Of a stretch of DNA of 64,000 bases, positions 1 through 64,000 are shown one piece after another. Within the stretch, counting starts at the first letter, position 1. Each line of letters opens with the position of its first letter. The stretch is from Qipengyuania sp. HL-TH1 (GTDB lineage: Bacteria; Pseudomonadota; Alphaproteobacteria; Sphingomonadales; Sphingomonadaceae), in contig NZ_CP142675.1 in NCBI RefSeq assembly GCF_036365825.1, forward strand, positions 124,001 through 188,000, written 5' to 3'. The notes beneath the pieces were generated by a model that was not told the DNA's origin, ran no database searches, and was given only the letters and a program-made list of their open reading frames with translations. The position numbers and the translations under genes are program-made.

Positions 1-2
1 AC

Positions 3-761
3 ATCGCCGATGCCTATTTCGCGCCGCCCGAACAGAACGGCTGGGCCGATCTCGGCATCGTCATCGAGGGATCGGCGGTCGAAGGCCTCAACGACTGGTA
101 TGCCCGGCTGCGCCACTGGACCGAGCGCGAGGAACAGCATGCGCGCGAGATCGCGCGGACGGTGCGCGACTGGCAATGGCAGCAGCCGGGGGTCACCTGG
201 CTGGTCGGCGGGCCGACGCGCGGCCTGTCGAGCTGGGCACGCTGCGTGTCGGACGATCTGCTGAACGGCGAACGGCTCGACATGTTCATGGCCTATTTCA
301 GCCCGCCCAAGCGGTTGCTGCGCCGCATGGGCGCGATCGCGCAAAAGGGCGCGACGCGGTTGGTGATGGCGGGCAAGTCGGACAATGGCGCGACCATCGG
401 TGCGAGCCGCTCGCTCTATTCCTACCTGCTGTCGAAACGCGCGCAGATCTGGGAGTTCGCGCCGTGCAAGCTGCACACCAAGCTAATCGTGCTCGACGAT
501 GCCGTCTATCTCGGCAGCGCCAATTTCGACATGCGCAGCCTTTATATCAACCTGGAACTGATGCTGAAGGTGGAAGATGCCGCGCTGGCCGACCGCATGC
601 GCGACTTCGTCAGCCAGCAGATTGCCGCGTCGCAGCGCATCACCGTCCCCTTGCACAAGCAGCGAGCGACGCTGTGGAACCGCATCCGCTGGAACCTCAG
701 CTGGCTGCTGGTTTCGGTGATCGACTACACGGTGACCCGGAGGCTCAACCTGGGCATCTGA
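3..761 (+). CDS. Phospholipase D-like / cardiolipin synthase-type protein, C-terminal part (5' end outside window)
   Basis: The reading frame is open from the first base, so only the C-terminal part is present. It shows one HKD signature, HTKLIVLDD followed by GSANFDMRS, which is the second catalytic motif of the phospholipase D superfamily. Cardiolipin synthases of this family join two phosphatidylglycerol molecules, or PG and PE, at the inner membrane. The tail is basic and hydrophobic (SWLLVSVIDYTVTRRLNLGI), which fits membrane association. An internal GTG at 162 could be mistaken for the start, but the frame upstream reads as coding. It ends 1 bp before the convergent dnaB stop. The exact substrate cannot be told from this fragment. 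Confidence 0.8.
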   Translation: MADAYFAPPEQNGWADLGIVIEGSAVEGLNDWYARLRHWTEREEQHAREIARTVRDWQWQQPGVTWLVGGPTRGLSSWARCVSDDLLNGERLDMFMAYFSPPKRLLRRMGAIAQKGATRLVMAGKSDNGATIGASRSLYSYLLSKRAQIWEFAPCKLHTKLIVLDDAVYLGSANFDMRSLYINLELMLKVEDAALADRMRDFVSQQIAASQRITVPLHKQRATLWNRIRWNLSWLLVSVIDYTVTRRLNLGI

Positions 762-762
762 C

Positions 763-2283
763 CTATTCGTAATCGTCGTAATGGCGCACGTCGGGACTGC
801 TGAACTTGGTGAACTCGCTGTGGAACAGCAGCGGGACGTTGCCGGTGGAGCCGTGACGCTGCTTGGAAACGATCAGCGTGGCCTTGTTGACCAGTTCGAG
901 ATGGCGCGCTTCCCATTCGGCATATTTCATCCGCACTTCTTCCGACGAGGTTTCGTCGGGCGTGTCGGGCTTGAGCGCATTGTGGTAATATTCGGCGCGG
1001 AAGATGAACCACACCATGTCGGCGTCCTGCTCGATCGAGCCCGATTCGCGCAAATCGGACAGCTGCGGGCGCTTGTCCTCGCGCTGTTCGACCTGACGGC
1101 TGAGCTGCGACAGTGCGACCACCGGGACATGCAGTTCCTTGGCCAGCGTCTTGAGGCCCCGGCTGATCTCCGAAATCTCGTTCACGCGGTTGTCGCTGGC
1201 GCGCCCCGAACCCTGCAGCAATTGCAGATAGTCGACGATGACGAGCCCGATATTGTGCCGCCGCTTGAGCCGCCGCGCGCGGGTGCGCAGCGCGCCGATG
1301 GTCAGTGCGGGGGTGTCGTCGATATACAGCGGCAGATCGGTCAGTTCCTGGCTTGCAAAGCTGAGGCGCTGGAATTCCTCGCGGCTGAGCTTGCCCGAAC
1401 GCAGCTTCTCGCTCGAAATCTCGGCCTGTTCCGCGAGGATACGCGTAGCCAGCTGGTCGGCGCTCATTTCGAGGCTGAAGAACGCGACACCGGCACCGGG
1501 CGACTTGTCGGGCTCGATCCCCGCTTTCTGATCGTCCATCAGCCGGCGCGCGGCGTTGAAGGCGATATTGGTCGCGAGCGAGGTCTTGCCCATAGCCGGG
1601 CGGCCGGCGAGGATCACGAGGTCCGAATTGTGCAAGCCGCTGGTCTTGTCGTTGATCGTGTCGAGACCGGTGGTCTTGCCCGAAAAGCGCCCGCCCGAAT
1701 TCATCGCCGCCTGGACGACTTCCAGCGCGCCGAAGGCAGCCTTGCGGAAGGTCTGCGCTTCATTGCCCGAACTGGCACCCTCGGCCACGCGGTAGAGATC
1801 GGCTTCGGCCTGCTCGATCTTGCGCAGCGGCTCGACCTCATCAGAGGTGTCGAGCGCGCCTTCGACGAGATTGCGCCCCACGCTGACCAGTTCGCGCAGC
1901 AGCGCAAGGTCGTAGATCTGTTCGGCCAGCTGGCGCGGGTGGAGCAGCCCCTGCCCGTCGGCGGTCAGCTGCGCGAGATAGGTCACCCCGCCCAATTGCT
2001 TGAGCGCTTCGTCGGCTTCGAAATAGGGCCGCAGCGTGACCGGCGTGGCGACCGAATTGCGATCGAGCAGCCGCAGGACGCGCTCGTAGATGCGCTGGTG
2101 CACCGGCTCGTGGAAATGCTCCGCCATCAGCGGCGTGGTCAGTTCCTCGATCACCTTGTTGTCGATCAGCACCGCGCCGAGGAACGCGGCTTCGGCTTCG
2201 AGGTTGGCGGGCAGCACGGGGCCCTTCGCCGGTTTCGTGGAAGTCGAATCGTCGGCGGGGACAAGAAGGTCGGTATCGGGCAT
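763..2283 (-). CDS. dnaB: Replicative DNA helicase DnaB
   Basis: 506-residue hexameric helicase that unwinds DNA ahead of the replication fork. The N-terminal primase-interacting domain starts at PANLEAEAAFLGAVLIDN. The RecA-like core carries Walker A (AGRPAMGKTS), Walker B (LVIVDYLQLL) and an arginine-finger region near LSDLRESGSIEQDAD. The open frame continues upstream to 2565. I chose the ATG at 2283 (MPDTDLL) because AGGG lies about 6 nt before it and it gives the usual family length. An ATG at 2310 is possible but has no visible Shine-Dalgarno. Transcribed divergently from the UPF0262 gene. Confidence 0.96.
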   Translation of the reverse strand: MPDTDLLVPADDSTSTKPAKGPVLPANLEAEAAFLGAVLIDNKVIEELTTPLMAEHFHEPVHQRIYERVLRLLDRNSVATPVTLRPYFEADEALKQLGGVTYLAQLTADGQGLLHPRQLAEQIYDLALLRELVSVGRNLVEGALDTSDEVEPLRKIEQAEADLYRVAEGASSGNEAQTFRKAAFGALEVVQAAMNSGGRFSGKTTGLDTINDKTSGLHNSDLVILAGRPAMGKTSLATNIAFNAARRLMDDQKAGIEPDKSPGAGVAFFSLEMSADQLATRILAEQAEISSEKLRSGKLSREEFQRLSFASQELTDLPLYIDDTPALTIGALRTRARRLKRRHNIGLVIVDYLQLLQGSGRASDNRVNEISEISRGLKTLAKELHVPVVALSQLSRQVEQREDKRPQLSDLRESGSIEQDADMVWFIFRAEYYHNALKPDTPDETSSEEVRMKYAEWEARHLELVNKATLIVSKQRHGSTGNVPLLFHSEFTKFSSPDVRHYDDYE

Positions 2284-2351
2284 CGCGCCCTGATGCGCTT
2301 CGCCGTGCATGGATGACAAGGAATTTGGGCAGCTAAATTTTTCGTGCGGGC

Positions 2352-2360
2352 TGTGGATAG
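2352..2360 (-). promoter_or_regulatory. Possible DnaA box in the dnaB promoter region
   Basis: On the minus strand these bases read CTATCCACA, one mismatch from the DnaA consensus TTATCCACA. The site is about 70 bp upstream of the chosen dnaB start, in the 139-bp divergent gap. A single near-match can arise by chance, so this is only a candidate. Confidence 0.25.
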
Positions 2361-2422
2361 TGGGGACACATCGCCAAGCCCTTGCCGCACCCTGCCTATC
2401 TCTGCGAAAGCAGCGCCCAGCC

Positions 2423-2926
2423 ATGACCGATTCCGCAACCTCCCCGGGCGACCATCGCATCGCGCATATCGAGCTCGACGAGGAGACGATCATCTGGCGC
2501 AATGCCGATATCGAGCAGGAACGGCGGATCGCGATCTTCGACCTGATCGAGGAAAATACCTTCAAGCCGCTGCGCGCGGCCGAACGCGGCGCCGATGGAC
2601 CCTATCGTCTCAAGCTCGCCGTGCGCGACGGGCGATTGCTGATGGAAATCGCCGACGAACAGCAGCAATTGCTCGAGGAATTGCTGCTCGGCCTGGCACG
2701 TTTCCGCCGCCCGATCCGCGAATATTTCGCGATCTGCGACAGCTATTACCAGGCCATCCGCAAGGCCACCCCGTCGGAGATCGAGACCATCGACATGGCC
2801 CGCCGCGGCGTCCACAATCAGGCCGCCGAATTGCTCATGGAGCGGCTCGAGGGGAAGATCGAAACCGATTTCGCCACCGCCCGCCGCCTGTTCACGCTGA
2901 TCTGCGTGCTGCATATCAAGGGCTGA
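2423..2926 (+). CDS. UPF0262 family protein
   Basis: 167 residues, opening MTDSATSPGDHRIAHIELDE. It matches the UPF0262 family of small conserved alphaproteobacterial proteins in length and in the signatures IEQERRIAIFDLIEEN and IREYFAICDSYYQAIRKATP. No catalytic motif, signal peptide or membrane segment is visible and the function is unknown. The frame is open from 2309, but the family length fits the ATG at 2423. It is the first gene of a tight plus-strand operon with a GH25-like gene 10 bp downstream, then cdd and an LD-carboxypeptidase, so a role around cell-wall recycling is conceivable but not shown. Confidence 0.85.
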   Translation: MTDSATSPGDHRIAHIELDEETIIWRNADIEQERRIAIFDLIEENTFKPLRAAERGADGPYRLKLAVRDGRLLMEIADEQQQLLEELLLGLARFRRPIREYFAICDSYYQAIRKATPSEIETIDMARRGVHNQAAELLMERLEGKIETDFATARRLFTLICVLHIKG

Positions 2927-2936
2927 GGGAGAGCGC

Positions 2937-3665
2937 ATGGCCAAACGCGGACGCAAACGGCGCACGGTTCGCCTGCCCCCGGTGCTGTCGCGCGCGGGCA
3001 AGACCGCCATGTTCCTGGTGCTCATCGCCCTGATCGGGGCGGCCTATGCCTGGCACGAAGGACGCGACTGGCGGCCGGACGAGGAGCTTTGGCCCGACCA
3101 GGGCGCGCTGGTGAGTGCGGGCGATGGCGCGGTCGATTTCGACACGCTGGCCGGGCTCGGCGCCCAATTCGTCTATCTCGAGGCCAGCGACGGGGCCGCG
3201 CGCAAGGATGCCGGTTTCGGGCCCAACTTCGCCCGTGCGCGCAATGCCGGTCTGCAGGTCGGCGCGGCGCATCGCTTCGATCCCTGCGCCGTGGCCGATG
3301 GACAATCGGGCAATTTCGTCACCATGGTCCCGCGCGATGCCGAGCTGCTGCCGCCCGCGATCCTGCTTGAAACCACCGCGGACGATTGCCCGACGCGGGT
3401 ATCGGACGCCGCGGTGCAGAGCGAACTGACGACGCTGGTCAACCAGATCGAGGCGCATGCGGGCAAACCCGCCATCCTGGCCCCGGTCGAGGATTTCGAG
3501 GCGGCCTATGCCCCGTCGCGCCGCTTCGACCGGCAATTGTGGCTGACCCGTAGCTGGTTCGAACCCGAATATGCCACACGCCCCTGGCTGATGTGGACCG
3601 CCAATCGCTGGTACCAGACCGAAGCGGCGCAGGAGCCGTTACGCTGGGTCGTGGTCCGGCCCTGA
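2937..3665 (+). CDS. Glycoside hydrolase family 25 (lysozyme-like) protein, membrane anchored
   Basis: 242 residues. A basic N-terminus (MAKRGRKRRTVRLPP) precedes one membrane segment at about 22-40 (TAMFLVLIALIGAAYAWHEG). The rest resembles the GH25 lysozyme fold: VDFDTLAGLGAQFVYLEASDG, an RARNAGLQVGAAHRF strand and a C-terminal PWLMWTANRWYQ. GH25 enzymes cleave the MurNAc-GlcNAc bond of peptidoglycan. The usual catalytic acidic pair is not clear by eye, so activity is uncertain. GGGAG precedes the ATG at 2937. Same operon as UPF0262, cdd and LD-carboxypeptidase, which supports a cell-wall role. Confidence 0.7.
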   Translation: MAKRGRKRRTVRLPPVLSRAGKTAMFLVLIALIGAAYAWHEGRDWRPDEELWPDQGALVSAGDGAVDFDTLAGLGAQFVYLEASDGAARKDAGFGPNFARARNAGLQVGAAHRFDPCAVADGQSGNFVTMVPRDAELLPPAILLETTADDCPTRVSDAAVQSELTTLVNQIEAHAGKPAILAPVEDFEAAYAPSRRFDRQLWLTRSWFEPEYATRPWLMWTANRWYQTEAAQEPLRWVVVRP

Positions 3666-3675
3666 GGATAGTGTG

Positions 3676-4080
3676 ATGACCGACGAAGAGCTGATCGCCG
3701 CCGCCCGCGCGGCCTCGCGCCATTCCTACTCGCCCTATTCGAACTTCGCAGTGGGCGCCGCCCTGCGCTTTGCCGACGGCAGCGTGGTGACCGGAACCAA
3801 TATCGAGAATGCGAGCTATGGCCTCGCGCTGTGCGCCGAGGCGGTCGCGGTTTCGAAGGCCATGGCCGATGGCGTGCGCGGCGGGCTCGAAGCGGTGGCG
3901 GTGACCGGGCCGGGGGCCGATCCCATCACTCCCTGCGGACGCTGCAGGCAGGTGCTCAACGAGCTCGCGCAGCTTGGCGGGACCGATCCCGAAGTGCTCT
4001 GCGTGGGGCCGGACAGCGTCCGCAAGGTGCGCCTGTCCGACCTTTTGCCCGACGCTTTCGGACCCGCGAGCCTCGGATGA
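3676..4080 (+). CDS. cdd: Cytidine deaminase
   Basis: 134-residue homotetrameric-type cytidine deaminase that converts cytidine and deoxycytidine to uridine and deoxyuridine in pyrimidine salvage. The zinc site is complete: CAE (Cys53, catalytic Glu55) and PCGRC (Cys87, Cys90). The substrate-binding FAVGAAL and NIENASYGL segments are present. GAGGA lies 7 nt before the ATG at 3676; a GTG three bases upstream is an alternative. The stop overlaps the next gene's start (ATGA), indicating translational coupling. Confidence 0.95.
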   Translation: MTDEELIAAARAASRHSYSPYSNFAVGAALRFADGSVVTGTNIENASYGLALCAEAVAVSKAMADGVRGGLEAVAVTGPGADPITPCGRCRQVLNELAQLGGTDPEVLCVGPDSVRKVRLSDLLPDAFGPASLG

Positions 4081-5096
4081 TCGCGCGGCGTACCGCGCTG
4101 GGCCTGCTTGGCGGGCTGGCGGGTGCAGCGGTGACGCCGGGCCGACTGGCGGCAGCGCCTCCTCGCAAACCGCCGCGGTTGCGGCAGGGCGATACGGTGG
4201 GCCTCGTCGCCCCCGCGAGCGCCGTGACGCTGCCCGACGAACTCGACCGCGCGATCCACTGGATCCGCGGCATGGGGCTGGTCCCCAAGCTTGGTGCGCA
4301 TGTCGCGGACCAAGAGGGCTATCTTGCCGGCAGTGATGCGGACCGGGCGGCGGATATCGCGGCCATGTTCGCCGCGCCCGACGTCCGCGCGATCTTCGCG
4401 GTGCGCGGGGGCTGGGGCGGGGCACGCATCCTCCCGCTGCTCGATTGGGACACGATCCGCGCCAATCCCAAGCTGCTGATCGGTTACAGCGATACCAGCG
4501 CGCTGCATCTCGCCATCGCCGCGCGCGCCGGTTTCGCGACGCTGCATGCCCCCAATGCCGCGAGCCGGTGGGAGGGGGAAAGCTGGGACAGCCTGTGGCG
4601 CATCGCCTTTGCCGGGGGAGTGCCCATGCTCGGTGGCGGGAGGATCGAGGAGGCGACCGGCCGGCCCGCACGAACTCTCGTACCCGGCACTACGAGAGGG
4701 CGGCTGCTGGGCGGGAATCTGACGATCCTCTCGACTCTGATGGGCACCGGCTGGCTTCCCGACCTCGATGGCGCGATCCTGTTTCTCGAGGACATCAATG
4801 AAGAGCCTTACCGCGTCGACCGCATGCTTCAGCAATTGCGGCTGGCGGGGATATTCGAACGCGCGGCGGGCGTGGTCTTCGGCCAATGCACCCGCTGCAC
4901 GGTGCGCGATCCCGACTATGCGGGGTTTACGCTCGACGATGTGCTCGACTGGCATCTGGGCGATCTGGGCAAGCCGGTGATCGCAGGCTTCAACACCGGC
5001 CATGTCCGCAACCAGCTGTGCCTGCCGGTCAATGTCCCCGTTGAACTGGACGCCGCTTCGCGGACGCTGCGGATGCTCGAACCGGCTGTTGCCTGA
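4077..5096 (+). CDS. LD-carboxypeptidase (muramoyltetrapeptide carboxypeptidase, S66 family)
   Basis: 339 residues. S66 serine peptidases remove the terminal D-Ala from murein tetrapeptides during peptidoglycan recycling. The catalytic triad is recognisable: nucleophile Ser138 (IGYSDTSALH), Glu238 (ILFLEDINEEPYRVDRM) and His309 (FNTGH). The N-terminus has a twin-arginine-like leader (MIARRTALGLLGGLAGAA), so the enzyme may be exported folded rather than cytosolic. The start overlaps the cdd stop as ATGA, which fixes the N-terminus. Confidence 0.88.
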   Translation: MIARRTALGLLGGLAGAAVTPGRLAAAPPRKPPRLRQGDTVGLVAPASAVTLPDELDRAIHWIRGMGLVPKLGAHVADQEGYLAGSDADRAADIAAMFAAPDVRAIFAVRGGWGGARILPLLDWDTIRANPKLLIGYSDTSALHLAIAARAGFATLHAPNAASRWEGESWDSLWRIAFAGGVPMLGGGRIEEATGRPARTLVPGTTRGRLLGGNLTILSTLMGTGWLPDLDGAILFLEDINEEPYRVDRMLQQLRLAGIFERAAGVVFGQCTRCTVRDPDYAGFTLDDVLDWHLGDLGKPVIAGFNTGHVRNQLCLPVNVPVELDAASRTLRMLEPAVA

Positions 5097-5139
5097 AGCC
5101 ACGCGATCGTGATCGCTTCCCAGGTGGTTTCGGGCTATC

Positions 5140-5163
5140 GGGGGAGAGTCAGGAGACACCCCC
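5140..5163 (+). other. RNA hairpin placing the Shine-Dalgarno in its loop
   Basis: GGGGG (5140-5144) can pair with CCCCC (5159-5163). Inside, GTC and GAC can pair around an AGGA tetraloop at 5151-5154, which is the only Shine-Dalgarno-like sequence before the small gene at 5168. It may tune translation of that gene. No conservation data are available here. Confidence 0.3.
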
Positions 5164-5167
5164 CACT

Positions 5168-5341
5168 ATGAAATTCGTTGCCCTTGATTCGCGTGGCGGA
5201 AACTACCTCGTAGTTGCGTCCAACATCGCATGGCTGCGTGCGGCCGAAAACGGCCAGACCACCGTCGGCATCGTCGGCGGCCAGCCGCTGCTGGTCACCG
5301 GCACGATGGACGAAGTCTCGCGCAAGATCCTCGACGACTGA
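5168..5341 (+). CDS. Small conserved-type protein, 57 aa, FlbD-like pattern
   Basis: Short frame starting MKFVALDSRGGNYLVV and ending VSRKILDD. The sequence is non-repetitive with good codon use and alternates beta-like segments (NYLVVASNIAWLRA, TTVGIVGGQPLLVTG) with a short C-terminal helix. The pattern recalls the small FlbD/LytTR-like fold (turn, 'I.W.R..E.G.T.V', then a helix), but this is a by-eye resemblance only. It lies 71 bp after the LD-carboxypeptidase and converges with the M14 gene, ending 9 bp before that gene's stop. I do not recognise a function. Confidence 0.65.
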   Translation: MKFVALDSRGGNYLVVASNIAWLRAAENGQTTVGIVGGQPLLVTGTMDEVSRKILDD

Positions 5342-5350
5342 AGCCTGCGC

Positions 5351-6490
5351 TTAGCTGTCCTGCGTTTCGATCAGTTCGAGCAGTGACGCGAGGCAGTCGC
5401 GTGCGAGCATCTTGCAGCGTTCCGGGCTCCAGCCCTGCTCGGGCTCGGGATTGGCCTTGTTGTCCTTATAGGGCATTTCCAGCGTCATCGCGGTCGCGCC
5501 GAAGCGTTCGGCGACCTGGTTGGTGCTCATCGACAGATTGGCCCGGCCCGGTGCCGACTTGGTATAGCCCAGCTCGGTCTGGAAATCGGGGGTGCGGCGG
5601 TCGAGGATCGCTTCGTAGCGATAGTAGCGTTCGCCCTGTTCGTCGGTCCAGCTGGGGATGCCTTCGAAACCGGCCAGGAAGCTGACGGGGATCGCCTCGT
5701 CGCCGTGGACGTCCATGGCGAAATCGACGCCGGTCTTGTCCATGTGGTTGCGGATCGCGAGGACTTCGGGTGATTTTTCCGCGGTCGGGTTTTCCCATTC
5801 GCGGTTGAGGTTGGTGCCCGCTGCGTTGACGCGCAGATTGCCGCGCTTCGAGCCGTCGGGATTGCAATTGGGCACCAGATTCAGGCGGCACCGCTTGCGC
5901 AATTCGCGGCCCACGCTGTCGGCGGGATCGGTCAGCACTTCAAGCGCGCCTTCCATCCACCATTCGGCCTGCGTTTCGCCCGGATGCTGGCGCGCATAGA
6001 GCCACACGTTGAAGCGGCCTTCGCCCATTTCGAGGCAATCGAGCGGCTGCCCGTCGAGCGTCGTGCCCAGATGGACATGGTCGACGCCTTCGGACGACGC
6101 GGCTTCGGCGATGAGATCGTGATGGCGCTCCATCGAATAGGGCGCAAAATAGGCGAACCAGGCGATATCGCTGGCGGGCGTATAGCGGATCGTCAGCGTA
6201 CCGCCGTCGGCATCCTTGTCATAGGACGAGACAGCGCGGCCCCAATAGTCGCGATCTTCGGATACGCAGGCGTCGTAATCGGGCCAGCCGCCGGGGTAGG
6301 CGCTCTGTTCGAGGCCGGTGATCATCAGTACCAGCTCGCGTCCCGCAGCGCCTGCGACCCGGAAATGGAACCACTGTTTGAAATCGCTATGGGTGTCCTT
6401 CGGGATCGCCAGCTTCGCGCTGGCGCCATCCACCGAAAGGACCTCGATATTGCCACTGTCGAAGGCAGAATCGATCCGGATATCGTTCAC
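5351..6490 (-). CDS. M14-family zinc carboxypeptidase (cytosolic carboxypeptidase-like)
   Basis: 379 residues without a signal peptide. An N-terminal beta domain (about 1-115) precedes the M14 catalytic domain, as in cytosolic carboxypeptidase-like enzymes. Zinc ligands are His169 and Glu172 ([12 protein letters not shown]) and His262 (MDVHGDE); the catalytic Glu is Glu338 ([10 protein letters not shown]). Substrate binding is suggested by [23 protein letters not shown]. The GTG start at 6490 overlaps the stop of the upstream lipoprotein gene, so the two are co-translated. It probably removes C-terminal residues from peptides; the natural substrate is unknown. Confidence 0.9.
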
Positions 6491-7092
6491 TCGGTAACCT
6501 CTACTTCTATCGTTTCGCCATTGTTGCCGGGGAACTCCCGGAACAGCGCTGAGGCGACCGTCTGGGCGTTCGCCTGGCCCCGCGCAAGGGGTGAATTCTC
6601 GGGCGGCTGGAAATCGGCGCGGCCTTCCCAGATGCTCTGCCCGGTGGCTTCGTCGCGGATGGTTACGGCAAGCTCGGTGCCGAGGCGATCCTTCGCCCCG
6701 CCGCCCAGATTGATCCCGATCCCCACGCCGACGCCCGAGCCATAGCTGCCGGTCGATCCGCCGACGCCTACGCTGACCGGGCTGCGCTTTCCGCCGCTGC
6801 CGATAACGTATTGCGACAGCGATACCTGCGCGATCTGGCGTGCGCCGCTGCGGTCGGTTTCGCTATAGCCCAGCCGGCGCAATTCCTCGGCGACTGCAGC
6901 CTTGTAGGGGGCCAGCGCGAGGCTGTCGCCGCCCGTGCCCGGCGCGGTTTCGACGAAGATGCTGCCCTGGCCCAATTGCGCCGCCAGCTCAGGCGCAACG
7001 AAGCGGGTCACCTCGACCGGGCCGACCGGCGTGGTGCAGCCCGCGAGTGTCAGGGTGGCGGCGATGCCCAGGGCGAGGGGGAAGCGGTTCAT
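6487..7092 (-). CDS. DUF4136-like lipoprotein
   Basis: 201 residues. The N-terminus [19 protein letters not shown] is a lipoprotein signal with lipobox LAGC, so the protein is probably outer-membrane or periplasm anchored. The body has a Gly/Ser-rich stretch ([20 protein letters not shown]) and [16 protein letters not shown] near the end, resembling DUF4136 lipoproteins. I chose the ATG at 7092, which starts the signal peptide, rather than the upstream GTG-type frame opening at 7230. First gene of a two-gene unit with the M14 peptidase. Confidence 0.75.
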
Positions 7093-7228
7093 CTCTGGCG
7101 ATCCTTCTAACGTCGTAGCGGCCTGAATGCCTGTCCCTGCAACGCATGACGATGCAAATCCGCACCGGGCGTTCGGCCACAGATCTAGAAAGTTGCCGTT
7201 ACCATTTGGTATGCTACGTCCGCAGGCC

Positions 7229-8239
7229 ATGAGCGAGACGACGAAAGTGCCCGTGCTGGTAACCGGCGGGGCGGGCTATATCGGTAGCCATGCGGTCCTT
7301 GCGCTGCGCGACGCAGGCTGGCCGGTGGCCGTGATCGACAATCTGTCGACCGGCTTCGCCTTCGCGGTGCCCGAAGACGTGCCGCTCTACGAAGGCGACA
7401 TATCCGATACCATCCTGCTCGAGCAGATCTTCGCCGAGCAGGGGATCGAGGCGATCATGCATTTCGCCGGTTCGATCATCGTGCCCGAATCGGTCGAGGA
7501 CCCGCTCTCCTATTACGACAACAATACGGTGAAGAGCCGGGCGCTGATTGAGGCGGCGGTCGAGGGCGGGGTGCAGCATTTCATCTTCAGCTCGACCGCG
7601 GCGACCTATGGCACGCCCGCCAGCTCGCCGGTTTCCGAAGACAGTCCGCGGCAGCCGATCAACCCCTATGGCTGGTCTAAGCTGATGACCGAACAGATGC
7701 TGGCCGATTCGAGCGCGGCCTATGGCTTCAACTTCTGCGCCTTGCGCTATTTCAACGTCGCGGGGGCCGACCCGCAGGCGCGCACCGGCCAGTCTACCGC
7801 CGGCGCGACGCATCTGATCAAGGTCGCCTGCGAGGCCGCAACCGGCAAGCGCGACGCGGTGGCGGTATTCGGGACCGATTACGACACCCCCGACGGTACC
7901 GGCGTGCGCGACTATATCCATGTCAGCGATCTTGCGGCCGCGCATCTGCTGGCGCTCGAGGCGCTGATCGAACAGCCCGAGCGCTCGCTCACGATGAATT
8001 GTGGCTACGGGCGCGGGTTCTCGGTGCTCGAGGTGCTCGACGCGGTGGACCGCGTGACCAACCAGACGATCGAACGGCGGCTGGAAGCGCGCCGCGCGGG
8101 CGATCCGGCAGAGCTTGTCTCGGACCCCTCGCGCATCCGCGAAACGCTGCCGTGGCAGCCCAAACATGCCGATCTGGCGCAGATCATCACCCATGCGCTG
8201 CAATGGGAGCGCAAGCTGTCCGATCTGCGCGGCGAGTGA
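7229..8239 (+). CDS. galE: UDP-glucose 4-epimerase
   Basis: 336-residue extended SDR that interconverts UDP-glucose and UDP-galactose for galactose use and surface polysaccharide precursors. NAD binding uses GGAGYIGS near the N-terminus; the catalytic residues are in FSSTAATYG and YGWSKLMTE (YxxxK). C-terminal family motifs ALRYFNVAGAD, GTGVRDYIHVSDLA and NCGYGRGFSVLEV are all present. The ATG at 7229 (MSETTKVPVLVTGG) fits the family best; an in-frame ATG at 7211 is possible. Monocistronic by appearance and divergent from the lipoprotein gene. Confidence 0.94.
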   Translation: MSETTKVPVLVTGGAGYIGSHAVLALRDAGWPVAVIDNLSTGFAFAVPEDVPLYEGDISDTILLEQIFAEQGIEAIMHFAGSIIVPESVEDPLSYYDNNTVKSRALIEAAVEGGVQHFIFSSTAATYGTPASSPVSEDSPRQPINPYGWSKLMTEQMLADSSAAYGFNFCALRYFNVAGADPQARTGQSTAGATHLIKVACEAATGKRDAVAVFGTDYDTPDGTGVRDYIHVSDLAAAHLLALEALIEQPERSLTMNCGYGRGFSVLEVLDAVDRVTNQTIERRLEARRAGDPAELVSDPSRIRETLPWQPKHADLAQIITHALQWERKLSDLRGE

Positions 8240-8327
8240 CCCGCTTCCGGCTGGTCGCTCGAATATGTCGTTTCGTCGTTCTGCATTGCCGCGGGAATGG
8301 CGGCTCGTCTAAGGGGCGCGCTTGCAT

Positions 8328-8792
8328 ATGACCTTGCCCACCTTCCCCGATGGCACGCTCGACGGCGACCGGCACTTCTATGCCGTGCGTGTCTATTACG
8401 AAGACACCGATCTTTCGGGGATCACCTATCACGCCAATTACCTGCGCTGGTTCGAACGCGCGCGCAGCGATCTGCTGCGCCAGCTCGAGATCGACCAGCG
8501 TTCGGCGATCGAGGCAGGAGTGGGTGCCTATGCGGTGTCGGAGGTCAATCTGAAATACCTTCGCCCCGCCAAGCTCGACGACGATGTGCTGATCGAAACC
8601 CGCTGCACCGAACTGCGCGCGGCATCGTGCCGGATGCACCAGCTTGCGTTCAGGTTGACGGGTCAAGAGCGCGAACTTCTGGCCGAGGCACAATTGCGCG
8701 TCGGCTTCGTTTCACCCGAAGGCCGGCCCAGGCGCCAGCCGGAGGAATGGCGCGCGGCTTTCGCGCGTTTTGCCGATCAAGGGAACCCATGA
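8328..8792 (+). CDS. ybgC: YbgC-type acyl-CoA thioesterase of the Tol-Pal operon
   Basis: 154-residue hotdog-fold thioesterase. The active-site region YYEDTDLSGITYHANYLRWFERAR contains the Asp of the 4HBT family. YbgC hydrolyses short acyl-CoA or acyl-ACP thioesters and is nearly always the first gene of tol-pal, where it is linked to phospholipid metabolism. AAGGGG at 8311 precedes the start; TTG at 8322 and ATG at 8328 are both reachable and I chose the ATG. The stop overlaps tolQ (ATGA). Confidence 0.93.
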   Translation: MTLPTFPDGTLDGDRHFYAVRVYYEDTDLSGITYHANYLRWFERARSDLLRQLEIDQRSAIEAGVGAYAVSEVNLKYLRPAKLDDDVLIETRCTELRAASCRMHQLAFRLTGQERELLAEAQLRVGFVSPEGRPRRQPEEWRAAFARFADQGNP

Positions 8793-9486
8793 GCTCGCTT
8801 ACTCTCCTCGCCGCCGTGGCACCGACCCGGCTCGATCCGATCCGCCTGTTCCTCGACGCCGATATCGTCGTCCAGCTGGTCATGGTGGGCTTGCTGCTGG
8901 CCAGCATCTGGGTGTGGATGATCATCGTCAGTTTCAGCCTGCGGATGCGCAAGCTGCGCAGCCGGACGATCGCTTATGAAGGCGAGTTCTGGGAAGCCGA
9001 CAGCTTCGACCGGCTGACTTCCGAGCGCGGCCACAAGGACATTCCCGCCGCCCGCGTCGCGCAGGCGGCGGTGGCGGAATACCGCCGTTCGACCAAGAAT
9101 CCGGTCCGCGATCCCGAAGCCCTGCGCGGACGCATTGCGACTGCCATGGACAGCCAGATCGCACTGGAAGCCGATGACATTGCCGAACGGCTGAACTTTC
9201 TTGCCACTGTCGGGTCGGTTGCGCCCTTTGTGGGGCTGTTCGGTACCGTCTGGGGGATCATGAACAGCTTCTTCCAGATCGGTGCGCAGGAAAGCTCCTC
9301 GCTCGCCGTGGTCGCGCCCGGGATTTCCGAAGCGCTGTTCGCCACCGCGATCGGCCTTTTCGCGGCGATCCCCGCCGTGATCGCCTACAACCGCTTCAGC
9401 CACCGCGTCGATCGCTACGAGGCGCGCCTCCAGCGGTTTGCCGACAAGCTGAATGCGACTTTCAGCCGCCAGCTGGAAACGCGCTG

Positions 9487-9487
<1 letters not shown>
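8789..9487 (+). CDS. tolQ: Tol-Pal system proton channel subunit TolQ
   Basis: 232 residues of the ExbB/TolQ/MotA family. Three membrane segments are visible: about 28-48 (VVQLVMVGLLLASIWVWMII), one near LATVGSVAPFVGLFGTVWGI and one near ALFATAIGLFAAIPAVIAYN. With TolR it forms the proton-driven motor that energises TolA at the division site. The start overlaps the ybgC stop and the end overlaps the tolR start (TGATG), giving tight coupling. Confidence 0.96.
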
Positions 9488-9960
<473 letters not shown>

Positions 9961-9969
9961 CGGCGAGCC

Positions 9970-10818
9970 ATGGAGAGGACAGGCATCAGCGCAGAGGAAC
10001 GGACCGGACTGGCGGTCGCGGTTGTGCTGCACCTCGCGCTGTTTGCGATGCTGATCGTGCAGGGCCTGTTCCCCGCCCCCGTGATCGACCCGCCGCAGCG
10101 GATGACGGTGAGCCTCGCCGAGGACGTCGGGATGGAAGCCACCGCACCCGATCCGGTCACCGAAAGCCGCGCTTCGACCGCGCCGACGCTCGACATCAAT
10201 CCAGCGCCTGCGCCTGCACAAGAACTGCCGGTCCCGCCGCAGGTCACGCGCCCGACACCGCCGAAGGTGCAATCGCCCGTTCCCTCGCCCAATGTCCGTG
10301 CCGATACCAGTCTGCGGCGGCGCCCCGATCCGCCGCGCACGCAGAGCCCGGCGCAGCGTAGCGAAGCGCAGCCACAGCGCAGCCAGAGCCAGCCGCAAAG
10401 CAGCCAGCGTAGTGGCGGTTCGCGGCTAAGCGACAATTTCCTCGAAGGTTCGGGAAGCAGCACGACGACCGATGAAACGCGCGTTCCCGCATCGCAAATC
10501 GGTGCCAGTGCCAAAGCATCGCTGTTCCAGGCCGTCGCCCGTCAATTGCGTCCGCATTGGCGCCCGGTAGACGGCGCGGATCGCGAGAAGCTGGTGTCGA
10601 GGATCCGCTTCCGGCTCAATCCGGACGGGACACTGGCCGGGGCGCCAAGCCTGGTCGGCCAGCGCGGCGAAACCGAAGCCAATCGCGCGCAGGCGCCGCG
10701 CCATGCGGAAAATGCTATCAGGGCGGTTCAACTCGCCGCCCCTTTCGACCTCCCGCCCGAATATTACGAGGCGTGGAAGACCGTAACCGTTGATTTCGAC
10801 TGGAACCTGTCCCGATGA
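9970..10818 (+). CDS. tolA: TolA-like energy transducer
   Basis: 282 residues. One N-terminal membrane helix (GLAVAVVLHLALFAMLIVQGLF) leads into a long Pro/Gln/Arg-rich linker (about 40-155) and a C-terminal TonB/TolA-type domain (about 175-282, LFQAVARQLRPHWRPVDG). It links the TolQR motor to TolB-Pal across the periplasm. The linker is proline-rich and shorter than the long alpha-helical TolA domain of enterobacteria, as is usual in alphaproteobacteria. Overlaps tolB as ATGA. Confidence 0.9.
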   Translation: MERTGISAEERTGLAVAVVLHLALFAMLIVQGLFPAPVIDPPQRMTVSLAEDVGMEATAPDPVTESRASTAPTLDINPAPAPAQELPVPPQVTRPTPPKVQSPVPSPNVRADTSLRRRPDPPRTQSPAQRSEAQPQRSQSQPQSSQRSGGSRLSDNFLEGSGSSTTTDETRVPASQIGASAKASLFQAVARQLRPHWRPVDGADREKLVSRIRFRLNPDGTLAGAPSLVGQRGETEANRAQAPRHAENAIRAVQLAAPFDLPPEYYEAWKTVTVDFDWNLSR

Positions 10819-12203
10819 AGCAATCAGCCCTGTTCGTCCTATCGCTCCTGATCGCAGCGCCGCTCGCAGCGCAGAACCAGGACCTCGGCCAGCCGGTTCT
10901 CGAAGGCGGCGAGGTCGAGACCATCGAAGAGGGCGAAGGCCTTTCGGGAACGGTCAGCTTCGATGGCAATCTCGACGATCTCGGGATCGCGATCCCCGGC
11001 TTCGCCACCGATCGCGACGTCGCGACACCGGCGAGTTCATCGGGCACTGCGGCACTGGGCAAGGAGTTGGCGCGCGTCATCACCGCCGATTTGCGCAATA
11101 ACGGCCTGTTCAAGCCGACCGGCCCCGACGCGTTGCCGCAGCCGAGCTTTGGCGAAATTACTGCCCCCAACTGGTCGACATGGTCCAACCGCGGCGCCGA
11201 AATGCTGGTCCATGGCTATGTCCGCGGGCGCAGCGACGATCGGCTGACGGTCGGCTGCTATCTCTACGACATGGCGCTGCAGCAGGAACTGGTCCGCGAA
11301 GGCTGGGTGGTCCCGCCGGCCGACTGGCGCCGCGCCGCGCATAAATGCGCCGACCTGATCTATGCGCGCCTGACCGGCGAAAGCCCGTTCTTCGACAGCC
11401 GCATCGCTTATATCGCCGAAACCGGCCCCAAGGATAACCGCACCAAGCGGCTCGCGATCATGGATAGCGACGGGGCGAACCACCGCTTCATCACCACCGG
11501 CCGCTCGACCGCGCTGACACCGCGCTATTCGCCCGACTACAAGCAGCTGGTCTATCTCAGCTATGTCGACGGCAATCCGCGGATTTATGTCTATGACATC
11601 GGTACCGGTCGCCAGACGCTGGTGACGCAAAGCAGCAATCCCACCTTTGCGCCGCGTTGGAGCCCCGACGGACGCTGGATCCTCTATTCGATGGCGGTCG
11701 GCGGCAATACCGACATCTACCGCGTTGCCGCGCGGGGCGGGGAAAGCCAGCGGCTGACCGATACGCCGGGGATCGACATCGGCGGGTCCTATTCGCCCGA
11801 CGGCAGCCAGATCGTGTTCGAAAGCGACCGGTCGGGCAGCCAGCAAATCTACATCATGAATGCCGATGGCACCGGACAGCGCCGCCTGTCCTTCTTCGGC
11901 GGACGCGCGGCAACGCCCGAATGGAGCCCGCGCGGCGACCAGATTGCCTTCACGCACATCGCGGGCAATTTCAATGTCTCGGTGATGAGCCCCAATGGCC
12001 GCAACCTGCGCTCGCTGACCAATGGCTGGCAGGACGAGGCCCCGACGTGGGCCCCCAATGGCCGCATCATCCAGTTCTTCCGCACCGAGCGAAACAGCGG
12101 TAAGACATCGCTGTGGCAGGTCGATCTGACCGGCGACAATCTGCGCCGCCTGCCTACCCCGGTCGATGCGTCGGACCCGGCCTGGGGACCGATCCTGCCG
12201 TAA
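10815..12203 (+). CDS. tolB: Tol-Pal system periplasmic protein TolB
   Basis: 462 residues with a Sec signal peptide (MKQSALFVLSLLIAAPLAAQ). The N-terminal TolB domain (about 55-190) precedes a six-bladed beta-propeller built from PD40/WD40-like repeats such as RYSPDYKQLVYLSYVDG, APRWSPDGRWILY, SYSPDGSQIVFESDRSG and TPEWSPRGDQIAF. It binds Pal and peptidoglycan-associated partners in the periplasm and is needed for outer-membrane invagination. Start fixed by ATGA overlap with tolA. Confidence 0.96.
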   Translation: MKQSALFVLSLLIAAPLAAQNQDLGQPVLEGGEVETIEEGEGLSGTVSFDGNLDDLGIAIPGFATDRDVATPASSSGTAALGKELARVITADLRNNGLFKPTGPDALPQPSFGEITAPNWSTWSNRGAEMLVHGYVRGRSDDRLTVGCYLYDMALQQELVREGWVVPPADWRRAAHKCADLIYARLTGESPFFDSRIAYIAETGPKDNRTKRLAIMDSDGANHRFITTGRSTALTPRYSPDYKQLVYLSYVDGNPRIYVYDIGTGRQTLVTQSSNPTFAPRWSPDGRWILYSMAVGGNTDIYRVAARGGESQRLTDTPGIDIGGSYSPDGSQIVFESDRSGSQQIYIMNADGTGQRRLSFFGGRAATPEWSPRGDQIAFTHIAGNFNVSVMSPNGRNLRSLTNGWQDEAPTWAPNGRIIQFFRTERNSGKTSLWQVDLTGDNLRRLPTPVDASDPAWGPILP

Positions 12204-12279
12204 CTGCATTGAACTACAACAGGGACCGAATTCGGGGGGCAAAACCGATTTCACCACGCTGTTTAAAAGGGGACAGCCT

Positions 12280-12786
12280 ATGAATACCCGTGTTGCTACC
12301 GGCCTGATGCTTGCATCGACCATCGCGCTTGCAGCCTGCCAGAAGAAGGCGCCTGAGGAACTGCCGCCGCCGCCGACCGAAACGCCTGCACCGGCCCCCG
12401 CGCCGAGCGGTCCGTCGGTCGGTTCGCAGCAGCATTTCGTCAATGCCGTCGGACAGGAAAATACGGTCGTCTATTTCGATACCGACCGCTTCAATATCGA
12501 CGCCGAAGACCAGACCAAGCTGCAGCGCCAGGCGCAGTATTTCAGCCAGTATGCGCAGGTGACCTTCACCATCGAAGGTCACTGCGACGAGCGCGGCACG
12601 CGCGACTACAACCTCGCGCTGGGTGAACGCCGGGCCAATGCGGCGAAGAACTACCTCGTCTCGATCGGCATCCCGGCAAACCGTATCCGTACGGTGAGCT
12701 ATGGCAAGGAACGCCCGGTTGCGCTGGGTTCGAACGAATCGGCGTGGGCGCAAAACCGCCGCGCGGCGACGATCACCATCAGCTGA
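12280..12786 (+). CDS. pal: Peptidoglycan-associated lipoprotein Pal
   Basis: 168 residues. A lipoprotein signal with lipobox LAAC (TIALAACQKK) is followed by a Pro-rich linker and an OmpA-like peptidoglycan-binding domain (about 60-168) with TVYFDTDRFNI-type strand, IEGHCDERGTRDYNLALGERRA and VSYGKERP motifs. It tethers the outer membrane to peptidoglycan and completes the Tol-Pal complex. The frame is open from 12166, but the ATG at 12280 begins the signal peptide. A strong terminator follows directly. Confidence 0.97.
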   Translation: MNTRVATGLMLASTIALAACQKKAPEELPPPPTETPAPAPAPSGPSVGSQQHFVNAVGQENTVVYFDTDRFNIDAEDQTKLQRQAQYFSQYAQVTFTIEGHCDERGTRDYNLALGERRANAAKNYLVSIGIPANRIRTVSYGKERPVALGSNESAWAQNRRAATITIS

Positions 12787-12794
12787 TCAAATGG

Positions 12795-12823
12795 AAAGGG
12801 CTCCCGGATCCCGGGAGCCCTTT
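12795..12823 (+). terminator. Intrinsic terminator of tol-pal
   Basis: A perfect 13-bp stem, AAAGGGCTCCCGG (12795-12807) with its complement at 12811-12823, and a 3-nt loop, 8 bp after the pal stop. The U tract is short (TTTC). The stem is symmetric, so it may also serve the small minus-strand gene that ends at 12849. Confidence 0.9.
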
Positions 12824-12848
12824 CAAGCCTGCAATGTGCGGGCGATGC

Positions 12849-13010
12849 CTATTGCGTGGCGGTAAGGCTCACCAGCGGCGCCTGGGCGGCCATCTGGTCG
12901 GCAGTGTCCGCATGGAGCCCGCCCCGTCCTGCGATCAGCACGAAGACCGCCATCGCGAGGATCGCGGCGGTTGCGGACAGGCACAGCTGTTTGCTCATGG
13001 TCGGTTTCAT
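12849..13010 (-). CDS. Small secreted or membrane protein, 53 aa
   Basis: Starts MKPTMSKQLCLSATAAILAMAVFVLIAG, a basic N-terminus with one hydrophobic helix, followed by a polar tail ending PLVSLTATQ. AGGAAG lies 8 nt before the ATG at 13010, which favours a real gene over a chance frame and over the ATG at 13052. Convergent with pal across the shared terminator. Function not recognised; it could be a single-pass membrane peptide or a small exported protein. Confidence 0.5.
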   Translation of the reverse strand: MKPTMSKQLCLSATAAILAMAVFVLIAGRGGLHADTADQMAAQAPLVSLTATQ

Positions 13011-13152
13011 CGGTCGGCTTCCTAGGGCGAAAATATTAAGCATTGCTTGCACTGCAACATTTCAATTTGAAACTGGTTCCTGAGCGCTTGCACCTTTCGC
13101 CTATCCTCCTAGATTGACGCCATGCTTACCCGAAAAATGATTGTCCCGGCGC

Positions 13153-13686
13153 ATGGCTAAGCCGCGCCGCTCCAACGACTGGGGCTTCCCGCGCTGGCGG
13201 GGCTATGGCTCGTCGCGTGAGGCGACGACCGTGCGCCTGTGCGATCGGCACGGCTGCGAAGAGCCGGGGGCATGCCCCGCGCCCAAGGCCCCGAACAGTC
13301 CCGAACGCTGGATGTTCTGTCAGAAGCACGCGGCCGAATACAATCAGAAGTGGGACTATTTCGAAGGCCTCGACAAGGCCGAGAAGGAAGCCCGCACCAC
13401 TGCCGAACGCAGCGAGAATGCGGGCTATGCCGAAGCCCAGCATTATGGCTGGAGCGGGAGCGGCGACGGATCGCGCAGCGCCGACGAAATGCGCGCGCTC
13501 GACGTGCTCGAACTTGAATCGGACGCCGAATTCGTCGCGATCAAGAAGGCCTGGCGCGACAAGGCGAAGACCGTCCATCCCGACGTCAAACCGGGCGACA
13601 AGGAAGCCGCGGCCGAATTCCAGAAGCTGCAGCTGGCCTATGAAGTGCTCAAGGCGGCCGAAGAACGCCGCGAGTGGAAGGGCTAG
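13153..13686 (+). CDS. J-domain (DnaJ-like) protein
   Basis: 177 residues. A C-terminal J domain (about 112-177) has the invariant HPD (KTVHPDVKPGDKE) and an AAAEFQKLQLAYEVL helix; it would stimulate the ATPase of a DnaK-type chaperone. The N-terminal part holds paired cysteines and histidines (LCDRHGCEEPGACPAP and MFCQKHAAEYNQKWDYFEG), a possible metal-binding segment seen in alphaproteobacterial J-domain proteins of this layout. No G/F-rich linker or zinc finger of canonical DnaJ. I chose the ATG at 13153 over a TTG 12 bases upstream. Confidence 0.88.
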   Translation: MAKPRRSNDWGFPRWRGYGSSREATTVRLCDRHGCEEPGACPAPKAPNSPERWMFCQKHAAEYNQKWDYFEGLDKAEKEARTTAERSENAGYAEAQHYGWSGSGDGSRSADEMRALDVLELESDAEFVAIKKAWRDKAKTVHPDVKPGDKEAAAEFQKLQLAYEVLKAAEERREWKG

Positions 13687-13698
13687 CCGCCAAGGCGG

Positions 13699-14490
13699 CT
13701 ATTTCGATTTGGTATCGATCGCCGGAATTGGATTGTCGTTCCACCACGGGGCATCAGTAAACGGTCGGACATCCACTTCGTGGGTCCAGCAATTGCGCGG
13801 CTGGTGCGCGAGGTGCCAATAGGTTTCGGCAAGCGCGCCCGGATCGATCACCCCGTCTTCGCCTTTCGCCGCCTTGTAGGCCTCGAACCTCTCGCCGAGC
13901 AGCTTGCCCAGCGTATCGGGCGCATCGACCGATCCATCGACCACCACATGCGCGATATGCACACCCTGCGGGGCGAATTCGGCATTGAGCGTCTGGCACA
14001 GCATCCGGCGTCCGCCCATCGCTGCGGCGTGGCTGTGCTGTCCGGCATTGCCGCGTACGGCGGCGGTGGCCGAAGTGACGAGGATGGTGCCGCTCCCGCG
14101 CGCGACCATCAGCGGGGTCACCGCATGTGCCAGCCGGAACAGGCCGAAGCAGCCCAGCCGCCAGCCCAGTTCGAAGGTCCGATGCGGGGTGTCGCCGAGC
14201 GTGCGGTTCCCGATCTGCGCGCCGAGGTTGTAGAGCACGGTGTGGATCGGCCCGATGTCGCGCTCGACGCGGTCGACCAGTTCCTCGATCGATCCATCCG
14301 CCGCCGCGTCGAGCAGCGTGCCCGTGGCCTTGCCGCCGTCTTCCTCGATCGCGTGGACCAGCCTGGCCAGCCCCGCGTCGTCGGAACGCCGCGCCAGCAC
14401 CGCGTGGTAGCCCCCGCGGGAGAAGCGCGCGGCCGCATGGCCGCCGATCCCCGCGCCCGCGCCGATTACCAGGAATACCCTCTCCGTCAT
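13699..14490 (-). CDS. SDR-family protein with degenerate active site
   Basis: 263 residues with a Rossmann fold and cofactor motif GAGAGIGG at positions 10-17. The substrate region reads TSATAAVRGNAGQHSHAAAMGGRRML: the catalytic Ser region is present, but where the family has YxxxK this protein has His and Met, so both key residues are absent. The expected dehydrogenase chemistry is therefore doubtful; it may act by another mechanism or as a binding protein. Third gene of a minus-strand operon, 10 bp after the ATP-grasp gene. Confidence 0.82.
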   Translation of the reverse strand: MTERVFLVIGAGAGIGGHAAARFSRGGYHAVLARRSDDAGLARLVHAIEEDGGKATGTLLDAAADGSIEELVDRVERDIGPIHTVLYNLGAQIGNRTLGDTPHRTFELGWRLGCFGLFRLAHAVTPLMVARGSGTILVTSATAAVRGNAGQHSHAAAMGGRRMLCQTLNAEFAPQGVHIAHVVVDGSVDAPDTLGKLLGERFEAYKAAKGEDGVIDPGALAETYWHLAHQPRNCWTHEVDVRPFTDAPWWNDNPIPAIDTKSK

Positions 14491-14500
14491 GCTCGCCTCC

Positions 14501-15385
14501 CTACAGCCGGGCGACGATAGCCGCTGCCAGCCTGCGGCCCAAGTCCGGTCCCTGCTCGGGGTAGAGATAAGGCTCGATCAGTTCCGCTTCCATCACCGCC
14601 AGTTCGCCTGCTGGCAGCCGCACCATGTCGATGCGCGCGTAGAGCAGTTCGTCGAACGGCAGCGCGGCCAAGATGGCCTCGGCCTTCGCGAGGTCCTGCG
14701 GCTCGGGTGCATAATCGCGCTCGTAACCGCCATAGAGCGACTGGATGCGATAGTCGTCCGCGCCCGCGCGCTTGAGCACACCGTGGCTGAAAGCGCCGTC
14801 GATGAAAACGAAGGTGTACTCGCCTTCCGCGACCACGCTCGGCAGGAAGGGCTGGATCATGCAGGGGCGGCCCATCGTCCAGCCGGGGCCGGGCAGCGTA
14901 TCGCTGGCAAAGCTGTGCTGACCCAGCCCGCCCGCGCCGACCTGGCGTTTGACCACGACCCGATCGGTACCGAAATCCTCCATCGCCGTGCGCACGTCGG
15001 TCGGGCCCGCATTGTCGAGCCAGAGCGTCGGCACGGTTGGTGCCCCGCGCCCGGCCAGTTCGCGCAGATAGCGCTTGTCCGCATTCCAGCGGACCACCTC
15101 GGGCGGATTGGAGACTGCGATGCCTTTCGCGACAAGCGCCTGGAGCCGGGCGAGGAACGGCTCGGGATAGTCCTGATAATCCCACGCGGTGCCTAGCAGG
15201 ATCATCGCAAGGCCGTCGAATGCATCGAGCGGCGCGCGCCAGTCGATCACGACCAGCTCCAGTCCCGCCGCCTCGAATGCGGGCCGCAGCGCGGCGACCT
15301 CGAGATCGTGCTCGAACGCGTCCCCCCGGCGAGGTTCATCGCCGGGGAGCGTTTCGGGACAGGCGAGGAAGCCGATCCGGGTCAG
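14501..15385 (-). CDS. ATP-grasp ligase-like protein, probable CTG start
   Basis: 294 residues in the ATP-grasp fold (RimK/glutathione synthetase-like, also like DcsG-type proteins). Supporting segments are NADKRYLRELAGRGAPTVPT, VVVKRQVGAGGLGQHSF (ATP-binding loop) and ARIDMVRL...EAELIEPYLY (metal-binding end). It probably joins a carboxylate to an amine via an acyl phosphate; substrates are unknown. Family proteins begin close to TRIGFLACPETLPG. No ATG, GTG or TTG lies there, but CTG at 15385 follows GGAGG by 4 nt and overlaps the upstream gene's stop (CTGA). Confidence 0.8.
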   Translation of the reverse strand: MTRIGFLACPETLPGDEPRRGDAFEHDLEVAALRPAFEAAGLELVVIDWRAPLDAFDGLAMILLGTAWDYQDYPEPFLARLQALVAKGIAVSNPPEVVRWNADKRYLRELAGRGAPTVPTLWLDNAGPTDVRTAMEDFGTDRVVVKRQVGAGGLGQHSFASDTLPGPGWTMGRPCMIQPFLPSVVAEGEYTFVFIDGAFSHGVLKRAGADDYRIQSLYGGYERDYAPEPQDLAKAEAILAALPFDELLYARIDMVRLPAGELAVMEAELIEPYLYPEQGPDLGRRLAAAIVARL

Positions 15386-16689
15386 ACCGCCTCCAGTGCC
15401 TGCGTGAAGTCGGCGATCAGATCGTCGGCGTCTTCGATGCCGATGCTGATGCGCACGAGGTTGTCCGAGATGCCCAGCTCGGCGCGCCGGCCTTCGGCAA
15501 CCGAGAGATGCGTCATCGAAGCAGGGTGGCTGGCGAGCGTCTCGGTCCCGCCGAGGCTGACCGCCAGCTTGGCGATCTTGAGGCTGTCGAGGAAGCGGAA
15601 GCATTCGGCCTCGCCGCCCTTGAGCAGTAGCGAGAAGGTGCTGCCTGCGCCCTTGCAGTGACGATCATAAATGTCCTGCTGGCGCGCATCCTTGATCATG
15701 CCGAGATAGCCGAGCCCTTCGACCTTGGGGTGCCGGGCGAGGAAATCGCAGACCTTGGCGGCGTTCTCGCCCGCGCGGTTCATCCGCAGTTCGACCGTCT
15801 CGAGGCTGCGCATCAGCATCCACGCGGTGTTCGGATCGCAGATGCCGCCCATGGTGTTGCGCAGCATACGCACCGGATCCATCCATTTCTTCGCCCCTGC
15901 GATGCTGCCCGCGACGAGGTCCGAATGGCCGCCGACATATTTGGTCAACGAATAGACGACGATGTCGGCGCCCTGGTCGAGCGGGCGCTGCCACAGCGGG
16001 CCGAGGAAGGTGTTGTCGATCGCGATAGGGCAGTCGAGCTGCGCCGCATCGACCGACGCGCGGACCGCTTCGATGTCGACCAGCGCATTGGTCGGGTTAC
16101 CCGGGCTTTCGAGATAGACCATGCAGACCTTGCCGCCCTGCTCGTCGGCCTGCGCCTGCGCCTTCTCGATCACGGCGTCGATCTCTTCGCGCGTGGCACC
16201 GGCGGGGAAGTCGACATAGGTGACGCCGAACTTGGCGAGCACCTTGGCGACGAAGCCCTCGGAGGCGGCGTAGAGCGGGCCCGAATGGACGATCACGTCG
16301 TTCTGGCTGGCATAGGCGAGCATCAGCACGCAGATCGCGGTCATCCCGCTGGAGAAGCTGAGCGCGTCTTCGGCGCCGTCCCACACCGACAGCCGATCTT
16401 CGAGGATTTCCTGGTTGGGGGCGTTGAAGCGCGAATAGACGAGGCCGTCCGCGCCGCCCGGGCGCTTGCCCGTAATGCCTTCGAAATGGCGCTTGCCGTC
16501 GGCGGCACTGGGGAAGGCAAAGGTCGAGGTGAGGAAGATCGGCGGCTTGAGGCTGCCTTCGGACAAGACGGGGTCATAGCCATAACCCATCATCAGCGTG
16601 CTGGGCTTGAGTTCGCGCCCGTCGATCTTGGTGACTTCGGGCTTGGGCGCCATACGCGGCGAGGTCGGGTCGATATCGTGGTCGCTCAT
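15382..16689 (-). CDS. Cystathionine gamma-synthase-family PLP enzyme
   Basis: 435-residue member of the Cys/Met metabolism PLP family. The PLP lysine is in YSLTKYVGGHSD; cofactor contacts are SFSSGMTAI and AIDNTFLGPLW. The family includes cystathionine gamma-synthase, O-acetylhomoserine sulfhydrylase and methionine gamma-lyase, and I cannot assign which. It has an N-terminal extension of about 40 residues. It heads an operon with an ATP-grasp ligase and an SDR protein, which is not a usual methionine operon. AGGAAGGAGG precedes the ATG and sits in a structured leader. Confidence 0.88.
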   Translation of the reverse strand: MSDHDIDPTSPRMAPKPEVTKIDGRELKPSTLMMGYGYDPVLSEGSLKPPIFLTSTFAFPSAADGKRHFEGITGKRPGGADGLVYSRFNAPNQEILEDRLSVWDGAEDALSFSSGMTAICVLMLAYASQNDVIVHSGPLYAASEGFVAKVLAKFGVTYVDFPAGATREEIDAVIEKAQAQADEQGGKVCMVYLESPGNPTNALVDIEAVRASVDAAQLDCPIAIDNTFLGPLWQRPLDQGADIVVYSLTKYVGGHSDLVAGSIAGAKKWMDPVRMLRNTMGGICDPNTAWMLMRSLETVELRMNRAGENAAKVCDFLARHPKVEGLGYLGMIKDARQQDIYDRHCKGAGSTFSLLLKGGEAECFRFLDSLKIAKLAVSLGGTETLASHPASMTHLSVAEGRRAELGISDNLVRISIGIEDADDLIADFTQALEAV

Positions 16690-16696
16690 CGGCGAA

Positions 16697-16793
16697 CCTC
16701 CTTCCTGATCAACGCTCCCAGGAAGGCGGGAGCCAAGTCGGATGGGCCGGGGCGCCCGTTCCTAACCTCCGCAGGAACGCTTCTCCACCGGCC
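16697..16793 (-). promoter_or_regulatory. Structured mRNA leader with a predicted pseudoknot over the Shine-Dalgarno
   Basis: Read on the minus strand. GGCCGG (16793-16788) can pair with CCGGCC (16750-16745), enclosing a 7-bp hairpin CGTTCCT/AGGAACG (16779-16773 with 16763-16757). Downstream, GCTCCC (16733-16728) pairs with GGGAGC (16719-16714). Its loop bases CCTTCCT (16726-16720) pair with AGGAAGG (16706-16700), part of the Shine-Dalgarno, giving an H-type pseudoknot geometry. This could be a metabolite- or translation-controlled switch. It does not match SAM-II or other SAM riboswitch consensus sequences I remember. The rest of the gap up to 17014 shows nothing I can name. Confidence 0.4.
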
Positions 16794-17014
16794 GCCACTA
16801 TTGGGCATTCCATATGGTGGACCGAAGTTGGTTTCAACTGCGACGATCCCCACAGGATGGAACGCATGGAACACGGTCCCGATGCAAAAACGCGCGGTCC
16901 GCCAATAAGTCATGGCAATAGGGGCGGAAATGCGATGCACCGGGCATGCGGCGGGCTCTAGCGCGCAGGGGCCAAGGCAGGAAATCTCGCAGGCCCGCGC
17001 CGCGCGTCATCGCG

Positions 17015-18424
17015 CTAGATCAGCGCCGCCATGCCCCACACCACGCCGACGATCATGAATATGCCGGCGATGTCGAGCAGCAGCCCGGCCTTGACCATGC
17101 GGTCGATGCGGATGTGCCCGGTCGACCAGGCGATGGCATTGGGGCCGGTGCCGGCGGGCAGCATGAACCCCCAGCTCGCCGCAAGCGCGGCGGGCATTGC
17201 GAGCAGGATCGGATCGACGCCCAGCGCCACCACCAGCGTGGCGATTACCGGGATGATCCCGGTGGCGGTGGCGACATTGCTGGCAAACTCGGTGATCAGC
17301 ACCACCATGGCGACCACGGCAAGCGCGACGAATACGAGCGGAAAGGCCTCGAGCGGAAGCAGCGCATAGCCCAGCCAGTCGGCCAGCCCGCTCGCGCTCA
17401 TACCGGCTGCCAGCGCCAGCCCGCCGCCGAACATCATGATGACGCCCCACGGCGCGCGGTTGGCCTCTTCCCACACCAGCAGCGGCCGCCCGGTGCCATC
17501 GGGCAACAGGAACAGCGCCAGACTGGCGATAATGGCGATGGTGCCATCGGTCCACGACCCTTCCGGCAGGTAGGGTCCCAGTACCAGCCGCGTCATCCAC
17601 GCGGCAAAGGTCAGCGCGACGACGATCATCAGCCGCCGTTCGGCGGACCCCATCGGCTGTTCATTGGCCACCGCTGCGCGCGCCGCAGCGACATCGAAGG
17701 GATGCGCCGAGACGCGCTGGACCCGCGCGACGAGGAAAGCCGCGAGCGGAACGCCGAGCAACACGATGGGAAAGCCGTAGAACGACCATTCGGCAAAGCT
17801 GATCTGCGTGCCGATCATCGTGTCCAGCAGCCCCACCGAAATCGCATTGGTCGGCGATCCGACCAGCGTGCCGAGCCCGCCGATGCTGGCCGCAAACGCG
17901 ATCCCCATGGGCAAGGCGCCCGCCAGCCCGTCGCCGTCCCCGGCCAGCACCCCGCCACCCGCGAGGACGGCCATCGCCATGGGCATCATGATGAGGGTGG
18001 TGGAAGTGTTCGAAATCAGCATCGACAGGATCGCGGCGGCGATCATGAAGGCCAGCAGCAGGCCGGCCTGTCCGCCGCGCCCGCCAAGCAGGCTGAGGAT
18101 CCCCAGCGCAAGCCGCCGGTGCAGGCCGGTGCGTTCGATCGCCAGCGCGATGAAGCCGCCGCCCAGCAGCAGGAACAGGATGTCGGAATAATAGGCGCTG
18201 GCGGTTTCCTTGGCGCTCATCACCCCGGCAAAGGGCAGCACGATGAACGGCATCAGCGCGGTCGCGGTCAGCGGCAGCGCCTCGGTCATCCACCAGGCGG
18301 CCATCAGCACCACCAGCCCGGCGACGATGAATGCCTCGCGCTGCATGCCCGCGGGTGTGGGCAGGAAAATGCTGGCCAGCAGCGCCGCAGCGCCCACCAG
18401 CAATCCGATATGTCTGGCCGCCAT
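17015..18424 (-). CDS. DASS-family (SLC13) sodium/anion symporter
   Basis: 469 residues, very hydrophobic with about a dozen membrane segments and two SNTSTT-like/ TGPNAIAW-type hairpin motifs (ISNTSTTLIMMPMAM and LPAGTGPNAIAWSTGH), as in the divalent anion:sodium symporters that import succinate, malate, citrate or sulfate. The substrate cannot be told. The frame opens at 18541, but the ATG at 18424 (MAARHIGLLVG) begins the first helix and has GGGGGGAT before it. Lies downstream of infC on the same strand but separated by a terminator. Confidence 0.85.
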   Translation of the reverse strand: MAARHIGLLVGAAALLASIFLPTPAGMQREAFIVAGLVVLMAAWWMTEALPLTATALMPFIVLPFAGVMSAKETASAYYSDILFLLLGGGFIALAIERTGLHRRLALGILSLLGGRGGQAGLLLAFMIAAAILSMLISNTSTTLIMMPMAMAVLAGGGVLAGDGDGLAGALPMGIAFAASIGGLGTLVGSPTNAISVGLLDTMIGTQISFAEWSFYGFPIVLLGVPLAAFLVARVQRVSAHPFDVAAARAAVANEQPMGSAERRLMIVVALTFAAWMTRLVLGPYLPEGSWTDGTIAIIASLALFLLPDGTGRPLLVWEEANRAPWGVIMMFGGGLALAAGMSASGLADWLGYALLPLEAFPLVFVALAVVAMVVLITEFASNVATATGIIPVIATLVVALGVDPILLAMPAALAASWGFMLPAGTGPNAIAWSTGHIRIDRMVKAGLLLDIAGIFMIVGVVWGMAALI

Positions 18425-18508
18425 GTGCTGCGATCCCCCCTTGGCGCGAACTGCTAACAGCGGCGCGCGGGCGGGGCAACGCGCCAGGCGCATGGATGCC
18501 CGATACGA

Positions 18509-18536
18509 AAAGGGCGGCCCCGAAGCGCCGCCCTTT
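18509..18536 (-). terminator. Intrinsic terminator of infC
   Basis: AAAGGGCGG at 18509-18517 pairs with CCGCCCTTT at 18528-18536, a 9-bp stem with a 10-nt loop. On the minus strand the stem is followed by TTTTCG, giving a short U tract. It separates infC from the DASS transporter gene. Confidence 0.8.
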
Positions 18537-18559
18537 CGCAATGCAGTGTGATGCGCGCC

Positions 18560-19102
18560 TTACTTGGGCGCGAGCACCATGATCATCTGGCGCCCTTCGA
18601 GGCGCGGGAAGGCTTCGACCTTGGCGATTTCCTCGACATCGTCGCGGACGCGGTTGAGAAGATCCATGCCGAGCTGCTGGTGCGCCATTTCGCGGCCGCG
18701 AAACCGCAGCGTGCACTTCACCTTGTCGCCGTTCTCGAGGAACTTGACGACATTGCGCATCTTCACCTCGTAATCGTGGGTGTCGATGTTCGGGCGCATC
18801 TTGACCTCTTTGATTTCCTGGGTCTTCTGCGTCTTGCGGGCGAGGTTGGCTTTCTTCTGCGCCTCGTAGCGGTGCTTGCCGACATCGAGGAACTTGCACA
18901 CCGGCGGGTCCGCATTGGGGGACACTTCGACGAGGTTGAGACCAAGTTCATTGGCCTGCTCGACCGCTTCGCGGGTGAACATAACGCCGATGTTTTCGCC
19001 TTCGTGGTCGATCACACGGACTTTCGGCACATTGATCATGTTATCGTAGCGCGGGCCGCTTTTCACGGGCATTTGCATGCTGCGCCGGGGTGGACGGGCT
19101 AT
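18560..19102 (-). CDS. infC: Translation initiation factor IF-3, non-canonical ATA start
   Basis: 180 residues. IF-3 binds the 30S subunit and enforces start-codon and initiator-tRNA selection. The N-domain begins [28 protein letters not shown] and the C-domain includes [22 protein letters not shown] and [15 protein letters not shown]. Family alignment from memory puts the start at ATA (19102), preceded by AAAGGAGAG at ideal spacing. infC genes are known for rare start codons such as AUU that allow IF-3 to repress its own translation. The first conventional ATGs (19078 and 19072) would trim the usual basic N-terminus and have no good ribosome site. Confidence 0.93.
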
Positions 19103-19233
19103 GGGGCACTCTCCTTTGGTGGCCGTATTCGGAACTGGTTGCGGTATTCGGAAAGCCAGCATGTAGGCATTGTTCCGGGGATTCGGAAGTGTGTTATGCG
19201 AATGGGGCGCATATTTGCGCGCTGTTGTTGCCC

Positions 19234-19938
19234 TCAGGCAGCGCGGTTCCACAGGTTGAAGCGCGCCAGCTGGCCCCTGGCCGGGACCACTGCATCGATC
19301 CGCTGCGCTGGCTGGAGCGCCTTCAGGATCGCCGGATCGGCGGCATCCATCCCCCCGGTAAAGGCGCCGAAGGCGGGCAGGATCATGCGTCCGCCCGGCT
19401 TGCCGCCGGGGCCATCGTTGGCGCTGATTACTGCGCAGGGGCGGCGGATATGTCGCTGGCGCACCTTGAGCTGGAGGCGGGGGTGGTAGTGGCCCGACAG
19501 TTCCGGGCGGATTTCGCCGGCCATGGCGCGGTGGCGCAGGATCAGTCCGCCGAGCTCGAGTTCTTCCGCCAGCGTGCCGCCGCAGCGGGCTTCCATTTCG
19601 GGATCGTGATTGCCGGTGATCCAGACCCAGTCGACCATGCGGGTCAGCGCGTGGAGCATCCCCGCAGCATGCTCTTCGAGCCGGGTCGATCCGGCCGAAT
19701 CGTGGAAATTGTCGCCCAGCGTGATGACCCGCCGCGCGCCCGTTTCGCGGATCGCCAGCGCCACGCGCTCCAGCGTTTCGCGGCTGTCATAGGGCGGGAT
19801 CAGCTGCCCGTGCCGCGCGAAGAAACTGCCTTTTTCCAGATGCAGGTCGGCCACCAGCAACGCGCGCTCGCGCGGCCAGTACAGCGCGCGGCCTTCGGTG
19901 AGGAGCCATTCCTCGCCTGCGAACGAAAGGGGAACCAT
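19234..19938 (-). CDS. pdeM: Ligase-associated DNA damage response endonuclease PdeM
   Basis: 234-residue calcineurin-like metallophosphoesterase. Metal-binding motifs appear in order: [20 protein letters not shown] and GHYHPR. This matches the PdeM family, which usually sits beside a ligase-associated helicase and ATP-dependent ligase; here those partners are not adjacent, and the neighbours are infC and hemF. Probably a DNA repair nuclease. 45 bp from divergent hemF. Confidence 0.85.
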
Positions 19939-19983
19939 GGCTCGCTATTGCCGTAGCGAAGTGGGGATGGCAAGGCTTTTGCC

Positions 19984-20856
19984 ATGACCGACTGGACCCA
20001 GCAGACCGAGACCGCCCGCATCTGGTTCGAAAGCCTGCGCGACCGTATCTGCGCCGAATTCGAAGCCATCGAGCGCGAGGCGGGCAGCGATGCCGGCTTC
20101 CAGTACGACAGCTGGAACCGCGAAGAGGAAGGCAATGCCGATCCCGGCGGCGGGACGCGCGGCTTGATGAAGGGCAAGGTGTTCGAAAAGGTCGGCGTTA
20201 ACGTCTCGACCGTGCGCGGCAATTTCGCGAAGGAATTCGCCGCCACGATCAATGGCGCCAGCGCGGACAGCCCGGGCTTCACTGCCACCGGCATCAGCCT
20301 GGTCGCGCATATGGCCAATCCGCATGTGCCCGCCGTGCATATGAACACGCGATTCCTGACCACCGGCAAGGCGTGGTTCGGCGGCGGGGCCGATCTCAAT
20401 CCGCCGATCCCCTATGCCGAGGACACGGACGAATTCCACGCCTGTTTCCGTGCGGCCTGCGCGGCGCACAACCCGACCTATTACGAACGCTTCAAGAAGT
20501 GGGCCGACGACTATTTCTACATACCCCATCGCGGCGTGCACCGCGGCGTGGGCGGGATCTTCTACGACCACCTCGAATGCGAGGATTCCGCTGTCGACGA
20601 AGGGGCCGCGTTCGACCGCAATCTCGCTTTCACGAAGGACGTGGGCGAGGCTTTCCTCGATATCTTCCCGCGGCTGGTGCGCCGCCGGATGGACAGCGCG
20701 TTTACGGCGCAGGACAAGCAGACCCAGCTCGAATGGCGCGGGCGCTATGCCGAGTTCAACCTGGTCTACGACCGCGGCACGCTGTTCGGGCTCAAGACCG
20801 GCGGCAATATCGACGCGATCTTGATGAGCCTGCCGCCCGAGGCGGTCTGGAGCTGA
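19984..20856 (+). CDS. hemF: Oxygen-dependent coproporphyrinogen III oxidase
   Basis: 290 residues. HemF oxidatively decarboxylates coproporphyrinogen III to protoporphyrinogen IX using O2 in heme (and, where present, bacteriochlorophyll) synthesis. Family signatures: NVSTVRGNF, VHMNTRFLTTGKAWFGGGADLNP, KKWADDYFYIPHRGVHRGVGGIFYD and a C-terminal RYAEFNLVYDRGTLFGLKTGGNIDAILMSLP. Its stop abuts the convergent GH16 stop with no gap. Confidence 0.96.
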   Translation: MTDWTQQTETARIWFESLRDRICAEFEAIEREAGSDAGFQYDSWNREEEGNADPGGGTRGLMKGKVFEKVGVNVSTVRGNFAKEFAATINGASADSPGFTATGISLVAHMANPHVPAVHMNTRFLTTGKAWFGGGADLNPPIPYAEDTDEFHACFRAACAAHNPTYYERFKKWADDYFYIPHRGVHRGVGGIFYDHLECEDSAVDEGAAFDRNLAFTKDVGEAFLDIFPRLVRRRMDSAFTAQDKQTQLEWRGRYAEFNLVYDRGTLFGLKTGGNIDAILMSLPPEAVWS

Positions 20857-21750
20857 TCACTCCTCCGGCGCGTAGACCCGGACCCAGTCGACCAGCATCT
20901 CGACCTCGCCCCGCTCGACCGCGTCGACGGTTTCCTGCGGGATGCCGACATAGGGCTTCTGGATGCCATTGGTCTTGACCGGATACGCACCGCCCATGGC
21001 AAAGTTGAGGATCAGGTATTTGGCATTGTCGAACCGCCAATCGCCGTAATGTTCGACCATCGCCCGGGTGGCCCGATACAGCACATGGCCGTCGACCATG
21101 AAGTCGACCTGGCGGTCGGTCCATTCGACCGAATAGGTGTGCCAGCCCGTCACATCGAGCGCTTCGGGGAAGAAGAACTTGTTCACGATCGGGGTCTCGC
21201 CCGAATAGCCCGGGCCGTGCAGCGCGACCCCGATCCAGTCCTTCTCGCCGACATATTCCATGATGTCGATTTCGCCCGTGTCGGGCCATTGGCCGTTGCC
21301 GAGCAGCCAGAAGGCGGGCCAGACGCCGACATTGTCCGGCAGTTTGATGCGCGCTTCGGCGCGGCCATGGGTGAAGTCGAACTTGCCCTGGCTTTCGATC
21401 CGGCCCGACACGAAGGGCGCGTCACGGTCCTTGTTGGGATCGGTGCCCGGCGTGAACACGGGCCGCAGCACCAGCACGCCGCCATCGGCGCCCGCTAAAC
21501 CATCGCGAAAGGCGATGGTCGAAGGGTCGTCGATATAGGCCTGCTGCTCGTTGTTCACCCAGAAGTCGGTCCCGATCACGATCCATTTGTCGCGGTCGAG
21601 CGTGCCGGTATCGAATTCGTCGGCGAACAGCAGCTCGCGCTCGGGCGTCATGGCCTGCGCCAGTGCATCCCCGGCGTCGGTGGCCTGTGCCGGGACGGCG
21701 CAGCCCAGCGCAAGCGCGCAGCCGAGGCTGAGCATCGAAAAGCGGTTCAT
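20857..21750 (-). CDS. Secreted GH16 glycoside hydrolase (beta-glucanase type)
   Basis: 297 residues with a signal peptide (MNRFSMLSLGCALALGCAVPAQA). The GH16 catalytic signature GEIDIMEYVG supplies Glu160, Asp162 and Glu165; aromatic clamp residues lie in VWPAFWLLGNGQWPD. The family cleaves beta-1,3/1,4-glucans or galactans such as laminarin, agar or carrageenan; the substrate is not decidable here, laminarin-type glucan being plausible. GGAGAGGAT precedes the ATG. A LacI-type palindrome 20 bp upstream suggests carbohydrate-responsive control. Confidence 0.9.
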   Translation of the reverse strand: MNRFSMLSLGCALALGCAVPAQATDAGDALAQAMTPERELLFADEFDTGTLDRDKWIVIGTDFWVNNEQQAYIDDPSTIAFRDGLAGADGGVLVLRPVFTPGTDPNKDRDAPFVSGRIESQGKFDFTHGRAEARIKLPDNVGVWPAFWLLGNGQWPDTGEIDIMEYVGEKDWIGVALHGPGYSGETPIVNKFFFPEALDVTGWHTYSVEWTDRQVDFMVDGHVLYRATRAMVEHYGDWRFDNAKYLILNFAMGGAYPVKTNGIQKPYVGIPQETVDAVERGEVEMLVDWVRVYAPEE

Positions 21751-21769
21751 AGGATCCTCTCCGAATCGT

Positions 21770-21783
21770 TGATAACGTTACCA
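21770..21783. promoter_or_regulatory. LacI-family-type operator upstream of the GH16 gene
   Basis: TGATAACGTTACCA is a palindrome centred on AACGTT with one mismatched pair of positions. The shape matches LacI/GalR-family operators. It lies 20 bp before the GH16 start and 143 bp before the M1 peptidase start, so GH16 is the likely target. No LacI-type regulator gene is in the window. Confidence 0.6.
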
Positions 21784-21926
21784 TTGCGCATTGGAGCGCA
21801 TTGCGGAAGTCCGTGGATAGGTATTCGCTCTGCGGGCTGGAAAGGTGTGGCGCGATCGTTGATATAGCGCGGCGAATTTCCGATCTGCCGCCGTCCCGGC
21901 GCGCCCATCATGCAAGAGAGAACCCA

Positions 21927-23831
21927 ATGCGCAGCCATGTCTTCAGCCTCGCCATCCTGCTTGCCGCGACCGCCTGCGCGGGTGTGCCGGGCGAACCGGT
22001 CGGATCGACCGCGCCTTCCGCAGCGATGGTCGCGCCGATCCTGACTTCACCCGAGGCAGTCGATACGCTGACCCATGCGCAGCCGCAGGTCGCGCGGGTG
22101 ACGCATGTCGCGCTCGATCTCGACCTCGATTTCGACGCCAGGCGTGTCGGCGGGACGGCGGAACTGAGCGTGCTGGCCGCGCCGGGGGCCGAGGAGATCG
22201 TGCTCGACACCAACGGGCTCGAGATCGCGCAGGTCACCGACGGGCAGGGCCGCGCGCTGTCCCATACGGTGGGCGAGCCGGTGGCCGAAGGCGGCAAGGG
22301 CGCGCCGCTGACGATCCGCCTCGACGGCGCGGAGACGCTGCGCATCGCCTATCGCGCGCCCGCCGATGCCAGCGCGCTGCAATGGCTCAGCCCCGAACAG
22401 ACCAAGGGCGGGGTGCATCCCTTCCTCTTCAGCCAGGGGCAGGCGATCCTCAACCGCAGCTGGATCCCGACGCAGGACAGCCCCGGCATCCGCCAGACGT
22501 GGGAAGCACGGATCACCGCTCCCGAGCCGCTCGACGTGGTGATGAGCGGCGTGCGCCAGGGTGAGCCCGAGGACCTCGGCAACGGCCGCCGTGCCTTCAC
22601 CTTCGTGATGGACAAGCCGGTGCCGCCCTATCTCATCGCGATCGCGGCGGGCGATATCGATTTCCGCGCGATCGGCCCGCGCACCGGCGTCTGGGCCGAA
22701 CCCGCCACGCTCGACCGGGCCTGGCGCGAAGTGAACGACACCGAGGAAATGGTCGTCGCGGCGGAGGAGCTCTACGGTGAATACCGCTGGGGCCGCTACG
22801 ACATGATCGTGCTGCCGCCCGCCTTCCCCTATGGCGGGATGGAAAACCCGGTGATGACCTTCCTCACCCCGACCTTCATCGCGGGCGACCGGTCGAACAA
22901 CGGCCTCGTGGCGCACGAACTGGCGCATAGCTGGTCGGGCAACCTCGTCACCAATGCGGTGTGGGGCGACAGCTGGCTCAACGAGGGCGTGACCACCTAT
23001 TTCGAGAACCGCATCGTCGAGGCGGTCTATGGCAAGCAGCGCGCCGAGCAGGAAGCCGCGCTGATGTTCGCCAATATCCAGGAAACGCTGGCCGAGGTCG
23101 GCGAGGATGCCCCGGGCACCGCGCTGAGCACCGATGGCGGCTACCAGCTCGGCAGCGCGATCGCTTATGACAAGGGCGCGTTCTTCCTGCGCACGGTCGA
23201 AAGCGTTGTCGGTCGCGAGCGTTTCGATGCCTGGCTGCGCCAGTGGTTCGACAACCATGCCTTCCAGCCAGCGACCAGCGAGTTGTTCCTTGCGGACATG
23301 ATGGAAAACCTGGTGCGGGGCGAGGCCGAGGCCGACCGGCTGCAACTCCGCGAATGGATCTTCGAGCCGGGCCTGCCCGCGAATGTGGCCAAGCCCGACC
23401 CGGCAGCATTCGCCGCGGTCGATGCCGCGGTGTCGGCCTATGTCGCCGAGGGCACGATCCCGGCGGGCTATGCGCAGTGGAGCAGCGCCGAGCGCCAGCG
23501 CTTCCTCGACAATATCCCCAAGCAGCGCACGGCCGAGCAACTCGCCGCGCTGAACGAAGCGCTGGGCCTGTCGGGCACGGGCAATAACGAGGAGCTGTTC
23601 CTGTGGCTCGAACTGGCGCTCGCCAACCGCTACGAACCCGCGGTGCCGCAGACGGAGGAATTCCTCGCCGAAGTCGGCCGCGCGAAATTCGTGCGCCCGC
23701 TGTTCCAGGTGCTGTGGGACCAAGACGAATGGGGCCGGCCGATCGCGCAGCGCATCTATGCCGAGACCCGTGGCAGCTACCACGCGGTAACGCGCGGCGG
23801 GGTCGACCGCATTCTCGGGACCGAGGGCTAG
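21927..23831 (+). CDS. M1-family metallopeptidase (aminopeptidase N/leukotriene A4 hydrolase type), lipoprotein
   Basis: 634 residues. The N-terminus MRSHVFSLAILLAATACAG is a lipoprotein signal (lipobox ATAC), placing it in the cell envelope. The exopeptidase motif is PYGGMENP and the zinc site HELAH (330-334) with Glu353 (x18 spacing). A helical C-terminal domain (about 480-630) resembles leukotriene A4 hydrolase. It likely trims N-terminal residues from peptides. The frame opens at 21801 but the ATG at 21927 starts the signal. Convergent with fumC, 1 bp between stops. Confidence 0.93.
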   Translation: MRSHVFSLAILLAATACAGVPGEPVGSTAPSAAMVAPILTSPEAVDTLTHAQPQVARVTHVALDLDLDFDARRVGGTAELSVLAAPGAEEIVLDTNGLEIAQVTDGQGRALSHTVGEPVAEGGKGAPLTIRLDGAETLRIAYRAPADASALQWLSPEQTKGGVHPFLFSQGQAILNRSWIPTQDSPGIRQTWEARITAPEPLDVVMSGVRQGEPEDLGNGRRAFTFVMDKPVPPYLIAIAAGDIDFRAIGPRTGVWAEPATLDRAWREVNDTEEMVVAAEELYGEYRWGRYDMIVLPPAFPYGGMENPVMTFLTPTFIAGDRSNNGLVAHELAHSWSGNLVTNAVWGDSWLNEGVTTYFENRIVEAVYGKQRAEQEAALMFANIQETLAEVGEDAPGTALSTDGGYQLGSAIAYDKGAFFLRTVESVVGRERFDAWLRQWFDNHAFQPATSELFLADMMENLVRGEAEADRLQLREWIFEPGLPANVAKPDPAAFAAVDAAVSAYVAEGTIPAGYAQWSSAERQRFLDNIPKQRTAEQLAALNEALGLSGTGNNEELFLWLELALANRYEPAVPQTEEFLAEVGRAKFVRPLFQVLWDQDEWGRPIAQRIYAETRGSYHAVTRGGVDRILGTEG

Positions 23832-23832
23832 G

Positions 23833-25218
23833 TCACACCATATCGGCGGGGCGGACGAGGCGGTCGAAAGTCGGCTCGTCCACCAGCCCCAGCTCGAGGC
23901 CGGCCTGCTTGAGCGTCTGCCCCGTCTGGTGCGCATGCTTGGCGATCTTGGCGGCATTGTCGTAGCCGATCTCGGGCGCCAATGCCGTCACCAGCATCAA
24001 GGAGCGTTCGACCAGTGCGGCGATCTGTTCCTCGTTCGCCTCGATCCCCTCGACGCAGCGGGTGGCAAATCCCTCCATCCCGATTGCAAGCAATTCGACC
24101 GAGCGGATCACGTTCGAACCGATCAGCGGCATGAACACGTTGAGCTCGAAATGGCCCTGCATTCCGCCCACCGTCACTGCCTGGTGATTGCCGATCACCT
24201 GGCCCGCGACCATGGTCAGCATCTCGCACTGGGTCGGGTTGACCTTGCCCGGCATGATCGAGCTGCCCGGTTCGTTCGCGGGTAGCGACAGTTCGCCAAG
24301 GCCCGAACGCGGACCCGATGCGAGGAAGCGGATATCGTTGGCGATCTTGTTGAGCGCCACCGCGAGCGTGTTGAGCGCGCCCGAGAAGGACACCAGCCCG
24401 TCCTTCGCAGCGAGCTGTTCGAAGGTGTTGGGCGCAGGCTCGAAGGCGAAGCCGGTGATATCGCTGATCGCGCGGGCCATATCCGCAGCCCAGCCATCGG
24501 GCGCATTGAGCCCGGTGCCGACCGCCGTTCCGCCGATCGCGAGCTTGCGGATGTCATTCTCCAATGCGCTTTCGATCCGCACCCGGCAGCTTGTCAGCTG
24601 CGCGACATAGCCGGAAAATTCCTGCCCCAGCGTCAGCGGGGTGGCGTCCTGCGTATGCGTGCGGCCGATCTTGACGATATCGGCAAAGGCCCGCGCCTTG
24701 GCATCGAGCGCTGCGACCAGCCGGTCGAGCGCGGGCAGCAGCGCATCGCGCGACGTCAGCGTGGCGGCGATATGCAGCGCGGTGGGAAAGCTGTCGTTCG
24801 AGCTTTGCGAGCGGTTTACGTGGTCGTTGGGATGAACCGGCTCCTTGCCGCCGCGCGTGCCCGTCAGCGCTTCATTGGCGATCCCGGCGATCACTTCGTT
24901 GACGTTCATATTGGTCTGCGTGCCGCTGCCCGTCTGGAAAATGGTCAGCGGGAACTGGTCGTCATACTCGCCTGCCCGGATCGCGGTGGCGGCACTCTCG
25001 ATCGCCTCGGCGAGCGGTGCCCCCAGCCCGTGCTGGCGGTTGATCCGCGCAGCCGCCTGTTTCACCGCGGCCTGCGCGTGGACGATCTGGACCGGCATGC
25101 GCTGGTGCGCGGGGAAGGGGAAGTTGGTCAGGCTGCGCTGCGTCTGCGCGCCCCAATAGGCGTCGGCAGGGACTTCGATGGGGCCGATGGAATCGGTTTC
25201 GGTGCGCGTCTGGGTCAT
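23833..25218 (-). CDS. fumC: Class II fumarate hydratase
   Basis: 461 residues. Interconverts fumarate and L-malate in the TCA cycle as an iron-free homotetramer. The fumarase/aspartase signature GSSIMPGKVNP is present, with GSGTQTNMNVNEVIA and HPNDHVNRSQSSNDSFPTA forming the substrate site. I chose the ATG at 25218 (MTQTRTETDSIGPIEVPAD), preceded by GGAGAGAGA. Divergent from rsh. Confidence 0.96.
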   Translation of the reverse strand: MTQTRTETDSIGPIEVPADAYWGAQTQRSLTNFPFPAHQRMPVQIVHAQAAVKQAAARINRQHGLGAPLAEAIESAATAIRAGEYDDQFPLTIFQTGSGTQTNMNVNEVIAGIANEALTGTRGGKEPVHPNDHVNRSQSSNDSFPTALHIAATLTSRDALLPALDRLVAALDAKARAFADIVKIGRTHTQDATPLTLGQEFSGYVAQLTSCRVRIESALENDIRKLAIGGTAVGTGLNAPDGWAADMARAISDITGFAFEPAPNTFEQLAAKDGLVSFSGALNTLAVALNKIANDIRFLASGPRSGLGELSLPANEPGSSIMPGKVNPTQCEMLTMVAGQVIGNHQAVTVGGMQGHFELNVFMPLIGSNVIRSVELLAIGMEGFATRCVEGIEANEEQIAALVERSLMLVTALAPEIGYDNAAKIAKHAHQTGQTLKQAGLELGLVDEPTFDRLVRPADMV

Positions 25219-25342
25219 GGCCTGTCTCTCTCCGGATGATGTGATGCACAGGTAGGATCGCTGCGCGGCGCATGCCACCCGCAGCGGCCCTGCGTGAAGA
25301 TTCCATCTGTTCAGGCGGGTGAAGCGCACCTATCTCGAACAC

Positions 25343-27433
25343 ATGCTGCGCCAGTACGAACTCGTTGAGCGGGTCAAGGAATACGATCCCGACGCCGACG
25401 AGGCGATGCTCAACCGCGCCTATGTCTATACCGTGCAGAAGCACGGCACGCAGACCCGCGCCAGCGGCGATCCCTATTTCAGCCATCCGGTCGAAGTCGC
25501 CGGCCTGATGACCGATCTCAAGCTCGACCAGGAAACCATCGCCACCGCGCTGCTCCACGATACGGTCGAAGATACGCTGGCGACGATCGACGATATCGAG
25601 AAGCACTTCGGCAAGGATGTCGCGCGGCTGGTCGACGGGGTGACCAAGCTGTCGAAGATCGAGCAGATGCCCGAGAACGAGCGCGCGGCGGAAAACCTGC
25701 GCAAGTTCCTGCTGGCGATGAGCGAGGATATCCGCGTGCTGCTGGTCAAGCTGGGCGACCGGCTGCACAACATGCGCACGCTGCACTTCATCAAGAAGCC
25801 CGAGAAGCGCCAGCGGATCGCGCGCGAGACGATGGATATCTACGCCCCGCTGGCCGAGCGCATCGGGCTGTATGAATATATGCGCGAAATGCAGATGCTC
25901 GCCTTCGAGCAGATCGAGCCGGAAGCATACGAGACGATCACGCAGCGGCTCAATCAGATCCACAGCGAGGACGGCGGCCAGGTCGACGCCATCGCGCTCG
26001 ACATGAAGCACGCGCTGCTCGAGGCGGGGATCACCAGCGAGGTTTCGGGGCGTGAAAAGCACCCCTATTCGATCTGGCGCAAGATGGCCGAACGCCATGT
26101 CTCGTTCGAACAGGTCACCGACATCATGGCCTTCCGCATCATCTGCGAAGATGTGGCCGACTGCTACCGCGCGCTGGGGGTGCTGCATACGACATGGCAG
26201 TTCCTGCCGGGCAAGTTCAAGGACTACATCTCGACGCCGAAGAACAACGGCTACCGCTCGCTCCACACCTCGCTGATCTACGGCAAGTCGATGCGTGTCG
26301 AAGTGCAGATCCGCACGCGCGAAATGCACCGTGTGAATGAATTCGGCTTTGCCGCGCACTGGGCCTACAAGCAGGATGAACGGCCTGACGGGCAGGTCGG
26401 CTGGCTGCGCGATTTGATCGAGATCGTCGACGCGAGCCACGATCCCGAAGAGCTGCTCGAACACACGCGCCTGGCGATCTACCAGGATCGGATCTTCGCC
26501 TTCACTCCCAAGGGCGCGCTGTTCCAGCTGCCCAAGGGGGCGACCCCGGTCGATTTCGCCTTTGCCGTGCACACCGACCTCGGCGCGCAGACGGTGGGCG
26601 CGAAGATCAACGGGCGGCACATGCCGCTGCGTACGCAGCTCAACAATGGCGACGTGGTCGAGATCATCAAGAGCGACAATGCCGATCCGCAATTGAGCTG
26701 GCTGGGCTTCGTCGTGACCGGCAAGGCGCGTGCCTCCATTCGCCGCGCCGTCCGACTCAAGGAACGCGCCGAAGTGGCGGAGATCGGGCAGAAGCTGTTC
26801 GACGAAATCGCGCTGCGTGTGCCCGCCAAGGTCGGCAAAAAGGCACTGCGCGAAGCCTTGAAACGGCTGGAGATGGAAGAGGACGAGGACCTCTTTTACG
26901 CCATCGGTGCGGCCAAGATCGAGGATCGCGCGGTCATGGAAGCACTGGTCCCCGGCTGCACCGCCGAGCTCGAAAACGAGCCCGACTGGGCCAAGAGCGG
27001 CAAGGCGCTGTCGATCCGCGGGCTGACCCCGGGGGTCGGCTTCCAGCTCGCCGAATGCTGCCACCCGGTTCCTGGCGACCGGATCGTGGGCCTGCGCAAG
27101 CCCGGCGAAGGCGTCGAGGTCCATACGATCGACTGCAACCACCTCGCCAGCGGGATCGACAGCGACTGGCTCGACCTGTCGTGGGGCAAACGCTCGCGCG
27201 GCGCGGTCGGGCGGCTACGCGTCACGCTCTACGACCGGCCCGGAACGCTGGCCGAAATGGCAGGCATCTTCGCGCAGAACCACGTCAATGTGACCAGCCT
27301 CGAGCAGACCCAGCTCGACCATCCCTTCACCACTTACGAAATCGACCTCGAAGTGCAGGACGTGCCGCATCTTACCCGCATTCTCAGCGCGCTGCGGGCC
27401 AGCGATTCGATCGCGCAGGCCGAACGCGTATGA
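25343..27433 (+). CDS. rsh: Bifunctional (p)ppGpp synthetase/hydrolase (RelA/SpoT homologue)
   Basis: 696 residues. Order: HD hydrolase domain (about 20-180, HD at LLHDTVEDT, His72-Asp73), RelA/SpoT synthetase (about 235-350, GREKHPYSIWRKM), TGS (about 385-445) and C-terminal ACT (about 620-695, RLRVTLYDRPGTLAEMAGIFA). Both catalytic halves look intact, so it can make and degrade the stringent alarmone, as the single long Rsh of most alphaproteobacteria. I favour the ATG at 25343 (MLRQYELVERV) by family; a GTG at 25319 in frame is possible. Overlaps the next gene as ATGA. Confidence 0.94.
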   Translation: MLRQYELVERVKEYDPDADEAMLNRAYVYTVQKHGTQTRASGDPYFSHPVEVAGLMTDLKLDQETIATALLHDTVEDTLATIDDIEKHFGKDVARLVDGVTKLSKIEQMPENERAAENLRKFLLAMSEDIRVLLVKLGDRLHNMRTLHFIKKPEKRQRIARETMDIYAPLAERIGLYEYMREMQMLAFEQIEPEAYETITQRLNQIHSEDGGQVDAIALDMKHALLEAGITSEVSGREKHPYSIWRKMAERHVSFEQVTDIMAFRIICEDVADCYRALGVLHTTWQFLPGKFKDYISTPKNNGYRSLHTSLIYGKSMRVEVQIRTREMHRVNEFGFAAHWAYKQDERPDGQVGWLRDLIEIVDASHDPEELLEHTRLAIYQDRIFAFTPKGALFQLPKGATPVDFAFAVHTDLGAQTVGAKINGRHMPLRTQLNNGDVVEIIKSDNADPQLSWLGFVVTGKARASIRRAVRLKERAEVAEIGQKLFDEIALRVPAKVGKKALREALKRLEMEEDEDLFYAIGAAKIEDRAVMEALVPGCTAELENEPDWAKSGKALSIRGLTPGVGFQLAECCHPVPGDRIVGLRKPGEGVEVHTIDCNHLASGIDSDWLDLSWGKRSRGAVGRLRVTLYDRPGTLAEMAGIFAQNHVNVTSLEQTQLDHPFTTYEIDLEVQDVPHLTRILSALRASDSIAQAERV

Positions 27434-27795
27434 CCGGCGTGCTGGGCATCGACCATGTCCAGCTAGCCATGCCGCATGGCGGGGAACCGCATGCGCGGCG
27501 CTTCTGGGTCGATCTCATGGGGCTGGAAGAGGTCGCCAAGCCCGCGCAGCTCGCGGTCAATGGCGGTTGCTGGTTCGAAAGCGGCCAGGTGGCGATCCAT
27601 TGCGGGGTGGAGGATGCCTTCCTGCCCGCGCGCCGCGCACACCCCGCGCTCATCGTCGGCGACCTCGCCGCGCTGGTCGCGCGGCTGGGCGAAGCGGGTA
27701 TCCGCTTCAAACCGGGCAAGCCGTTCGAAGGCTATGTGCGCGGGGATATCGCCGATCCCTTCGGCAATCGCATCGAATTGATGCAGCGGGTCTAG
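27430..27795 (+). CDS. VOC-superfamily (glyoxalase/dioxygenase fold) protein
   Basis: 121 residues, starting GVLGIDHVQLAMP and ending GDIADPFGNRIELMQ, the paired beta-alpha-beta modules of the vicinal oxygen chelate fold. Metal ligands could be His8-type (IDHVQ) and Glu near the end (NRIELMQ). The reaction is unknown; members include glyoxalases, ring-cleavage dioxygenases and resistance proteins. Translationally coupled to rsh (ATGA). Its stop overlaps the convergent DUF1905 gene by 4 bp. Confidence 0.85.
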   Translation: MTGVLGIDHVQLAMPHGGEPHARRFWVDLMGLEEVAKPAQLAVNGGCWFESGQVAIHCGVEDAFLPARRAHPALIVGDLAALVARLGEAGIRFKPGKPFEGYVRGDIADPFGNRIELMQRV

Positions 27796-28109
27796 AGCGG
27801 GCGCAGCGTCACCGCGACCGGGTCACCCTCGGCAATCCCTGTCGCTTTGCGCACCGCAGCCTTGACCGGCAGCAGCCAGCCGCCTTTGTCGCGCGGGAAA
27901 CACGATGTCTGCCATACGGTTGCGCCGATGCGCGCCTCGACCTTGAGCGAGCGGAAACCGCGCTGGCCGCCCAGCTCGAGCCGCCGCATCGCTTCGGTCG
28001 CCGACAGCTCCTCGCCTTGATCGCCGTCGATGGTCGCGAAAAACCAGCTGACGCCGTTCTTCGCGGTCCAGCGCCACAAGGGCGCGACTACGGAGACGCT
28101 TTCGCTCAA
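27792..28109 (-). CDS. DUF1905 domain protein
   Basis: 105 residues. The whole protein matches the DUF1905 layout: APLWRW...GVSWFFATI at the N-terminus, GFRSLKVEARIGATVWQTSCFP in the middle and GWLLPVKAAVRKATGIAEGDPVAVTL at the end. No enzymatic residues are evident and the function is unknown. The start appears to be TTG at 28109, overlapping the stop of the cyclophilin gene, so it is probably translationally coupled. Confidence 0.8.
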   Translation of the reverse strand: MSESVSVVAPLWRWTAKNGVSWFFATIDGDQGEELSATEAMRRLELGGQRGFRSLKVEARIGATVWQTSCFPRDKGGWLLPVKAAVRKATGIAEGDPVAVTLRPL

Positions 28110-29128
28110 TCGGCCCCCCGGCGCACGGGGACGGGTATGTTGCAGATGTCCGCCCCGCCTGCCGGATGGATGAAGAACGGATCGCGGCGATTGGCACGCG
28201 CATCGGCATAGCGCGCGAAGGCCTCGCTCTCGGTCGAGAGGAATTCGAAAGCGGGGCGTGTTTGTTGGCCTACCGCTTCGCTGCTTGATGCCGGGTCGCC
28301 CTCGGGCAAATCGCTGGCAACGCGCACGGAGAGGATTGGCGTGCGTTTGTCCGCTTCCTCGGCAGTGTAAAAGCCCAGCGCGCCCGAACCGCGAGGCAGC
28401 GAAGACAAGTGCTCCATCCCTTCGACCACGCGCCCGACCAGCGCGATGTTGCGGTCAAGGTGGCGCGGTGCGTGGCCGATCACGGTGTAGAGCTCGGCGC
28501 CGCTGCCGGTGTCGGGCGAGTATCCGCGGCCTACCCCGACCATGCCGTAGCAATGGACAGGCCAGCGTCGCAGAACTTTGCCCTTTTCGGCAATCTCGAT
28601 ACCGATGGGCCACCCCTCGCTAAAGCTTGCGCTGTCAGCATAACTGTCAACGAGATCGTGTTTCGGATGCCGAAGCACGATCGTGTCTTTATCGGATTCT
28701 ACCACACGGGCCGAGTCGACATAGTCGCCTTCTGACATGGTCCGGAGACCTTCCGGCAGCGGTTTCGCCGCTCCCTCCGCCTCGGGATTGTCGTAATTGG
28801 GATCGCCCCACTGGACCACGTAATTGTCCTGCACCCGGTTGACGGTGATGCCGTCGTACCACCCGGCGCGCGCGAGTGTGCGGATGTTTTCGACCCAGCC
28901 CTGGCTGAAGGGCGCGAGCATCAGCTGGATCACCACCTCGCGCTCGGTGCCGTCTGCGGCGGGGGCAAGCGTCATCACCAGCAGGTCTTCGGGCGCAATC
29001 GCGACCCATTCTTCGCGCGCGGCCTCCTCCACGATTTGATTGGGAGAGGGCGCGGCTGTTTCCTCTTGCGCCATTACGGGTGAACCCAGCGCAAGCAGCG
29101 CGGCGACAGGGAGAAGCGATCTGGTCAT
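28106..29128 (-). CDS. Exported cyclophilin-type peptidyl-prolyl isomerase
   Basis: 340 residues with a signal peptide ([21 protein letters not shown]). The cyclophilin-like domain runs from about 60 to 265: [45 protein letters not shown] and [20 protein letters not shown] match the family core. It probably catalyses proline isomerisation of envelope proteins. A long insertion in the middle (about 150-200) is typical of the alphaproteobacterial version. The ATG at 29128 fits the signal; an ATG at 29155 is possible. Confidence 0.85.
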
Positions 29129-29162
29129 GGAAGAAGGGGTGCCACCCGCCCGCATAAAACAA

Positions 29163-29201
29163 AAGCCCCCTCTCGCACATTGAAGGGGCGGGAGGGGGCT
29201 T
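29163..29201 (-). terminator. Intrinsic-terminator-like hairpin upstream of the cyclophilin gene
   Basis: AAGCCCCCTC (29163-29172) pairs with GAGGGGGCTT (29192-29201), a 10-bp stem. On the minus strand the stem is followed by TTTGTTTT, a convincing U tract. No minus-strand gene lies upstream for several kb, so it may be a leader attenuator of the cyclophilin gene or the end of an unannotated small RNA from 29202-29430. Confidence 0.6.
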
Positions 29202-29437
29202 CGAGACGGTGTTCGCAGGGGATGCCTGATCCGCGCAGCACCGTCGTTGAACCGGCTTGTACCACGAAAAACGCCTGCCCGACCATCCCGGTTCCGCAGC
29301 GGCTTGCGATTCCCCCGCAGCGCCGCTAGACGCGCGCCTTCTTGTCAGCCCAATCGCTTCACGGTTTGAGCGCTGGGGCGGGTTCTCCGGATCGCGGTCT
29401 CGAGGAACGCGAAACGCGGTGGGCCGGACGGGAATGC

Positions 29438-29528
29438 GGAGCAGTGGCCGAGTGGTCGAAGGCGCACGCCTGGAAAGTGTGTATACGGTAACCCCGTATC
29501 GAGGGTTCGAATCCCTCCTGCTCCGCCA
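29438..29528 (+). tRNA. tRNA-Ser (anticodon GGA)
   Basis: 91-nt cloverleaf. Acceptor GGAGCAG pairs with CTGCTCC, discriminator G and encoded CCA at 29526-29528. The anticodon loop CTGGAAA (29470-29476) has anticodon GGA at 29472-29474. A long variable arm (TATACGGTAACCCCGTATC region) is typical of class II serine tRNAs, and the T arm is GAGGGTTCGAATCCCTC. It reads UCC and UCU. Confidence 0.97.
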
Positions 29529-29749
29529 TTTGCTTTTGCTCGGGCAGCGTTGACGGACAAGACGGCGCGCGCGACCTTTTCTTCGCCGGCCCGAACAGCG
29601 CCAAACCGCCGTACCAGACGGTGAGCACTACATGACGCTGCAAGACCTCCCAACCGTGGAAAGCCGGTGTTGGCCTCGGCAGTAGATGACCTTTCTGATC
29701 TGCTGCGAAAGCCTCCATCGTCCTGTCATGTTGCTGCTCCCGCGTGGTC

Positions 29750-29761
29750 AGACTAACGTCG
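29750..29761. promoter_or_regulatory. Candidate acetate-regulon operator (AGAC-N4-GTC)
   Basis: AGACTAACGTCG lies 38 bp before the DUF294 gene. It shares the AGAC-N4-GTC frame with sites at 32341 and 40576, each in the promoter region of a unit of the acetate block. It is a candidate binding site for the CrbR-like regulator encoded at 37946-38581. Confidence 0.4.
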
Positions 29762-29798
29762 ACACGCCAAATGGCGCCAGTCGTGCTATCCTGGCTCG

Positions 29799-31661
29799 AT
29801 GGTCAGCGAGCTGAGCGATATCCGGTCTTTTCTCGAGCACACGGCCCCGTTCGACGCACTCGACCGCGACACGCTGGTCTCTGCCGTACGCCGGGTGACG
29901 GTTCGGTACTACCGCTCCGGCGAGGAAATCCTGGCGAGCGGCGGGCACAATGAGCATCTTTATGTCGTGCGTTCGGGATCGGTCGAACTGCGGCTTGCGG
30001 GAGACGATCTGACGGCGCATCTCGATGCGGGAAGCTGCTTTGCCTTTCCCTCGCTGCTGCGCGGGGGCGAGGTGCGCAATACGACCGTCGCGCTGGAGGA
30101 TACGCTCGCCTATCTCTTGCCGGGGGATTTGTTTCGCGAGCTGCGCCAGAAATCGACCGCCTTTCGCGACTTCTTTGCCGAAAACGAGAGCGCGCGCATC
30201 CGCAATGCCGTGCGCGACCTGAAGAGCAGGCACTCCAGCCTGCTCGGACAGCGCAGTATCCGGGAACTCCTCACGCATCGCCGACCGGTCTCGTGCAATC
30301 CGAATACGCTTGTTTCCGATGCCGCCACGCTGATGAGCCACCATGATGTGAGCACGCTGGCGATTTGCGCAAACGACAAGCTCGTCGGGATCTTCACCGA
30401 CAAGGACCTGCGCAACCGGGTGGTCGCGACGGGGCGCAGTTTCGATACGCCTATCAGTGCCGTCATGACCCCGGCGCCATGTACGCTGCCCGAAAGTGCG
30501 AATATCTCGGAGGCCATGGCGATGATGGCCGCTGGCGGGTTTCGCCATATACCCCTGCTTGGTCCGGACGGGGAGTTGTTCGCCATCTTGAGCGCGACCG
30601 ACATCCTGGCCCACCTCGGCGACAGCGCGATCGACACGGGCATGCTTGTCGCACGAGCGGCAACGCCGGAGGCGCTGGTCGCTGCGGCCGAGCGCATACC
30701 CGAGGGTTTTACGCGGATGGATGCGGGCGGCTTTCATGCCGAGCACACCATGCGCTTCACCTCCGCACTCGGCGAAGCAGTGCATCGCCGAGCGGCAGAG
30801 CTGGCGGAGGCAGAACTCGGCCCGCCGCCCGTCCCCTATGCGCTGATGGTCTTCGGTTCGCTTGCGAGGGGCGAACAATTGGTCGGGTCCGACCAGGACA
30901 ATGGCCTGGTGATCGACGACCGGGTCGATGCGGCCGGCCGGGCCTATTTCGAAGCGCTGGGCACGCGCATTTCCGATACGCTGCACCAGGCGGGCTTCGT
31001 CTACTGCAATGGCGGCATCATGGCTCGCAATGCCGACCAGCGGCTGACCTTGGGTGAATGGCAATCGCGTTACGACGACTGGATCGACAATCCCGACGAG
31101 GACAAGATCCTGCGCGCGACGATCTTCTTCGACATGCGCGTGGTCCACGGCAGGCTCGAGGTGGAACGCGACTTGCGGGGCTACGTCCTCGAGAAAGTCG
31201 CGAGCAACCGCCTGTTCCTGAGCTACCTCGCGCGCGATGCGCAGCGCAGCCGCATTCCGCTCGGCATCTTCCGCAATCTCGTGCTGGAAAAAACCGCCGA
31301 CGGCACCAAGGGCTTCGATGCCAAGGCACAGGCCATCCTGCCGTTGATCGCGATCGCGCGCACCTTCGCCCTGTCCGAAGGCATATCCGCGGTCGGCACG
31401 CTCGAAAGGCTCGCCGCGCTGGCCGCAGCGGGGCGGATGGCGAAGGGCGATGCGGAAAGTCTCAAGGATGCGTTTCTGCTCGTCAACGAGCTGCGGATTG
31501 CGCATCAGGCAGCGCAGCTTCGCCGGGCCAAAGCGCCGGACAATGTCATCGACCCCGCCTCGCTCTCTCCGCTCGAGCGGGACTATCTCAAGGATGCCTT
31601 CTCGGTAATTCGCGGCGGGCTGGAATCGCTCAAACGCAATTTGGCGGGCGGCATTGCGTGA
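29799..31661 (+). CDS. DUF294 nucleotidyltransferase-like protein with cNMP-binding and CBS domains
   Basis: 620 residues. Order: cyclic-nucleotide-binding-like domain (about 5-125), paired CBS domains (about 150-270), DUF294 nucleotidyltransferase-like domain with MVFGSLARGEQLVGSDQDNG (about 345-370, the GS...D.D pattern) and the DUF294 C-terminal substrate-binding domain. The family resembles GlnD-type nucleotidyltransferases and is regularly found before a DUF4212/SLC5 acetate symporter pair, so a role in sensing energy state and adjusting acetate transport is likely but unproved. The stop overlaps the exonuclease gene. Confidence 0.88.
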   Translation: MVSELSDIRSFLEHTAPFDALDRDTLVSAVRRVTVRYYRSGEEILASGGHNEHLYVVRSGSVELRLAGDDLTAHLDAGSCFAFPSLLRGGEVRNTTVALEDTLAYLLPGDLFRELRQKSTAFRDFFAENESARIRNAVRDLKSRHSSLLGQRSIRELLTHRRPVSCNPNTLVSDAATLMSHHDVSTLAICANDKLVGIFTDKDLRNRVVATGRSFDTPISAVMTPAPCTLPESANISEAMAMMAAGGFRHIPLLGPDGELFAILSATDILAHLGDSAIDTGMLVARAATPEALVAAAERIPEGFTRMDAGGFHAEHTMRFTSALGEAVHRRAAELAEAELGPPPVPYALMVFGSLARGEQLVGSDQDNGLVIDDRVDAAGRAYFEALGTRISDTLHQAGFVYCNGGIMARNADQRLTLGEWQSRYDDWIDNPDEDKILRATIFFDMRVVHGRLEVERDLRGYVLEKVASNRLFLSYLARDAQRSRIPLGIFRNLVLEKTADGTKGFDAKAQAILPLIAIARTFALSEGISAVGTLERLAALAAAGRMAKGDAESLKDAFLLVNELRIAHQAAQLRRAKAPDNVIDPASLSPLERDYLKDAFSVIRGGLESLKRNLAGGIA

Positions 31662-32328
31662 GGCGCTGCGGTCGTGGCGCTTCGCGCGCGGGCTCAAAGC
31701 CTGCGCGGCCAAGGGCGATCCGCTGCTCGCGCATTATGCGCAGGCCGACTGGCCCGGTGCGGACACGCCCATCGGCGATGCATCCTTGCTCGCGCTCGAT
31801 TTCGAGCTCGATGGTCTCGCAGGCAACGCGCATGTGCTGCAGGCTGGCTGGCTGACGTTTGACGCGCGCGGGATCGATCTCGGCACCGCGCGATCCTTCG
31901 ACGTCAAAAGCGTTCGCAGGCTCGATGACGATGCCGTCGCGGTCCACGGGATCGGCGAACAGCGGGCGCGGGCCGGGGATAGTCTGGGCAACGTCGTGGG
32001 CGAACTGGTCGGGGCGCTCGCGGGACGCGTCATGGTCGCGCATGGTGCGTCGATCGAACGCGAGGTGATCGTCCGCGTGACCCGGGTGCACTTCGGCATC
32101 GCGCTCCCGGTCCGGTCGATCTGCACGCTGGCGCTCGAGCGCAGGCTCAATCCCAACCTCGCCGGCAGCGGGGCATATCGTCTCGCTGCAACCCGCGCGC
32201 GGTACGGCCTGCCCGCTTACAGCCAGCACGATGCGCTGTCCGATGCGCTGGCAGCCGGCGAGTTGCTGCTGGCGCAGCTCTCGCGCATGCCCACGGACAC
32301 CCGCCTCGGCCGCCTGGAGGCGCTCTAG
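31654..32328 (+). CDS. 3'-5' exonuclease (DnaQ-like, DEDDh)
   Basis: 224 residues. The Exo I motif is LLALDFELDGL; Exo II lies around MVAHGASIEREVI, and Exo III around YSQHDALSDALAAGELL with the expected His and Asp. It resembles the proofreading subunit family but sits in the acetate block, as is common in proteobacteria, where its job is unclear. The start is a TTG overlapping the DUF294 stop by 8 bp, so it is coupled to that gene. Confidence 0.82.
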   Translation: MREALRSWRFARGLKACAAKGDPLLAHYAQADWPGADTPIGDASLLALDFELDGLAGNAHVLQAGWLTFDARGIDLGTARSFDVKSVRRLDDDAVAVHGIGEQRARAGDSLGNVVGELVGALAGRVMVAHGASIEREVIVRVTRVHFGIALPVRSICTLALERRLNPNLAGSGAYRLAATRARYGLPAYSQHDALSDALAAGELLLAQLSRMPTDTRLGRLEAL

Positions 32329-32340
32329 AGTCACCTCATT

Positions 32341-32352
32341 AGACTTTTGTCG
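32341..32352. promoter_or_regulatory. Candidate acetate-regulon operator (AGAC-N4-GTC)
   Basis: AGACTTTTGTCG is about 92 bp upstream of the DUF4212 start. It shares the frame AGAC-N4-GTC with the sites at 29750 and 40576. The gap 32329-32444 probably holds the promoter of the transporter pair. Confidence 0.35.
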
Positions 32353-32444
32353 CGCTCGCCGCGCGGGGCGGCGCGGCATAGCCTCCCTTCGCAAAGCTTC
32401 CCAATTCCTGGGCGCTTTGCACATTCGAAAGGGAGGGGGATTCC

Positions 32445-32723
32445 ATGTCCGACGAGAACGAAACCCATCAGACCAGCGAAGCGGAGGGCGCCTACTGGCG
32501 CGACAATATCCGCCTGCTGGTCACGCTGATGGCGATCTGGTTCGCCTGTTCATTCGGGGCCGGAATCCTGTTCCGCGACTTCCTCGACCAGTTCACGGTC
32601 GGCGGATATCCGCTCGGCTTCTGGTTCGCCCAGCAGGGCTCGATCTACATCTTCATTGCGCTGATCTTCTACTACGTCGTCAAGATGAGGAAGCTCGAGC
32701 GCAAATACGATCTCGACGATTGA
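32445..32723 (+). CDS. DUF4212 small membrane protein, partner of the SLC5 symporter
   Basis: 92 residues with two membrane helices (LLVTLMAIWFACSFGAGILF and YIFIALIFYYVVKMRK). DUF4212 proteins are regularly encoded directly before VC_2705-type sodium:solute symporters and are thought to be their small subunit. GGGAGGGGGAT precedes the ATG. 10 bp from the symporter gene. Confidence 0.92.
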   Translation: MSDENETHQTSEAEGAYWRDNIRLLVTLMAIWFACSFGAGILFRDFLDQFTVGGYPLGFWFAQQGSIYIFIALIFYYVVKMRKLERKYDLDD

Positions 32724-32733
32724 GGAGGGGACG

Positions 32734-34509
32734 ATGGACACGCAAACTCTGATCTATCTCTTCGTCGGCGCCAGCTTCGCCCTGTACATCGGCATCGCCC
32801 TGTGGAGCAGGGCGGGTTCGACGAAGGAATTCTACGTCGCCGGCGGCGGGGTCAACCCGGTCGTCAACGGAATGGCGACCGCAGCCGATTGGATGAGCGC
32901 GGCAAGCTTCATCTCGATGGCCGGTCTCATCGCTTTCCTCGGCTATGACGGGTCGGTCTACCTGATGGGCTGGACCGGCGGTTACGTCATGCTGGCGCTG
33001 CTGCTGGCACCATATCTGCGCAAGTTCGGCCAGTTTACCGTGCCCGATTTCATCGGCACGCGGTATTATTCCAACGCAGCGCGCGTGGTTGCGGTGATCT
33101 GCCTGATCTTCATCAGCTTCACTTACATCGCAGGCCAGATGCGCGGCGTGGGGATCGTGTTCTCGCGCTTCCTCGACGTGGACATCACCATGGGCGTGAT
33201 CATCGGGATGGGAATCGTCTTCATTTACGCCGTGCTCGGCGGGATGAAGGGCATCACCTATACGCAGGTCGCGCAATATTGCGTGCTCATCTTCGCCTAT
33301 ATGGTGCCGGCCTTCTTCCTCAGCTTCATGATCACCGGCAACCCGATCCCGCAATTCGGCCTGGGCAGCCAGATCAACGACGGGTCGGGGCTATACGTGC
33401 TCCAGAAACTCAATCTGGTGCTCACCGATCTCGGCTTCGGCGAATATACCGACGGGTCGAAGAGCATGGTGGATGTGTTCTGCATCACCCTGGCCCTGAT
33501 GGTCGGGACCGCGGGGCTACCGCATGTGATCGTGCGCTTCTTCACGGTCCCCAAGGCGTCCGACGCCCGCAAGTCGGCTGGTTGGGCGCTGGTGTTCATC
33601 GCCCTGCTCTACACCACCGCGCCTGCGGTGGGTGCCTTCGCCCGCCTCAACTTTATCGATACGGTGAACGAGACGAGCTATTCGGAAGCACCCGGGTGGT
33701 TCAAGAACTGGGAGCGTAACGACCTGATCGCCTTCCAGGACAAGAACGGCGACGGCGTGATGCAATATCGCAGCGGCGATGCCTTCGAAGGAGCCCCCGC
33801 CTTTGGCGAAGGCACCGGACCTTCGGGCGAGCGCGTGGTCACCAACGCACCCGTCGCCGACAGTGCGAACGAGGTCTATGTCGACCGCGACATCATGGTC
33901 CTCGCCAACCCGGAAATCGGCAATTTGCCGGGCTGGGTCATCGCGCTGGTCGCTGCCGGCGGGCTCGCTGCGGCGCTCTCGACCGCAGCCGGCCTGTTGC
34001 TGGTGATCTCCAGCTCGGTCAGCCACGATCTGCTCAAGTCGACGTTCAAGCCCGACATATCGGAGAAAGGCGAACTGCGTGCGGCACGTCTCGCGGCGAC
34101 CGCGGCGATCGTGGTTGCAGGCTATCTCGGCATCTACCCGCCAGGCTGGGTGGCACAGGTGGTGGCATTCGCCTTCGGCCTCGCCGCAGCCAGCCTGTTC
34201 CCCGCCATCTTCATGGGCATCTTCTCGAAACGGATGAACAAGGAAGGGGCGATTGCGGGCATGGTTACGGGTCTGGCCTTCACCTTCGGCTACATCTTCT
34301 ACTTCAAGCTGGCCAATCCGGCGGCGAATGTGGCGGAGAACTGGCTGTTCGGGATTTCGCCTGAAGGGATCGGCGTAGTCGGCATGGTGCTCAACTTCGG
34401 TGTCGCGATCGCGGTCTCGAGGATGACGGCGAGCCCGCCGGTGGAGATCCGCAAGCTGGTCGATTCGATCCGCGTGCCGCGCGGCGCCGGAGACGCCCAC
34501 GCACACTGA
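32734..34509 (+). CDS. Sodium:solute symporter of the SLC5 family (VC_2705 type, probable acetate/short-chain acid uptake)
   Basis: 591 residues with about 13 membrane helices. SLC5 features include EFYVAGGGVNPVVNGMATAADWMSAASFI and LGGMKGITYTQVAQY. A soluble insertion at about 310-385 contains DKNGDGVMQYRSGD, which resembles a calcium-binding EF loop. Members of this subfamily are linked to acetate or other monocarboxylate uptake; the placement beside CrbS/CrbR-like regulators and acs supports acetate. GAGGAGGGG precedes the start. Confidence 0.9.
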   Translation: MDTQTLIYLFVGASFALYIGIALWSRAGSTKEFYVAGGGVNPVVNGMATAADWMSAASFISMAGLIAFLGYDGSVYLMGWTGGYVMLALLLAPYLRKFGQFTVPDFIGTRYYSNAARVVAVICLIFISFTYIAGQMRGVGIVFSRFLDVDITMGVIIGMGIVFIYAVLGGMKGITYTQVAQYCVLIFAYMVPAFFLSFMITGNPIPQFGLGSQINDGSGLYVLQKLNLVLTDLGFGEYTDGSKSMVDVFCITLALMVGTAGLPHVIVRFFTVPKASDARKSAGWALVFIALLYTTAPAVGAFARLNFIDTVNETSYSEAPGWFKNWERNDLIAFQDKNGDGVMQYRSGDAFEGAPAFGEGTGPSGERVVTNAPVADSANEVYVDRDIMVLANPEIGNLPGWVIALVAAGGLAAALSTAAGLLLVISSSVSHDLLKSTFKPDISEKGELRAARLAATAAIVVAGYLGIYPPGWVAQVVAFAFGLAAASLFPAIFMGIFSKRMNKEGAIAGMVTGLAFTFGYIFYFKLANPAANVAENWLFGISPEGIGVVGMVLNFGVAIAVSRMTASPPVEIRKLVDSIRVPRGAGDAHAH

Positions 34510-34532
34510 CGGCCATCGGGCCGGTCGCAGGG

Positions 34533-34562
34533 AAGGGCGGTGCTGCCGGCGCCGCCCTTTCT
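34533..34562 (+). terminator. Terminator after the symporter gene
   Basis: AAGGGCGG (34533-34540) pairs with CCGCCCTT (34552-34559), followed by TCTT. It separates the symporter from the kinase gene, which probably has its own promoter or receives only read-through. Confidence 0.7.
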
Positions 34563-34610
34563 TGCATGAAGCGCCAGTTGCGATAGTCTGGCACGCGGAG
34601 GGAGACAGCC

Positions 34611-37600
34611 ATGCTGTTCGGTGCAGCGATCATCGCGGCGACGCTCTACCTGGCGCTGCTGTTCTGGATCGCCGCGCGGCAGGACCGGCTGGCCGATGCG
34701 GGACAGGTCGTCTCCGCGCGCAGGCGCGACTGGACCTACGGGCTCAGCCTTGCAGTCTATTGCACCAGCTGGACCTTCTTCGGCGGTGTGGGGTCGGCGG
34801 CGAGTTCGGGTTGGCACTACCTGCCGATCTATCTCGGCCCGGTGCTGGTCTTCACTCTCGGCTTCGGCTTGGTGCGGCGCATTCTCGCGCAGGCCAAGGC
34901 GCAGCACTCGACCTCGATCGCCGACTTCCTGTCCGCGCGTTATGGCAAGAGCGCCATCGTTGCGGCGTTGGTGACCATCTTCGCCACGATCGGGTCGCTT
35001 CCCTACATGGCGTTGCAATTGCAATCGGTCGGCGCCTCGCTGCTCGCGCTCGATCCTGAGCTCAAGGCCAGGGTTTCGGCCAATGAACTGGTGCTGCTGG
35101 TGGCAGGCAGCATGGCGCTGTTCGCCATATTGTTCGGTTCGCGCCGCGTCGGCCGGGCAGGCGACAATGCCGGACTGGTGCTCACCATTGCGGTGGAATC
35201 GGCGGTCAAGATCCTTGCACTGCTGGCGGTGGCGGCATTCGCGCTGACCATCGTCGCGGACCGGCCGGAGGTGATTGCGCCTTCGGTTTCGCCGTTTTCG
35301 GCTCGCCAGTTCGATGCGCGGTTTGCCGTGCTCACATTGATCGCGGCCTGCGCCGCGCTGTGCCTTCCGCGTCAGTTCCACATGAGCTTTGTCGAAGCGC
35401 AGACCGACCGCGCCGGCCCGCGGATGCAGTGGATCTTCCCGGCCTATCTGGTGGTCACGTCGCTGGTCATCGTGCCGATCGTGCTGGCGGGGATCGCCGT
35501 GCTTCCCGCTTCCACGCCCGCCGACCTGATCGTCATGGAACTGCCGCTCAAAAGCGGGAATGCGGTGCTCGCGCTGTTCGTCTTCATCGGCGGCTTTGCC
35601 GCCTCGACCGGCATGATCGTGGTCGCCAGCGTGGCTCTCTCGACGATGATCACCAACGATCTCGTCTCGCCGCTGGTGTTCCGGCGCGAACTCAAGGGCC
35701 GGGGTGACCGGACCCGGCTCGCAACCCGCCTGCTGATGATCCGCCGGCTCGTCATCGCCGCGCTGCTGTTTTTCGCCTACCTCGTCTATCTCGGCTTCGG
35801 CAACACGGCGAACCTTGCCGGTCTGGGGACATTGGCCTTTGCCGCCATGGCGCAGTTCGCGCCGGGCCTAGTGCTCGGCATGATCACGCGGAACGGCAAC
35901 AAGGTCGGCATGGTTTGCGGCTTGCTGGCAGGTTTTGCCTGCTGGTTGGTGCTGCTCATCCTCCCGCCCGCCACGGGGCAGGTGCCGGTATTCCTCATTC
36001 ATCCGGACCCACTGGTCTCGGGCGTGTTGGTGAGCCTCGGCGCCAATACGGCGGCCTTCTGGGCCGGTTCGGCGCTGGGCCGCGAGACGCTGGTCGATGC
36101 CGCGCAGGCGGCGGCCTTCGTCGGCACGGCGGCGCCGGGAGCGCGGCCCGCCTTCACCACCGCCAAGCGTATCGCCGACGTCCGCCTGCTGCTCGCCCAG
36201 TTTGTCGGCCAGAAGCGGGCGAGCGAGACGCTCGGCGCAGGTTATCGCGACAGCGATCCGGCCGATCCGCAGATCCTCGCCATGGCCGAGCGCACGATTG
36301 CGGGCGTGGTCGGCACCCCTTCGGCGCGCATGCTCATGTCGAGCTGGGCGCAAGGGGATCCCGTGCCGCTCGAGCAAGTCGTGGCCATGTTCGACGAGAC
36401 CAACCGCCGGCTCTCCTTCAGCGGCGACCTGCTGCAGCTTGCCATCGAGAACATCGACCAGGGCGTCGCGCTCGTCGATCTGGACATGAACCTCGTCGCC
36501 TGGAACAGCCGTTACCAGGACATGTTCTCGCTGCCCGACGAAATGGCCAGCGTGGGCACGCCTATCGCCGACCTCATCCGCTACAATCTCGAACAGGGCG
36601 GGGTGCCCGAGGAGGAAATCGAGCTGCAGGTCGCCCGCAGGCTCGAGCATATGCGCGCCGGTCGCACGCATCGCCTCGAGCGCGAACAGCATGACGGGCG
36701 GATCATGCGCATCATCGGCAATCCGGCGCCCGGCGGCGGCTATGTCACCAGCTATAGCGATGTCACTGCCGACCGCCGCGCCGAGCAGGCGCTTGAACAG
36801 AAAGTCCTGGAGCGGACCCAGCAGCTGAGCGAAGCGAATGCCAAGCTGGAGGCGGCGACGCGTTCGAAAACCCGCTTCCTTGCCGCGGCCAGCCACGATC
36901 TCATCCAGCCGCTCAACGCCGCGCGGCTCTTCGCCTCGGCGCTGGGCGAGGAAGTGCGGGGCCGCGAACAGCTCGAAGCACTGGTCAAGGACCTCGACGG
37001 GTCGATCACCTCGGCGGACCGGTTGATCCGCACGTTGCTCGATATCTCCAAGCTCGACGGCGGCGGGATTGAGCCGAAGTACGAGCCCGTCGCGGTCGAC
37101 GATGTCTTCGACGAGATTATGCGCGAGTTTTCGGTGCAGGCGGAGAACAAGGGGCTCACGTTCCGCCGGGTGGCAACAAGCGCGTGGATCCAGACCGACC
37201 GCGCGCTGCTGGCAAGCGTGGTGCGCAACCTGATGAGCAATGCGATCCGCTATACCGAGAGTGGGGACGTGCTACTCGGCGTGCGGCGGGCGGGTGCCGA
37301 CATCGAGCTGTGCGTCTTCGACACCGGGCCGGGCATTGCCGGGGAGGATGTCGAACGGCTCTTCGGCGAGTTCCAGCGTGGGCGTACGCCCGACCGCGAG
37401 GGTCTTGGCCTGGGCCTCGCCATCGTGCGGCGCATCACTGCGCTGCTCGCGATCGAAGTCGTGACGCGCTCGGTCCCCGGGCGCGGAAGCAGCTTCTCGG
37501 TCCGCCTGCCGGTTCTGCGCTGGGGCGCCCGCATCGAACCGGAGCGTCGGCGTCGCAAGGCGTCGACGCTTGCGAATGCGCGCATCCTCGTGGTCGACAA

Positions 37601-37976
37601 CGATCCGGCTGCTCTCAGCGCGACCGCCGCGCTGCTCGACCGTTGGCAGCTCGATGTAACCTGTGCTTCGGGCGAGGCAGAAGCGCTCGCACTCGCGCCG
37701 ACCGCGCCCGACGTGGTTGTCGTGGATTTTCGCCTCGATGACGACGCGCGCGGCGACGGTGTTTACGAGGTCCTGTGTGCCGCTTGGGGCACCCGCCCGC
37801 CGGCGATCCTGCTTACCGCCGAAGCGAGCGAGGAAACCGAGGCCGCCGCGGCGCGCATGGGCGCGAACCGGCTGTTGAAACCCTCATCGCCAGCCGCGCT
37901 GCGGGCGCTGTTTTCGGATTGCGTGGCGCGCAGCACGCCTGAAAATCAGGCCGAGGTCGGGGCCGCTACGTCCTGA
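34611..37976 (+). CDS. SLC5-linked hybrid sensor histidine kinase (CrbS/MxtR-like)
   Basis: 1121 residues. An SLC5 transporter-like membrane module (about 1-500) is fused to a PAS domain (about 600-720), a HisKA domain with phospho-acceptor in AASHDLIQPLNAARLF (about 755-820), a HATPase domain (about 870-975, GLGLGLAIVRRI) and a C-terminal receiver (about 990-1105, VVVDFRL acceptor). This is the CrbS type, which with CrbR controls acetyl-CoA synthetase and acetate use in Vibrio and Pseudomonas. The last 31 bp overlap the convergent response regulator gene. Confidence 0.9.
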   Translation: MLFGAAIIAATLYLALLFWIAARQDRLADAGQVVSARRRDWTYGLSLAVYCTSWTFFGGVGSAASSGWHYLPIYLGPVLVFTLGFGLVRRILAQAKAQHSTSIADFLSARYGKSAIVAALVTIFATIGSLPYMALQLQSVGASLLALDPELKARVSANELVLLVAGSMALFAILFGSRRVGRAGDNAGLVLTIAVESAVKILALLAVAAFALTIVADRPEVIAPSVSPFSARQFDARFAVLTLIAACAALCLPRQFHMSFVEAQTDRAGPRMQWIFPAYLVVTSLVIVPIVLAGIAVLPASTPADLIVMELPLKSGNAVLALFVFIGGFAASTGMIVVASVALSTMITNDLVSPLVFRRELKGRGDRTRLATRLLMIRRLVIAALLFFAYLVYLGFGNTANLAGLGTLAFAAMAQFAPGLVLGMITRNGNKVGMVCGLLAGFACWLVLLILPPATGQVPVFLIHPDPLVSGVLVSLGANTAAFWAGSALGRETLVDAAQAAAFVGTAAPGARPAFTTAKRIADVRLLLAQFVGQKRASETLGAGYRDSDPADPQILAMAERTIAGVVGTPSARMLMSSWAQGDPVPLEQVVAMFDETNRRLSFSGDLLQLAIENIDQGVALVDLDMNLVAWNSRYQDMFSLPDEMASVGTPIADLIRYNLEQGGVPEEEIELQVARRLEHMRAGRTHRLEREQHDGRIMRIIGNPAPGGGYVTSYSDVTADRRAEQALEQKVLERTQQLSEANAKLEAATRSKTRFLAAASHDLIQPLNAARLFASALGEEVRGREQLEALVKDLDGSITSADRLIRTLLDISKLDGGGIEPKYEPVAVDDVFDEIMREFSVQAENKGLTFRRVATSAWIQTDRALLASVVRNLMSNAIRYTESGDVLLGVRRAGADIELCVFDTGPGIAGEDVERLFGEFQRGRTPDREGLGLGLAIVRRITALLAIEVVTRSVPGRGSSFSVRLPVLRWGARIEPERRRRKASTLANARILVVDNDPAALSATAALLDRWQLDVTCASGEAEALALAPTAPDVVVVDFRLDDDARGDGVYEVLCAAWGTRPPAILLTAEASEETEAAAARMGANRLLKPSSPAALRALFSDCVARSTPENQAEVGAATS

Positions 37977-38581
37977 GCCACGTCCAGCTTGGCAGCCAGC
38001 AGGACCGCCTGCGTACGGTTCACCACGCCCAGCTTGCGGAAGATCGCGGTGATGTGCGCCTTTACCGTCGCCTCGCTGATGTCGAGTTCATAGGCGATCT
38101 GTTTGTTCAAAAGCCCTTCGCTTAACTGGCCGAGTATCCGGCGCTGCGCGGGCGTGAGATTGGCAATCCGGGCGAGGTCGTCGTCGGTGGTGCCGTCGCT
38201 TTCGGGAAACCAGTCGTCGCCTTCGCGCACGCATGACAGTGCCTCGCGCATGAGTTCGAGGCTAGCCGACTTGGGAATGAAGGCCGCCGCGCCCAGCTGG
38301 CTTGCCGCATCATACACGCGTGGTTCCTCGCTCGCCGAGATGATCGCGACGGGAAGCGCGGGGAAGTCCTGGCGGAAGTCCATCAGGGCGCTCAGCCCGT
38401 TCGAATCCTCCATGTGGAGGTCCAGCAGCAGGACTTCGGCGCCCTGTTCCAGCTCGCGCCGGGCCTCGGTCGCGCTCGACGTTTCGACGATCTCGGCCCC
38501 GGGCCACACCTTGGCTACCGCGTGGCTCAGCGCCGTGCGGAACAGGGGGTGGTCGTCGGCGATGATGATGCGACTTGCCAT
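37946..38581 (-). CDS. LuxR/NarL-family response regulator (CrbR/ErdR-like)
   Basis: 211 residues. The receiver (about 4-120) has the acidic pair ADDHPLF and acceptor Asp in LLLDLHMEDSNG. The C-terminal LuxR helix-turn-helix (about 138-205) reads LTPAQRRILGQLSEGLLNKQIAYELDISEATVKAHITAIF. Likely cognate of the SLC5-linked kinase opposite it and activator of acs, as in the CrbS/CrbR system. It lies 5 bp downstream of acs on the same strand, so it is probably co-transcribed with its presumed target. Confidence 0.9.
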   Translation of the reverse strand: MASRIIIADDHPLFRTALSHAVAKVWPGAEIVETSSATEARRELEQGAEVLLLDLHMEDSNGLSALMDFRQDFPALPVAIISASEEPRVYDAASQLGAAAFIPKSASLELMREALSCVREGDDWFPESDGTTDDDLARIANLTPAQRRILGQLSEGLLNKQIAYELDISEATVKAHITAIFRKLGVVNRTQAVLLAAKLDVAQDVAAPTSA

Positions 38582-38586
38582 CTCGA

Positions 38587-40518
<1,932 letters not shown>

Positions 40519-40575
40519 GGACTATCTCCCTTGTCTGCCGACCCGGATAGCAGTTCCGGCACCATACGCGCTGTC

Positions 40576-40587
40576 AGACCAAGGTCT
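40576..40587. promoter_or_regulatory. Palindromic operator between acs and the porin gene
   Basis: AGACC-AA-GGTCT, a 5+5 inverted repeat with a 2-bp spacer, 58 bp from the acs start and 75 bp from the porin start. The size suits a NarL/LuxR-type dimer. It is the best copy of the AGAC-N4-GTC pattern seen before the other acetate-block units, so it is a candidate CrbR-like binding site. Confidence 0.55.
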
Positions 40588-40662
40588 TACGACCATCTGC
40601 CGATTTATCTGTCCGGCCCGATGCGCGCATCATCCCCCTGATAATATCTGAGGGAGGCAAAC

Positions 40663-42051
40663 ATGGGTGGCAGCGCATTCGGAAAATTCATCCGCGCAGG
40701 ACTTCTTGCCGGGACCTGCCTTGTGGCGGCACCGGTGGCGGCACAGGACGAGGATGTCGAGGCGCGGCTGGACCGGCTCGAACGGCTGGTCACACAGCTG
40801 GTCGAGCGGCTCGACGCCAAGGACGGCGAACTGGATGCCCGGCAGGCCGAAACCGTTATCCAGACGCAGCAGGCGCTGGCCGAAACCCGTGATCTTCATG
40901 AGCGCCAGGAAGCACTCGCGGCGCAGATCGACGAATCGCAGAAGCAGGACGGCAAGGGCTTCCGGGTCGGCAACACGCGGGTCTCCTACGCCGGCTATGT
41001 GAAGCTCGATGCGATCACCCAGCGCACCAGTGCCGGGCAGGTGGGCTCAAGCAGTATCGTGCGCGATTTCCTCATCCCCGGCGCCATTCCGGTGGGCGGG
41101 GAGGCATCGGGCTGGGACACCGATTTCAATGCCCGCCAGAGCCGCCTCGTGTTCAAGACCGCGACCGATGTCGGGGGCGAGCATACGCTCGGCTCGCAGA
41201 TCGAGCTCGACTTCATGGTCACCCCGGATGGCGATGAGCGGATTTCGAACAGCTACCAGCCGCGCCTGCGGCAAGCGTTCATCACTTATGACAATTGGCT
41301 GTTCGGCCAGGCATGGTCGACCTTCCAGAATGTCGGCGCACTGCCGGACAGCTTGGACTTCATCGGGACTACGCCGGGCACGGTGTTCGTCCGCCAGCCG
41401 ATGATCCGCTATACCGCCGGCGGCTTCATGCTGGCGGCGGAGCAGCCCGAAACAACCGTGACCGCGAGCAATGGCGCGCGCGTGCTGCCCGGCGACGACA
41501 CCATTCCCGACATAGTGGCGCGCTACAATTTCAGCGGCGACTGGGGCTCTCTTACCGCGGCGGGCATTCTCAGGAACCTGCGTGTCACCGACGATGATTT
41601 CGGGACGGGTTCGGACAGCGCGCTGGGCTATGGCTTGAGCGTCTCGGGCAAGGTCCAGCTGGGAGAGCGCGACGATTTCCGGTTCATGGGTACGGCAGGC
41701 GACGGGCTGGGGCGCTACATCGGCCTCAACATCGTCAACGATGCCGCGGTCGATGCCAATGGCGATCTCGACCCGATCTTCACCTATTCGGGCTTTGGCG
41801 CCTTTCGCCACCAATGGTCGGACCAGCTGCGTTCGAGTGTCGCGGGGTCCTATTTCAAGGCCGACAACCCGGTCCTGCTGACCTCGGGCGCAGTCACCGA
41901 CGAAAGCTGGAACGTATTGGCAAACCTCATCTACTCGCCCGTGCGTCCGATCGATATCGGGATCGAGTACATGTATGCCGAGCGGACCACCGAAGACGGC
42001 CAGTCGGGCAATCTCCAGAAGGTCCAGGTCTCGACCAAATATTCGTTCTGA
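40663..42051 (+). CDS. DcaP-like trimeric outer-membrane porin
   Basis: 462 residues with a signal peptide (GKFIRAGLLAGTCLVAAPVAAQ). A short N-terminal coiled coil (DVEARLDRLERLVTQLVERL) is followed by a long beta-barrel region ending in aromatic KYSF. The layout matches DcaP-family channels, which pass dicarboxylates and other small acids across the outer membrane. GAGG lies before the ATG. Divergent from acs and sharing its operator region, it may be the outer-membrane entry for the acetate system. Confidence 0.85.
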   Translation: MGGSAFGKFIRAGLLAGTCLVAAPVAAQDEDVEARLDRLERLVTQLVERLDAKDGELDARQAETVIQTQQALAETRDLHERQEALAAQIDESQKQDGKGFRVGNTRVSYAGYVKLDAITQRTSAGQVGSSSIVRDFLIPGAIPVGGEASGWDTDFNARQSRLVFKTATDVGGEHTLGSQIELDFMVTPDGDERISNSYQPRLRQAFITYDNWLFGQAWSTFQNVGALPDSLDFIGTTPGTVFVRQPMIRYTAGGFMLAAEQPETTVTASNGARVLPGDDTIPDIVARYNFSGDWGSLTAAGILRNLRVTDDDFGTGSDSALGYGLSVSGKVQLGERDDFRFMGTAGDGLGRYIGLNIVNDAAVDANGDLDPIFTYSGFGAFRHQWSDQLRSSVAGSYFKADNPVLLTSGAVTDESWNVLANLIYSPVRPIDIGIEYMYAERTTEDGQSGNLQKVQVSTKYSF

Positions 42052-42090
42052 GGGGTATCCGCCTGCTAGACTTCCTACTTCCGCTCCTGG

Positions 42091-43068
42091 TCACGCGCCC
42101 AGGCGGCGGCGCAGTTCGGCGGTCGAGGGGCGGGAGACCGGGACCGGCGCGGGGCAGCCCTTGACGAGCAATTCCAGATCCTGACCACCCGCGCGCCGCC
42201 GCAGGAGGTCGACCAGCCGGATATTCACGAGCGCCGAACGATGGACTCGCAGGAAATCCTGGTCGGGCAGGACCGACTGCCACCAGCGCAGCGGGCGGTC
42301 GTCGGTCAGCTGCGCACCGTCCCGCAGGCCGACCAGCGACCCGTCCCGGTCGGCGCGAACGGAGGCGATCGACGCAACCGGAACGCCGCGGGCCGACCTG
42401 CCCGATTTGAGATAGATCGGAACCGAGAATTCCTCGTCCTTCGGCTTGCGTCTGGGGGCGCCTTCGGTGTTCGCCACGCCCATCAATGCGGCGATCTGGA
42501 TCAGCGCATGGACCTCGTCGATCGTCCAGCGACGCCGGCTGCGCGCGGCATCGAGCCCGATACACGCGATCAGCCGCCCGTCATCATTATGGACCGGGAC
42601 GGTCAGCGTGCTCTGGATCTGCTGGTGCCTGAATTCGACCTGCAGGCTGCGCAGGCTGCGCGGCAGCATCGCGACATCATTGATCGCGACACTGCGCCCC
42701 TCGCGCAGCGGGGCGAGGATCTCCCCCATCATGGTGACCGGCACATTCTGCAGATCCGCCACATGGGACGACACACCATCGCGGCACCATTCGTTCGAAT
42801 TGCGCAGCAGCGTGACATCGTCATTGAACCGCATCACCCACGTCCGATCGGCCCTGGCGGCCTCGCCGATATATTCGAGGACCTGCGGAACCGCTTCCTC
42901 GAACGGAAGCGACAGCAGCAGCCGCGCGGCAATAACCGCCCAACACGGCGGATCGAGATATTCGGGCAATTCGGCAAGCTGCCAGATGTCCACCTCGCTG
43001 CCGAACCGCCGAGGCCCCCCTTCGAGCTCGATCAGGTTTTCACTCCATTCAGATGCCATGCTTGCCAT
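42091..43068 (-). CDS. GAF domain-LytTR transcriptional regulator
   Basis: 325 residues. A GAF-like sensory domain (about 45-195: ADRTWVMRFNDDVTLLRN and STLTVPVHNDDGRLIACIGLDAAR) is joined to a C-terminal LytTR DNA-binding domain (about 210-320: IYLKSGRSARGVPVASIASVRAD and FLRVHRSALVNIRLVDLLRRR). No membrane segment or phospho-acceptor is seen, so it is probably a cytosolic one-component regulator. Alternative start ATG at 43059. Its targets are unknown; the porin and the adhesin are its neighbours. Confidence 0.85.
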   Translation of the reverse strand: MASMASEWSENLIELEGGPRRFGSEVDIWQLAELPEYLDPPCWAVIAARLLLSLPFEEAVPQVLEYIGEAARADRTWVMRFNDDVTLLRNSNEWCRDGVSSHVADLQNVPVTMMGEILAPLREGRSVAINDVAMLPRSLRSLQVEFRHQQIQSTLTVPVHNDDGRLIACIGLDAARSRRRWTIDEVHALIQIAALMGVANTEGAPRRKPKDEEFSVPIYLKSGRSARGVPVASIASVRADRDGSLVGLRDGAQLTDDRPLRWWQSVLPDQDFLRVHRSALVNIRLVDLLRRRAGGQDLELLVKGCPAPVPVSRPSTAELRRRLGA

Positions 43069-43429
43069 TCACCGGAATCCCTCTTGCCTCAAATGGTCCG
43101 AAATTGCTGAATTCGCACCGCACTATTTAGCCGCTTGGCCCTGTTTTCAAAGGTTTCGGGGATTGGGGAAGATGACGTAAACGAGGGGGCAGAAACTGCG
43201 CGCCGCGCTGTTGGTCGGCGCCGTCGTTGCGTGTGCCAGCCGGTGCCGGTTCGCGTAGCGCGCCGGGACTGCGGGCCCCGGCAACAGGCAGCCCCGCCTG
43301 CACCAATGTCACCGTCACCGCCGGCCAACTGGCGCGGCGACGAGGTGCGTTCCCAAGCGCTTGTCCATGCCCGGAAGCGGTCCCAGCCGCTGCCGACCGA
43401 TTGCTTGACTATTTCGGAGGGGAAAATTC
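43069..43429. other. Intergenic gap with a possible degraded signal-peptide fragment
   Basis: 361 bp between divergent genes. The plus-strand frame near 43190-43258 reads LRAALLVGAVVACAS, like a secretion signal, and hits TAG at 43256. A second frame continues PAGAGSRSAPGLRAPATGSPACTNVTVTAGQLA. No start codon is well placed. It looks like a frameshifted remnant of a small exported protein, or simply upstream leader of the adhesin. GGAGGGGAAA just before 43430 is the adhesin's ribosome site. Confidence 0.35.
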
Positions 43430-45915
43430 ATGTCTATTTCAACAAAGGCGCTTCGGCGCAGCCTGTTCGTCGCGACCAGCGTCGGCGCGATCGCCATCTC
43501 CAGTCCGGCCATGGCCGAAACCTGTTTTCTCGACAGGAACGACAATGGCACCATCGATACGGCGACCGACGATGACGGCGACGCATCAGCCGATGGCTTG
43601 ACGAACCTGGCCTGCGGCTTTGACGCTAGGGCGGCCGGCGGGGGCAGCACCGCTACGGGAGGGCAGAGCGCCGCTACGGGCTTGCTCAGCACAGCGACGG
43701 GCGCTCTCGCTACCGCCAATGGTACAGACTCCACCGCCACAGGTGTTAGGAGCGTTGCAAGTAATTTGGGTACCACCGCCACCGGGGGGAACAGCGAAGC
43801 CACCGGCTTGGTAAGCACTGCGACCGGGAGTAATAGCACGGCGTCTGGCGTAGCCAGCACTGCGACCGGCGCGGACAGTTATGCGGCGGGCGAAGACGCC
43901 ACGGCGACCGGGTCGAACAGCTTCGCCAACGGTGAGCGAAGCACTGCGACCGGGGCGAACAGTTATGCGGCGGGCGACGACACCACGGCGACCGGGTCGA
44001 ACAGCACGGCCAGTGGCATGAACAGCACCGCCACCGGCACCTTTGCGACAGCGAGCGGTGACCGCTCGATCGCCATCGGGAGCGATGGTACCGCCAGCGA
44101 TTTTGTCGGCGCGTTGGCGTCGGCCACCGATGCCATCGCAATCGGGAATGATGCGCTGGCCGATTTTACCAGTGCCATTGCCGTGGGTGCGCGCGCGCAG
44201 GCCAGTGCGGCCGATGCGGTTGCGCTGGGCACGGGCTCGGTCGCCGACCGGGCCGATACGGTCTCTGTCGGAAGCACCGGCAGCGAGCGGCAGATCGTCA
44301 ACCTTGCCGCCGGAACGCAGGCGACCGATGCGGTCAACAAGGGCCAGCTCGACAGCGTGGCGACAGCGGCCGCCGCGGCACAGACGACGGCCAATACCGC
44401 AGTGACCAATGCGGCGGCTGCCCAGGCTACCGGGGATGCCGCGCTCGCGGATGCCGCCACCGCGCAGACTGCGGCGGAAGCGGCGCAGGCGACCGCCGAC
44501 AGCGCGGTGACCGCTGCCGCTTCGGCCCAAGCCACGGGGAATACGGCGCTTGCCGATGCGGCGACCGCCCAAACGACTGCTGAAACGGCGCAGGCGACTG
44601 CCGACAGTGCGGTGACGAGTGCCGCGACAGCGCAGACGACCGCCGATACGGCGCTCACCAATGCCGCTACCGCGCAAGGGACGGCGGATACAGCGCTGGC
44701 CAATGCGGCGACCGCGCAGGGGACTGCAAACACCGCCCTGGCCAATGCCGCGACGGCGCAGACCACGGCCGACACCGCCCGCGCCGAAGCGGCAACCGCG
44801 CAGGATCGCGCCGATGCCGCTTTCGACAATGCGGCCACCGCGCAGAGCATCGCCGACACGGCGCGCGCCGAAGCCCGCGCGGCCCAGCGGGCTGCCGACG
44901 AAGCGGGTTCGGGTGCGACAGCGGCCCAGGCGCGGGCCGATGCCGCCTTCGAGAATGCGGTCGATGCGCAGGCAACCGCCAATCTGGCGCGCTCCGAGGC
45001 GCAGCAGGCACAGTCCGATGCCAATACCGCCCTGGCCCGCGCCGAGGCGAACAGTGCCGAGCTGGCGTTCTTCGACACCAACAGCACCGGCCCGGCGGCG
45101 TCCGCCACCGGCACCGATGCGCTTGCCATGGGTCCGGCAGCCTCGCCAGCGGCGACCGCTCGGTGGCGATCGGGTCGAATGCCCAGGCCATCGACGGCCA
45201 GGCGGTCTCGATCGGGGCGGGCAATATCGCGTCGGGCAATGGCGCCGTGGCCATCGGCGATCCCAATGTGGCGACGGGGACCGGCGCAGTGGCGCTGGGC
45301 GCGGATAACACCGCGACCGGCACCGGCGCGGTTGCCATCGGCAATCTGAACAGCGCGGTGGGCAATGGCGCGATCGCGCTGGGCAACGCAGCCTCCGCCA
45401 ATGGCGCGGGCGCGGTCGCGATCGGCAATGGCGCGATTGCGACGATGGACGGACAGGTGGCCCTGGGCGGCAGCGACAGTACCTATACTTTCGCCGGGCT
45501 GAATTCGGCCGAAAGCGCTGCCCGCCAGTCCGGGCCGGTGTCGCTGGTGACCACCGATGCCGCGGGCAATTTGGGCGTCAGCACGCTCGATATCGGCTTG
45601 CTGCAAAGCGCGGCCGGGCGGATCGGTTCGCTCGAAGGGCGGGTCGATACGCTGTTCGACCTGGCCGCCGTCGAGCGGCGCGAGACCAACCGCGGGATCG
45701 CCGCAGCGGTGGCGCTGACCCCGGCGCCGATGCCGTCCGAAGTCGGCCGGGTCAGCTATGCGGCCAACGCCTCGGTCTATCGCGGAGAGCTGGGTCTGGG
45801 CGCATCGGTGGCGGCGCGGGTCAATTCGGACACGCCGCTCGCGGTCACGATGGGCGTTTCCTACAGCGGCGGCAAGAATACCGCGGCGCGGGTCGGCGTG
45901 GCGGGCGAGTTCTGA
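43430..45915 (+). pseudogene. YadA-type trimeric autotransporter adhesin split by a -1 frameshift
   Basis: The first frame (43430-45349) has a signal peptide (ending SSPAMA), a STATG/NSTASG repeat-rich head, a neck (QATDAVNKGQLDSVA at about 295-310) and a long Ala-rich stalk of about 14-residue AATAQTTADTA repeats. At 45143-45147 the sequence tcgcc appears to have lost one base. The second frame (from about 45148, open to 45915) continues SGDRSVAIGSNAQAIDG, more head repeats and a C-terminal beta-barrel anchor ending KNTAARVGVAGEF. As read, the passenger has no anchor and cannot reach the surface. Both halves keep good coding character, so the event is recent or is an assembly error. Confidence 0.8.
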
Positions 45916-46070
45916 TCGCTTGACCTCGGGGAGGGGCGGGCGTCTTGGGGTCGGCGAAATGCCGGTCTCAAGACGCTTGCCACCGAACTGTCGCTAATCC
46001 AGCATATGGGGCCGGGCACGGGCTCCGCACCAGCGCAGCGTGTTGCCCGGGGCTTGCGAGGAGAAGCGAA

Positions 46071-47396
46071 GTGCAGATCAATCGTCGAGGATTCATGGGC
46101 GCGACCGGCGCGGCCTTCAGCGGATTGCTGCTGAACGGGTGCGCGGGCCGGACCGGCTCGGCGATGACGGCACCCGCCGCTTTTGCAGATTACGGACCGC
46201 TGGTACCCGATCCGGCGGGAATGCTCGACCTGCCCCGCGGGTTTACCTACCGGCTGCTGTCGAGCCTGGGCGATGCCATGGCCGATGGCGGGGCGGTACC
46301 CGACAAGGCGGATGGCATGGGCTGCCTGCCGCTTGGCGGCGATGAGATCGTCCTTATCCGCAACCATGAACTCGTCCCGGGTGATGATGCGGGCGGCCCG
46401 CTCGTCCATGGCTATGGCTCGCGCAACGGATCGATCGTTCCCGGCGGCACGACCAATCTGGTGCTCGATGCGCGCACGCTCGAAGTGAAGCGCGAATTCC
46501 GCACGCTGGCGGGCACGATCCGCAATTGTTCGGGGGGCATTACCCCATGGGGCAGCTGGCTGACCTGCGAGGAAGCGCCGACCGGCCCGGGACAGCGCTA
46601 TGGCGACGGGCTCGCGCTCGATCATGGCTGGGTGTTCGAAGTCCCGGCAGCTGCGACGGGGCTGGTTGACGCGGTGCCGCTGAAGGCGATGGGCCGGTTC
46701 AACCACGAAGCCGCCTGCGTCGATCCGGCAACAGGTGTCATCTACCTGACCGAGGATCGCGGCGACAGCGTGCTTTATCGGTTTGTTCCCAAGACGCCCG
46801 GACGTCTGCACGACGGCGGACAGCTGCAGGCCATGGTTGTCGATGGCCTTGCGGATACGCGCAATTGGTCGGCGCCCGATATGCCCGTCGGTGCGAGCTA
46901 TCCGGTGCGCTGGATCGATTGCGACGATGTCGAAGCGCCCGCGGATGATTTGCGCCACCGCTCGGCCGCGCGCGGCGCCGCGCTGATCGCCCGGGGCGAG
47001 GGTATCCACATGGGCATGGATGAACTGTTCATCTGCTCGACCAATGGCGGGCAGCGCAAGCTCGGCCAGATCTTCAAGCTCGTCCCGGGGCGGGGCGGAA
47101 GCCATGACATGATCGAACTGTTCTTCGAGAGCGAGAGCGAGGACCAGCTCAATTATGGCGACAACCTCACCGTCGGCCCCAATGGCCACCTGATCGTCTG
47201 CGAAGACCAGTATACCGATGTCGTGGACAACCATTTGCGCGGCATCACGCCCGATGGCCGGGCCTATACGTTCGGCAGCCTGCGGATGCAGACCGAACTA
47301 GCTGGCGGGTGTTTCTCGCCCGACGGCAAATGGTTCTTCGTCAACGCCTATTCGCCCACCCGCACGCTGGCGATCACGGGCCCCTGGGCCGTCTGA
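46071..47396 (+). CDS. PhoX-like (DUF839) exported protein
   Basis: 441 residues. The GTG start at 46071 follows GAGGAGAAG and begins a twin-arginine signal (INRRGFMGATGAAFSG) with a Cys in LLLNGC that may be lipidated. The body matches the DUF839/PhoX beta-propeller family: NCSGGITPWGSWLTCEE, GRFNHEAACVDPATGVIYLTEDRGDSVLYRFVP and FSPDGKWFFVNAYSPTRTLAI. PhoX enzymes are calcium/iron alkaline phosphatases; whether this one is a phosphatase is not certain. Stands alone between the adhesin and a convergent ABC-F gene. Confidence 0.85.
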   Translation: MQINRRGFMGATGAAFSGLLLNGCAGRTGSAMTAPAAFADYGPLVPDPAGMLDLPRGFTYRLLSSLGDAMADGGAVPDKADGMGCLPLGGDEIVLIRNHELVPGDDAGGPLVHGYGSRNGSIVPGGTTNLVLDARTLEVKREFRTLAGTIRNCSGGITPWGSWLTCEEAPTGPGQRYGDGLALDHGWVFEVPAAATGLVDAVPLKAMGRFNHEAACVDPATGVIYLTEDRGDSVLYRFVPKTPGRLHDGGQLQAMVVDGLADTRNWSAPDMPVGASYPVRWIDCDDVEAPADDLRHRSAARGAALIARGEGIHMGMDELFICSTNGGQRKLGQIFKLVPGRGGSHDMIELFFESESEDQLNYGDNLTVGPNGHLIVCEDQYTDVVDNHLRGITPDGRAYTFGSLRMQTELAGGCFSPDGKWFFVNAYSPTRTLAITGPWAV

Positions 47397-47457
47397 GCGG
47401 GCTGCTCAGCGGTAGCGAAGAGGGCTGAGAGACTGTTGTCGGGACCGCAACGGCAAC

Positions 47458-49311
47458 CTAACCGCGTTCCGCAGCCTCTAGCGCGGCACCGGCGGCCAGC
47501 CATTTCTCCTCGGTCGCGGCCAGCGTATCGGCGGCCTCGGCGCGAGCGGTGAGCAGGTCCTGCATCTTCGCGCCGTCCTGCGTGTGGTCGAGGATCAGCC
47601 GGTCGAGCTTTTCCAACTCGGCGGTGAGCCGCGCCATCGCCTCTTCCGACTTGGTCAGGTCCGCCTTGGCCGAGCGGGCCTGCGCCGCCGTGTCCGCGCT
47701 ATTGGACCCGCGTTTCTTGCCTGCCCCGCCGCGCCGGTTTTCCTTCGGTTTGCGGCCGAGGACGAAGTCGATGTAATCCTGCATGCTGCCGGCATATTCG
47801 CGCGCCGTGCCTTCATCGACCAGCACCAGCCGGTCGGCGGTCAGTTCGACCATGTGGCGATCATGGCTGATCAGGATGACCGCGCCGGAATAGTCGTTGA
47901 GCGCCTGGATCAGCGCCTCGCGCGCATCGACATCGAGATGGTTGGTCGGTTCGTCGAGGATCAGGAGGTGCGGCGCATCGCGCGTGATCAGCGCCAGTGC
48001 CAGCCGCGCCCGTTCCCCGCCGGACAATTTGTCCACGCGGGTCTGCGCGCGCGAACCTGAAAAGCCGAAGCGGCCCAACTGCGCGCGTACTGCGCCCTGC
48101 GCCGCGCCTTCCATCGCGCGGTTCATGAGGTCGAGCGGCGTGTCTTCGCCGGCCAGTTCCTCGACCTGATACTGCGTGAAATAGCCCACTTTCAGCCGCC
48201 CGGGCGCGCTGACCTCGCCCTCTGCGGGCGCAAGTTGCGATGCGAGGAGCCGCGCCAGCGTCGTCTTGCCATTGCCGTTGCGGCCAAGCAGCGCGATCCG
48301 GTCGTCCGCCTCGATGCGGAAATTGAGCCGCCGCAGGATGGGCGGCGCTTCGCCATAGCCCACTGCCGCCTGCTCGAGCGTGATCATCGGCGAACGCAGC
48401 TCTTCGGGATCGGGAAAGTCGAAGCTCAGCGAGGGGTCTTCCATCAGCGCCGCGATCGGCTGCATCCGCGCCAGCATCTTGGCGCGCGATTGCGCCTGCT
48501 TGGCGGTGGAGGCACGCGCGCTGTTGCGGGCGACGTAATCCTGCAGCCGGGCGCGCTGCGCATCCTGTGAGGCCTTTGCCGCCGCCAGTTGCGCGGCGCG
48601 TTCGGCGCGCTGCTTCTCGAACGCATCGTAGCCACCCGAATACAGCGTCAGCTGGCCGCCCTGCAGGTGCAGGATGTGATCGACCACCTTGTTCAGCAGG
48701 TCGCGCTCATGGCTGATGACCACCAAAGTCGCGGGATAGGAGCGGAGGAAATTCTCGAGCCACAGCGTCGCTTCCAGATCAAGGTGGTTCGACGGTTCGT
48801 CGAGCAGCAGGATTTCCGGCTCGGAAAACAGCAGCGCGCCCAGCGCGATGCGCATCTTCCACCCGCCGGAAAAGCTTTCGACCGGGCGCTGCTGCATCTC
48901 TTCGTCGAAGCCCAGACCGTTGAGGATCTTGGCCGCGCGGGCAGGCGCGCTGTAGGCATCGATCGCCAGCAGGCGGTCATGCACATCGCCCATCCGGTCC
49001 ATGTCGGTGCAGGTTTCCAGCTCGGCCAGCAGTTCGGCGCGTTCGGTGGCCGACGCCAGCACGACTTCCTCGGGTGTCATCGTGCCGCTGGGCGCTTCCT
49101 GCGCGATATAGCCGATCCGCGCGCGCGACGGTTTGGTGATGTCCCCGTCATCGGGTTCGATCTCGCCGATCAGCGCCTTCATCAGCGTCGACTTGCCCGC
49201 GCCATTGCGGCCGATCAGCCCGACGCGTGCGCCGACCGGCACCGTCGCACTGGCGCGTTCGAGAATGGTCCGGCCGCCAAGCCGCACTGTGACACCGTCG
49301 ATGGTAAGCAT
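47458..49311 (-). CDS. ABC-F family ATPase
   Basis: 617 residues with two ABC ATPase cassettes and no membrane domain. The first Walker A is GRNGAGKST with signature FSGGWKMR; the second Walker A is GRNGNGKTT with signature LSGGERARLAL. A linker with basic and coiled character (QRAERAAQLAAAKASQDAQRARLQDY) and a coiled C-terminus (about 550-615) fit the Uup/YheS-type ABC-F proteins that act on ribosomes. The ATG at 49311 (MLTIDGVTVRLGG) is preferred to 49347. Confidence 0.93.
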   Translation of the reverse strand: MLTIDGVTVRLGGRTILERASATVPVGARVGLIGRNGAGKSTLMKALIGEIEPDDGDITKPSRARIGYIAQEAPSGTMTPEEVVLASATERAELLAELETCTDMDRMGDVHDRLLAIDAYSAPARAAKILNGLGFDEEMQQRPVESFSGGWKMRIALGALLFSEPEILLLDEPSNHLDLEATLWLENFLRSYPATLVVISHERDLLNKVVDHILHLQGGQLTLYSGGYDAFEKQRAERAAQLAAAKASQDAQRARLQDYVARNSARASTAKQAQSRAKMLARMQPIAALMEDPSLSFDFPDPEELRSPMITLEQAAVGYGEAPPILRRLNFRIEADDRIALLGRNGNGKTTLARLLASQLAPAEGEVSAPGRLKVGYFTQYQVEELAGEDTPLDLMNRAMEGAAQGAVRAQLGRFGFSGSRAQTRVDKLSGGERARLALALITRDAPHLLILDEPTNHLDVDAREALIQALNDYSGAVILISHDRHMVELTADRLVLVDEGTAREYAGSMQDYIDFVLGRKPKENRRGGAGKKRGSNSADTAAQARSAKADLTKSEEAMARLTAELEKLDRLILDHTQDGAKMQDLLTARAEAADTLAATEEKWLAAGAALEAAERG

Positions 49312-49402
49312 GCGCGGCCCCTTAACAGCCAATTGCGCTGTGCCCAAAGGAAATAGGGGGCGGAGAGTATGCAGCCCGCGCCCGGTGCGCTAGCGCGGGA
49401 AA

Positions 49403-49663
49403 ATGGAGATGCAGGATCTGTTGCAGCGCTATTTCGGAACACCCGATCTGGCCAAGGTCGACCCGGTCGCATTGCCCGCCGGGATCGATCGCATGCGCGT
49501 CGATTTCGGGCTCGAGCGCGACAGCGGCCGACGCTTTGCGCTGTGGACGCTACTCTACATGCTCGACGCCGCTCCCGATCTGGATGTCGCGTTCGAGGAC
49601 CCGGCCGAGCGCGAGGCGGCGCGCAATATCATGGATATGATCGCCAGCGCCTCACCACCCTGA
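49403..49663 (+). CDS. Small hypothetical protein, 86 aa
   Basis: Opens MEMQDLLQRYFGTPDLAKVDP and contains RRFALWTLLYMLDAAPDLDVAFEDPAEREAARNIMDM. It is predicted mainly helical and acidic with no signal or membrane segment. It is divergent from the ABC-F gene and convergent with the activator gene. Composition and codon use look like a real gene of this genome, but I do not recognise the family. ATG at 49409 is an alternative start. Confidence 0.65.
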   Translation: MEMQDLLQRYFGTPDLAKVDPVALPAGIDRMRVDFGLERDSGRRFALWTLLYMLDAAPDLDVAFEDPAEREAARNIMDMIASASPP

Positions 49664-49684
49664 CGCGGGGATCAGGCGATGCGC

Positions 49685-51100
49685 CTAGCCGGATTGGACG
49701 CGCTGCTTTTCCAGTTTCCGGTAGATCGTCGACGGGTTGACCGCCAATTCCTTGGCGGCGCGGGTGACATTGCCGCCGTGTCGCTTGAGTGCCGCCTCGA
49801 TCGCGAGGTGCTCGATCTGGGCCAGGGTCATGCCCTCGAAGGCCAGTTCGGTGTGCGGGATGACGGGTGACGGCGCGGGCGTGCCCGAAGGCTCGGTAAA
49901 GGCAGGCTTGAACGAGGGGGGCGGCAAGGTTTCGGGCATCGCAGCCGGGCCGCTGGGAATCGAGATCTCGATCTGATCGCCTTCGCCGATCACCACCGAC
50001 CGCCGCAGGGCGTTCTGCAGCTCGCGCACATTGCCCGGCCAGGAATGGGCGCGGATTTTCGCCCGGCTCGCCGCGCTGAGCTGGAGCCCGGGGCGGCGTT
50101 CTTCCTGCGCGATCGATTCGGTCAGCCGGTCGGCCAGTAGGACGATGTCGTCGCCGCGATCTCGGAGCGGAGGCAGGTGGATCGGGATGACATTGAGGCG
50201 ATAGAGCAGGTCTTCGCGAAAGCGCCCCTCGGCGACTTCGCGCAAGGGATCGCGATTGGTGGCGCAGACTATGCGCACATCGACGGGTTCGGCTTGGGCC
50301 GATCCGACCCGCTGGATCATCCCCGTCTGGATGAACCGTAGCAATTTGACCTGGAGCTTGAGCTCCATCTCGCAAATCTCGTCGAGGAACAGCGTTCCGC
50401 CATCCGCAGCCTTGGCCGCGCCGATCCGGTTCTCGATCGCTCCGGTGAAGGCGCCTTTGACATGGCCGAACAGCTCGCTCTCGAGCAGGTTTTCGGGAAT
50501 GGCACCGCAATTGATCGCGACGAAAGCCTTGTTCCGGCGGCGCGATTCCGCGTGCAGCGCCTCGGCGGTCACTTCCTTGCCCGTCCCGCTTTCGCCGGTG
50601 ACGAAGACGCTCGCGCGCGAATCGGCGACCTGTTCGATCGTGCGGAACACGGCGCGCATGACGGGCGACTGGCCGATAAAGCCATGGAAGCGTGTGCCGT
50701 CCTCGACCGGCTTGATGACGGCCTTTGCCGGTGCGGTTTTCGATTGTTCGACCGCGGCCCGGATCGTCGCCAGCAGGCGGGTCCCCGCAACCGGCTTGAC
50801 GAGGAAATCGAAGGCGCCGAGCCGCATGGCGGCGATCGCGCGCGACAGCGAACCATCGGCAGTGATGACGACAAAGGCGGGTGACGTCTCGTCGCGTTGC
50901 TCGAGCAGCGAGAGACCATCCCCGTCGGGCAGTTGCAGATCGAGCAGTGCAGCCGAAAACCGCGTGTTCGCCAGCGCATCGCGCGCTTCGGCAAGTGTGG
51001 CGGCAAGCGCCACTTCGTACCCCGCCTCTTCCAATTGGGCGGCAAAGCCGAGGGCGAGCGAGGCGCTGTCCTCGATGATCAGAATGGCGGGTTTCGACAT
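49685..51100 (-). CDS. Sigma-54-dependent response regulator (LuxO/NtrC-like)
   Basis: 471 residues: receiver (about 5-120, phospho-acceptor Asp54 in ALLDLQLPDG), AAA+ domain (about 140-375) with Walker A GESGTGKE and the sigma-54-contact loop GAFTGA, and a C-terminal Fis-type helix-turn-helix (NVTRAAKELAVNPSTIYRKLEKQ). It would activate RNA polymerase-sigma-54 from upstream sites when phosphorylated. It lies 2 bp after the H-NOX gene in one operon. The overall architecture equals LuxO. Seven LuxO-like boxes lie in three nearby promoter regions, including its own. Confidence 0.93.
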   Translation of the reverse strand: MSKPAILIIEDSASLALGFAAQLEEAGYEVALAATLAEARDALANTRFSAALLDLQLPDGDGLSLLEQRDETSPAFVVITADGSLSRAIAAMRLGAFDFLVKPVAGTRLLATIRAAVEQSKTAPAKAVIKPVEDGTRFHGFIGQSPVMRAVFRTIEQVADSRASVFVTGESGTGKEVTAEALHAESRRRNKAFVAINCGAIPENLLESELFGHVKGAFTGAIENRIGAAKAADGGTLFLDEICEMELKLQVKLLRFIQTGMIQRVGSAQAEPVDVRIVCATNRDPLREVAEGRFREDLLYRLNVIPIHLPPLRDRGDDIVLLADRLTESIAQEERRPGLQLSAASRAKIRAHSWPGNVRELQNALRRSVVIGEGDQIEISIPSGPAAMPETLPPPSFKPAFTEPSGTPAPSPVIPHTELAFEGMTLAQIEHLAIEAALKRHGGNVTRAAKELAVNPSTIYRKLEKQRVQSG

Positions 51101-51102
51101 AA

Positions 51103-51636
51103 TTATCCCGTCAGTGCGAATTCGGCGCGCGAGCCATCGTCATTTGCGCCCACCCAGTTGAGCGCGCGGTGGTCGCCGAAATGGTTCATTGCGCCGGCCA
51201 CCAGCCCATGGGCGATATGCGCAAAGGGGCGGTGCGAGGCATATTCCACGCGCAATACGTCGCCTTCGTCATGGACGGTAACCTGCGGCGGCTGCGCATC
51301 GGGATAGAGGATCCTGACCTCTTCGTGGATGTGATCCCCGACATGCGACAGCAGTTCCTCTGCGCTGGCATAGCGGCCGACGATATCGCCATAGAGCACG
51401 GTGAAACGCTCGAAGAGAAAGGCGCCGAACTGGTGGCACAGATCGGCAAATTCGGCCCCCGTCTCGCGCGAGGCGGCTTCGACCACGCGGACGGCTTCCT
51501 GCCACGGATATTGGCCGACGCGGGTATAGGCACCGCCATGCGGGAGGCCGGCATCGGCCAACACCTTCTCGGCGAGTTCCGGCCCGCCGGCGCGATCGAG
51601 AAAACCGACCAGTTCCGAAAAGATAATGCCTTTCAC
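51103..51636 (-). CDS. H-NOX (heme nitric oxide/oxygen binding) domain protein
   Basis: 177-residue stand-alone H-NOX. The heme-propionate motif YxSxR is present as YASHR (132-136) and the proximal heme ligand is probably His104 in DHIHEEVRILYPDAQPP. H-NOX proteins bind NO (and sometimes O2) and modulate partner histidine kinases or cyclic-di-GMP enzymes; in Vibrio an H-NOX feeds a kinase that signals to LuxU/LuxO. The GTG start at 51636 follows CGGAG by 6 nt; the frame is open further upstream but without family similarity. First gene of an operon with the sigma-54 activator. Confidence 0.9.
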   Translation of the reverse strand: MKGIIFSELVGFLDRAGGPELAEKVLADAGLPHGGAYTRVGQYPWQEAVRVVEAASRETGAEFADLCHQFGAFLFERFTVLYGDIVGRYASAEELLSHVGDHIHEEVRILYPDAQPPQVTVHDEGDVLRVEYASHRPFAHIAHGLVAGAMNHFGDHRALNWVGANDDGSRAEFALTG

Positions 51637-51677
51637 CGTAATCTCCGAATGCTGTGCTGCGATGTGAGTGCATCGAT

Positions 51678-51691
51678 GCAAAGGCTGTGCC
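51678..51691 (-). promoter_or_regulatory. Sigma-54 promoter of the H-NOX/activator operon
   Basis: On the minus strand the sequence CCGGCACAGCCTTTGCATC has GG at 51691-51690 and GC at 51679-51678 with exactly 10 bp between, matching the -24/-12 consensus (TGGCAC-N5-TTGCA). Transcription would start near 51666, giving a leader of about 30 nt before the GTG. Confidence 0.7.
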
Positions 51692-51754
51692 GGAATGAGG
51701 ACAGGCGTATCGGGCGATGACGGCGTCATGATTGCCGTAATATGCAGCATTCCC

Positions 51755-51789
51755 TTGCAATTTGCAAAAGTCACTCTCGCATATTGCAA
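51755..51789. promoter_or_regulatory. Two LuxO-type enhancer boxes upstream of H-NOX
   Basis: TTGCA-ATT-TGCAA at 51755-51767 is a perfect match to the TTGCA-N3-TGCAA type box. TCGCA-TAT-TGCAA at 51777-51789 is a near match. Centres are 22 bp apart, two helical turns, and lie about 95-117 bp upstream of the predicted start point, a normal distance for a sigma-54 activator. These imply autoregulation of the operon. Confidence 0.7.
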
Positions 51790-51922
51790 CGATGTTTTGG
51801 CGATCTGGCTGTTCTGGAGGGTTCGCGATGCAGCACATCGCTTGATCCTCGCGGCGCTTTGCGCTTTGGCGGGCGCCGAGTGCATGACAGCCTCTTGGCT
51901 GACCGGGTAATCCGAAAGATTT

Positions 51923-51956
51923 GGTGGCCCGCACTGCGCTTGCAGTGCGGACCACC
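51923..51956 (-). terminator. Terminator of the hfaABD operon
   Basis: A 34-nt hairpin 10 bp after the hfaD stop. GGTGG and CCGCACTGC (51923-51937) pair with GCAGTGCGG and CCACC (51942-51956) around a GCTT loop with a single mismatch. On the minus strand AAATCTTT follows, a weak U tract. Confidence 0.8.
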
Positions 51957-51966
51957 CGGGGGGAAG

Positions 51967-52995
51967 CTATTCGACGTTGATGCTGACACTGTTGCCGATA
52001 GCGGCCGCGGTCGCGGCGGCGTTCGTGCTGGCCGCAATGTTGGCAGTGACCTTGGCGATCTGACCGGCACCGTTCCACTGGTTCAGGGAGCTGGAAACAT
52101 TGCCGGCAATACCGCTGTCGAGGCTGGTCAGGGCGTAGCTGTTGCCGATCGACGCCGCAGTCGCGGTGTAATCGACGGTGGATGCTATCATGCCCGTCAG
52201 ATCGGCGATCATCGTGCCGGAATTGCTCTGGGTTGCGGTCAGCTTGCTGCCGCCGGGCATTTCCACGGCCAGGGAATTGCCGATCGATGCTGCCGTGCTC
52301 GTGGCCTCGGCGACCATGTTCTGGATGGTAACCAGATTCGAAGTCTGACCGCCAAGATTGTTCTGATCGATCGCCAGGTCGAGGAGCGCGCCGTCGGCGT
52401 TGAACGATCCGGTGTTCCCGATCGAAGCGGCGGTGTCGGTCACTTCGCTGACGGCGTTATAGACGGTCGCAACCGAACTGGTGCCGTAGCCTTGGTTGAT
52501 CTGGGCCAGATCCGCCACGACATTCGCAGCCGCATCGAGCGCATAGCTGTTGCCGATGCTCGCCGCGGTTGCATTCACGCTGGCAACCGAGTTTGCCGTA
52601 GCGCTGAGGATTGAATCCTGAGTGGCGGAATTGGACTGGTCCGTGACATAATCGGCGGTCCGGGCCGTGGTGCCGACGAGACTTTCGAACGCGCTGACCA
52701 GTTCCGGGCCGCCAAGCGTCTCGAGGGCAGTCAGGATCGATCCGTCGAGCAGCTGGAAGTTGGTCCCGCCGGTCGAGCCTTCGAGCAGGCCGAGATAGAC
52801 GTCGAGCAGCTCGCCGCCGCCAACTTCGACGACGGCATCGAGAACCGACTGGTCACCGAGGAGCGCGCCCGTCGAAAGATCGACATCGACTGCAACCAGC
52901 GGGTCGGGTTCGGTCGGCAGCGAGACTTGTGCGGTTGCAGGGGCTGCGGCCATGGCGAGCAGGCCCGCCGTAGTCATCAGGTAAAACTTCGTCAT
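51967..52995 (-). CDS. hfaD: Repetitive secreted adhesin, HfaD-like
   Basis: 342 residues with a signal peptide (MTKFYLMTTAGLLAMAAAPATA). After about 110 residues come five repeats of about 45 residues. Each begins with a Q/N-rich segment (DQSNS, INQGYG, DQNNLG, TQSNSG, NQWNGA) and ends TAASIGNS or close (IGN at 147, 192, 238, 283, 333). The pattern suggests a stacked beta-solenoid or curli-like amyloid fold. The position after a CsgG-type pore gene and an HfaA-like gene matches Caulobacter hfaABD, whose products anchor the holdfast. Identity as HfaD rests mainly on position. Confidence 0.7.
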   Translation of the reverse strand: MTKFYLMTTAGLLAMAAAPATAQVSLPTEPDPLVAVDVDLSTGALLGDQSVLDAVVEVGGGELLDVYLGLLEGSTGGTNFQLLDGSILTALETLGGPELVSAFESLVGTTARTADYVTDQSNSATQDSILSATANSVASVNATAASIGNSYALDAAANVVADLAQINQGYGTSSVATVYNAVSEVTDTAASIGNTGSFNADGALLDLAIDQNNLGGQTSNLVTIQNMVAEATSTAASIGNSLAVEMPGGSKLTATQSNSGTMIADLTGMIASTVDYTATAASIGNSYALTSLDSGIAGNVSSSLNQWNGAGQIAKVTANIAASTNAAATAAAIGNSVSINVE

Positions 52996-52997
52996 TT

Positions 52998-53879
52998 TCA
53001 GTCTCCTTCAAATTGAGTTTGCGGGCTCGCCGCTTGTTCTACGGCGTAGCTCACCGATTGAACGTTGGTTGGACAGCGGGGCGCGTCGGCGCCCCTTTGT
53101 TCGCGCATCAGGTCAATCACCGCCTTTTCGATGATCGCCCTGATCGCTCCATGCACCGGCTCCTGGCGGCGGCGTCCGACGCCGAGATCCAGGGTGGTAT
53201 TGCCGATGAATTCGAAGATTCCGGCGCGGATTTCGCGGCCGCGGATTTGCTTTTGCAGGCTGGCGACGTTGACGACCCGCAGGCTGCGCGCATCGATCAG
53301 GCGGAGGTCCACACCGACCGACATGACATAGGAACGGGCTCCGCCGCCCACCGGCCCGATCGAGGCTTCGGCCACGTCGCTGCGAATATTGAAATCCAGT
53401 TCGGTGATGCCGCCCAGGACAATCAGATCGGCTTCCGCGATTGACCCCGAATAAATCCGGCGATAGTCGTCGGTCGGCTGGCCGTCCGGGCCGAGCAGCT
53501 TGCTGTTGGCGTAATCGAGTTCCTGCAAGGCAATCCGCAGATCCAGTCTCTCGGCAAGCGGGAAGCCTGCCTTGGCCAGCGCGGAAATCACCATGAGCGC
53601 TGCCCCTTGGGGAGCGACCGAGCCGTTCAGCCCGTCAAGCCGCCCGGTGTAATCGGCAACTTCGCCCACTGCGATCCGCGGCTGTGCGATGGCGCTTGTG
53701 TGCGAAGCCATGCAGCGCAGAATGCCCGAATAGGCGGTGTCCCCATCGGTAACGCGCGCGCCGCTGAGGGGCGTGATCCGCTGGGGCGGCGTGTCGGCAA
53801 AGCTTGCGCATCCCCCCAGGGTCAGGCCGGTCGCTGCCAGAGCGATAGCCCGATGAACGAGTTTCTTTCCCCCGATCAT
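52998..53879 (-). CDS. hfaB: HfaB, CsgG-family outer-membrane lipoprotein
   Basis: 293 residues. Lipoprotein signal with lipobox LGGC (Cys24 in TLGGCASFADTPP). The body matches the CsgG/HfaB family: PRIAVGEVADYTGRLDG, ADLIVLGGITELDFNIRSD, GGGARSYVMSVGVDLRLIDARSLRVV and a C-terminal helix. CsgG forms the nonameric curli export pore; HfaB is the Caulobacter equivalent needed to place HfaA and HfaD on the surface. GGAGGG and AAGG precede the ATG at 53879; the frame upstream to 53924 overlaps hfaA. 2 bp before hfaD. Confidence 0.88.
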   Translation of the reverse strand: MIGGKKLVHRAIALAATGLTLGGCASFADTPPQRITPLSGARVTDGDTAYSGILRCMASHTSAIAQPRIAVGEVADYTGRLDGLNGSVAPQGAALMVISALAKAGFPLAERLDLRIALQELDYANSKLLGPDGQPTDDYRRIYSGSIAEADLIVLGGITELDFNIRSDVAEASIGPVGGGARSYVMSVGVDLRLIDARSLRVVNVASLQKQIRGREIRAGIFEFIGNTTLDLGVGRRRQEPVHGAIRAIIEKAVIDLMREQRGADAPRCPTNVQSVSYAVEQAASPQTQFEGD

Positions 53880-53883
53880 AACC

Positions 53884-54216
53884 TTACCCTCCCTGTCCGA
53901 GCGAGGCAGGGCTGGCCGCGACAACGGCCTTCTGATTGCCCGAGCTGGCTTGACGCGCGTTCACGACAACCGTGTTGTTACTGCCGTGAACCGTGACGTT
54001 GACCATGTTGGCGATCGCAATCGCGCGGCTATCCTGGCGATGCCGCCGAGCGGGATTGGCCATCAGCCTGCTACCCTGTGAGGCGGAGCCCGAGATGATG
54101 ACGCGGTTGTGGTTGGCATCGCGCTCGAAGGACATCGGAGCGCTCTGCGGGCGGCCGGTGTCGGATGCCTGCGCGCCTGCCAGAGCTGCTGCGTTTGCGA
54201 GAACTAGAAAAAGCAT
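53884..54216 (-). CDS. hfaA: HfaA-like holdfast anchor protein
   Basis: 110 residues. Short signal peptide (MLFLVLANAAALAGAQA) and a beta-rich C-terminal segment NMVNVTVHGSNNTVVVNARQ with curli-like N/Q and V alternation. Size, composition and position before a CsgG-family gene match HfaA, a small amyloid-like surface protein of the Caulobacter holdfast anchor. GGGGA precedes the ATG at 54216. Preceded by a sigma-54-like promoter and enhancer boxes. Confidence 0.75.
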   Translation of the reverse strand: MLFLVLANAAALAGAQASDTGRPQSAPMSFERDANHNRVIISGSASQGSRLMANPARRHRQDSRAIAIANMVNVTVHGSNNTVVVNARQASSGNQKAVVAASPASLGQGG

Positions 54217-54251
54217 GTGTTGTCCCCATTCGAAGTGTTCGGGACTTTGCT

Positions 54252-54269
54252 TTTCACGACCCGTGCCAA
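54252..54269 (-). promoter_or_regulatory. Sigma-54-like promoter of hfaABD
   Basis: Minus-strand TTTGGCACGGGTCGTGAAA has a perfect -24 element (GG at 54267-54266) and the correct 10-bp spacing, but the -12 dinucleotide is GA (54255-54254) instead of GC. The same variant occurs at 56879. Start point would be near 54242, about 26 nt before hfaA. Confidence 0.6.
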
Positions 54270-54342
54270 AGTCTAAAATGATTGCGAATCATAGGCTTAA
54301 TGGCGGCGCCTCGGCGACTGATCGCATTCCGCACCTCAAGCT

Positions 54343-54385
54343 TTGCAAAATGCGAGAGGCATGCACCGCAGATTGCAAAACGCGC
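54343..54385. promoter_or_regulatory. Two LuxO-type enhancer boxes upstream of hfaA
   Basis: TTGCA-AAA-TGCGA (54343-54355) and TTGCA-AAA-CGCGC (54373-54385, degenerate right half). A further half-site TTGCA is at 54406. They lie about 100-140 bp upstream of the predicted hfaA start point. The rest of the gap to 54622, beyond the GT4 gene stop, shows only GC-rich sequence without a gene. Confidence 0.6.
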
Positions 54386-54622
54386 TTCGTGCCAACCGCC
54401 CGAAATTGCAGCCTGCCGGAGACACAGTCAGATTATCAGTTGATTGCCGCGATCGGCGCGGGGTTCCGGTTCCAGGCCACCCTTGTTCGATGAGCCCCGC
54501 GCCGATTCCAGCCGGGTGCGCGCCGCGCTTGGCCTTTTGCGTCGCCCCCAAAGGGAAACCGCCCCGCCCCCATCCGCATAGCGGAGGGAACGAGGCGGCC
54601 CTGCGGCACCTGGGGTCGCAAT

Positions 54623-55654
54623 TCAGGCGCCGGCAGCCATGGCCGGTTGCACACCGGCTTTCTTTCGGAGGGGTTCGGCACGGCGTAAAACCGCCTGCCA
54701 ACCCGTGATGATTTCATCGTGCTGCTGGATGACCCCGGCGCGTGCGGCCCGGCCCATCGTCGGCAAGTCCGCACCTTTCAGCCGGATGATCGCGCAGGCG
54801 ATCTCGGCGGCATTGCGCATTGGTGCGGCAACCCCGCCGCCGCTGCGAACCTGTTCGGGCAGGCCGTCGATATCGGCGACCAGCACCGGGCGGCCCGCCA
54901 TGCGGGCTTCGGTCGCGACCAGGCCGAAGGCTTCGTAGCGCGACGGAACGACCACCGCGGAACAGGCCGCAAGCCGAGCGTCGATCGCATTGGTGGCAGG
55001 CAGCAGCCGAACGTTGTCACGCTCACTGGCGAGTTCCACCAGCCGTTTCACTTCGGGGCCCGAACCGGCCAGCGTCAGCGTGACCTCGTCGGCACGGAAA
55101 GAGCCCATGGCTTCGATCAGTGCGGCGAAGTTCTTCTCCGGGGCCAGCCGCCCATAGGCGAGCAGGCGAAGCGGGCCGCCGCGCGGCTCGAGATCGGGGA
55201 CCTTGTACAGATCGTCGCGGCCGCTCCACGGATGGATCGTGTGCAGCTTTCTAGAAGGAACGCCTGCCTCGGCAAGCCACCGGCGCTGCGCGCCCGACAT
55301 GGCAATCACTTCATCGACCGGCCGTGCGGCAGTCTGCAGCAGCGTGCGGAACCGCCCCGGGGAGGACACCGCCTCCGCTTCGAAAGCGCGAGTGTGGGAA
55401 TAATCGACTTGGACGATCCGGGCATGCGGGTTCTTGAGCCTGAGCGCCGCCAGATACGGCAGCCGGCCCCATGAGGGCGGCACATGGATGACAATAAGCT
55501 CGCTATCGAGCCGCACGGCGCCGGCCGGTCCGCGGCCCATGCGGATCGCCCGCGACTCGGCCTCGCGCGTCATGCGCGGGTCGTCGAACAGCGATAGCGC
55601 GCGGGTGACCACGCCTATGTCGACATCGTCAAGGAGATGGGTAATCCGGATCAT
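54623..55654 (-). CDS. Glycosyltransferase family 4 (GT-B fold)
   Basis: 343 residues. The N-terminal half binds acceptor; the C-terminal half has the GT4 signature region LRLLAYGRLAPEKNFAALIEAM, VTLTLAGSGPEVKRLVELA and AVVVPSRYEAFGLVATEARMAGRPVL (the EX7E motif). It probably transfers a sugar from a nucleotide sugar to a polysaccharide or lipid-linked acceptor. Start overlaps the GT2 stop (ATGA), so the two work as a pair. The location in the holdfast cluster suggests attachment polysaccharide. Confidence 0.9.
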   Translation of the reverse strand: MIRITHLLDDVDIGVVTRALSLFDDPRMTREAESRAIRMGRGPAGAVRLDSELIVIHVPPSWGRLPYLAALRLKNPHARIVQVDYSHTRAFEAEAVSSPGRFRTLLQTAARPVDEVIAMSGAQRRWLAEAGVPSRKLHTIHPWSGRDDLYKVPDLEPRGGPLRLLAYGRLAPEKNFAALIEAMGSFRADEVTLTLAGSGPEVKRLVELASERDNVRLLPATNAIDARLAACSAVVVPSRYEAFGLVATEARMAGRPVLVADIDGLPEQVRSGGGVAAPMRNAAEIACAIIRLKGADLPTMGRAARAGVIQQHDEIITGWQAVLRRAEPLRKKAGVQPAMAAGA

Positions 55655-56637
55655 GCCGTCGCCTTGAGATAGGGGCGCGCGAGGCGGCGGAAACGTTCGG
55701 GGCCGGTCAGCCGGGCCAGCTTGATGGCGCCCCAGGTCACCGTCGATTTGACCGGCTCCTCGAGAAATATCCGCGGGGCGAGGCTGGCGGCGCGGCTGAT
55801 CAGATCGTTGGCCAGATCTGCATTGCCGAGCTGGACCGACCGGCGCGCAAGGTAGCGCAGCTGGTAAGCGCGGGCCGCGTCGCCGTGTTCCGCCACCAGT
55901 TCGGGCGCATTGTCACGCGCGATGTCGAGCATGCGCGACCAGCTAAGGTACTGCTTGACGACATTGGCGGAAAGCGCGCGGCCAATGATCCGGCAATCGG
56001 TCAGCAACCCTTCGATGCCTTCGAAGCTGACCTCATGCAGCGAGGCGAGGCGCACCCATAACTCGATATCTTCCGACTGGCGGAAGCTTTCGTCGAACCA
56101 GCAGGTCCGGGTCCGCTCCTGCGGGTGCGGAAATGCCGCGCGGTCGAGTGCTGTCCGGCGCAGAACCGGCGCGCTGCAATTGCCGATCGGATTGCGGCAC
56201 AGAATGTCGCCAGCGGCGACATCGGTCAGCTTGGGCCGCATCGCGGCCGAGATGACCGCGCCGTGCTCGTCGATCATCCGCGAGCCGGCATAGCTCACCC
56301 CGATATGCGGGTTCGCCTGCAGGTGGTCGAAGTGCAGCTTCAGCTTGTCCTCGTGCCAGCGGTCATCGGGATCGAGCAGCGCGATATAGGGCGCCTGCGC
56401 TTCGGCGATCCCGGTATTGCGCGCGCCGGCGAGGCCGCGATTTTCCTGCGAAACGATGCGGATACGCGGATCGTCGAAGCTGCGCGCGAGATCCATCGAT
56501 CCATCTTGGCCGCCATCGTCGACGACGATCAGTTCGAAGTCCTCGAAGGTCTGGTCGAGGACCGACTCAATGGCTTCTGCGATATAGGCCTCGACATTGT
56601 AGACGGGCATGACGACAGACATGCGGGGGGCGGTCAT
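55651..56637 (-). CDS. Glycosyltransferase family 2 (GT-A fold)
   Basis: 328 residues. SVVMPVYNVEAYIAEAIESVLDQTFEDFELIVVDDG is the nucleotide-sugar binding start of GT2, and ALLDPDDRW supplies the DxD metal site. FRQSEDIELWVRLA is the catalytic ED region. The C-terminal 100 residues are helical. No membrane helices, so it is cytosolic or peripheral. AAGGAG precedes the ATG at 56637; ATG at 56670 is possible. First gene of the pair; its promoter region lies about 230 bp upstream. Confidence 0.9.
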   Translation of the reverse strand: MTAPRMSVVMPVYNVEAYIAEAIESVLDQTFEDFELIVVDDGGQDGSMDLARSFDDPRIRIVSQENRGLAGARNTGIAEAQAPYIALLDPDDRWHEDKLKLHFDHLQANPHIGVSYAGSRMIDEHGAVISAAMRPKLTDVAAGDILCRNPIGNCSAPVLRRTALDRAAFPHPQERTRTCWFDESFRQSEDIELWVRLASLHEVSFEGIEGLLTDCRIIGRALSANVVKQYLSWSRMLDIARDNAPELVAEHGDAARAYQLRYLARRSVQLGNADLANDLISRAASLAPRIFLEEPVKSTVTWGAIKLARLTGPERFRRLARPYLKATA

Positions 56638-56877
56638 GGCTGGTCTCCTTGAAACTGGATCAGGCGACAATCGCGCCGCGGGTGCGGGCCCGGACGGCGC
56701 TGCTCGGCGGGTACCCGGCGAGCGTTTCGTGTATGCCGCGCAGCGGATGGCCGCGTGCCTTCGCTACGGCCCGGATTGCGCGCGGAGACGCCTTGGTGGG
56801 TCTGCGAGGCGGCGAGTGGGTGAAAGGGAGGGCGAAAAGAAGGGATGGGGGCCTCGGCGTATGGTTACCGAGAATTA

Positions 56878-56894
56878 TTCAAGGTCCGTGCCAA
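56878..56894 (-). promoter_or_regulatory. Sigma-54-like promoter of the GT2-GT4 operon
   Basis: Minus-strand TTGGCACGGACCTTGAATA has GG at 56892-56891 and GA at 56880-56879, 10 bp apart. It shares TTTGGCACGG with the hfaA promoter, including the GA variant at -12. Start point near 56867, leaving an untranslated leader of about 230 nt in which I see no gene. Confidence 0.6.
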
Positions 56895-56945
56895 ACCTAA
56901 AAATCACGCAATTCCGCGGTTCTGGAACGTTGCTCAAGAACAGTT

Positions 56946-56995
56946 TCGCAATTTGCGAGGATGCAAATTGCATGAGTGACCGCTGCAAATTGCGA
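56946..56995. promoter_or_regulatory. Three LuxO-type enhancer boxes upstream of the GT2-GT4 operon
   Basis: TCGCA-ATT-TGCGA (56946-56958), ATGCA-AAT-TGCAT (56961-56973) and CTGCA-AAT-TGCGA (56983-56995). Centres are 15 and 22 bp apart and 85-122 bp upstream of the predicted start point. The rest of the gap (56996-57145) is AT-richer and carries no gene. Confidence 0.7.
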
Positions 56996-57145
56996 AACGC
57001 CACAATTAACAAGCGTCGTCGTCTTGCGGGCCAGAAAAACATCTTCAATTCAGATGGACGGAGCGTCTTTGCATGACGTTCGCCGCTACGGGGACAATCA
57101 ATTCCACGGACCCTCCATGCCCGCGGTGACCGGCGGGCGCGGCGC

Positions 57146-58807
57146 CTACTGATCCCTCGCGATCAACGCTTCGTAGAGGTCGTCGACTGCCAGCAGGCAG
57201 GCGGCGACCGCTTCGCGGAAGGCTTCGATCGATGCCTCGCCTAGCGCGCGGGCCTCGCGGTAATGCGCCAGCTCTTCGACGATCCCGACCGCCCCGATAT
57301 TGAGCGACACCCCGGTCAGCGCATGCGCCGCGCGGGACAGGTCTTCCTCGTCATCGGCCTCGACCGCGGTCAGCACTTCGCCCGCATATTTGGTGATGTC
57401 CTTCTTCGCGGCATCGCGCATCCGGTCGCGATAGGCGTCGGGCAGATCGGTGAAGGTCCGGCGGAAGAGGTCGTGATCGAACCGCGCCTGGTTCTGGCGA
57501 ACGTCGCGGCCCGAGATCAGCGCGGTGCGGATGGCGGTTTCGAGCGCTTCCTTCTTGACCGGCTTGGCCATGCAGGCGGTCATCCCCGCCGACAGCAACC
57601 GTTCGCGTTCCGATTGCAGACTATGCGCGGTCACTCCGATGATCGGGGTGCGTGCGGCCGGCCCGCTGAGCCCGCGGATCGCCTGCGTGGCCTGCTCCCC
57701 ATTCATGATCGGCATCATCACATCCATCAGGACGAGATCGAAACTCTGGCGCCTGATCGCCTCGACCGCGGCGGCGCCGTTTTCAACCGAGGTGACGAGG
57801 CAACCCAGATCGACGAGCATGCGCTCTGCGACATAGCGATTGCTCTCGGTATCTTCGGCCAGCAGGATGCGCGGCTGGTCGGGCAGCGTCGAGGCGGTTT
57901 CCGGTGTGGGCGTGCCGACCCCGCTGGCATAGGCGACCGGTTCCGCCTCGCCATCCGAGGCCGCTTCTTCGATCAGCCGGGATGCGAGTTCGCCGAGCTG
58001 CTCGGCCGCCTCGCGCGCGACCGACAGATCCTTCTCGCCGTCCATGCGGACCTTCGAGCGCAGCAGTTCTAGCCCGCCGCTCAACGCCGCAAGCGGCGTG
58101 CGAATGGCATGCGCCATTTCGGAAATGAACCGGTTGCGCGCGCTGAGCGCCTCTTCCACCCGATCCTTCGCACCGGCTAGCTCCAGCTGGAGGTGCGCAA
58201 GCTCGCGCACCCTTCGCTCGGCTCGCAATTGCAGCGCCCGCACACCGCGCTCGTTCTGGCGTTCTTCGGTGATGTCGCGCATCGTCGCCATCAGATGGCC
58301 GGGACGATCCTCGGTGCCGGTCTCGCGCGTGATCGACCATCTGAGCCAGCGGGTCTCCCCCGTGTCCTGCCGGACGATGCGATGTTCATAGGCATGCGCC
58401 ACCCCTGGCTCGGCCTCGCTGAAGAACGCCAGCCCCACACGCATGATCCGGTCGCGATCGAGCGGATGGAGCGTCGCGGCGAGCTTCTCGATCGTGGGTT
58501 CCTCGCCATCGGCCAGGCCCAGGATCGGTCCGGCACTTTCGGACATTGTGAACCCGCGCTCGCGTTCGCCATACAGCGTGGCCATCCGGATGGTCGACAG
58601 GGCGCCGAGCAGGAGCGCGCTTTCGATCTCGAGCTTTCGCGCCAGTTCGCTCTGGCGCAGGCTGAGGTCCTGATTGGCGCGAAACAGCTCCTTCATCCGC
58701 TTTTCGAGCGCGGCTTCGGCACCCCTTAGCGCACGTTCGCTACGCTCCAGCCGCGTGGCAAGGATCTCGGCGCGGCGCTCGGCGGGGATGTCGTCCATCT
58801 TATCCAT
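57146..58807 (-). CDS. Phosphorelay protein: PAS-DHp-receiver-Hpt without an ATPase domain
   Basis: 553 residues. Coiled N-terminus (about 10-65), PAS-like domain (about 85-185), DHp helix with His233 in EMAHAIRTPLAALSGG, receiver (about 313-430, acceptor Asp362 in LMDVMMP) and a C-terminal Hpt domain with His495 in AAHALTGVSLNIGA. Only about 30 residues join DHp to receiver, so the HATPase domain expected there is missing and the protein cannot phosphorylate itself. Start at 58807 overlaps the upstream kinase stop and has GAGG before it; ATG at 58798 is possible. Likely passes phosphate from that kinase to the sigma-54 activator. Confidence 0.88.
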   Translation of the reverse strand: MDKMDDIPAERRAEILATRLERSERALRGAEAALEKRMKELFRANQDLSLRQSELARKLEIESALLLGALSTIRMATLYGERERGFTMSESAGPILGLADGEEPTIEKLAATLHPLDRDRIMRVGLAFFSEAEPGVAHAYEHRIVRQDTGETRWLRWSITRETGTEDRPGHLMATMRDITEERQNERGVRALQLRAERRVRELAHLQLELAGAKDRVEEALSARNRFISEMAHAIRTPLAALSGGLELLRSKVRMDGEKDLSVAREAAEQLGELASRLIEEAASDGEAEPVAYASGVGTPTPETASTLPDQPRILLAEDTESNRYVAERMLVDLGCLVTSVENGAAAVEAIRRQSFDLVLMDVMMPIMNGEQATQAIRGLSGPAARTPIIGVTAHSLQSERERLLSAGMTACMAKPVKKEALETAIRTALISGRDVRQNQARFDHDLFRRTFTDLPDAYRDRMRDAAKKDITKYAGEVLTAVEADDEEDLSRAAHALTGVSLNIGAVGIVEELAHYREARALGEASIEAFREAVAACLLAVDDLYEALIARDQ

Positions 58808-61800
58808 CGGCGACCTCGTCGAGGATGCGGGGGAGCATGTCGAGCAAATCCGCCTCACTGGCCACGATGTGCTTGCCGTCGCGTGCGCTCTCCGCCGCTT
58901 CGGCGAGCTGGATGCTCCATTCGGCACCGCTTTGGGCGATGAATTCCGCATCGTCGCTCACTACGATATTGACGGTAGCCCCGGCATCATCCGAAGCAGA
59001 GTCGATAACCGTGAACCCCTCCGCATGCGCGATGACTTCGACGCGCACAGCGAGCGAAGCGCGCGCCAGCCTGATCGCGATAGTGCCGCGGGCAGGGGCT
59101 TGTTCCTCCTCAGGCCCGGCGGTTTGCAGGGGCAACGTCAGCGTCATCCGCGTCCCGCCGCTTGCCGAACTTTCGGCCGCAACCGTGCCGCCCATCTGCT
59201 GCGCGAGATCGCGCGTGATCGACAGGCCCAGCCCGCTGCCCGAGAACCGCCCGAGCGTATCGGGCGCGCTGCCGGAGAATGGCTCGAAGATCGTCTTCAT
59301 CCGCTCGGGATCGATCCCGCCCCCGGTATCCTCGACGCAGAATGTCCAAAGATCGGACCCGGGTTCGGGCGCGCTGAACGAGAGGGTCACCTTCCCTATC
59401 GGGGTGAACTTGATCGCATTGGAAACGAAATTGGCGAGCACCTGCTGGATACGCGCCGGCTGGCCGCAAGCCCGGCCCTCGGAACCCGCCAGCACATCGA
59501 TGGCGAGGCCCTTGCGGCGGGCCAGCGGGCGAAACAGCTCGGCCACGCGCTCGACCAGCGCGGCGGGGTTGAACTCCTCGTCCCGTGAGACCGATTGTTC
59601 GCGCTCGGAGCGGGTCCGCTGGAGCGTCGCATCGAGCGTCTTGAGCAGCGCCTCGGACGAATCCTCCACCAGCGTCAGCGCGCGGCTGCGCTCGCTTTCC
59701 GACCGTTCGCGGCGGATCTGGTCGATCAGGCCGAGAATGCCCGAAATCGGCGTGCGGATTTCGTGCGAGATGACCGCGAGGATGTCGGTTTTGGATCGCG
59801 CTTCGGCGCGGGCCTCGTCGCGCGCACGCAACAGCGCCTCGGCGGCTTTCTTCTGCTCGGTAATATCCTGTGCGATCCCGTAGAAGCCAGCCAGCTCTTC
59901 GGTATTGTCGGCATCCTGGAACACCGCCGTCCCGCGCACGACGATCGGCAGACGGTCCCCCTCGGCACCGATCGCCAGCGTTTCGAAGGAAAATTCGGTT
60001 CGCGCTTCGATCGCCGCGGCGATTTCCGCCATGGTTTCTTCGCGCTTGCTCTCATCGATCAGCGCGGCAAGCTCCGCGAGTGGGATGGTTGGCGTCTCCA
60101 CGCCCAGCTTTTCCCGCAGCCAGCCCGAAAGCGACAGTTCCATAGTGTGCGGATCGAGTGCGAAATGCCCCGCCTGTGCGCTCGACTGCGCCAGTTCGAG
60201 ATAGAGCAGGTTTTCCTCTATCGCGCGCTGCGCGGTGTGCTTTTCGGTAATGTCATGGCCGATATACGCCGTCCCGAACGGCGCGCCGAGGTGATCCTCG
60301 AGCGAGATCAGGATTTCCTCGAGCCAGACTTCGCGCCCGTCGGCCAGCTTGCGCGCGATGATCCGCGGCTGCGGTCCGGGCCCGGCGGGATGGCCGGTCG
60401 GAGGCGCGGACTCGGCCGACAGGCCCCATTCGCTCGGCAGCTTGACCAGTTCCTTTTCGCCGAACAAATCGAGCGCGCCCTTGCTCGCCCGGATCAGCTG
60501 TCCCTGGTCGTCGAACAGCACCATCGCATAGCGTGCCGCCGCATTGACCAGCACGTCGAACGAATGCTGCTCGCGCGAGCGCGCCGTGGCCAGCCGGTCT
60601 TCCATCTTTTCGAAGGCATGCTCGAGCTGGCGGATCTCGTCCCTGGTCCCCGCATCCAGCGCCACGCCTTCGGTGGCCGAGACCCGGTCGATCCGCGTCG
60701 CAAGCCGGGCGATCCGCGAGGCGACGGTCCGGTGGAAGATCGCCGACAGCACGAGGCCGAGCGCAAGCGCCCCGGTCAACGCGATAAGGATGACCCGCTG
60801 CGCCAGCGACCATGCGCGCGCGCTCAGCGCCTGTTCGGGCAGCACGGTCAGCACGTACCAGTCGGGCGCCTGCAACTCGCGCGCCGAGACATAGGCATCG
60901 AGCGGCTGCGCGAAGACCGTCTGGTCGTCGATCCCCGCGTTTACATAATCCCAGATGGCGCGCAGCAGGGGCTCTTCCGAAGTCGCGAGGTCGACATTCG
61001 CCTCGAGCCGCCGACTGTCGTCCCCGGCCACGCCCGAGTGATGGATCAGCTTGCCGTCCCGACTGACGATGATGGTGAAGGCGTCCTCGGGCGGGGGCGT
61101 CAACCGCTTGGTGAACTGGTCCAGCGGGATGCTAATACCCCAGGCGCCGACATGCCGATCATCGACGCGGATGGGCAGCATGCACCCGGTGGTCCAATTG
61201 TCGCCCGTCTCGTCATACAGCGGGCGTTGCAGGCTGGTGCAGCGCAGCATCCCGGCGGGGTTCTCTGCCGGCGAGGTAATCCGGCTGAATTCAGCCTCCT
61301 GGAAATCGAAATCGGCCGGGGCTGTGCGATAGAAGGACAATTCGTCGGGCCGCTGCGGCGCGTAGATCAGCAGGTCGTTGGCGGGCGAGAAGAAATAGAG
61401 GCTTTCGACATCGCTCGGCAGGCCATTGCTCATCTGTCGCAGCGTGTCGAAGGCGGCGAGGATGGCCGCGCGGCGGTCATCGTCCGGTTGGGGCGGGGCG
61501 AGAAAGCCGCCGATGCCGCGCAGCTGGATCGCTCCTGCGGATGCGCGGCCTTCCCACAAATCGTCACGGCTATGGAAAGCCCCGTCTGTCGCAGGCGCGA
61601 AGATATCGCCGAGCGTAGTCGGGCTGCGCTGCTCCAGCTTGCGCGCCATGGTGGCGACCGCCTTTTCCTCGGTCTCGGCGATCAGCGAGATCTCGCGGCG
61701 GAGCGTATCGGCAGCGGCGGCATTGGCGATGTCGAGTTCGCGCAGTGCATTGGCGCGATCGTCGTCGATGCTGCCGACATAGATGCTCCAGGCCATGGCA

Positions 61801-61859
61801 CCGATGACCAGCGCGACGATCGGCAGCGCGATGAACAAGCCTCTGAGCGAGAGCGACAT
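58800..61859 (-). CDS. Membrane sensor histidine kinase with dCache-like and PAS domains
   Basis: 1019 residues. Membrane helix at about 7-29, a large periplasmic dCache-like sensor (about 30-350), second helix (about 355-378), HAMP (about 380-430), two PAS domains (about 440-545 and 560-675), HisKA with His699 (VISHEIRTPISGILG) and HATPase (about 795-920, GLGLSITRDL). The last 90 residues resemble a receiver fold but lack a recognisable acceptor pocket (IVVSDDAEFIAQ). It therefore has the kinase activity that the next gene lacks. Overlaps that gene by 8 bp. Confidence 0.88.
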   Translation of the reverse strand: MSLSLRGLFIALPIVALVIGAMAWSIYVGSIDDDRANALRELDIANAAAADTLRREISLIAETEEKAVATMARKLEQRSPTTLGDIFAPATDGAFHSRDDLWEGRASAGAIQLRGIGGFLAPPQPDDDRRAAILAAFDTLRQMSNGLPSDVESLYFFSPANDLLIYAPQRPDELSFYRTAPADFDFQEAEFSRITSPAENPAGMLRCTSLQRPLYDETGDNWTTGCMLPIRVDDRHVGAWGISIPLDQFTKRLTPPPEDAFTIIVSRDGKLIHHSGVAGDDSRRLEANVDLATSEEPLLRAIWDYVNAGIDDQTVFAQPLDAYVSARELQAPDWYVLTVLPEQALSARAWSLAQRVILIALTGALALGLVLSAIFHRTVASRIARLATRIDRVSATEGVALDAGTRDEIRQLEHAFEKMEDRLATARSREQHSFDVLVNAAARYAMVLFDDQGQLIRASKGALDLFGEKELVKLPSEWGLSAESAPPTGHPAGPGPQPRIIARKLADGREVWLEEILISLEDHLGAPFGTAYIGHDITEKHTAQRAIEENLLYLELAQSSAQAGHFALDPHTMELSLSGWLREKLGVETPTIPLAELAALIDESKREETMAEIAAAIEARTEFSFETLAIGAEGDRLPIVVRGTAVFQDADNTEELAGFYGIAQDITEQKKAAEALLRARDEARAEARSKTDILAVISHEIRTPISGILGLIDQIRRERSESERSRALTLVEDSSEALLKTLDATLQRTRSEREQSVSRDEEFNPAALVERVAELFRPLARRKGLAIDVLAGSEGRACGQPARIQQVLANFVSNAIKFTPIGKVTLSFSAPEPGSDLWTFCVEDTGGGIDPERMKTIFEPFSGSAPDTLGRFSGSGLGLSITRDLAQQMGGTVAAESSASGGTRMTLTLPLQTAGPEEEQAPARGTIAIRLARASLAVRVEVIAHAEGFTVIDSASDDAGATVNIVVSDDAEFIAQSGAEWSIQLAEAAESARDGKHIVASEADLLDMLPRILDEVADG

Positions 61860-62115
61860 CGCTCAGGTTCTCGCTTATTCTTCCACGCGGCACAACGCCG
61901 TTAAGAAACGGGCGCGGCTGCGGCGCTGAGTATCGCCGCCATTCGGGACGTTCGTCACGCGGCCCATCTATTCGGCCATCGTTCTTCGGACAGGCTCCGA
62001 TACGCGAAGTGCACTTGCCTGCTTCGCGGGGTTTGTCTCAAACAGTTTTCAACCCTTGCTGCGCGGCGGCAGGCCCTTGCTCAAATCGCCTCGCCACCAA
62101 CTCGGGCCTATTTTT

Positions 62116-62129
62116 TGTCAACGTTGACA
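62116..62129. promoter_or_regulatory. Perfect LacI-family-type operator upstream of the sugar transporter
   Basis: TGTCAACGTTGACA, a perfect 14-bp palindrome centred on AACGTT, 83 bp before the transporter start. It fits LacI/GalR-family sugar repressors. The rest of 61860-62211 holds the divergent promoters; nothing else is evident. Confidence 0.75.
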
Positions 62130-62211
62130 GGAATGCGCTGCGCTCCTAATTTCTGCCCGCGCTAGCCTGCACCTTATAGTGGAAGCGGGCGGCGAATTGG
62201 GAGAACGATAC

Positions 62212-63528
62212 GTGGTGACGGCAACGGGGGCCGCGGCGGAAGCCGCGAAGCATTATTCTTCAAGCGATCCCGTGGGTGACGAGGCAGAGGGCCATGTGCA
62301 TGCGCCAAGCCTGCCGCCCTTCGTCTTCGCGCTGTTCTTCATCTTCGGCGGGATCACCAGCCTCAATGATGTGCTGATCCCCAAGCTGAAAGAGCTGTTC
62401 ACGCTCAATTACACGCAGGCGATGCTGGTCCAGTTCTGCTTTTTCGCCGCCTATCTGGTGATCGGCATTCCAGGCGCGAAGCTGGTCAAGCGGATCGGCT
62501 ATATGCGCGGCGCGGTGGCGGGCCTGCTGACGATGACACTGGGCTGCCTGCTGTTCATCCCCGCCAGCACCACTGCGACCTATCCATTGTTCCTGCTGGC
62601 GCTGTTCATTCTCGCCAGCGGGGTGGTGATCGTGCAGGTGGTGGCCAATCCACTGATCAGCCTGCTCGGCCCGCAGAAGACCGCGCACAGCCGCCTCACT
62701 TTCGCGCAGGCATTCAATTCCTTCGGCACCTTCCTCTTTCCGCTGGTCGGTGCGGGACTGATCCTCGGCACACTGGCCGATGTTTCCGCTGAAGATTTCG
62801 AGGGCGCCGCGCTGGCGGCCTATCGCACAGCGGAATCGGCGATGATCGTGAAAACCTATCTCGGCATCGCGATCGCGATCACCGTGGTGGCGGGCGCAGT
62901 GTGGCTGTTCCGCAACCGGCTGGAGGGCGAAAAGCACGAACCCTCGAGCGGGCTCGCGGGCTTCGACCTGCTCAAGCGGCCGCGGTTCGGCTTTGGCGCG
63001 CTGTCGATCTTCCTCTATGTCGGCGCCGAAGTGGCGATCGGCTCGATCGTCATCAATTACCTGATACTCGACGACGTGCTCGGCCAACCCGAAAACATCG
63101 TCGGCTGGATGGTCAGCCTGTACTGGGGCGGCGCGATGGTCGGGCGCTTCATCGGCTCCGCGCTGCTGCGCATGGTGAGCCCGGGCCTGATCCTGACCGC
63201 GGTGGCGATCGGCGCAATCACGCTGATCGCGATCTCGACCAACAGCAGCGGCACGCTGGCCGCCTACAGCCTGCTGGCGATCGGGTTGATGAATTCGATC
63301 ATGTTCCCGACCATCTTCTCGCTCGCCTGCGAGCGGTTGGGCAGCCGCGCGGCTGACGGGTCGGGGATCATCAATGTGGCGATCTTCGGCGGCGCGGTGG
63401 TCCCGCTGGCCACGGGCGCGCTCGCCGACCTGACGGGCAGCCTTGCGCTGTCGCTGGTACTGCCCGCATCCTGCTATGCGGTGATCGCGGTGTTCGGCTT
63501 CTACGCACGGCGGCCCGCGACCGCTTAA
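62212..63528 (+). CDS. Sugar MFS transporter (FucP/GluP type)
   Basis: 438 residues with 12 predicted membrane helices. FALFFIFGGITSLNDVLIPKLKELF at the first helix and VQVVANPLISLLGP are characteristic of the fucose/glucose/galactose:proton symporter subfamily. The GTG at 62212 follows GGGAGA by 8 nt and is my choice over a GTG at 62179 without a ribosome site. A LacI-type operator upstream indicates sugar-dependent control. Followed by a second MFS gene in the same direction. Confidence 0.88.
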   Translation: MVTATGAAAEAAKHYSSSDPVGDEAEGHVHAPSLPPFVFALFFIFGGITSLNDVLIPKLKELFTLNYTQAMLVQFCFFAAYLVIGIPGAKLVKRIGYMRGAVAGLLTMTLGCLLFIPASTTATYPLFLLALFILASGVVIVQVVANPLISLLGPQKTAHSRLTFAQAFNSFGTFLFPLVGAGLILGTLADVSAEDFEGAALAAYRTAESAMIVKTYLGIAIAITVVAGAVWLFRNRLEGEKHEPSSGLAGFDLLKRPRFGFGALSIFLYVGAEVAIGSIVINYLILDDVLGQPENIVGWMVSLYWGGAMVGRFIGSALLRMVSPGLILTAVAIGAITLIAISTNSSGTLAAYSLLAIGLMNSIMFPTIFSLACERLGSRAADGSGIINVAIFGGAVVPLATGALADLTGSLALSLVLPASCYAVIAVFGFYARRPATA

Positions 63529-63585
63529 TTCGCGCAACGCCGGGCGCATTGCCTTCCGCCGGTGCGGGAGGCAGGTTGCCGCGAG

Positions 63586-64000
63586 ATGGAGCGGCCCTTG
63601 CCAAGGATACGGACCAATCCCCTGCTGACTGCGGTCGCACTGGCGCATGCCGGCGGCGTAGTGGCCTATATGCCGCTGGTGACGCTGCTGCTTCCGCTCC
63701 AGGTCGAGGCGCTGGGCAAATCGGCGAAGATCGACCTGCTCACCGCTGCGGTACTGATCGGCGGCGTCGCTGCGAGCGTGGCCAATATCCTCTTCGGCTG
63801 GCTGAGCGATCGATCGGTCGAGGCGGGCGGCGGGCGGCGGCGGTGGGTCGTGATCGGCCTGTGCGCGCTGGCGCTTTCCTATCCGGCGCTGGCGCTGGCG
63901 CTAACACCGGCGCAATTGCTGATCGCCGTGGCGTTGGCACAGGCGGCAATCAATGCCGTGCTCGCCCCGCTGTTCGCGATCATCGCGGAGGAAGTTCCGA
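63586..64000 (+). CDS. MFS transporter, N-terminal part (3' end outside window)
   Basis: Frame open from the ATG at 63586 to the window end (138 codons). It reads MERPLPRIRTNPLLTAVALA, then hydrophobic helices with LLTAAVLIGGVAASVANILF and the loop GWLSDRSVEAGGGRRRWVV, the conserved MFS motif between helices 2 and 3. It may be a sugar efflux or set-type transporter, but the fragment is too short to say. 57 bp after the FucP-type gene, so probably the same transcript. Confidence 0.8.
   Translation, partial: MERPLPRIRTNPLLTAVALAHAGGVVAYMPLVTLLLPLQVEALGKSAKIDLLTAAVLIGGVAASVANILFGWLSDRSVEAGGGRRRWVVIGLCALALSYPALALALTPAQLLIAVALAQAAINAVLAPLFAIIAEEVP

What the first reader, a model, noticed from the sequence alone, without database searches (positions are those of the whole stretch)
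49685..61859. A self-contained NO/envelope-sensing phosphorelay and sigma-54 regulon for surface attachment
All on one strand: a dCache/PAS kinase, a DHp-receiver-Hpt relay protein, a GT2-GT4 pair, hfaABD, and an H-NOX plus LuxO/NtrC-like activator operon. Each of the three effector or regulator units has a sigma-54-like promoter and LuxO-like enhancer boxes. The pieces form a full circuit: sensor, relay, activator, targets and feedback. The Vibrio H-NOX-kinase-LuxU-LuxO route is known; coupling it to holdfast anchor genes and a local glycosyltransferase pair in an alphaproteobacterium is, as far as I know, not described.
Basis: partly seen in the sequence, partly recalled or inferred. Interest (0 to 1): 0.88.

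Follow-up and report, generated by a model that had tools for sequence, protein, structure and literature searches.

The report
Gas-sensing switch with swapped adhesion genes
A marine bacterium carries a compact switch, probably sensing nitric oxide, that in its relatives controls a surface sugar polymer; in this lineage most of the sugar genes are gone and genes for protein surface anchors stand under the same type of on-switch.

Summary
Nine minus-strand genes (49685-61859) encode a dCache kinase, a HATPase-less DHp-REC-Hpt relay, a GT2-GT4 pair, HfaA/B/D homologues, H-NOX and a LuxO-like sigma-54 activator. GT2, hfaA and hnox each have a sigma-54-type promoter with TTGCA-N3-TGCAA-like boxes about 70-115 bp upstream; a matrix trained without this clade finds all three. 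Comparison changes the meaning. In Sphingomonadales, and in Halomonas and Salinisphaera, hnox-luxO usually sits inside a Wzx/Wzy exopolysaccharide locus with the same promoter grammar (142 pairs in 51 of 55 loci). Among loci examined, only the Qipengyuania citrea lineage (3 of 60 genus genomes) has hfaABD there. It has lost wzx, wzy, wza, the priming transferase and one GT2, leaving short fossils. So it is a syp-like EPS switch whose output was largely replaced by hfaABD. The closest known circuit is Vibrio fischeri HnoX-HahK-SypF-SypG-syp; ten searches (capped lists) showed no paper on this locus. Inferred, not shown: NO binding, H-NOX inhibition of the kinase, phosphotransfer order, and that hfaABD acts in adhesion here. 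The genome has no WecG-family match, so a canonical holdfast is doubtful.

The parts
58800..61859 (-). Membrane sensor histidine kinase, 1019 aa: dCache domain, HAMP and PAS (both just below Pfam cut-offs), HisKA (SHEIRTP at 698), HATPase with N/G1/G2 motifs; the C-terminal stretch, where relatives have REC, gives no Pfam REC or Hpt
57146..58807 (-). Relay protein, 553 aa: weak PAS, DHp (AHAIRTP), no HATPase, receiver (LMDVMMP), Hpt (AAHALTG; Pfam score below cut-off); start overlaps the kinase stop by 8 nt
56877..56893 (-). Sigma-54-type promoter of GT2-GT4: TGGCACG-N4-TTGAA, 1 mismatch
56946..56995 (.). Three LuxO-type boxes upstream of GT2 (56946, 56961, 56983), each 2 mismatches; matrix scores 19.0, 16.7, 15.4
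56699..56752 (-). Possible remnant of the lost GT2a gene; weak (18 residues, 61%, E 0.086; a longer match from the same start E 0.003)
55651..56637 (-). GT2 glycosyltransferase, 328 aa, retained from the ancestral EPS operon
54623..55654 (-). GT4 glycosyltransferase, 343 aa, overlaps GT2 by 4 nt, retained from the ancestral EPS operon
54486..54534 (+). Short fossil of wzy: 15 residues, 87% identical to Wzy 286-300 (tblastn E 0.02), supported at DNA level against four loci (E 5e-8 to 3e-4), in the orientation that wzy has in relatives
54252..54268 (-). Sigma-54-type promoter of hfaABD: TGGCACG-N4-GTGAA, 2 mismatches
54343..54378 (.). LuxO-type boxes upstream of hfaA at 54343 (1 mismatch, score 21.2) and 54366 (2 mismatches, score 12.6), 23 bp apart; a further 2-mismatch site at 54406
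53884..54216 (-). hfaA homologue, 110 aa
52998..53879 (-). hfaB homologue, CsgG-like, 293 aa; lipobox-like N-terminus read from the DNA; closest near-full-length relative outside the lineage 83% over 87% (Sphingomonas sp. 10B4)
51967..52995 (-). hfaD homologue, 342 aa, with five repeats of the TAASIGNS type
51755..51789 (.). Two LuxO-type boxes upstream of hnox, 22 bp apart: one perfect (51755), one with 1 mismatch (51777)
51676..51692 (-). Sigma-54-type promoter of hnox-luxO: CGGCACA-N4-TTGCA, 2 mismatches
51103..51636 (-). H-NOX, 177 aa from GTG 51636: His104, Pro117, Y132-S134-R136
49685..51100 (-). LuxO/SypG-like sigma-54 enhancer-binding response regulator, 471 aa (REC, AAA+ with GAFTGA, Fis-type HTH)

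Best explanation
This is a syp-like, probably NO-gated sigma-54 switch for a surface structure. The dCache kinase senses an envelope or external ligand and donates phosphate through the relay (receiver, then Hpt) to the LuxO-like activator. Phosphorylated activator binds paired TTGCA-N3-TGCAA boxes and fires sigma-54 promoters. H-NOX, made from an autoregulated promoter together with the activator, binds NO and most likely lowers kinase output, so NO turns the structure off. In most relatives with this unit the structure is a Wzx/Wzy exopolysaccharide. In the Q. citrea lineage the EPS genes were deleted except GT2-GT4, and hfaABD, with a promoter of the same grammar, took their place. Shown here by sequence: gene content, conserved linkage, promoter grammar, deletion fossils, purifying selection. 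Inferred: NO binding, kinase inhibition, phosphotransfer order, direction of regulation, and the role of hfaABD in attachment.
For: Linkage: in a family sample H-NOX occurs in 53 of 397 genomes at E up to 1e-8. Around the 52 outside the window, a LuxO-like gene is present in 33, and at least 2 of 5 EPS genes in 28 of those 33. Among the 80 best LuxO-like loci, 25 have H-NOX, 24 of them directly adjacent, and 19 of the 25 have at least 3 of 6 EPS genes. Grammar: 142 sigma-54/box pairs in 51 of 55 non-redundant hnox-luxO loci, against 10 pairs in 5 loci for a half-site-swapped control and 0 for a backwards control; 78 pairs in 29 loci against a mean of 0.45 in 20 shuffles; 51 of 94 box-to-box spacings are 21-23 bp. 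A matrix from 135 boxes excluding this clade scores the best hfaA box 21.2 in the window and in L029, against a maximum of 14.4 in the rest of the window. Replacement: in the congener G014, Wzx residues 4-36 and then GT2a residues 254-310 lie upstream of GT2 (E 2e-5 and 1e-13); the window keeps a wzy fossil (blastn E 5e-8 to 3e-4 against four loci). The lineage nests within EPS-bearing loci. All nine genes have dN/dS 0.04-0.31 against G014. Precedent: V. fischeri HnoX inhibits HahK, which acts through SypF and LuxU on SypG and syp (PMC12369376, passages).
Against: hfaABD is in this locus in only three genomes (the window's, a strain of the same species, and one congener), so its place in the regulon has little phylogenetic depth. 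In Q. citrea H150 the hfaA boxes are weaker (12.6 and 12.1, below the background maximum of 14.4 though above the 99th percentile of 10.4; no box within 1 mismatch). The wzy fossil is short; its protein match alone (E 0.02) is no better than chance matches of other queries in the same call (E 0.017-0.06), so it rests on the DNA matches. H-NOX is linked to the activator, not directly to the kinase gene, in this lineage. Five of 33 hnox-luxO loci have no EPS genes nearby (two of them on contigs that end close by), 19 of 52 family H-NOX genes have no intact LuxO-like neighbour by my cut-off, and 4 of those 19 loci still carry a pair. Four of 55 hnox-luxO loci have no pair. The relay DHp has Ala after the His, where the relatives L032, L061, L062 and L068 have Glu or Asp, and its Hpt is below the Pfam cut-off. 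rpoN was not looked for. No expression, binding or phenotype data exist here.
Confidence: 0.72

Rival explanations
1. hfaABD is a recent insertion with its own regulation; it only happens to lie between GT4 and hnox and is not part of the LuxO-like regulon.
For: hfaB elsewhere in the family has no sigma-54/box pair nearby (0 of 8 loci). hfaABD is in this locus in only three genomes. The Q. citrea H150 boxes are weaker.
Against: The sigma-54 site and a box pair 23 bp apart upstream of hfaA can be seen in all three genomes while much of the intergenic region differs. Best box 21.2 in the window and G014 against a background maximum of 14.4.
Confidence: 0.17
2. A relic: EPS function is lost and the regulatory genes and GT pair are decaying leftovers with no present output.
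For: wzx, wzy, wza, GT2a and the priming fusion are gone from the locus, and the fusion from the genome. Other relatives show broken copies (L203, L210). No WecG-family match in the genome.
Against: All nine genes are open and under purifying selection against G014 (dN/dS 0.04-0.31). Promoters and boxes are kept.
Confidence: 0.06
3. The activator is quorum- or envelope-driven and H-NOX senses something other than NO, for example redox state, or acts as a scaffold; NO has no role.
For: H-NOX is next to the activator rather than the kinase; heme-free V. cholerae H-NOX responds to oxidants in vitro (PMC8738867, section read). The kinase has its own dCache input.
Against: Heme His, Pro117 and YxSxR are present in the H-NOX of L029-L034; L035 and L036 lack the Arg and L045 lacks the His. 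That H-NOX of this type bind NO is established for characterised members.
Confidence: 0.2

Closest known systems
Vibrio fischeri HnoX-HahK-SypF/LuxU-SypG-syp (PMC12369376, passages; syp-type eps cluster in PMC5801674, passages)
   Same: H-NOX, kinase, Hpt step, sigma-54 enhancer-binding response regulator and Wzx/Wzy polysaccharide locus. In V. fischeri NO-HnoX inhibits the kinase. LuxO/SypG-type upstream sites (PMC10162802, passages).
   Different: There hnoX-hahK is an operon; that it lies apart from syp is recalled. Here hnox is next to the activator, inside or beside the output genes; in this lineage the output is hfaABD plus two GTs instead of the polysaccharide.
Vibrio harveyi H-NOX-HqsK-LuxU-LuxO (PMC3759921, passages)
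   Same: H-NOX, kinase, Hpt, LuxO-like activator.
   Different: That route works through quorum sensing (LuxR; Qrr RNAs recalled). Here no Qrr was sought and the boxes lie at structural genes. The protein falls below the LuxO equivalog cut-off (499 of 800 bits).
Caulobacter crescentus H-NOX (PMC10746521, abstract start and passages)
   Different: LuxO is not mentioned in the text (0 occurrences); no promoter-level link to hfa genes appeared in the passages.
Caulobacter crescentus HfaABD holdfast anchor (PMC6707917, passages)
   Same: HfaA, HfaB and HfaD, CsgG-like HfaB; NCBIfam matches to all three here.
   Different: All three below curated cut-offs; the genome has no WecG-family match (HfsJ type), so the polymer that the anchor would hold is unknown; different control.
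Sphingomonas sp. LM7 promonan EPS (PMC11340318, abstract and passages)
   Same: Wzx/Wzy EPS pathway of a sphingomonad with a WecG-family GT.
   Different: The terms H-NOX, two-component and sigma do not occur in its text; the ancestral locus here has a WecG-priming transferase fusion and hnox-luxO.

Membership tests
H-NOX (heme NO/O2-binding) | HNOB domain over curated cut-off | tested here: met
   93.2 bits, cut-off 25.5
H-NOX (heme NO/O2-binding) | Proximal heme His, conserved Pro, YxSxR | tested here: met
   H104, P117, Y132/S134/R136 align with solved H-NOX; motif meaning recalled
H-NOX (heme NO/O2-binding) | Binds heme and NO | not testable with these tools
   needs purified protein
LuxO (quorum-sensing equivalog) | NCBIfam NF041946 cut-off | tested here: not met
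   499 bits against 800; filed as LuxO/SypG-like, not LuxO
NtrC-class sigma-54 enhancer-binding response regulator | REC Asp, AAA+ with Walker A and GAFTGA, Fis-type HTH | tested here: met
LuxO/SypG-type regulon | TTGCA-N3-TGCAA boxes upstream of sigma-54 promoters | tested here: met
   consensus in PMC3352281 and PMC10162802; binding not tested
V. fischeri syp-type circuit | Hpt-containing relay or kinase and sigma-54 activator next to Wzx/Wzy genes | tested here: inconclusive
   met in relatives such as L031 and L061; in the window itself the Wzx/Wzy genes are gone
V. fischeri syp-type circuit | Activator phylogenetically SypG | not tested
   no SypG sequence was placed in the tree
HfaABD holdfast anchor | NCBIfam HfaA, HfaB and HfaD cut-offs | tested here: not met
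   37.7/50, 238/300, 31/100 bits; homologues, not confirmed equivalogs
HfaABD holdfast anchor | Holdfast polysaccharide pathway with WecG-type GT in the genome | tested here: not met
   PF03808: no match in the genome at E 0.001; the control rings in Caulobacter vibrioides
dCache sensor domain | Double PAS-like fold between two membrane-spanning helices | tested here: met
   model pLDDT 74.6, Foldseek and VIA matches to dCache receptors; helices flank it in the model, their membrane nature is read from sequence; no Pfam Cache match
RcsD-like HATPase-less phosphotransferase (recalled comparison) | DHp, REC and Hpt without catalytic domain | tested here: met
   32-aa linker in place of HATPase; relative L068 keeps HATPase at 5e-9; Hpt of the window's relay is below the Pfam cut-off

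The most novel reading that the evidence does not exclude
A NO-gated sigma-54 regulatory chassis is retained while its output is exchanged. In one lineage a polysaccharide matrix was replaced by a secreted protein anchor or adhesin system (hfaABD) that came under the LuxO-type box grammar, so a sugar-based attachment programme became a protein-based one under the same signal, with fossils of the old operon still in place.
Probability: 0.45. Interest if true: 0.77.

Novelty: new variant of a known kind. Interest (0 to 1): 0.66.

Why it matters
It gives a compact, single-locus H-NOX, phosphorelay and sigma-54 switch for surface polymers, found in many Sphingomonadales and in a few Gammaproteobacteria. 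It makes the role of NO in attachment testable in environmental bacteria. The Q. citrea lineage offers an example, with fossils, of a regulon keeping its control logic while exchanging what it controls, and it raises the question of what HfaABD does in a genome without the usual holdfast transferase.

Tried and rejected
Holdfast circuit by origin: rejected, because in most relatives that carry hnox-luxO the locus is an EPS locus without hfa and the genome has no WecG-family match. Genome G293 has an hfaB relative (37%) and an EPS-type hnox locus, about 1.7 Mb apart on one contig. Plasmid origin of hfaABD or hnox: plasmid searches gave only hits under 60% identity (16 records each). Wider regulon in the window's genome: one search scanned 29 own-genome loci (15 around boxes, 14 others, among them those around the two Poly_export genes and the two Bac_transf-like genes), not the whole genome; outside this locus only one weak 3-mismatch site (L146) paired with a box. 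Source of hfaABD: the closest near-full-length proteins are from Sphingomonas (83% over 87%, 79% over 92%; a shorter Sphingomonas entry 89% over 71%), but the family, genus and order samples gave no hit above 42% outside the lineage, so its neighbourhood there could not be read. HfaD structure: model unusable (mean pLDDT 35.8). dCache was not visible to Pfam nor convincingly by profile (best hits there are HAMP-region transducers; best Cache-type chains E 0.033 and 0.12), only by fold. My first sigma-54 filter tested the wrong base and was redone. The HfaD repeat search used a wrong pattern and found none; the repeats were read from the sequence. The 33-of-52 count uses 44% identity and 60% coverage for the LuxO-like gene, so L203 and L210, where it is broken, count as absent; L210 is nevertheless among the 55 loci.
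Full report
1. What is there. The nine genes are on the minus strand from 61859 down to 49685. The kinase (58800-61859) has HisKA and HATPase by Pfam, with HAMP and PAS just below the cut-offs. Its N-terminal 430 residues, modelled with five relatives (pLDDT 74.6), match dCache sensor domains. The relay (57146-58807) has HisKA, REC and an Hpt below the Pfam cut-off, with only a 32-residue linker where a HATPase would be. GT2 and GT4 overlap by 4 nt. hfaA, hfaB and hfaD are tightly packed. H-NOX most likely begins at GTG 51636, as its relatives in the alignment begin at the matching ATG, and is followed directly by the LuxO-like activator.

2. Promoters. With the published consensuses (PMC3352281, passage; PMC10162802, passage) the window holds a sigma-54 site with at least one box within one mismatch at hnox and hfaA, against a shuffle mean of 0.015 (200 shuffles). 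GT2 has a one-mismatch sigma-54 site and three two-mismatch boxes, so it did not count in that test. A 13-bp matrix made from 135 boxes of other loci, the window's clade left out, gives 24.5 and 21.2 at hnox, 21.2 and 12.6 at hfaA, 19.0, 16.7 and 15.4 at GT2. In the rest of the window the highest score is 14.4, and the 99th percentile of the best score per 400 bp is 10.4. In Q. citrea H150 the hfaA boxes score 12.6 and 12.1, above the 99th percentile but below the maximum.

3. Relatives. In the genus, H-NOX was in 5 of 37 genomes of a first sample, the window's included. G014 has the whole cluster including hfaABD; G013, G026 and G010 have hnox, luxO, GT2 and GT4 (with kinase and relay visible in G026 and G010) but no hfa in the fetched stretch, and instead Wzx, GT2a, Wzy, a chain-length protein, Wza and, in G026 and G010, a WecG-priming transferase fusion. 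A scan for the activator in named genomes gave 80 loci, the best of a capped list; 25 have H-NOX, 24 directly adjacent, 19 with at least 3 of 6 EPS genes, 1 with hfaB (Q. citrea). They include Croceicoccus, Allopontixanthobacter, Altericroceibacterium, Aurantiacibacter and Novosphingobium, and Halomonas and Salinisphaera, whose activators branch among the sphingomonad ones, which suggests transfer. A family sample gave H-NOX in 53 of 397 genomes. I fetched the surroundings of the 52 outside the window: a LuxO-like gene in 33, at least 2 of 5 EPS genes in 28 of 33, a sigma-54/box pair in 32 of 33 and in 4 of the other 19, hfaB in 0 of 52.

4. Grammar. They hold 142 pairs in 51 loci; a half-site-swapped control gives 10 in 5 and a backwards control 0. 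The four without are L062, L068, L075 and L176. Of 94 box-to-box spacings 51 are 21-23 bp; most boxes lie 55-125 bp from the promoter. LuxO-like genes without H-NOX have far fewer pairs (9 pairs in 8 of 55 loci, shuffle mean 0.50), and hfaB loci elsewhere none (0 of 8).

5. The replacement. hfaB at 95% identity or more is in 3 of 60 genus genomes (the window's, G313, G014); 13 others have only 26-34% CsgG-like matches. G313 has a contig of the same length as Q. citrea H150, is listed as the same species as the window's genome, and its locus is L051/L150. In G014 the DNA upstream of GT2 still encodes Wzx residues 4-36 and then GT2a residues 254-310 (E 2e-5, 1e-13); in the window the GT4-hfaA gap holds 15 codons of wzy in the expected orientation. 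As a protein match that fossil is weak (E 0.02, like some chance matches of the same call), but the DNA matches wzy of four loci (E 5e-8 to 3e-4). The activator tree puts the lineage inside EPS-bearing loci (100/100 for the lineage, 99/95 for the group with L052, L031, L030 and L055). So the EPS form is ancestral and the window's form derived. The hfaA promoter points the same way as hnox, whereas the wza promoter of relatives points away from hnox, so it is not simply the old wza promoter. The closest near-full-length HfaB outside the lineage is from Sphingomonas (83% over 87%).

6. The relay. L068 keeps a recognisable HATPase in its relay (5e-9), L061 and L062 have the space but no match, and the five relays of the genus that I aligned, the window's included, have the short linker. 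In three relatives Pfam finds a REC after the kinase's HATPase (L061, L062, L068), with an Hpt over the cut-off only in L068 and one just below it in L062; the kinases of the window and of L032 show neither. The two proteins thus seem to have divided one set of functions: kinase activity in one, receiver and Hpt in the other. This is inference from architecture; Pfam found no Hpt in the L032 relay.

7. Function. Nine of nine genes show purifying selection against G014 (dN/dS 0.04-0.31). By analogy with V. fischeri, where HnoX inhibits HahK and the signal reaches SypG through the SypF Hpt or LuxU (PMC12369376, passages), NO should lower activator phosphorylation and switch the output off. That direction is not shown here. 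HfaABD in Caulobacter anchors holdfast, with HfaB resembling the curli exporter CsgG and HfaA resembling curlin (PMC6707917, passages). The window's genome has no WecG-family match and no WecG-priming fusion (only its Bac_transf half in two other genes), so what HfaABD holds or secretes here is open; a protein adhesin is one possibility.

8. Literature. Ten searches in the held open library showed no paper describing H-NOX with a LuxO-like activator in a sphingomonad EPS locus or linked to hfa genes. Two of them served other questions, and for several only the head of a longer list was shown (for instance 10 of 448, 15 of 127, 12 of 214). H-NOX and attachment are already linked in Caulobacter (PMC10746521, abstract start and passages). 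An H-NOX review that surveys gene neighbourhoods names kinases, diguanylate cyclases and other families but, in the section and legend that I read, no sigma-54 activator or EPS genes (PMC8738867). Subscription papers are mostly not in that library.

9. Verdict. New variant of a known kind.

Noticed in passing
L169 (G205) 4680-19192: In a congener, kinase-relay-hnox-luxO stands without any EPS or hfa gene in the fetched stretch, right beside flagellar genes (FlgI, FlgK, flagellin, MotA); a sigma-54/box pair only at hnox.
   Followed up: partly
L203 (G189) and L210 (G270): Broken copies of hnox and luxO with fragments of neighbouring genes (wza; in L203 also relay and kinase), suggesting repeated loss of the unit.
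   Followed up: no
L058, L059 (Halomonas), L060 (Salinisphaera): Gammaproteobacterial copies of the EPS, hnox and luxO locus, branching among sphingomonads, likely transferred.
   Followed up: partly
L073, L074: Two loci in the same activator clade with EPS genes but without H-NOX in the fetched DNA.
   Followed up: no
window 51967-52995: HfaD homologue carries five TAASIGNS-type repeats about 45-50 residues apart (read); structure model failed.
   Followed up: partly
L119:17250, L108:1107: LuxO-like loci without H-NOX (Rhizobiaceae group MAG, Ferrimonas) that still show a sigma-54/box pair.
   Followed up: no
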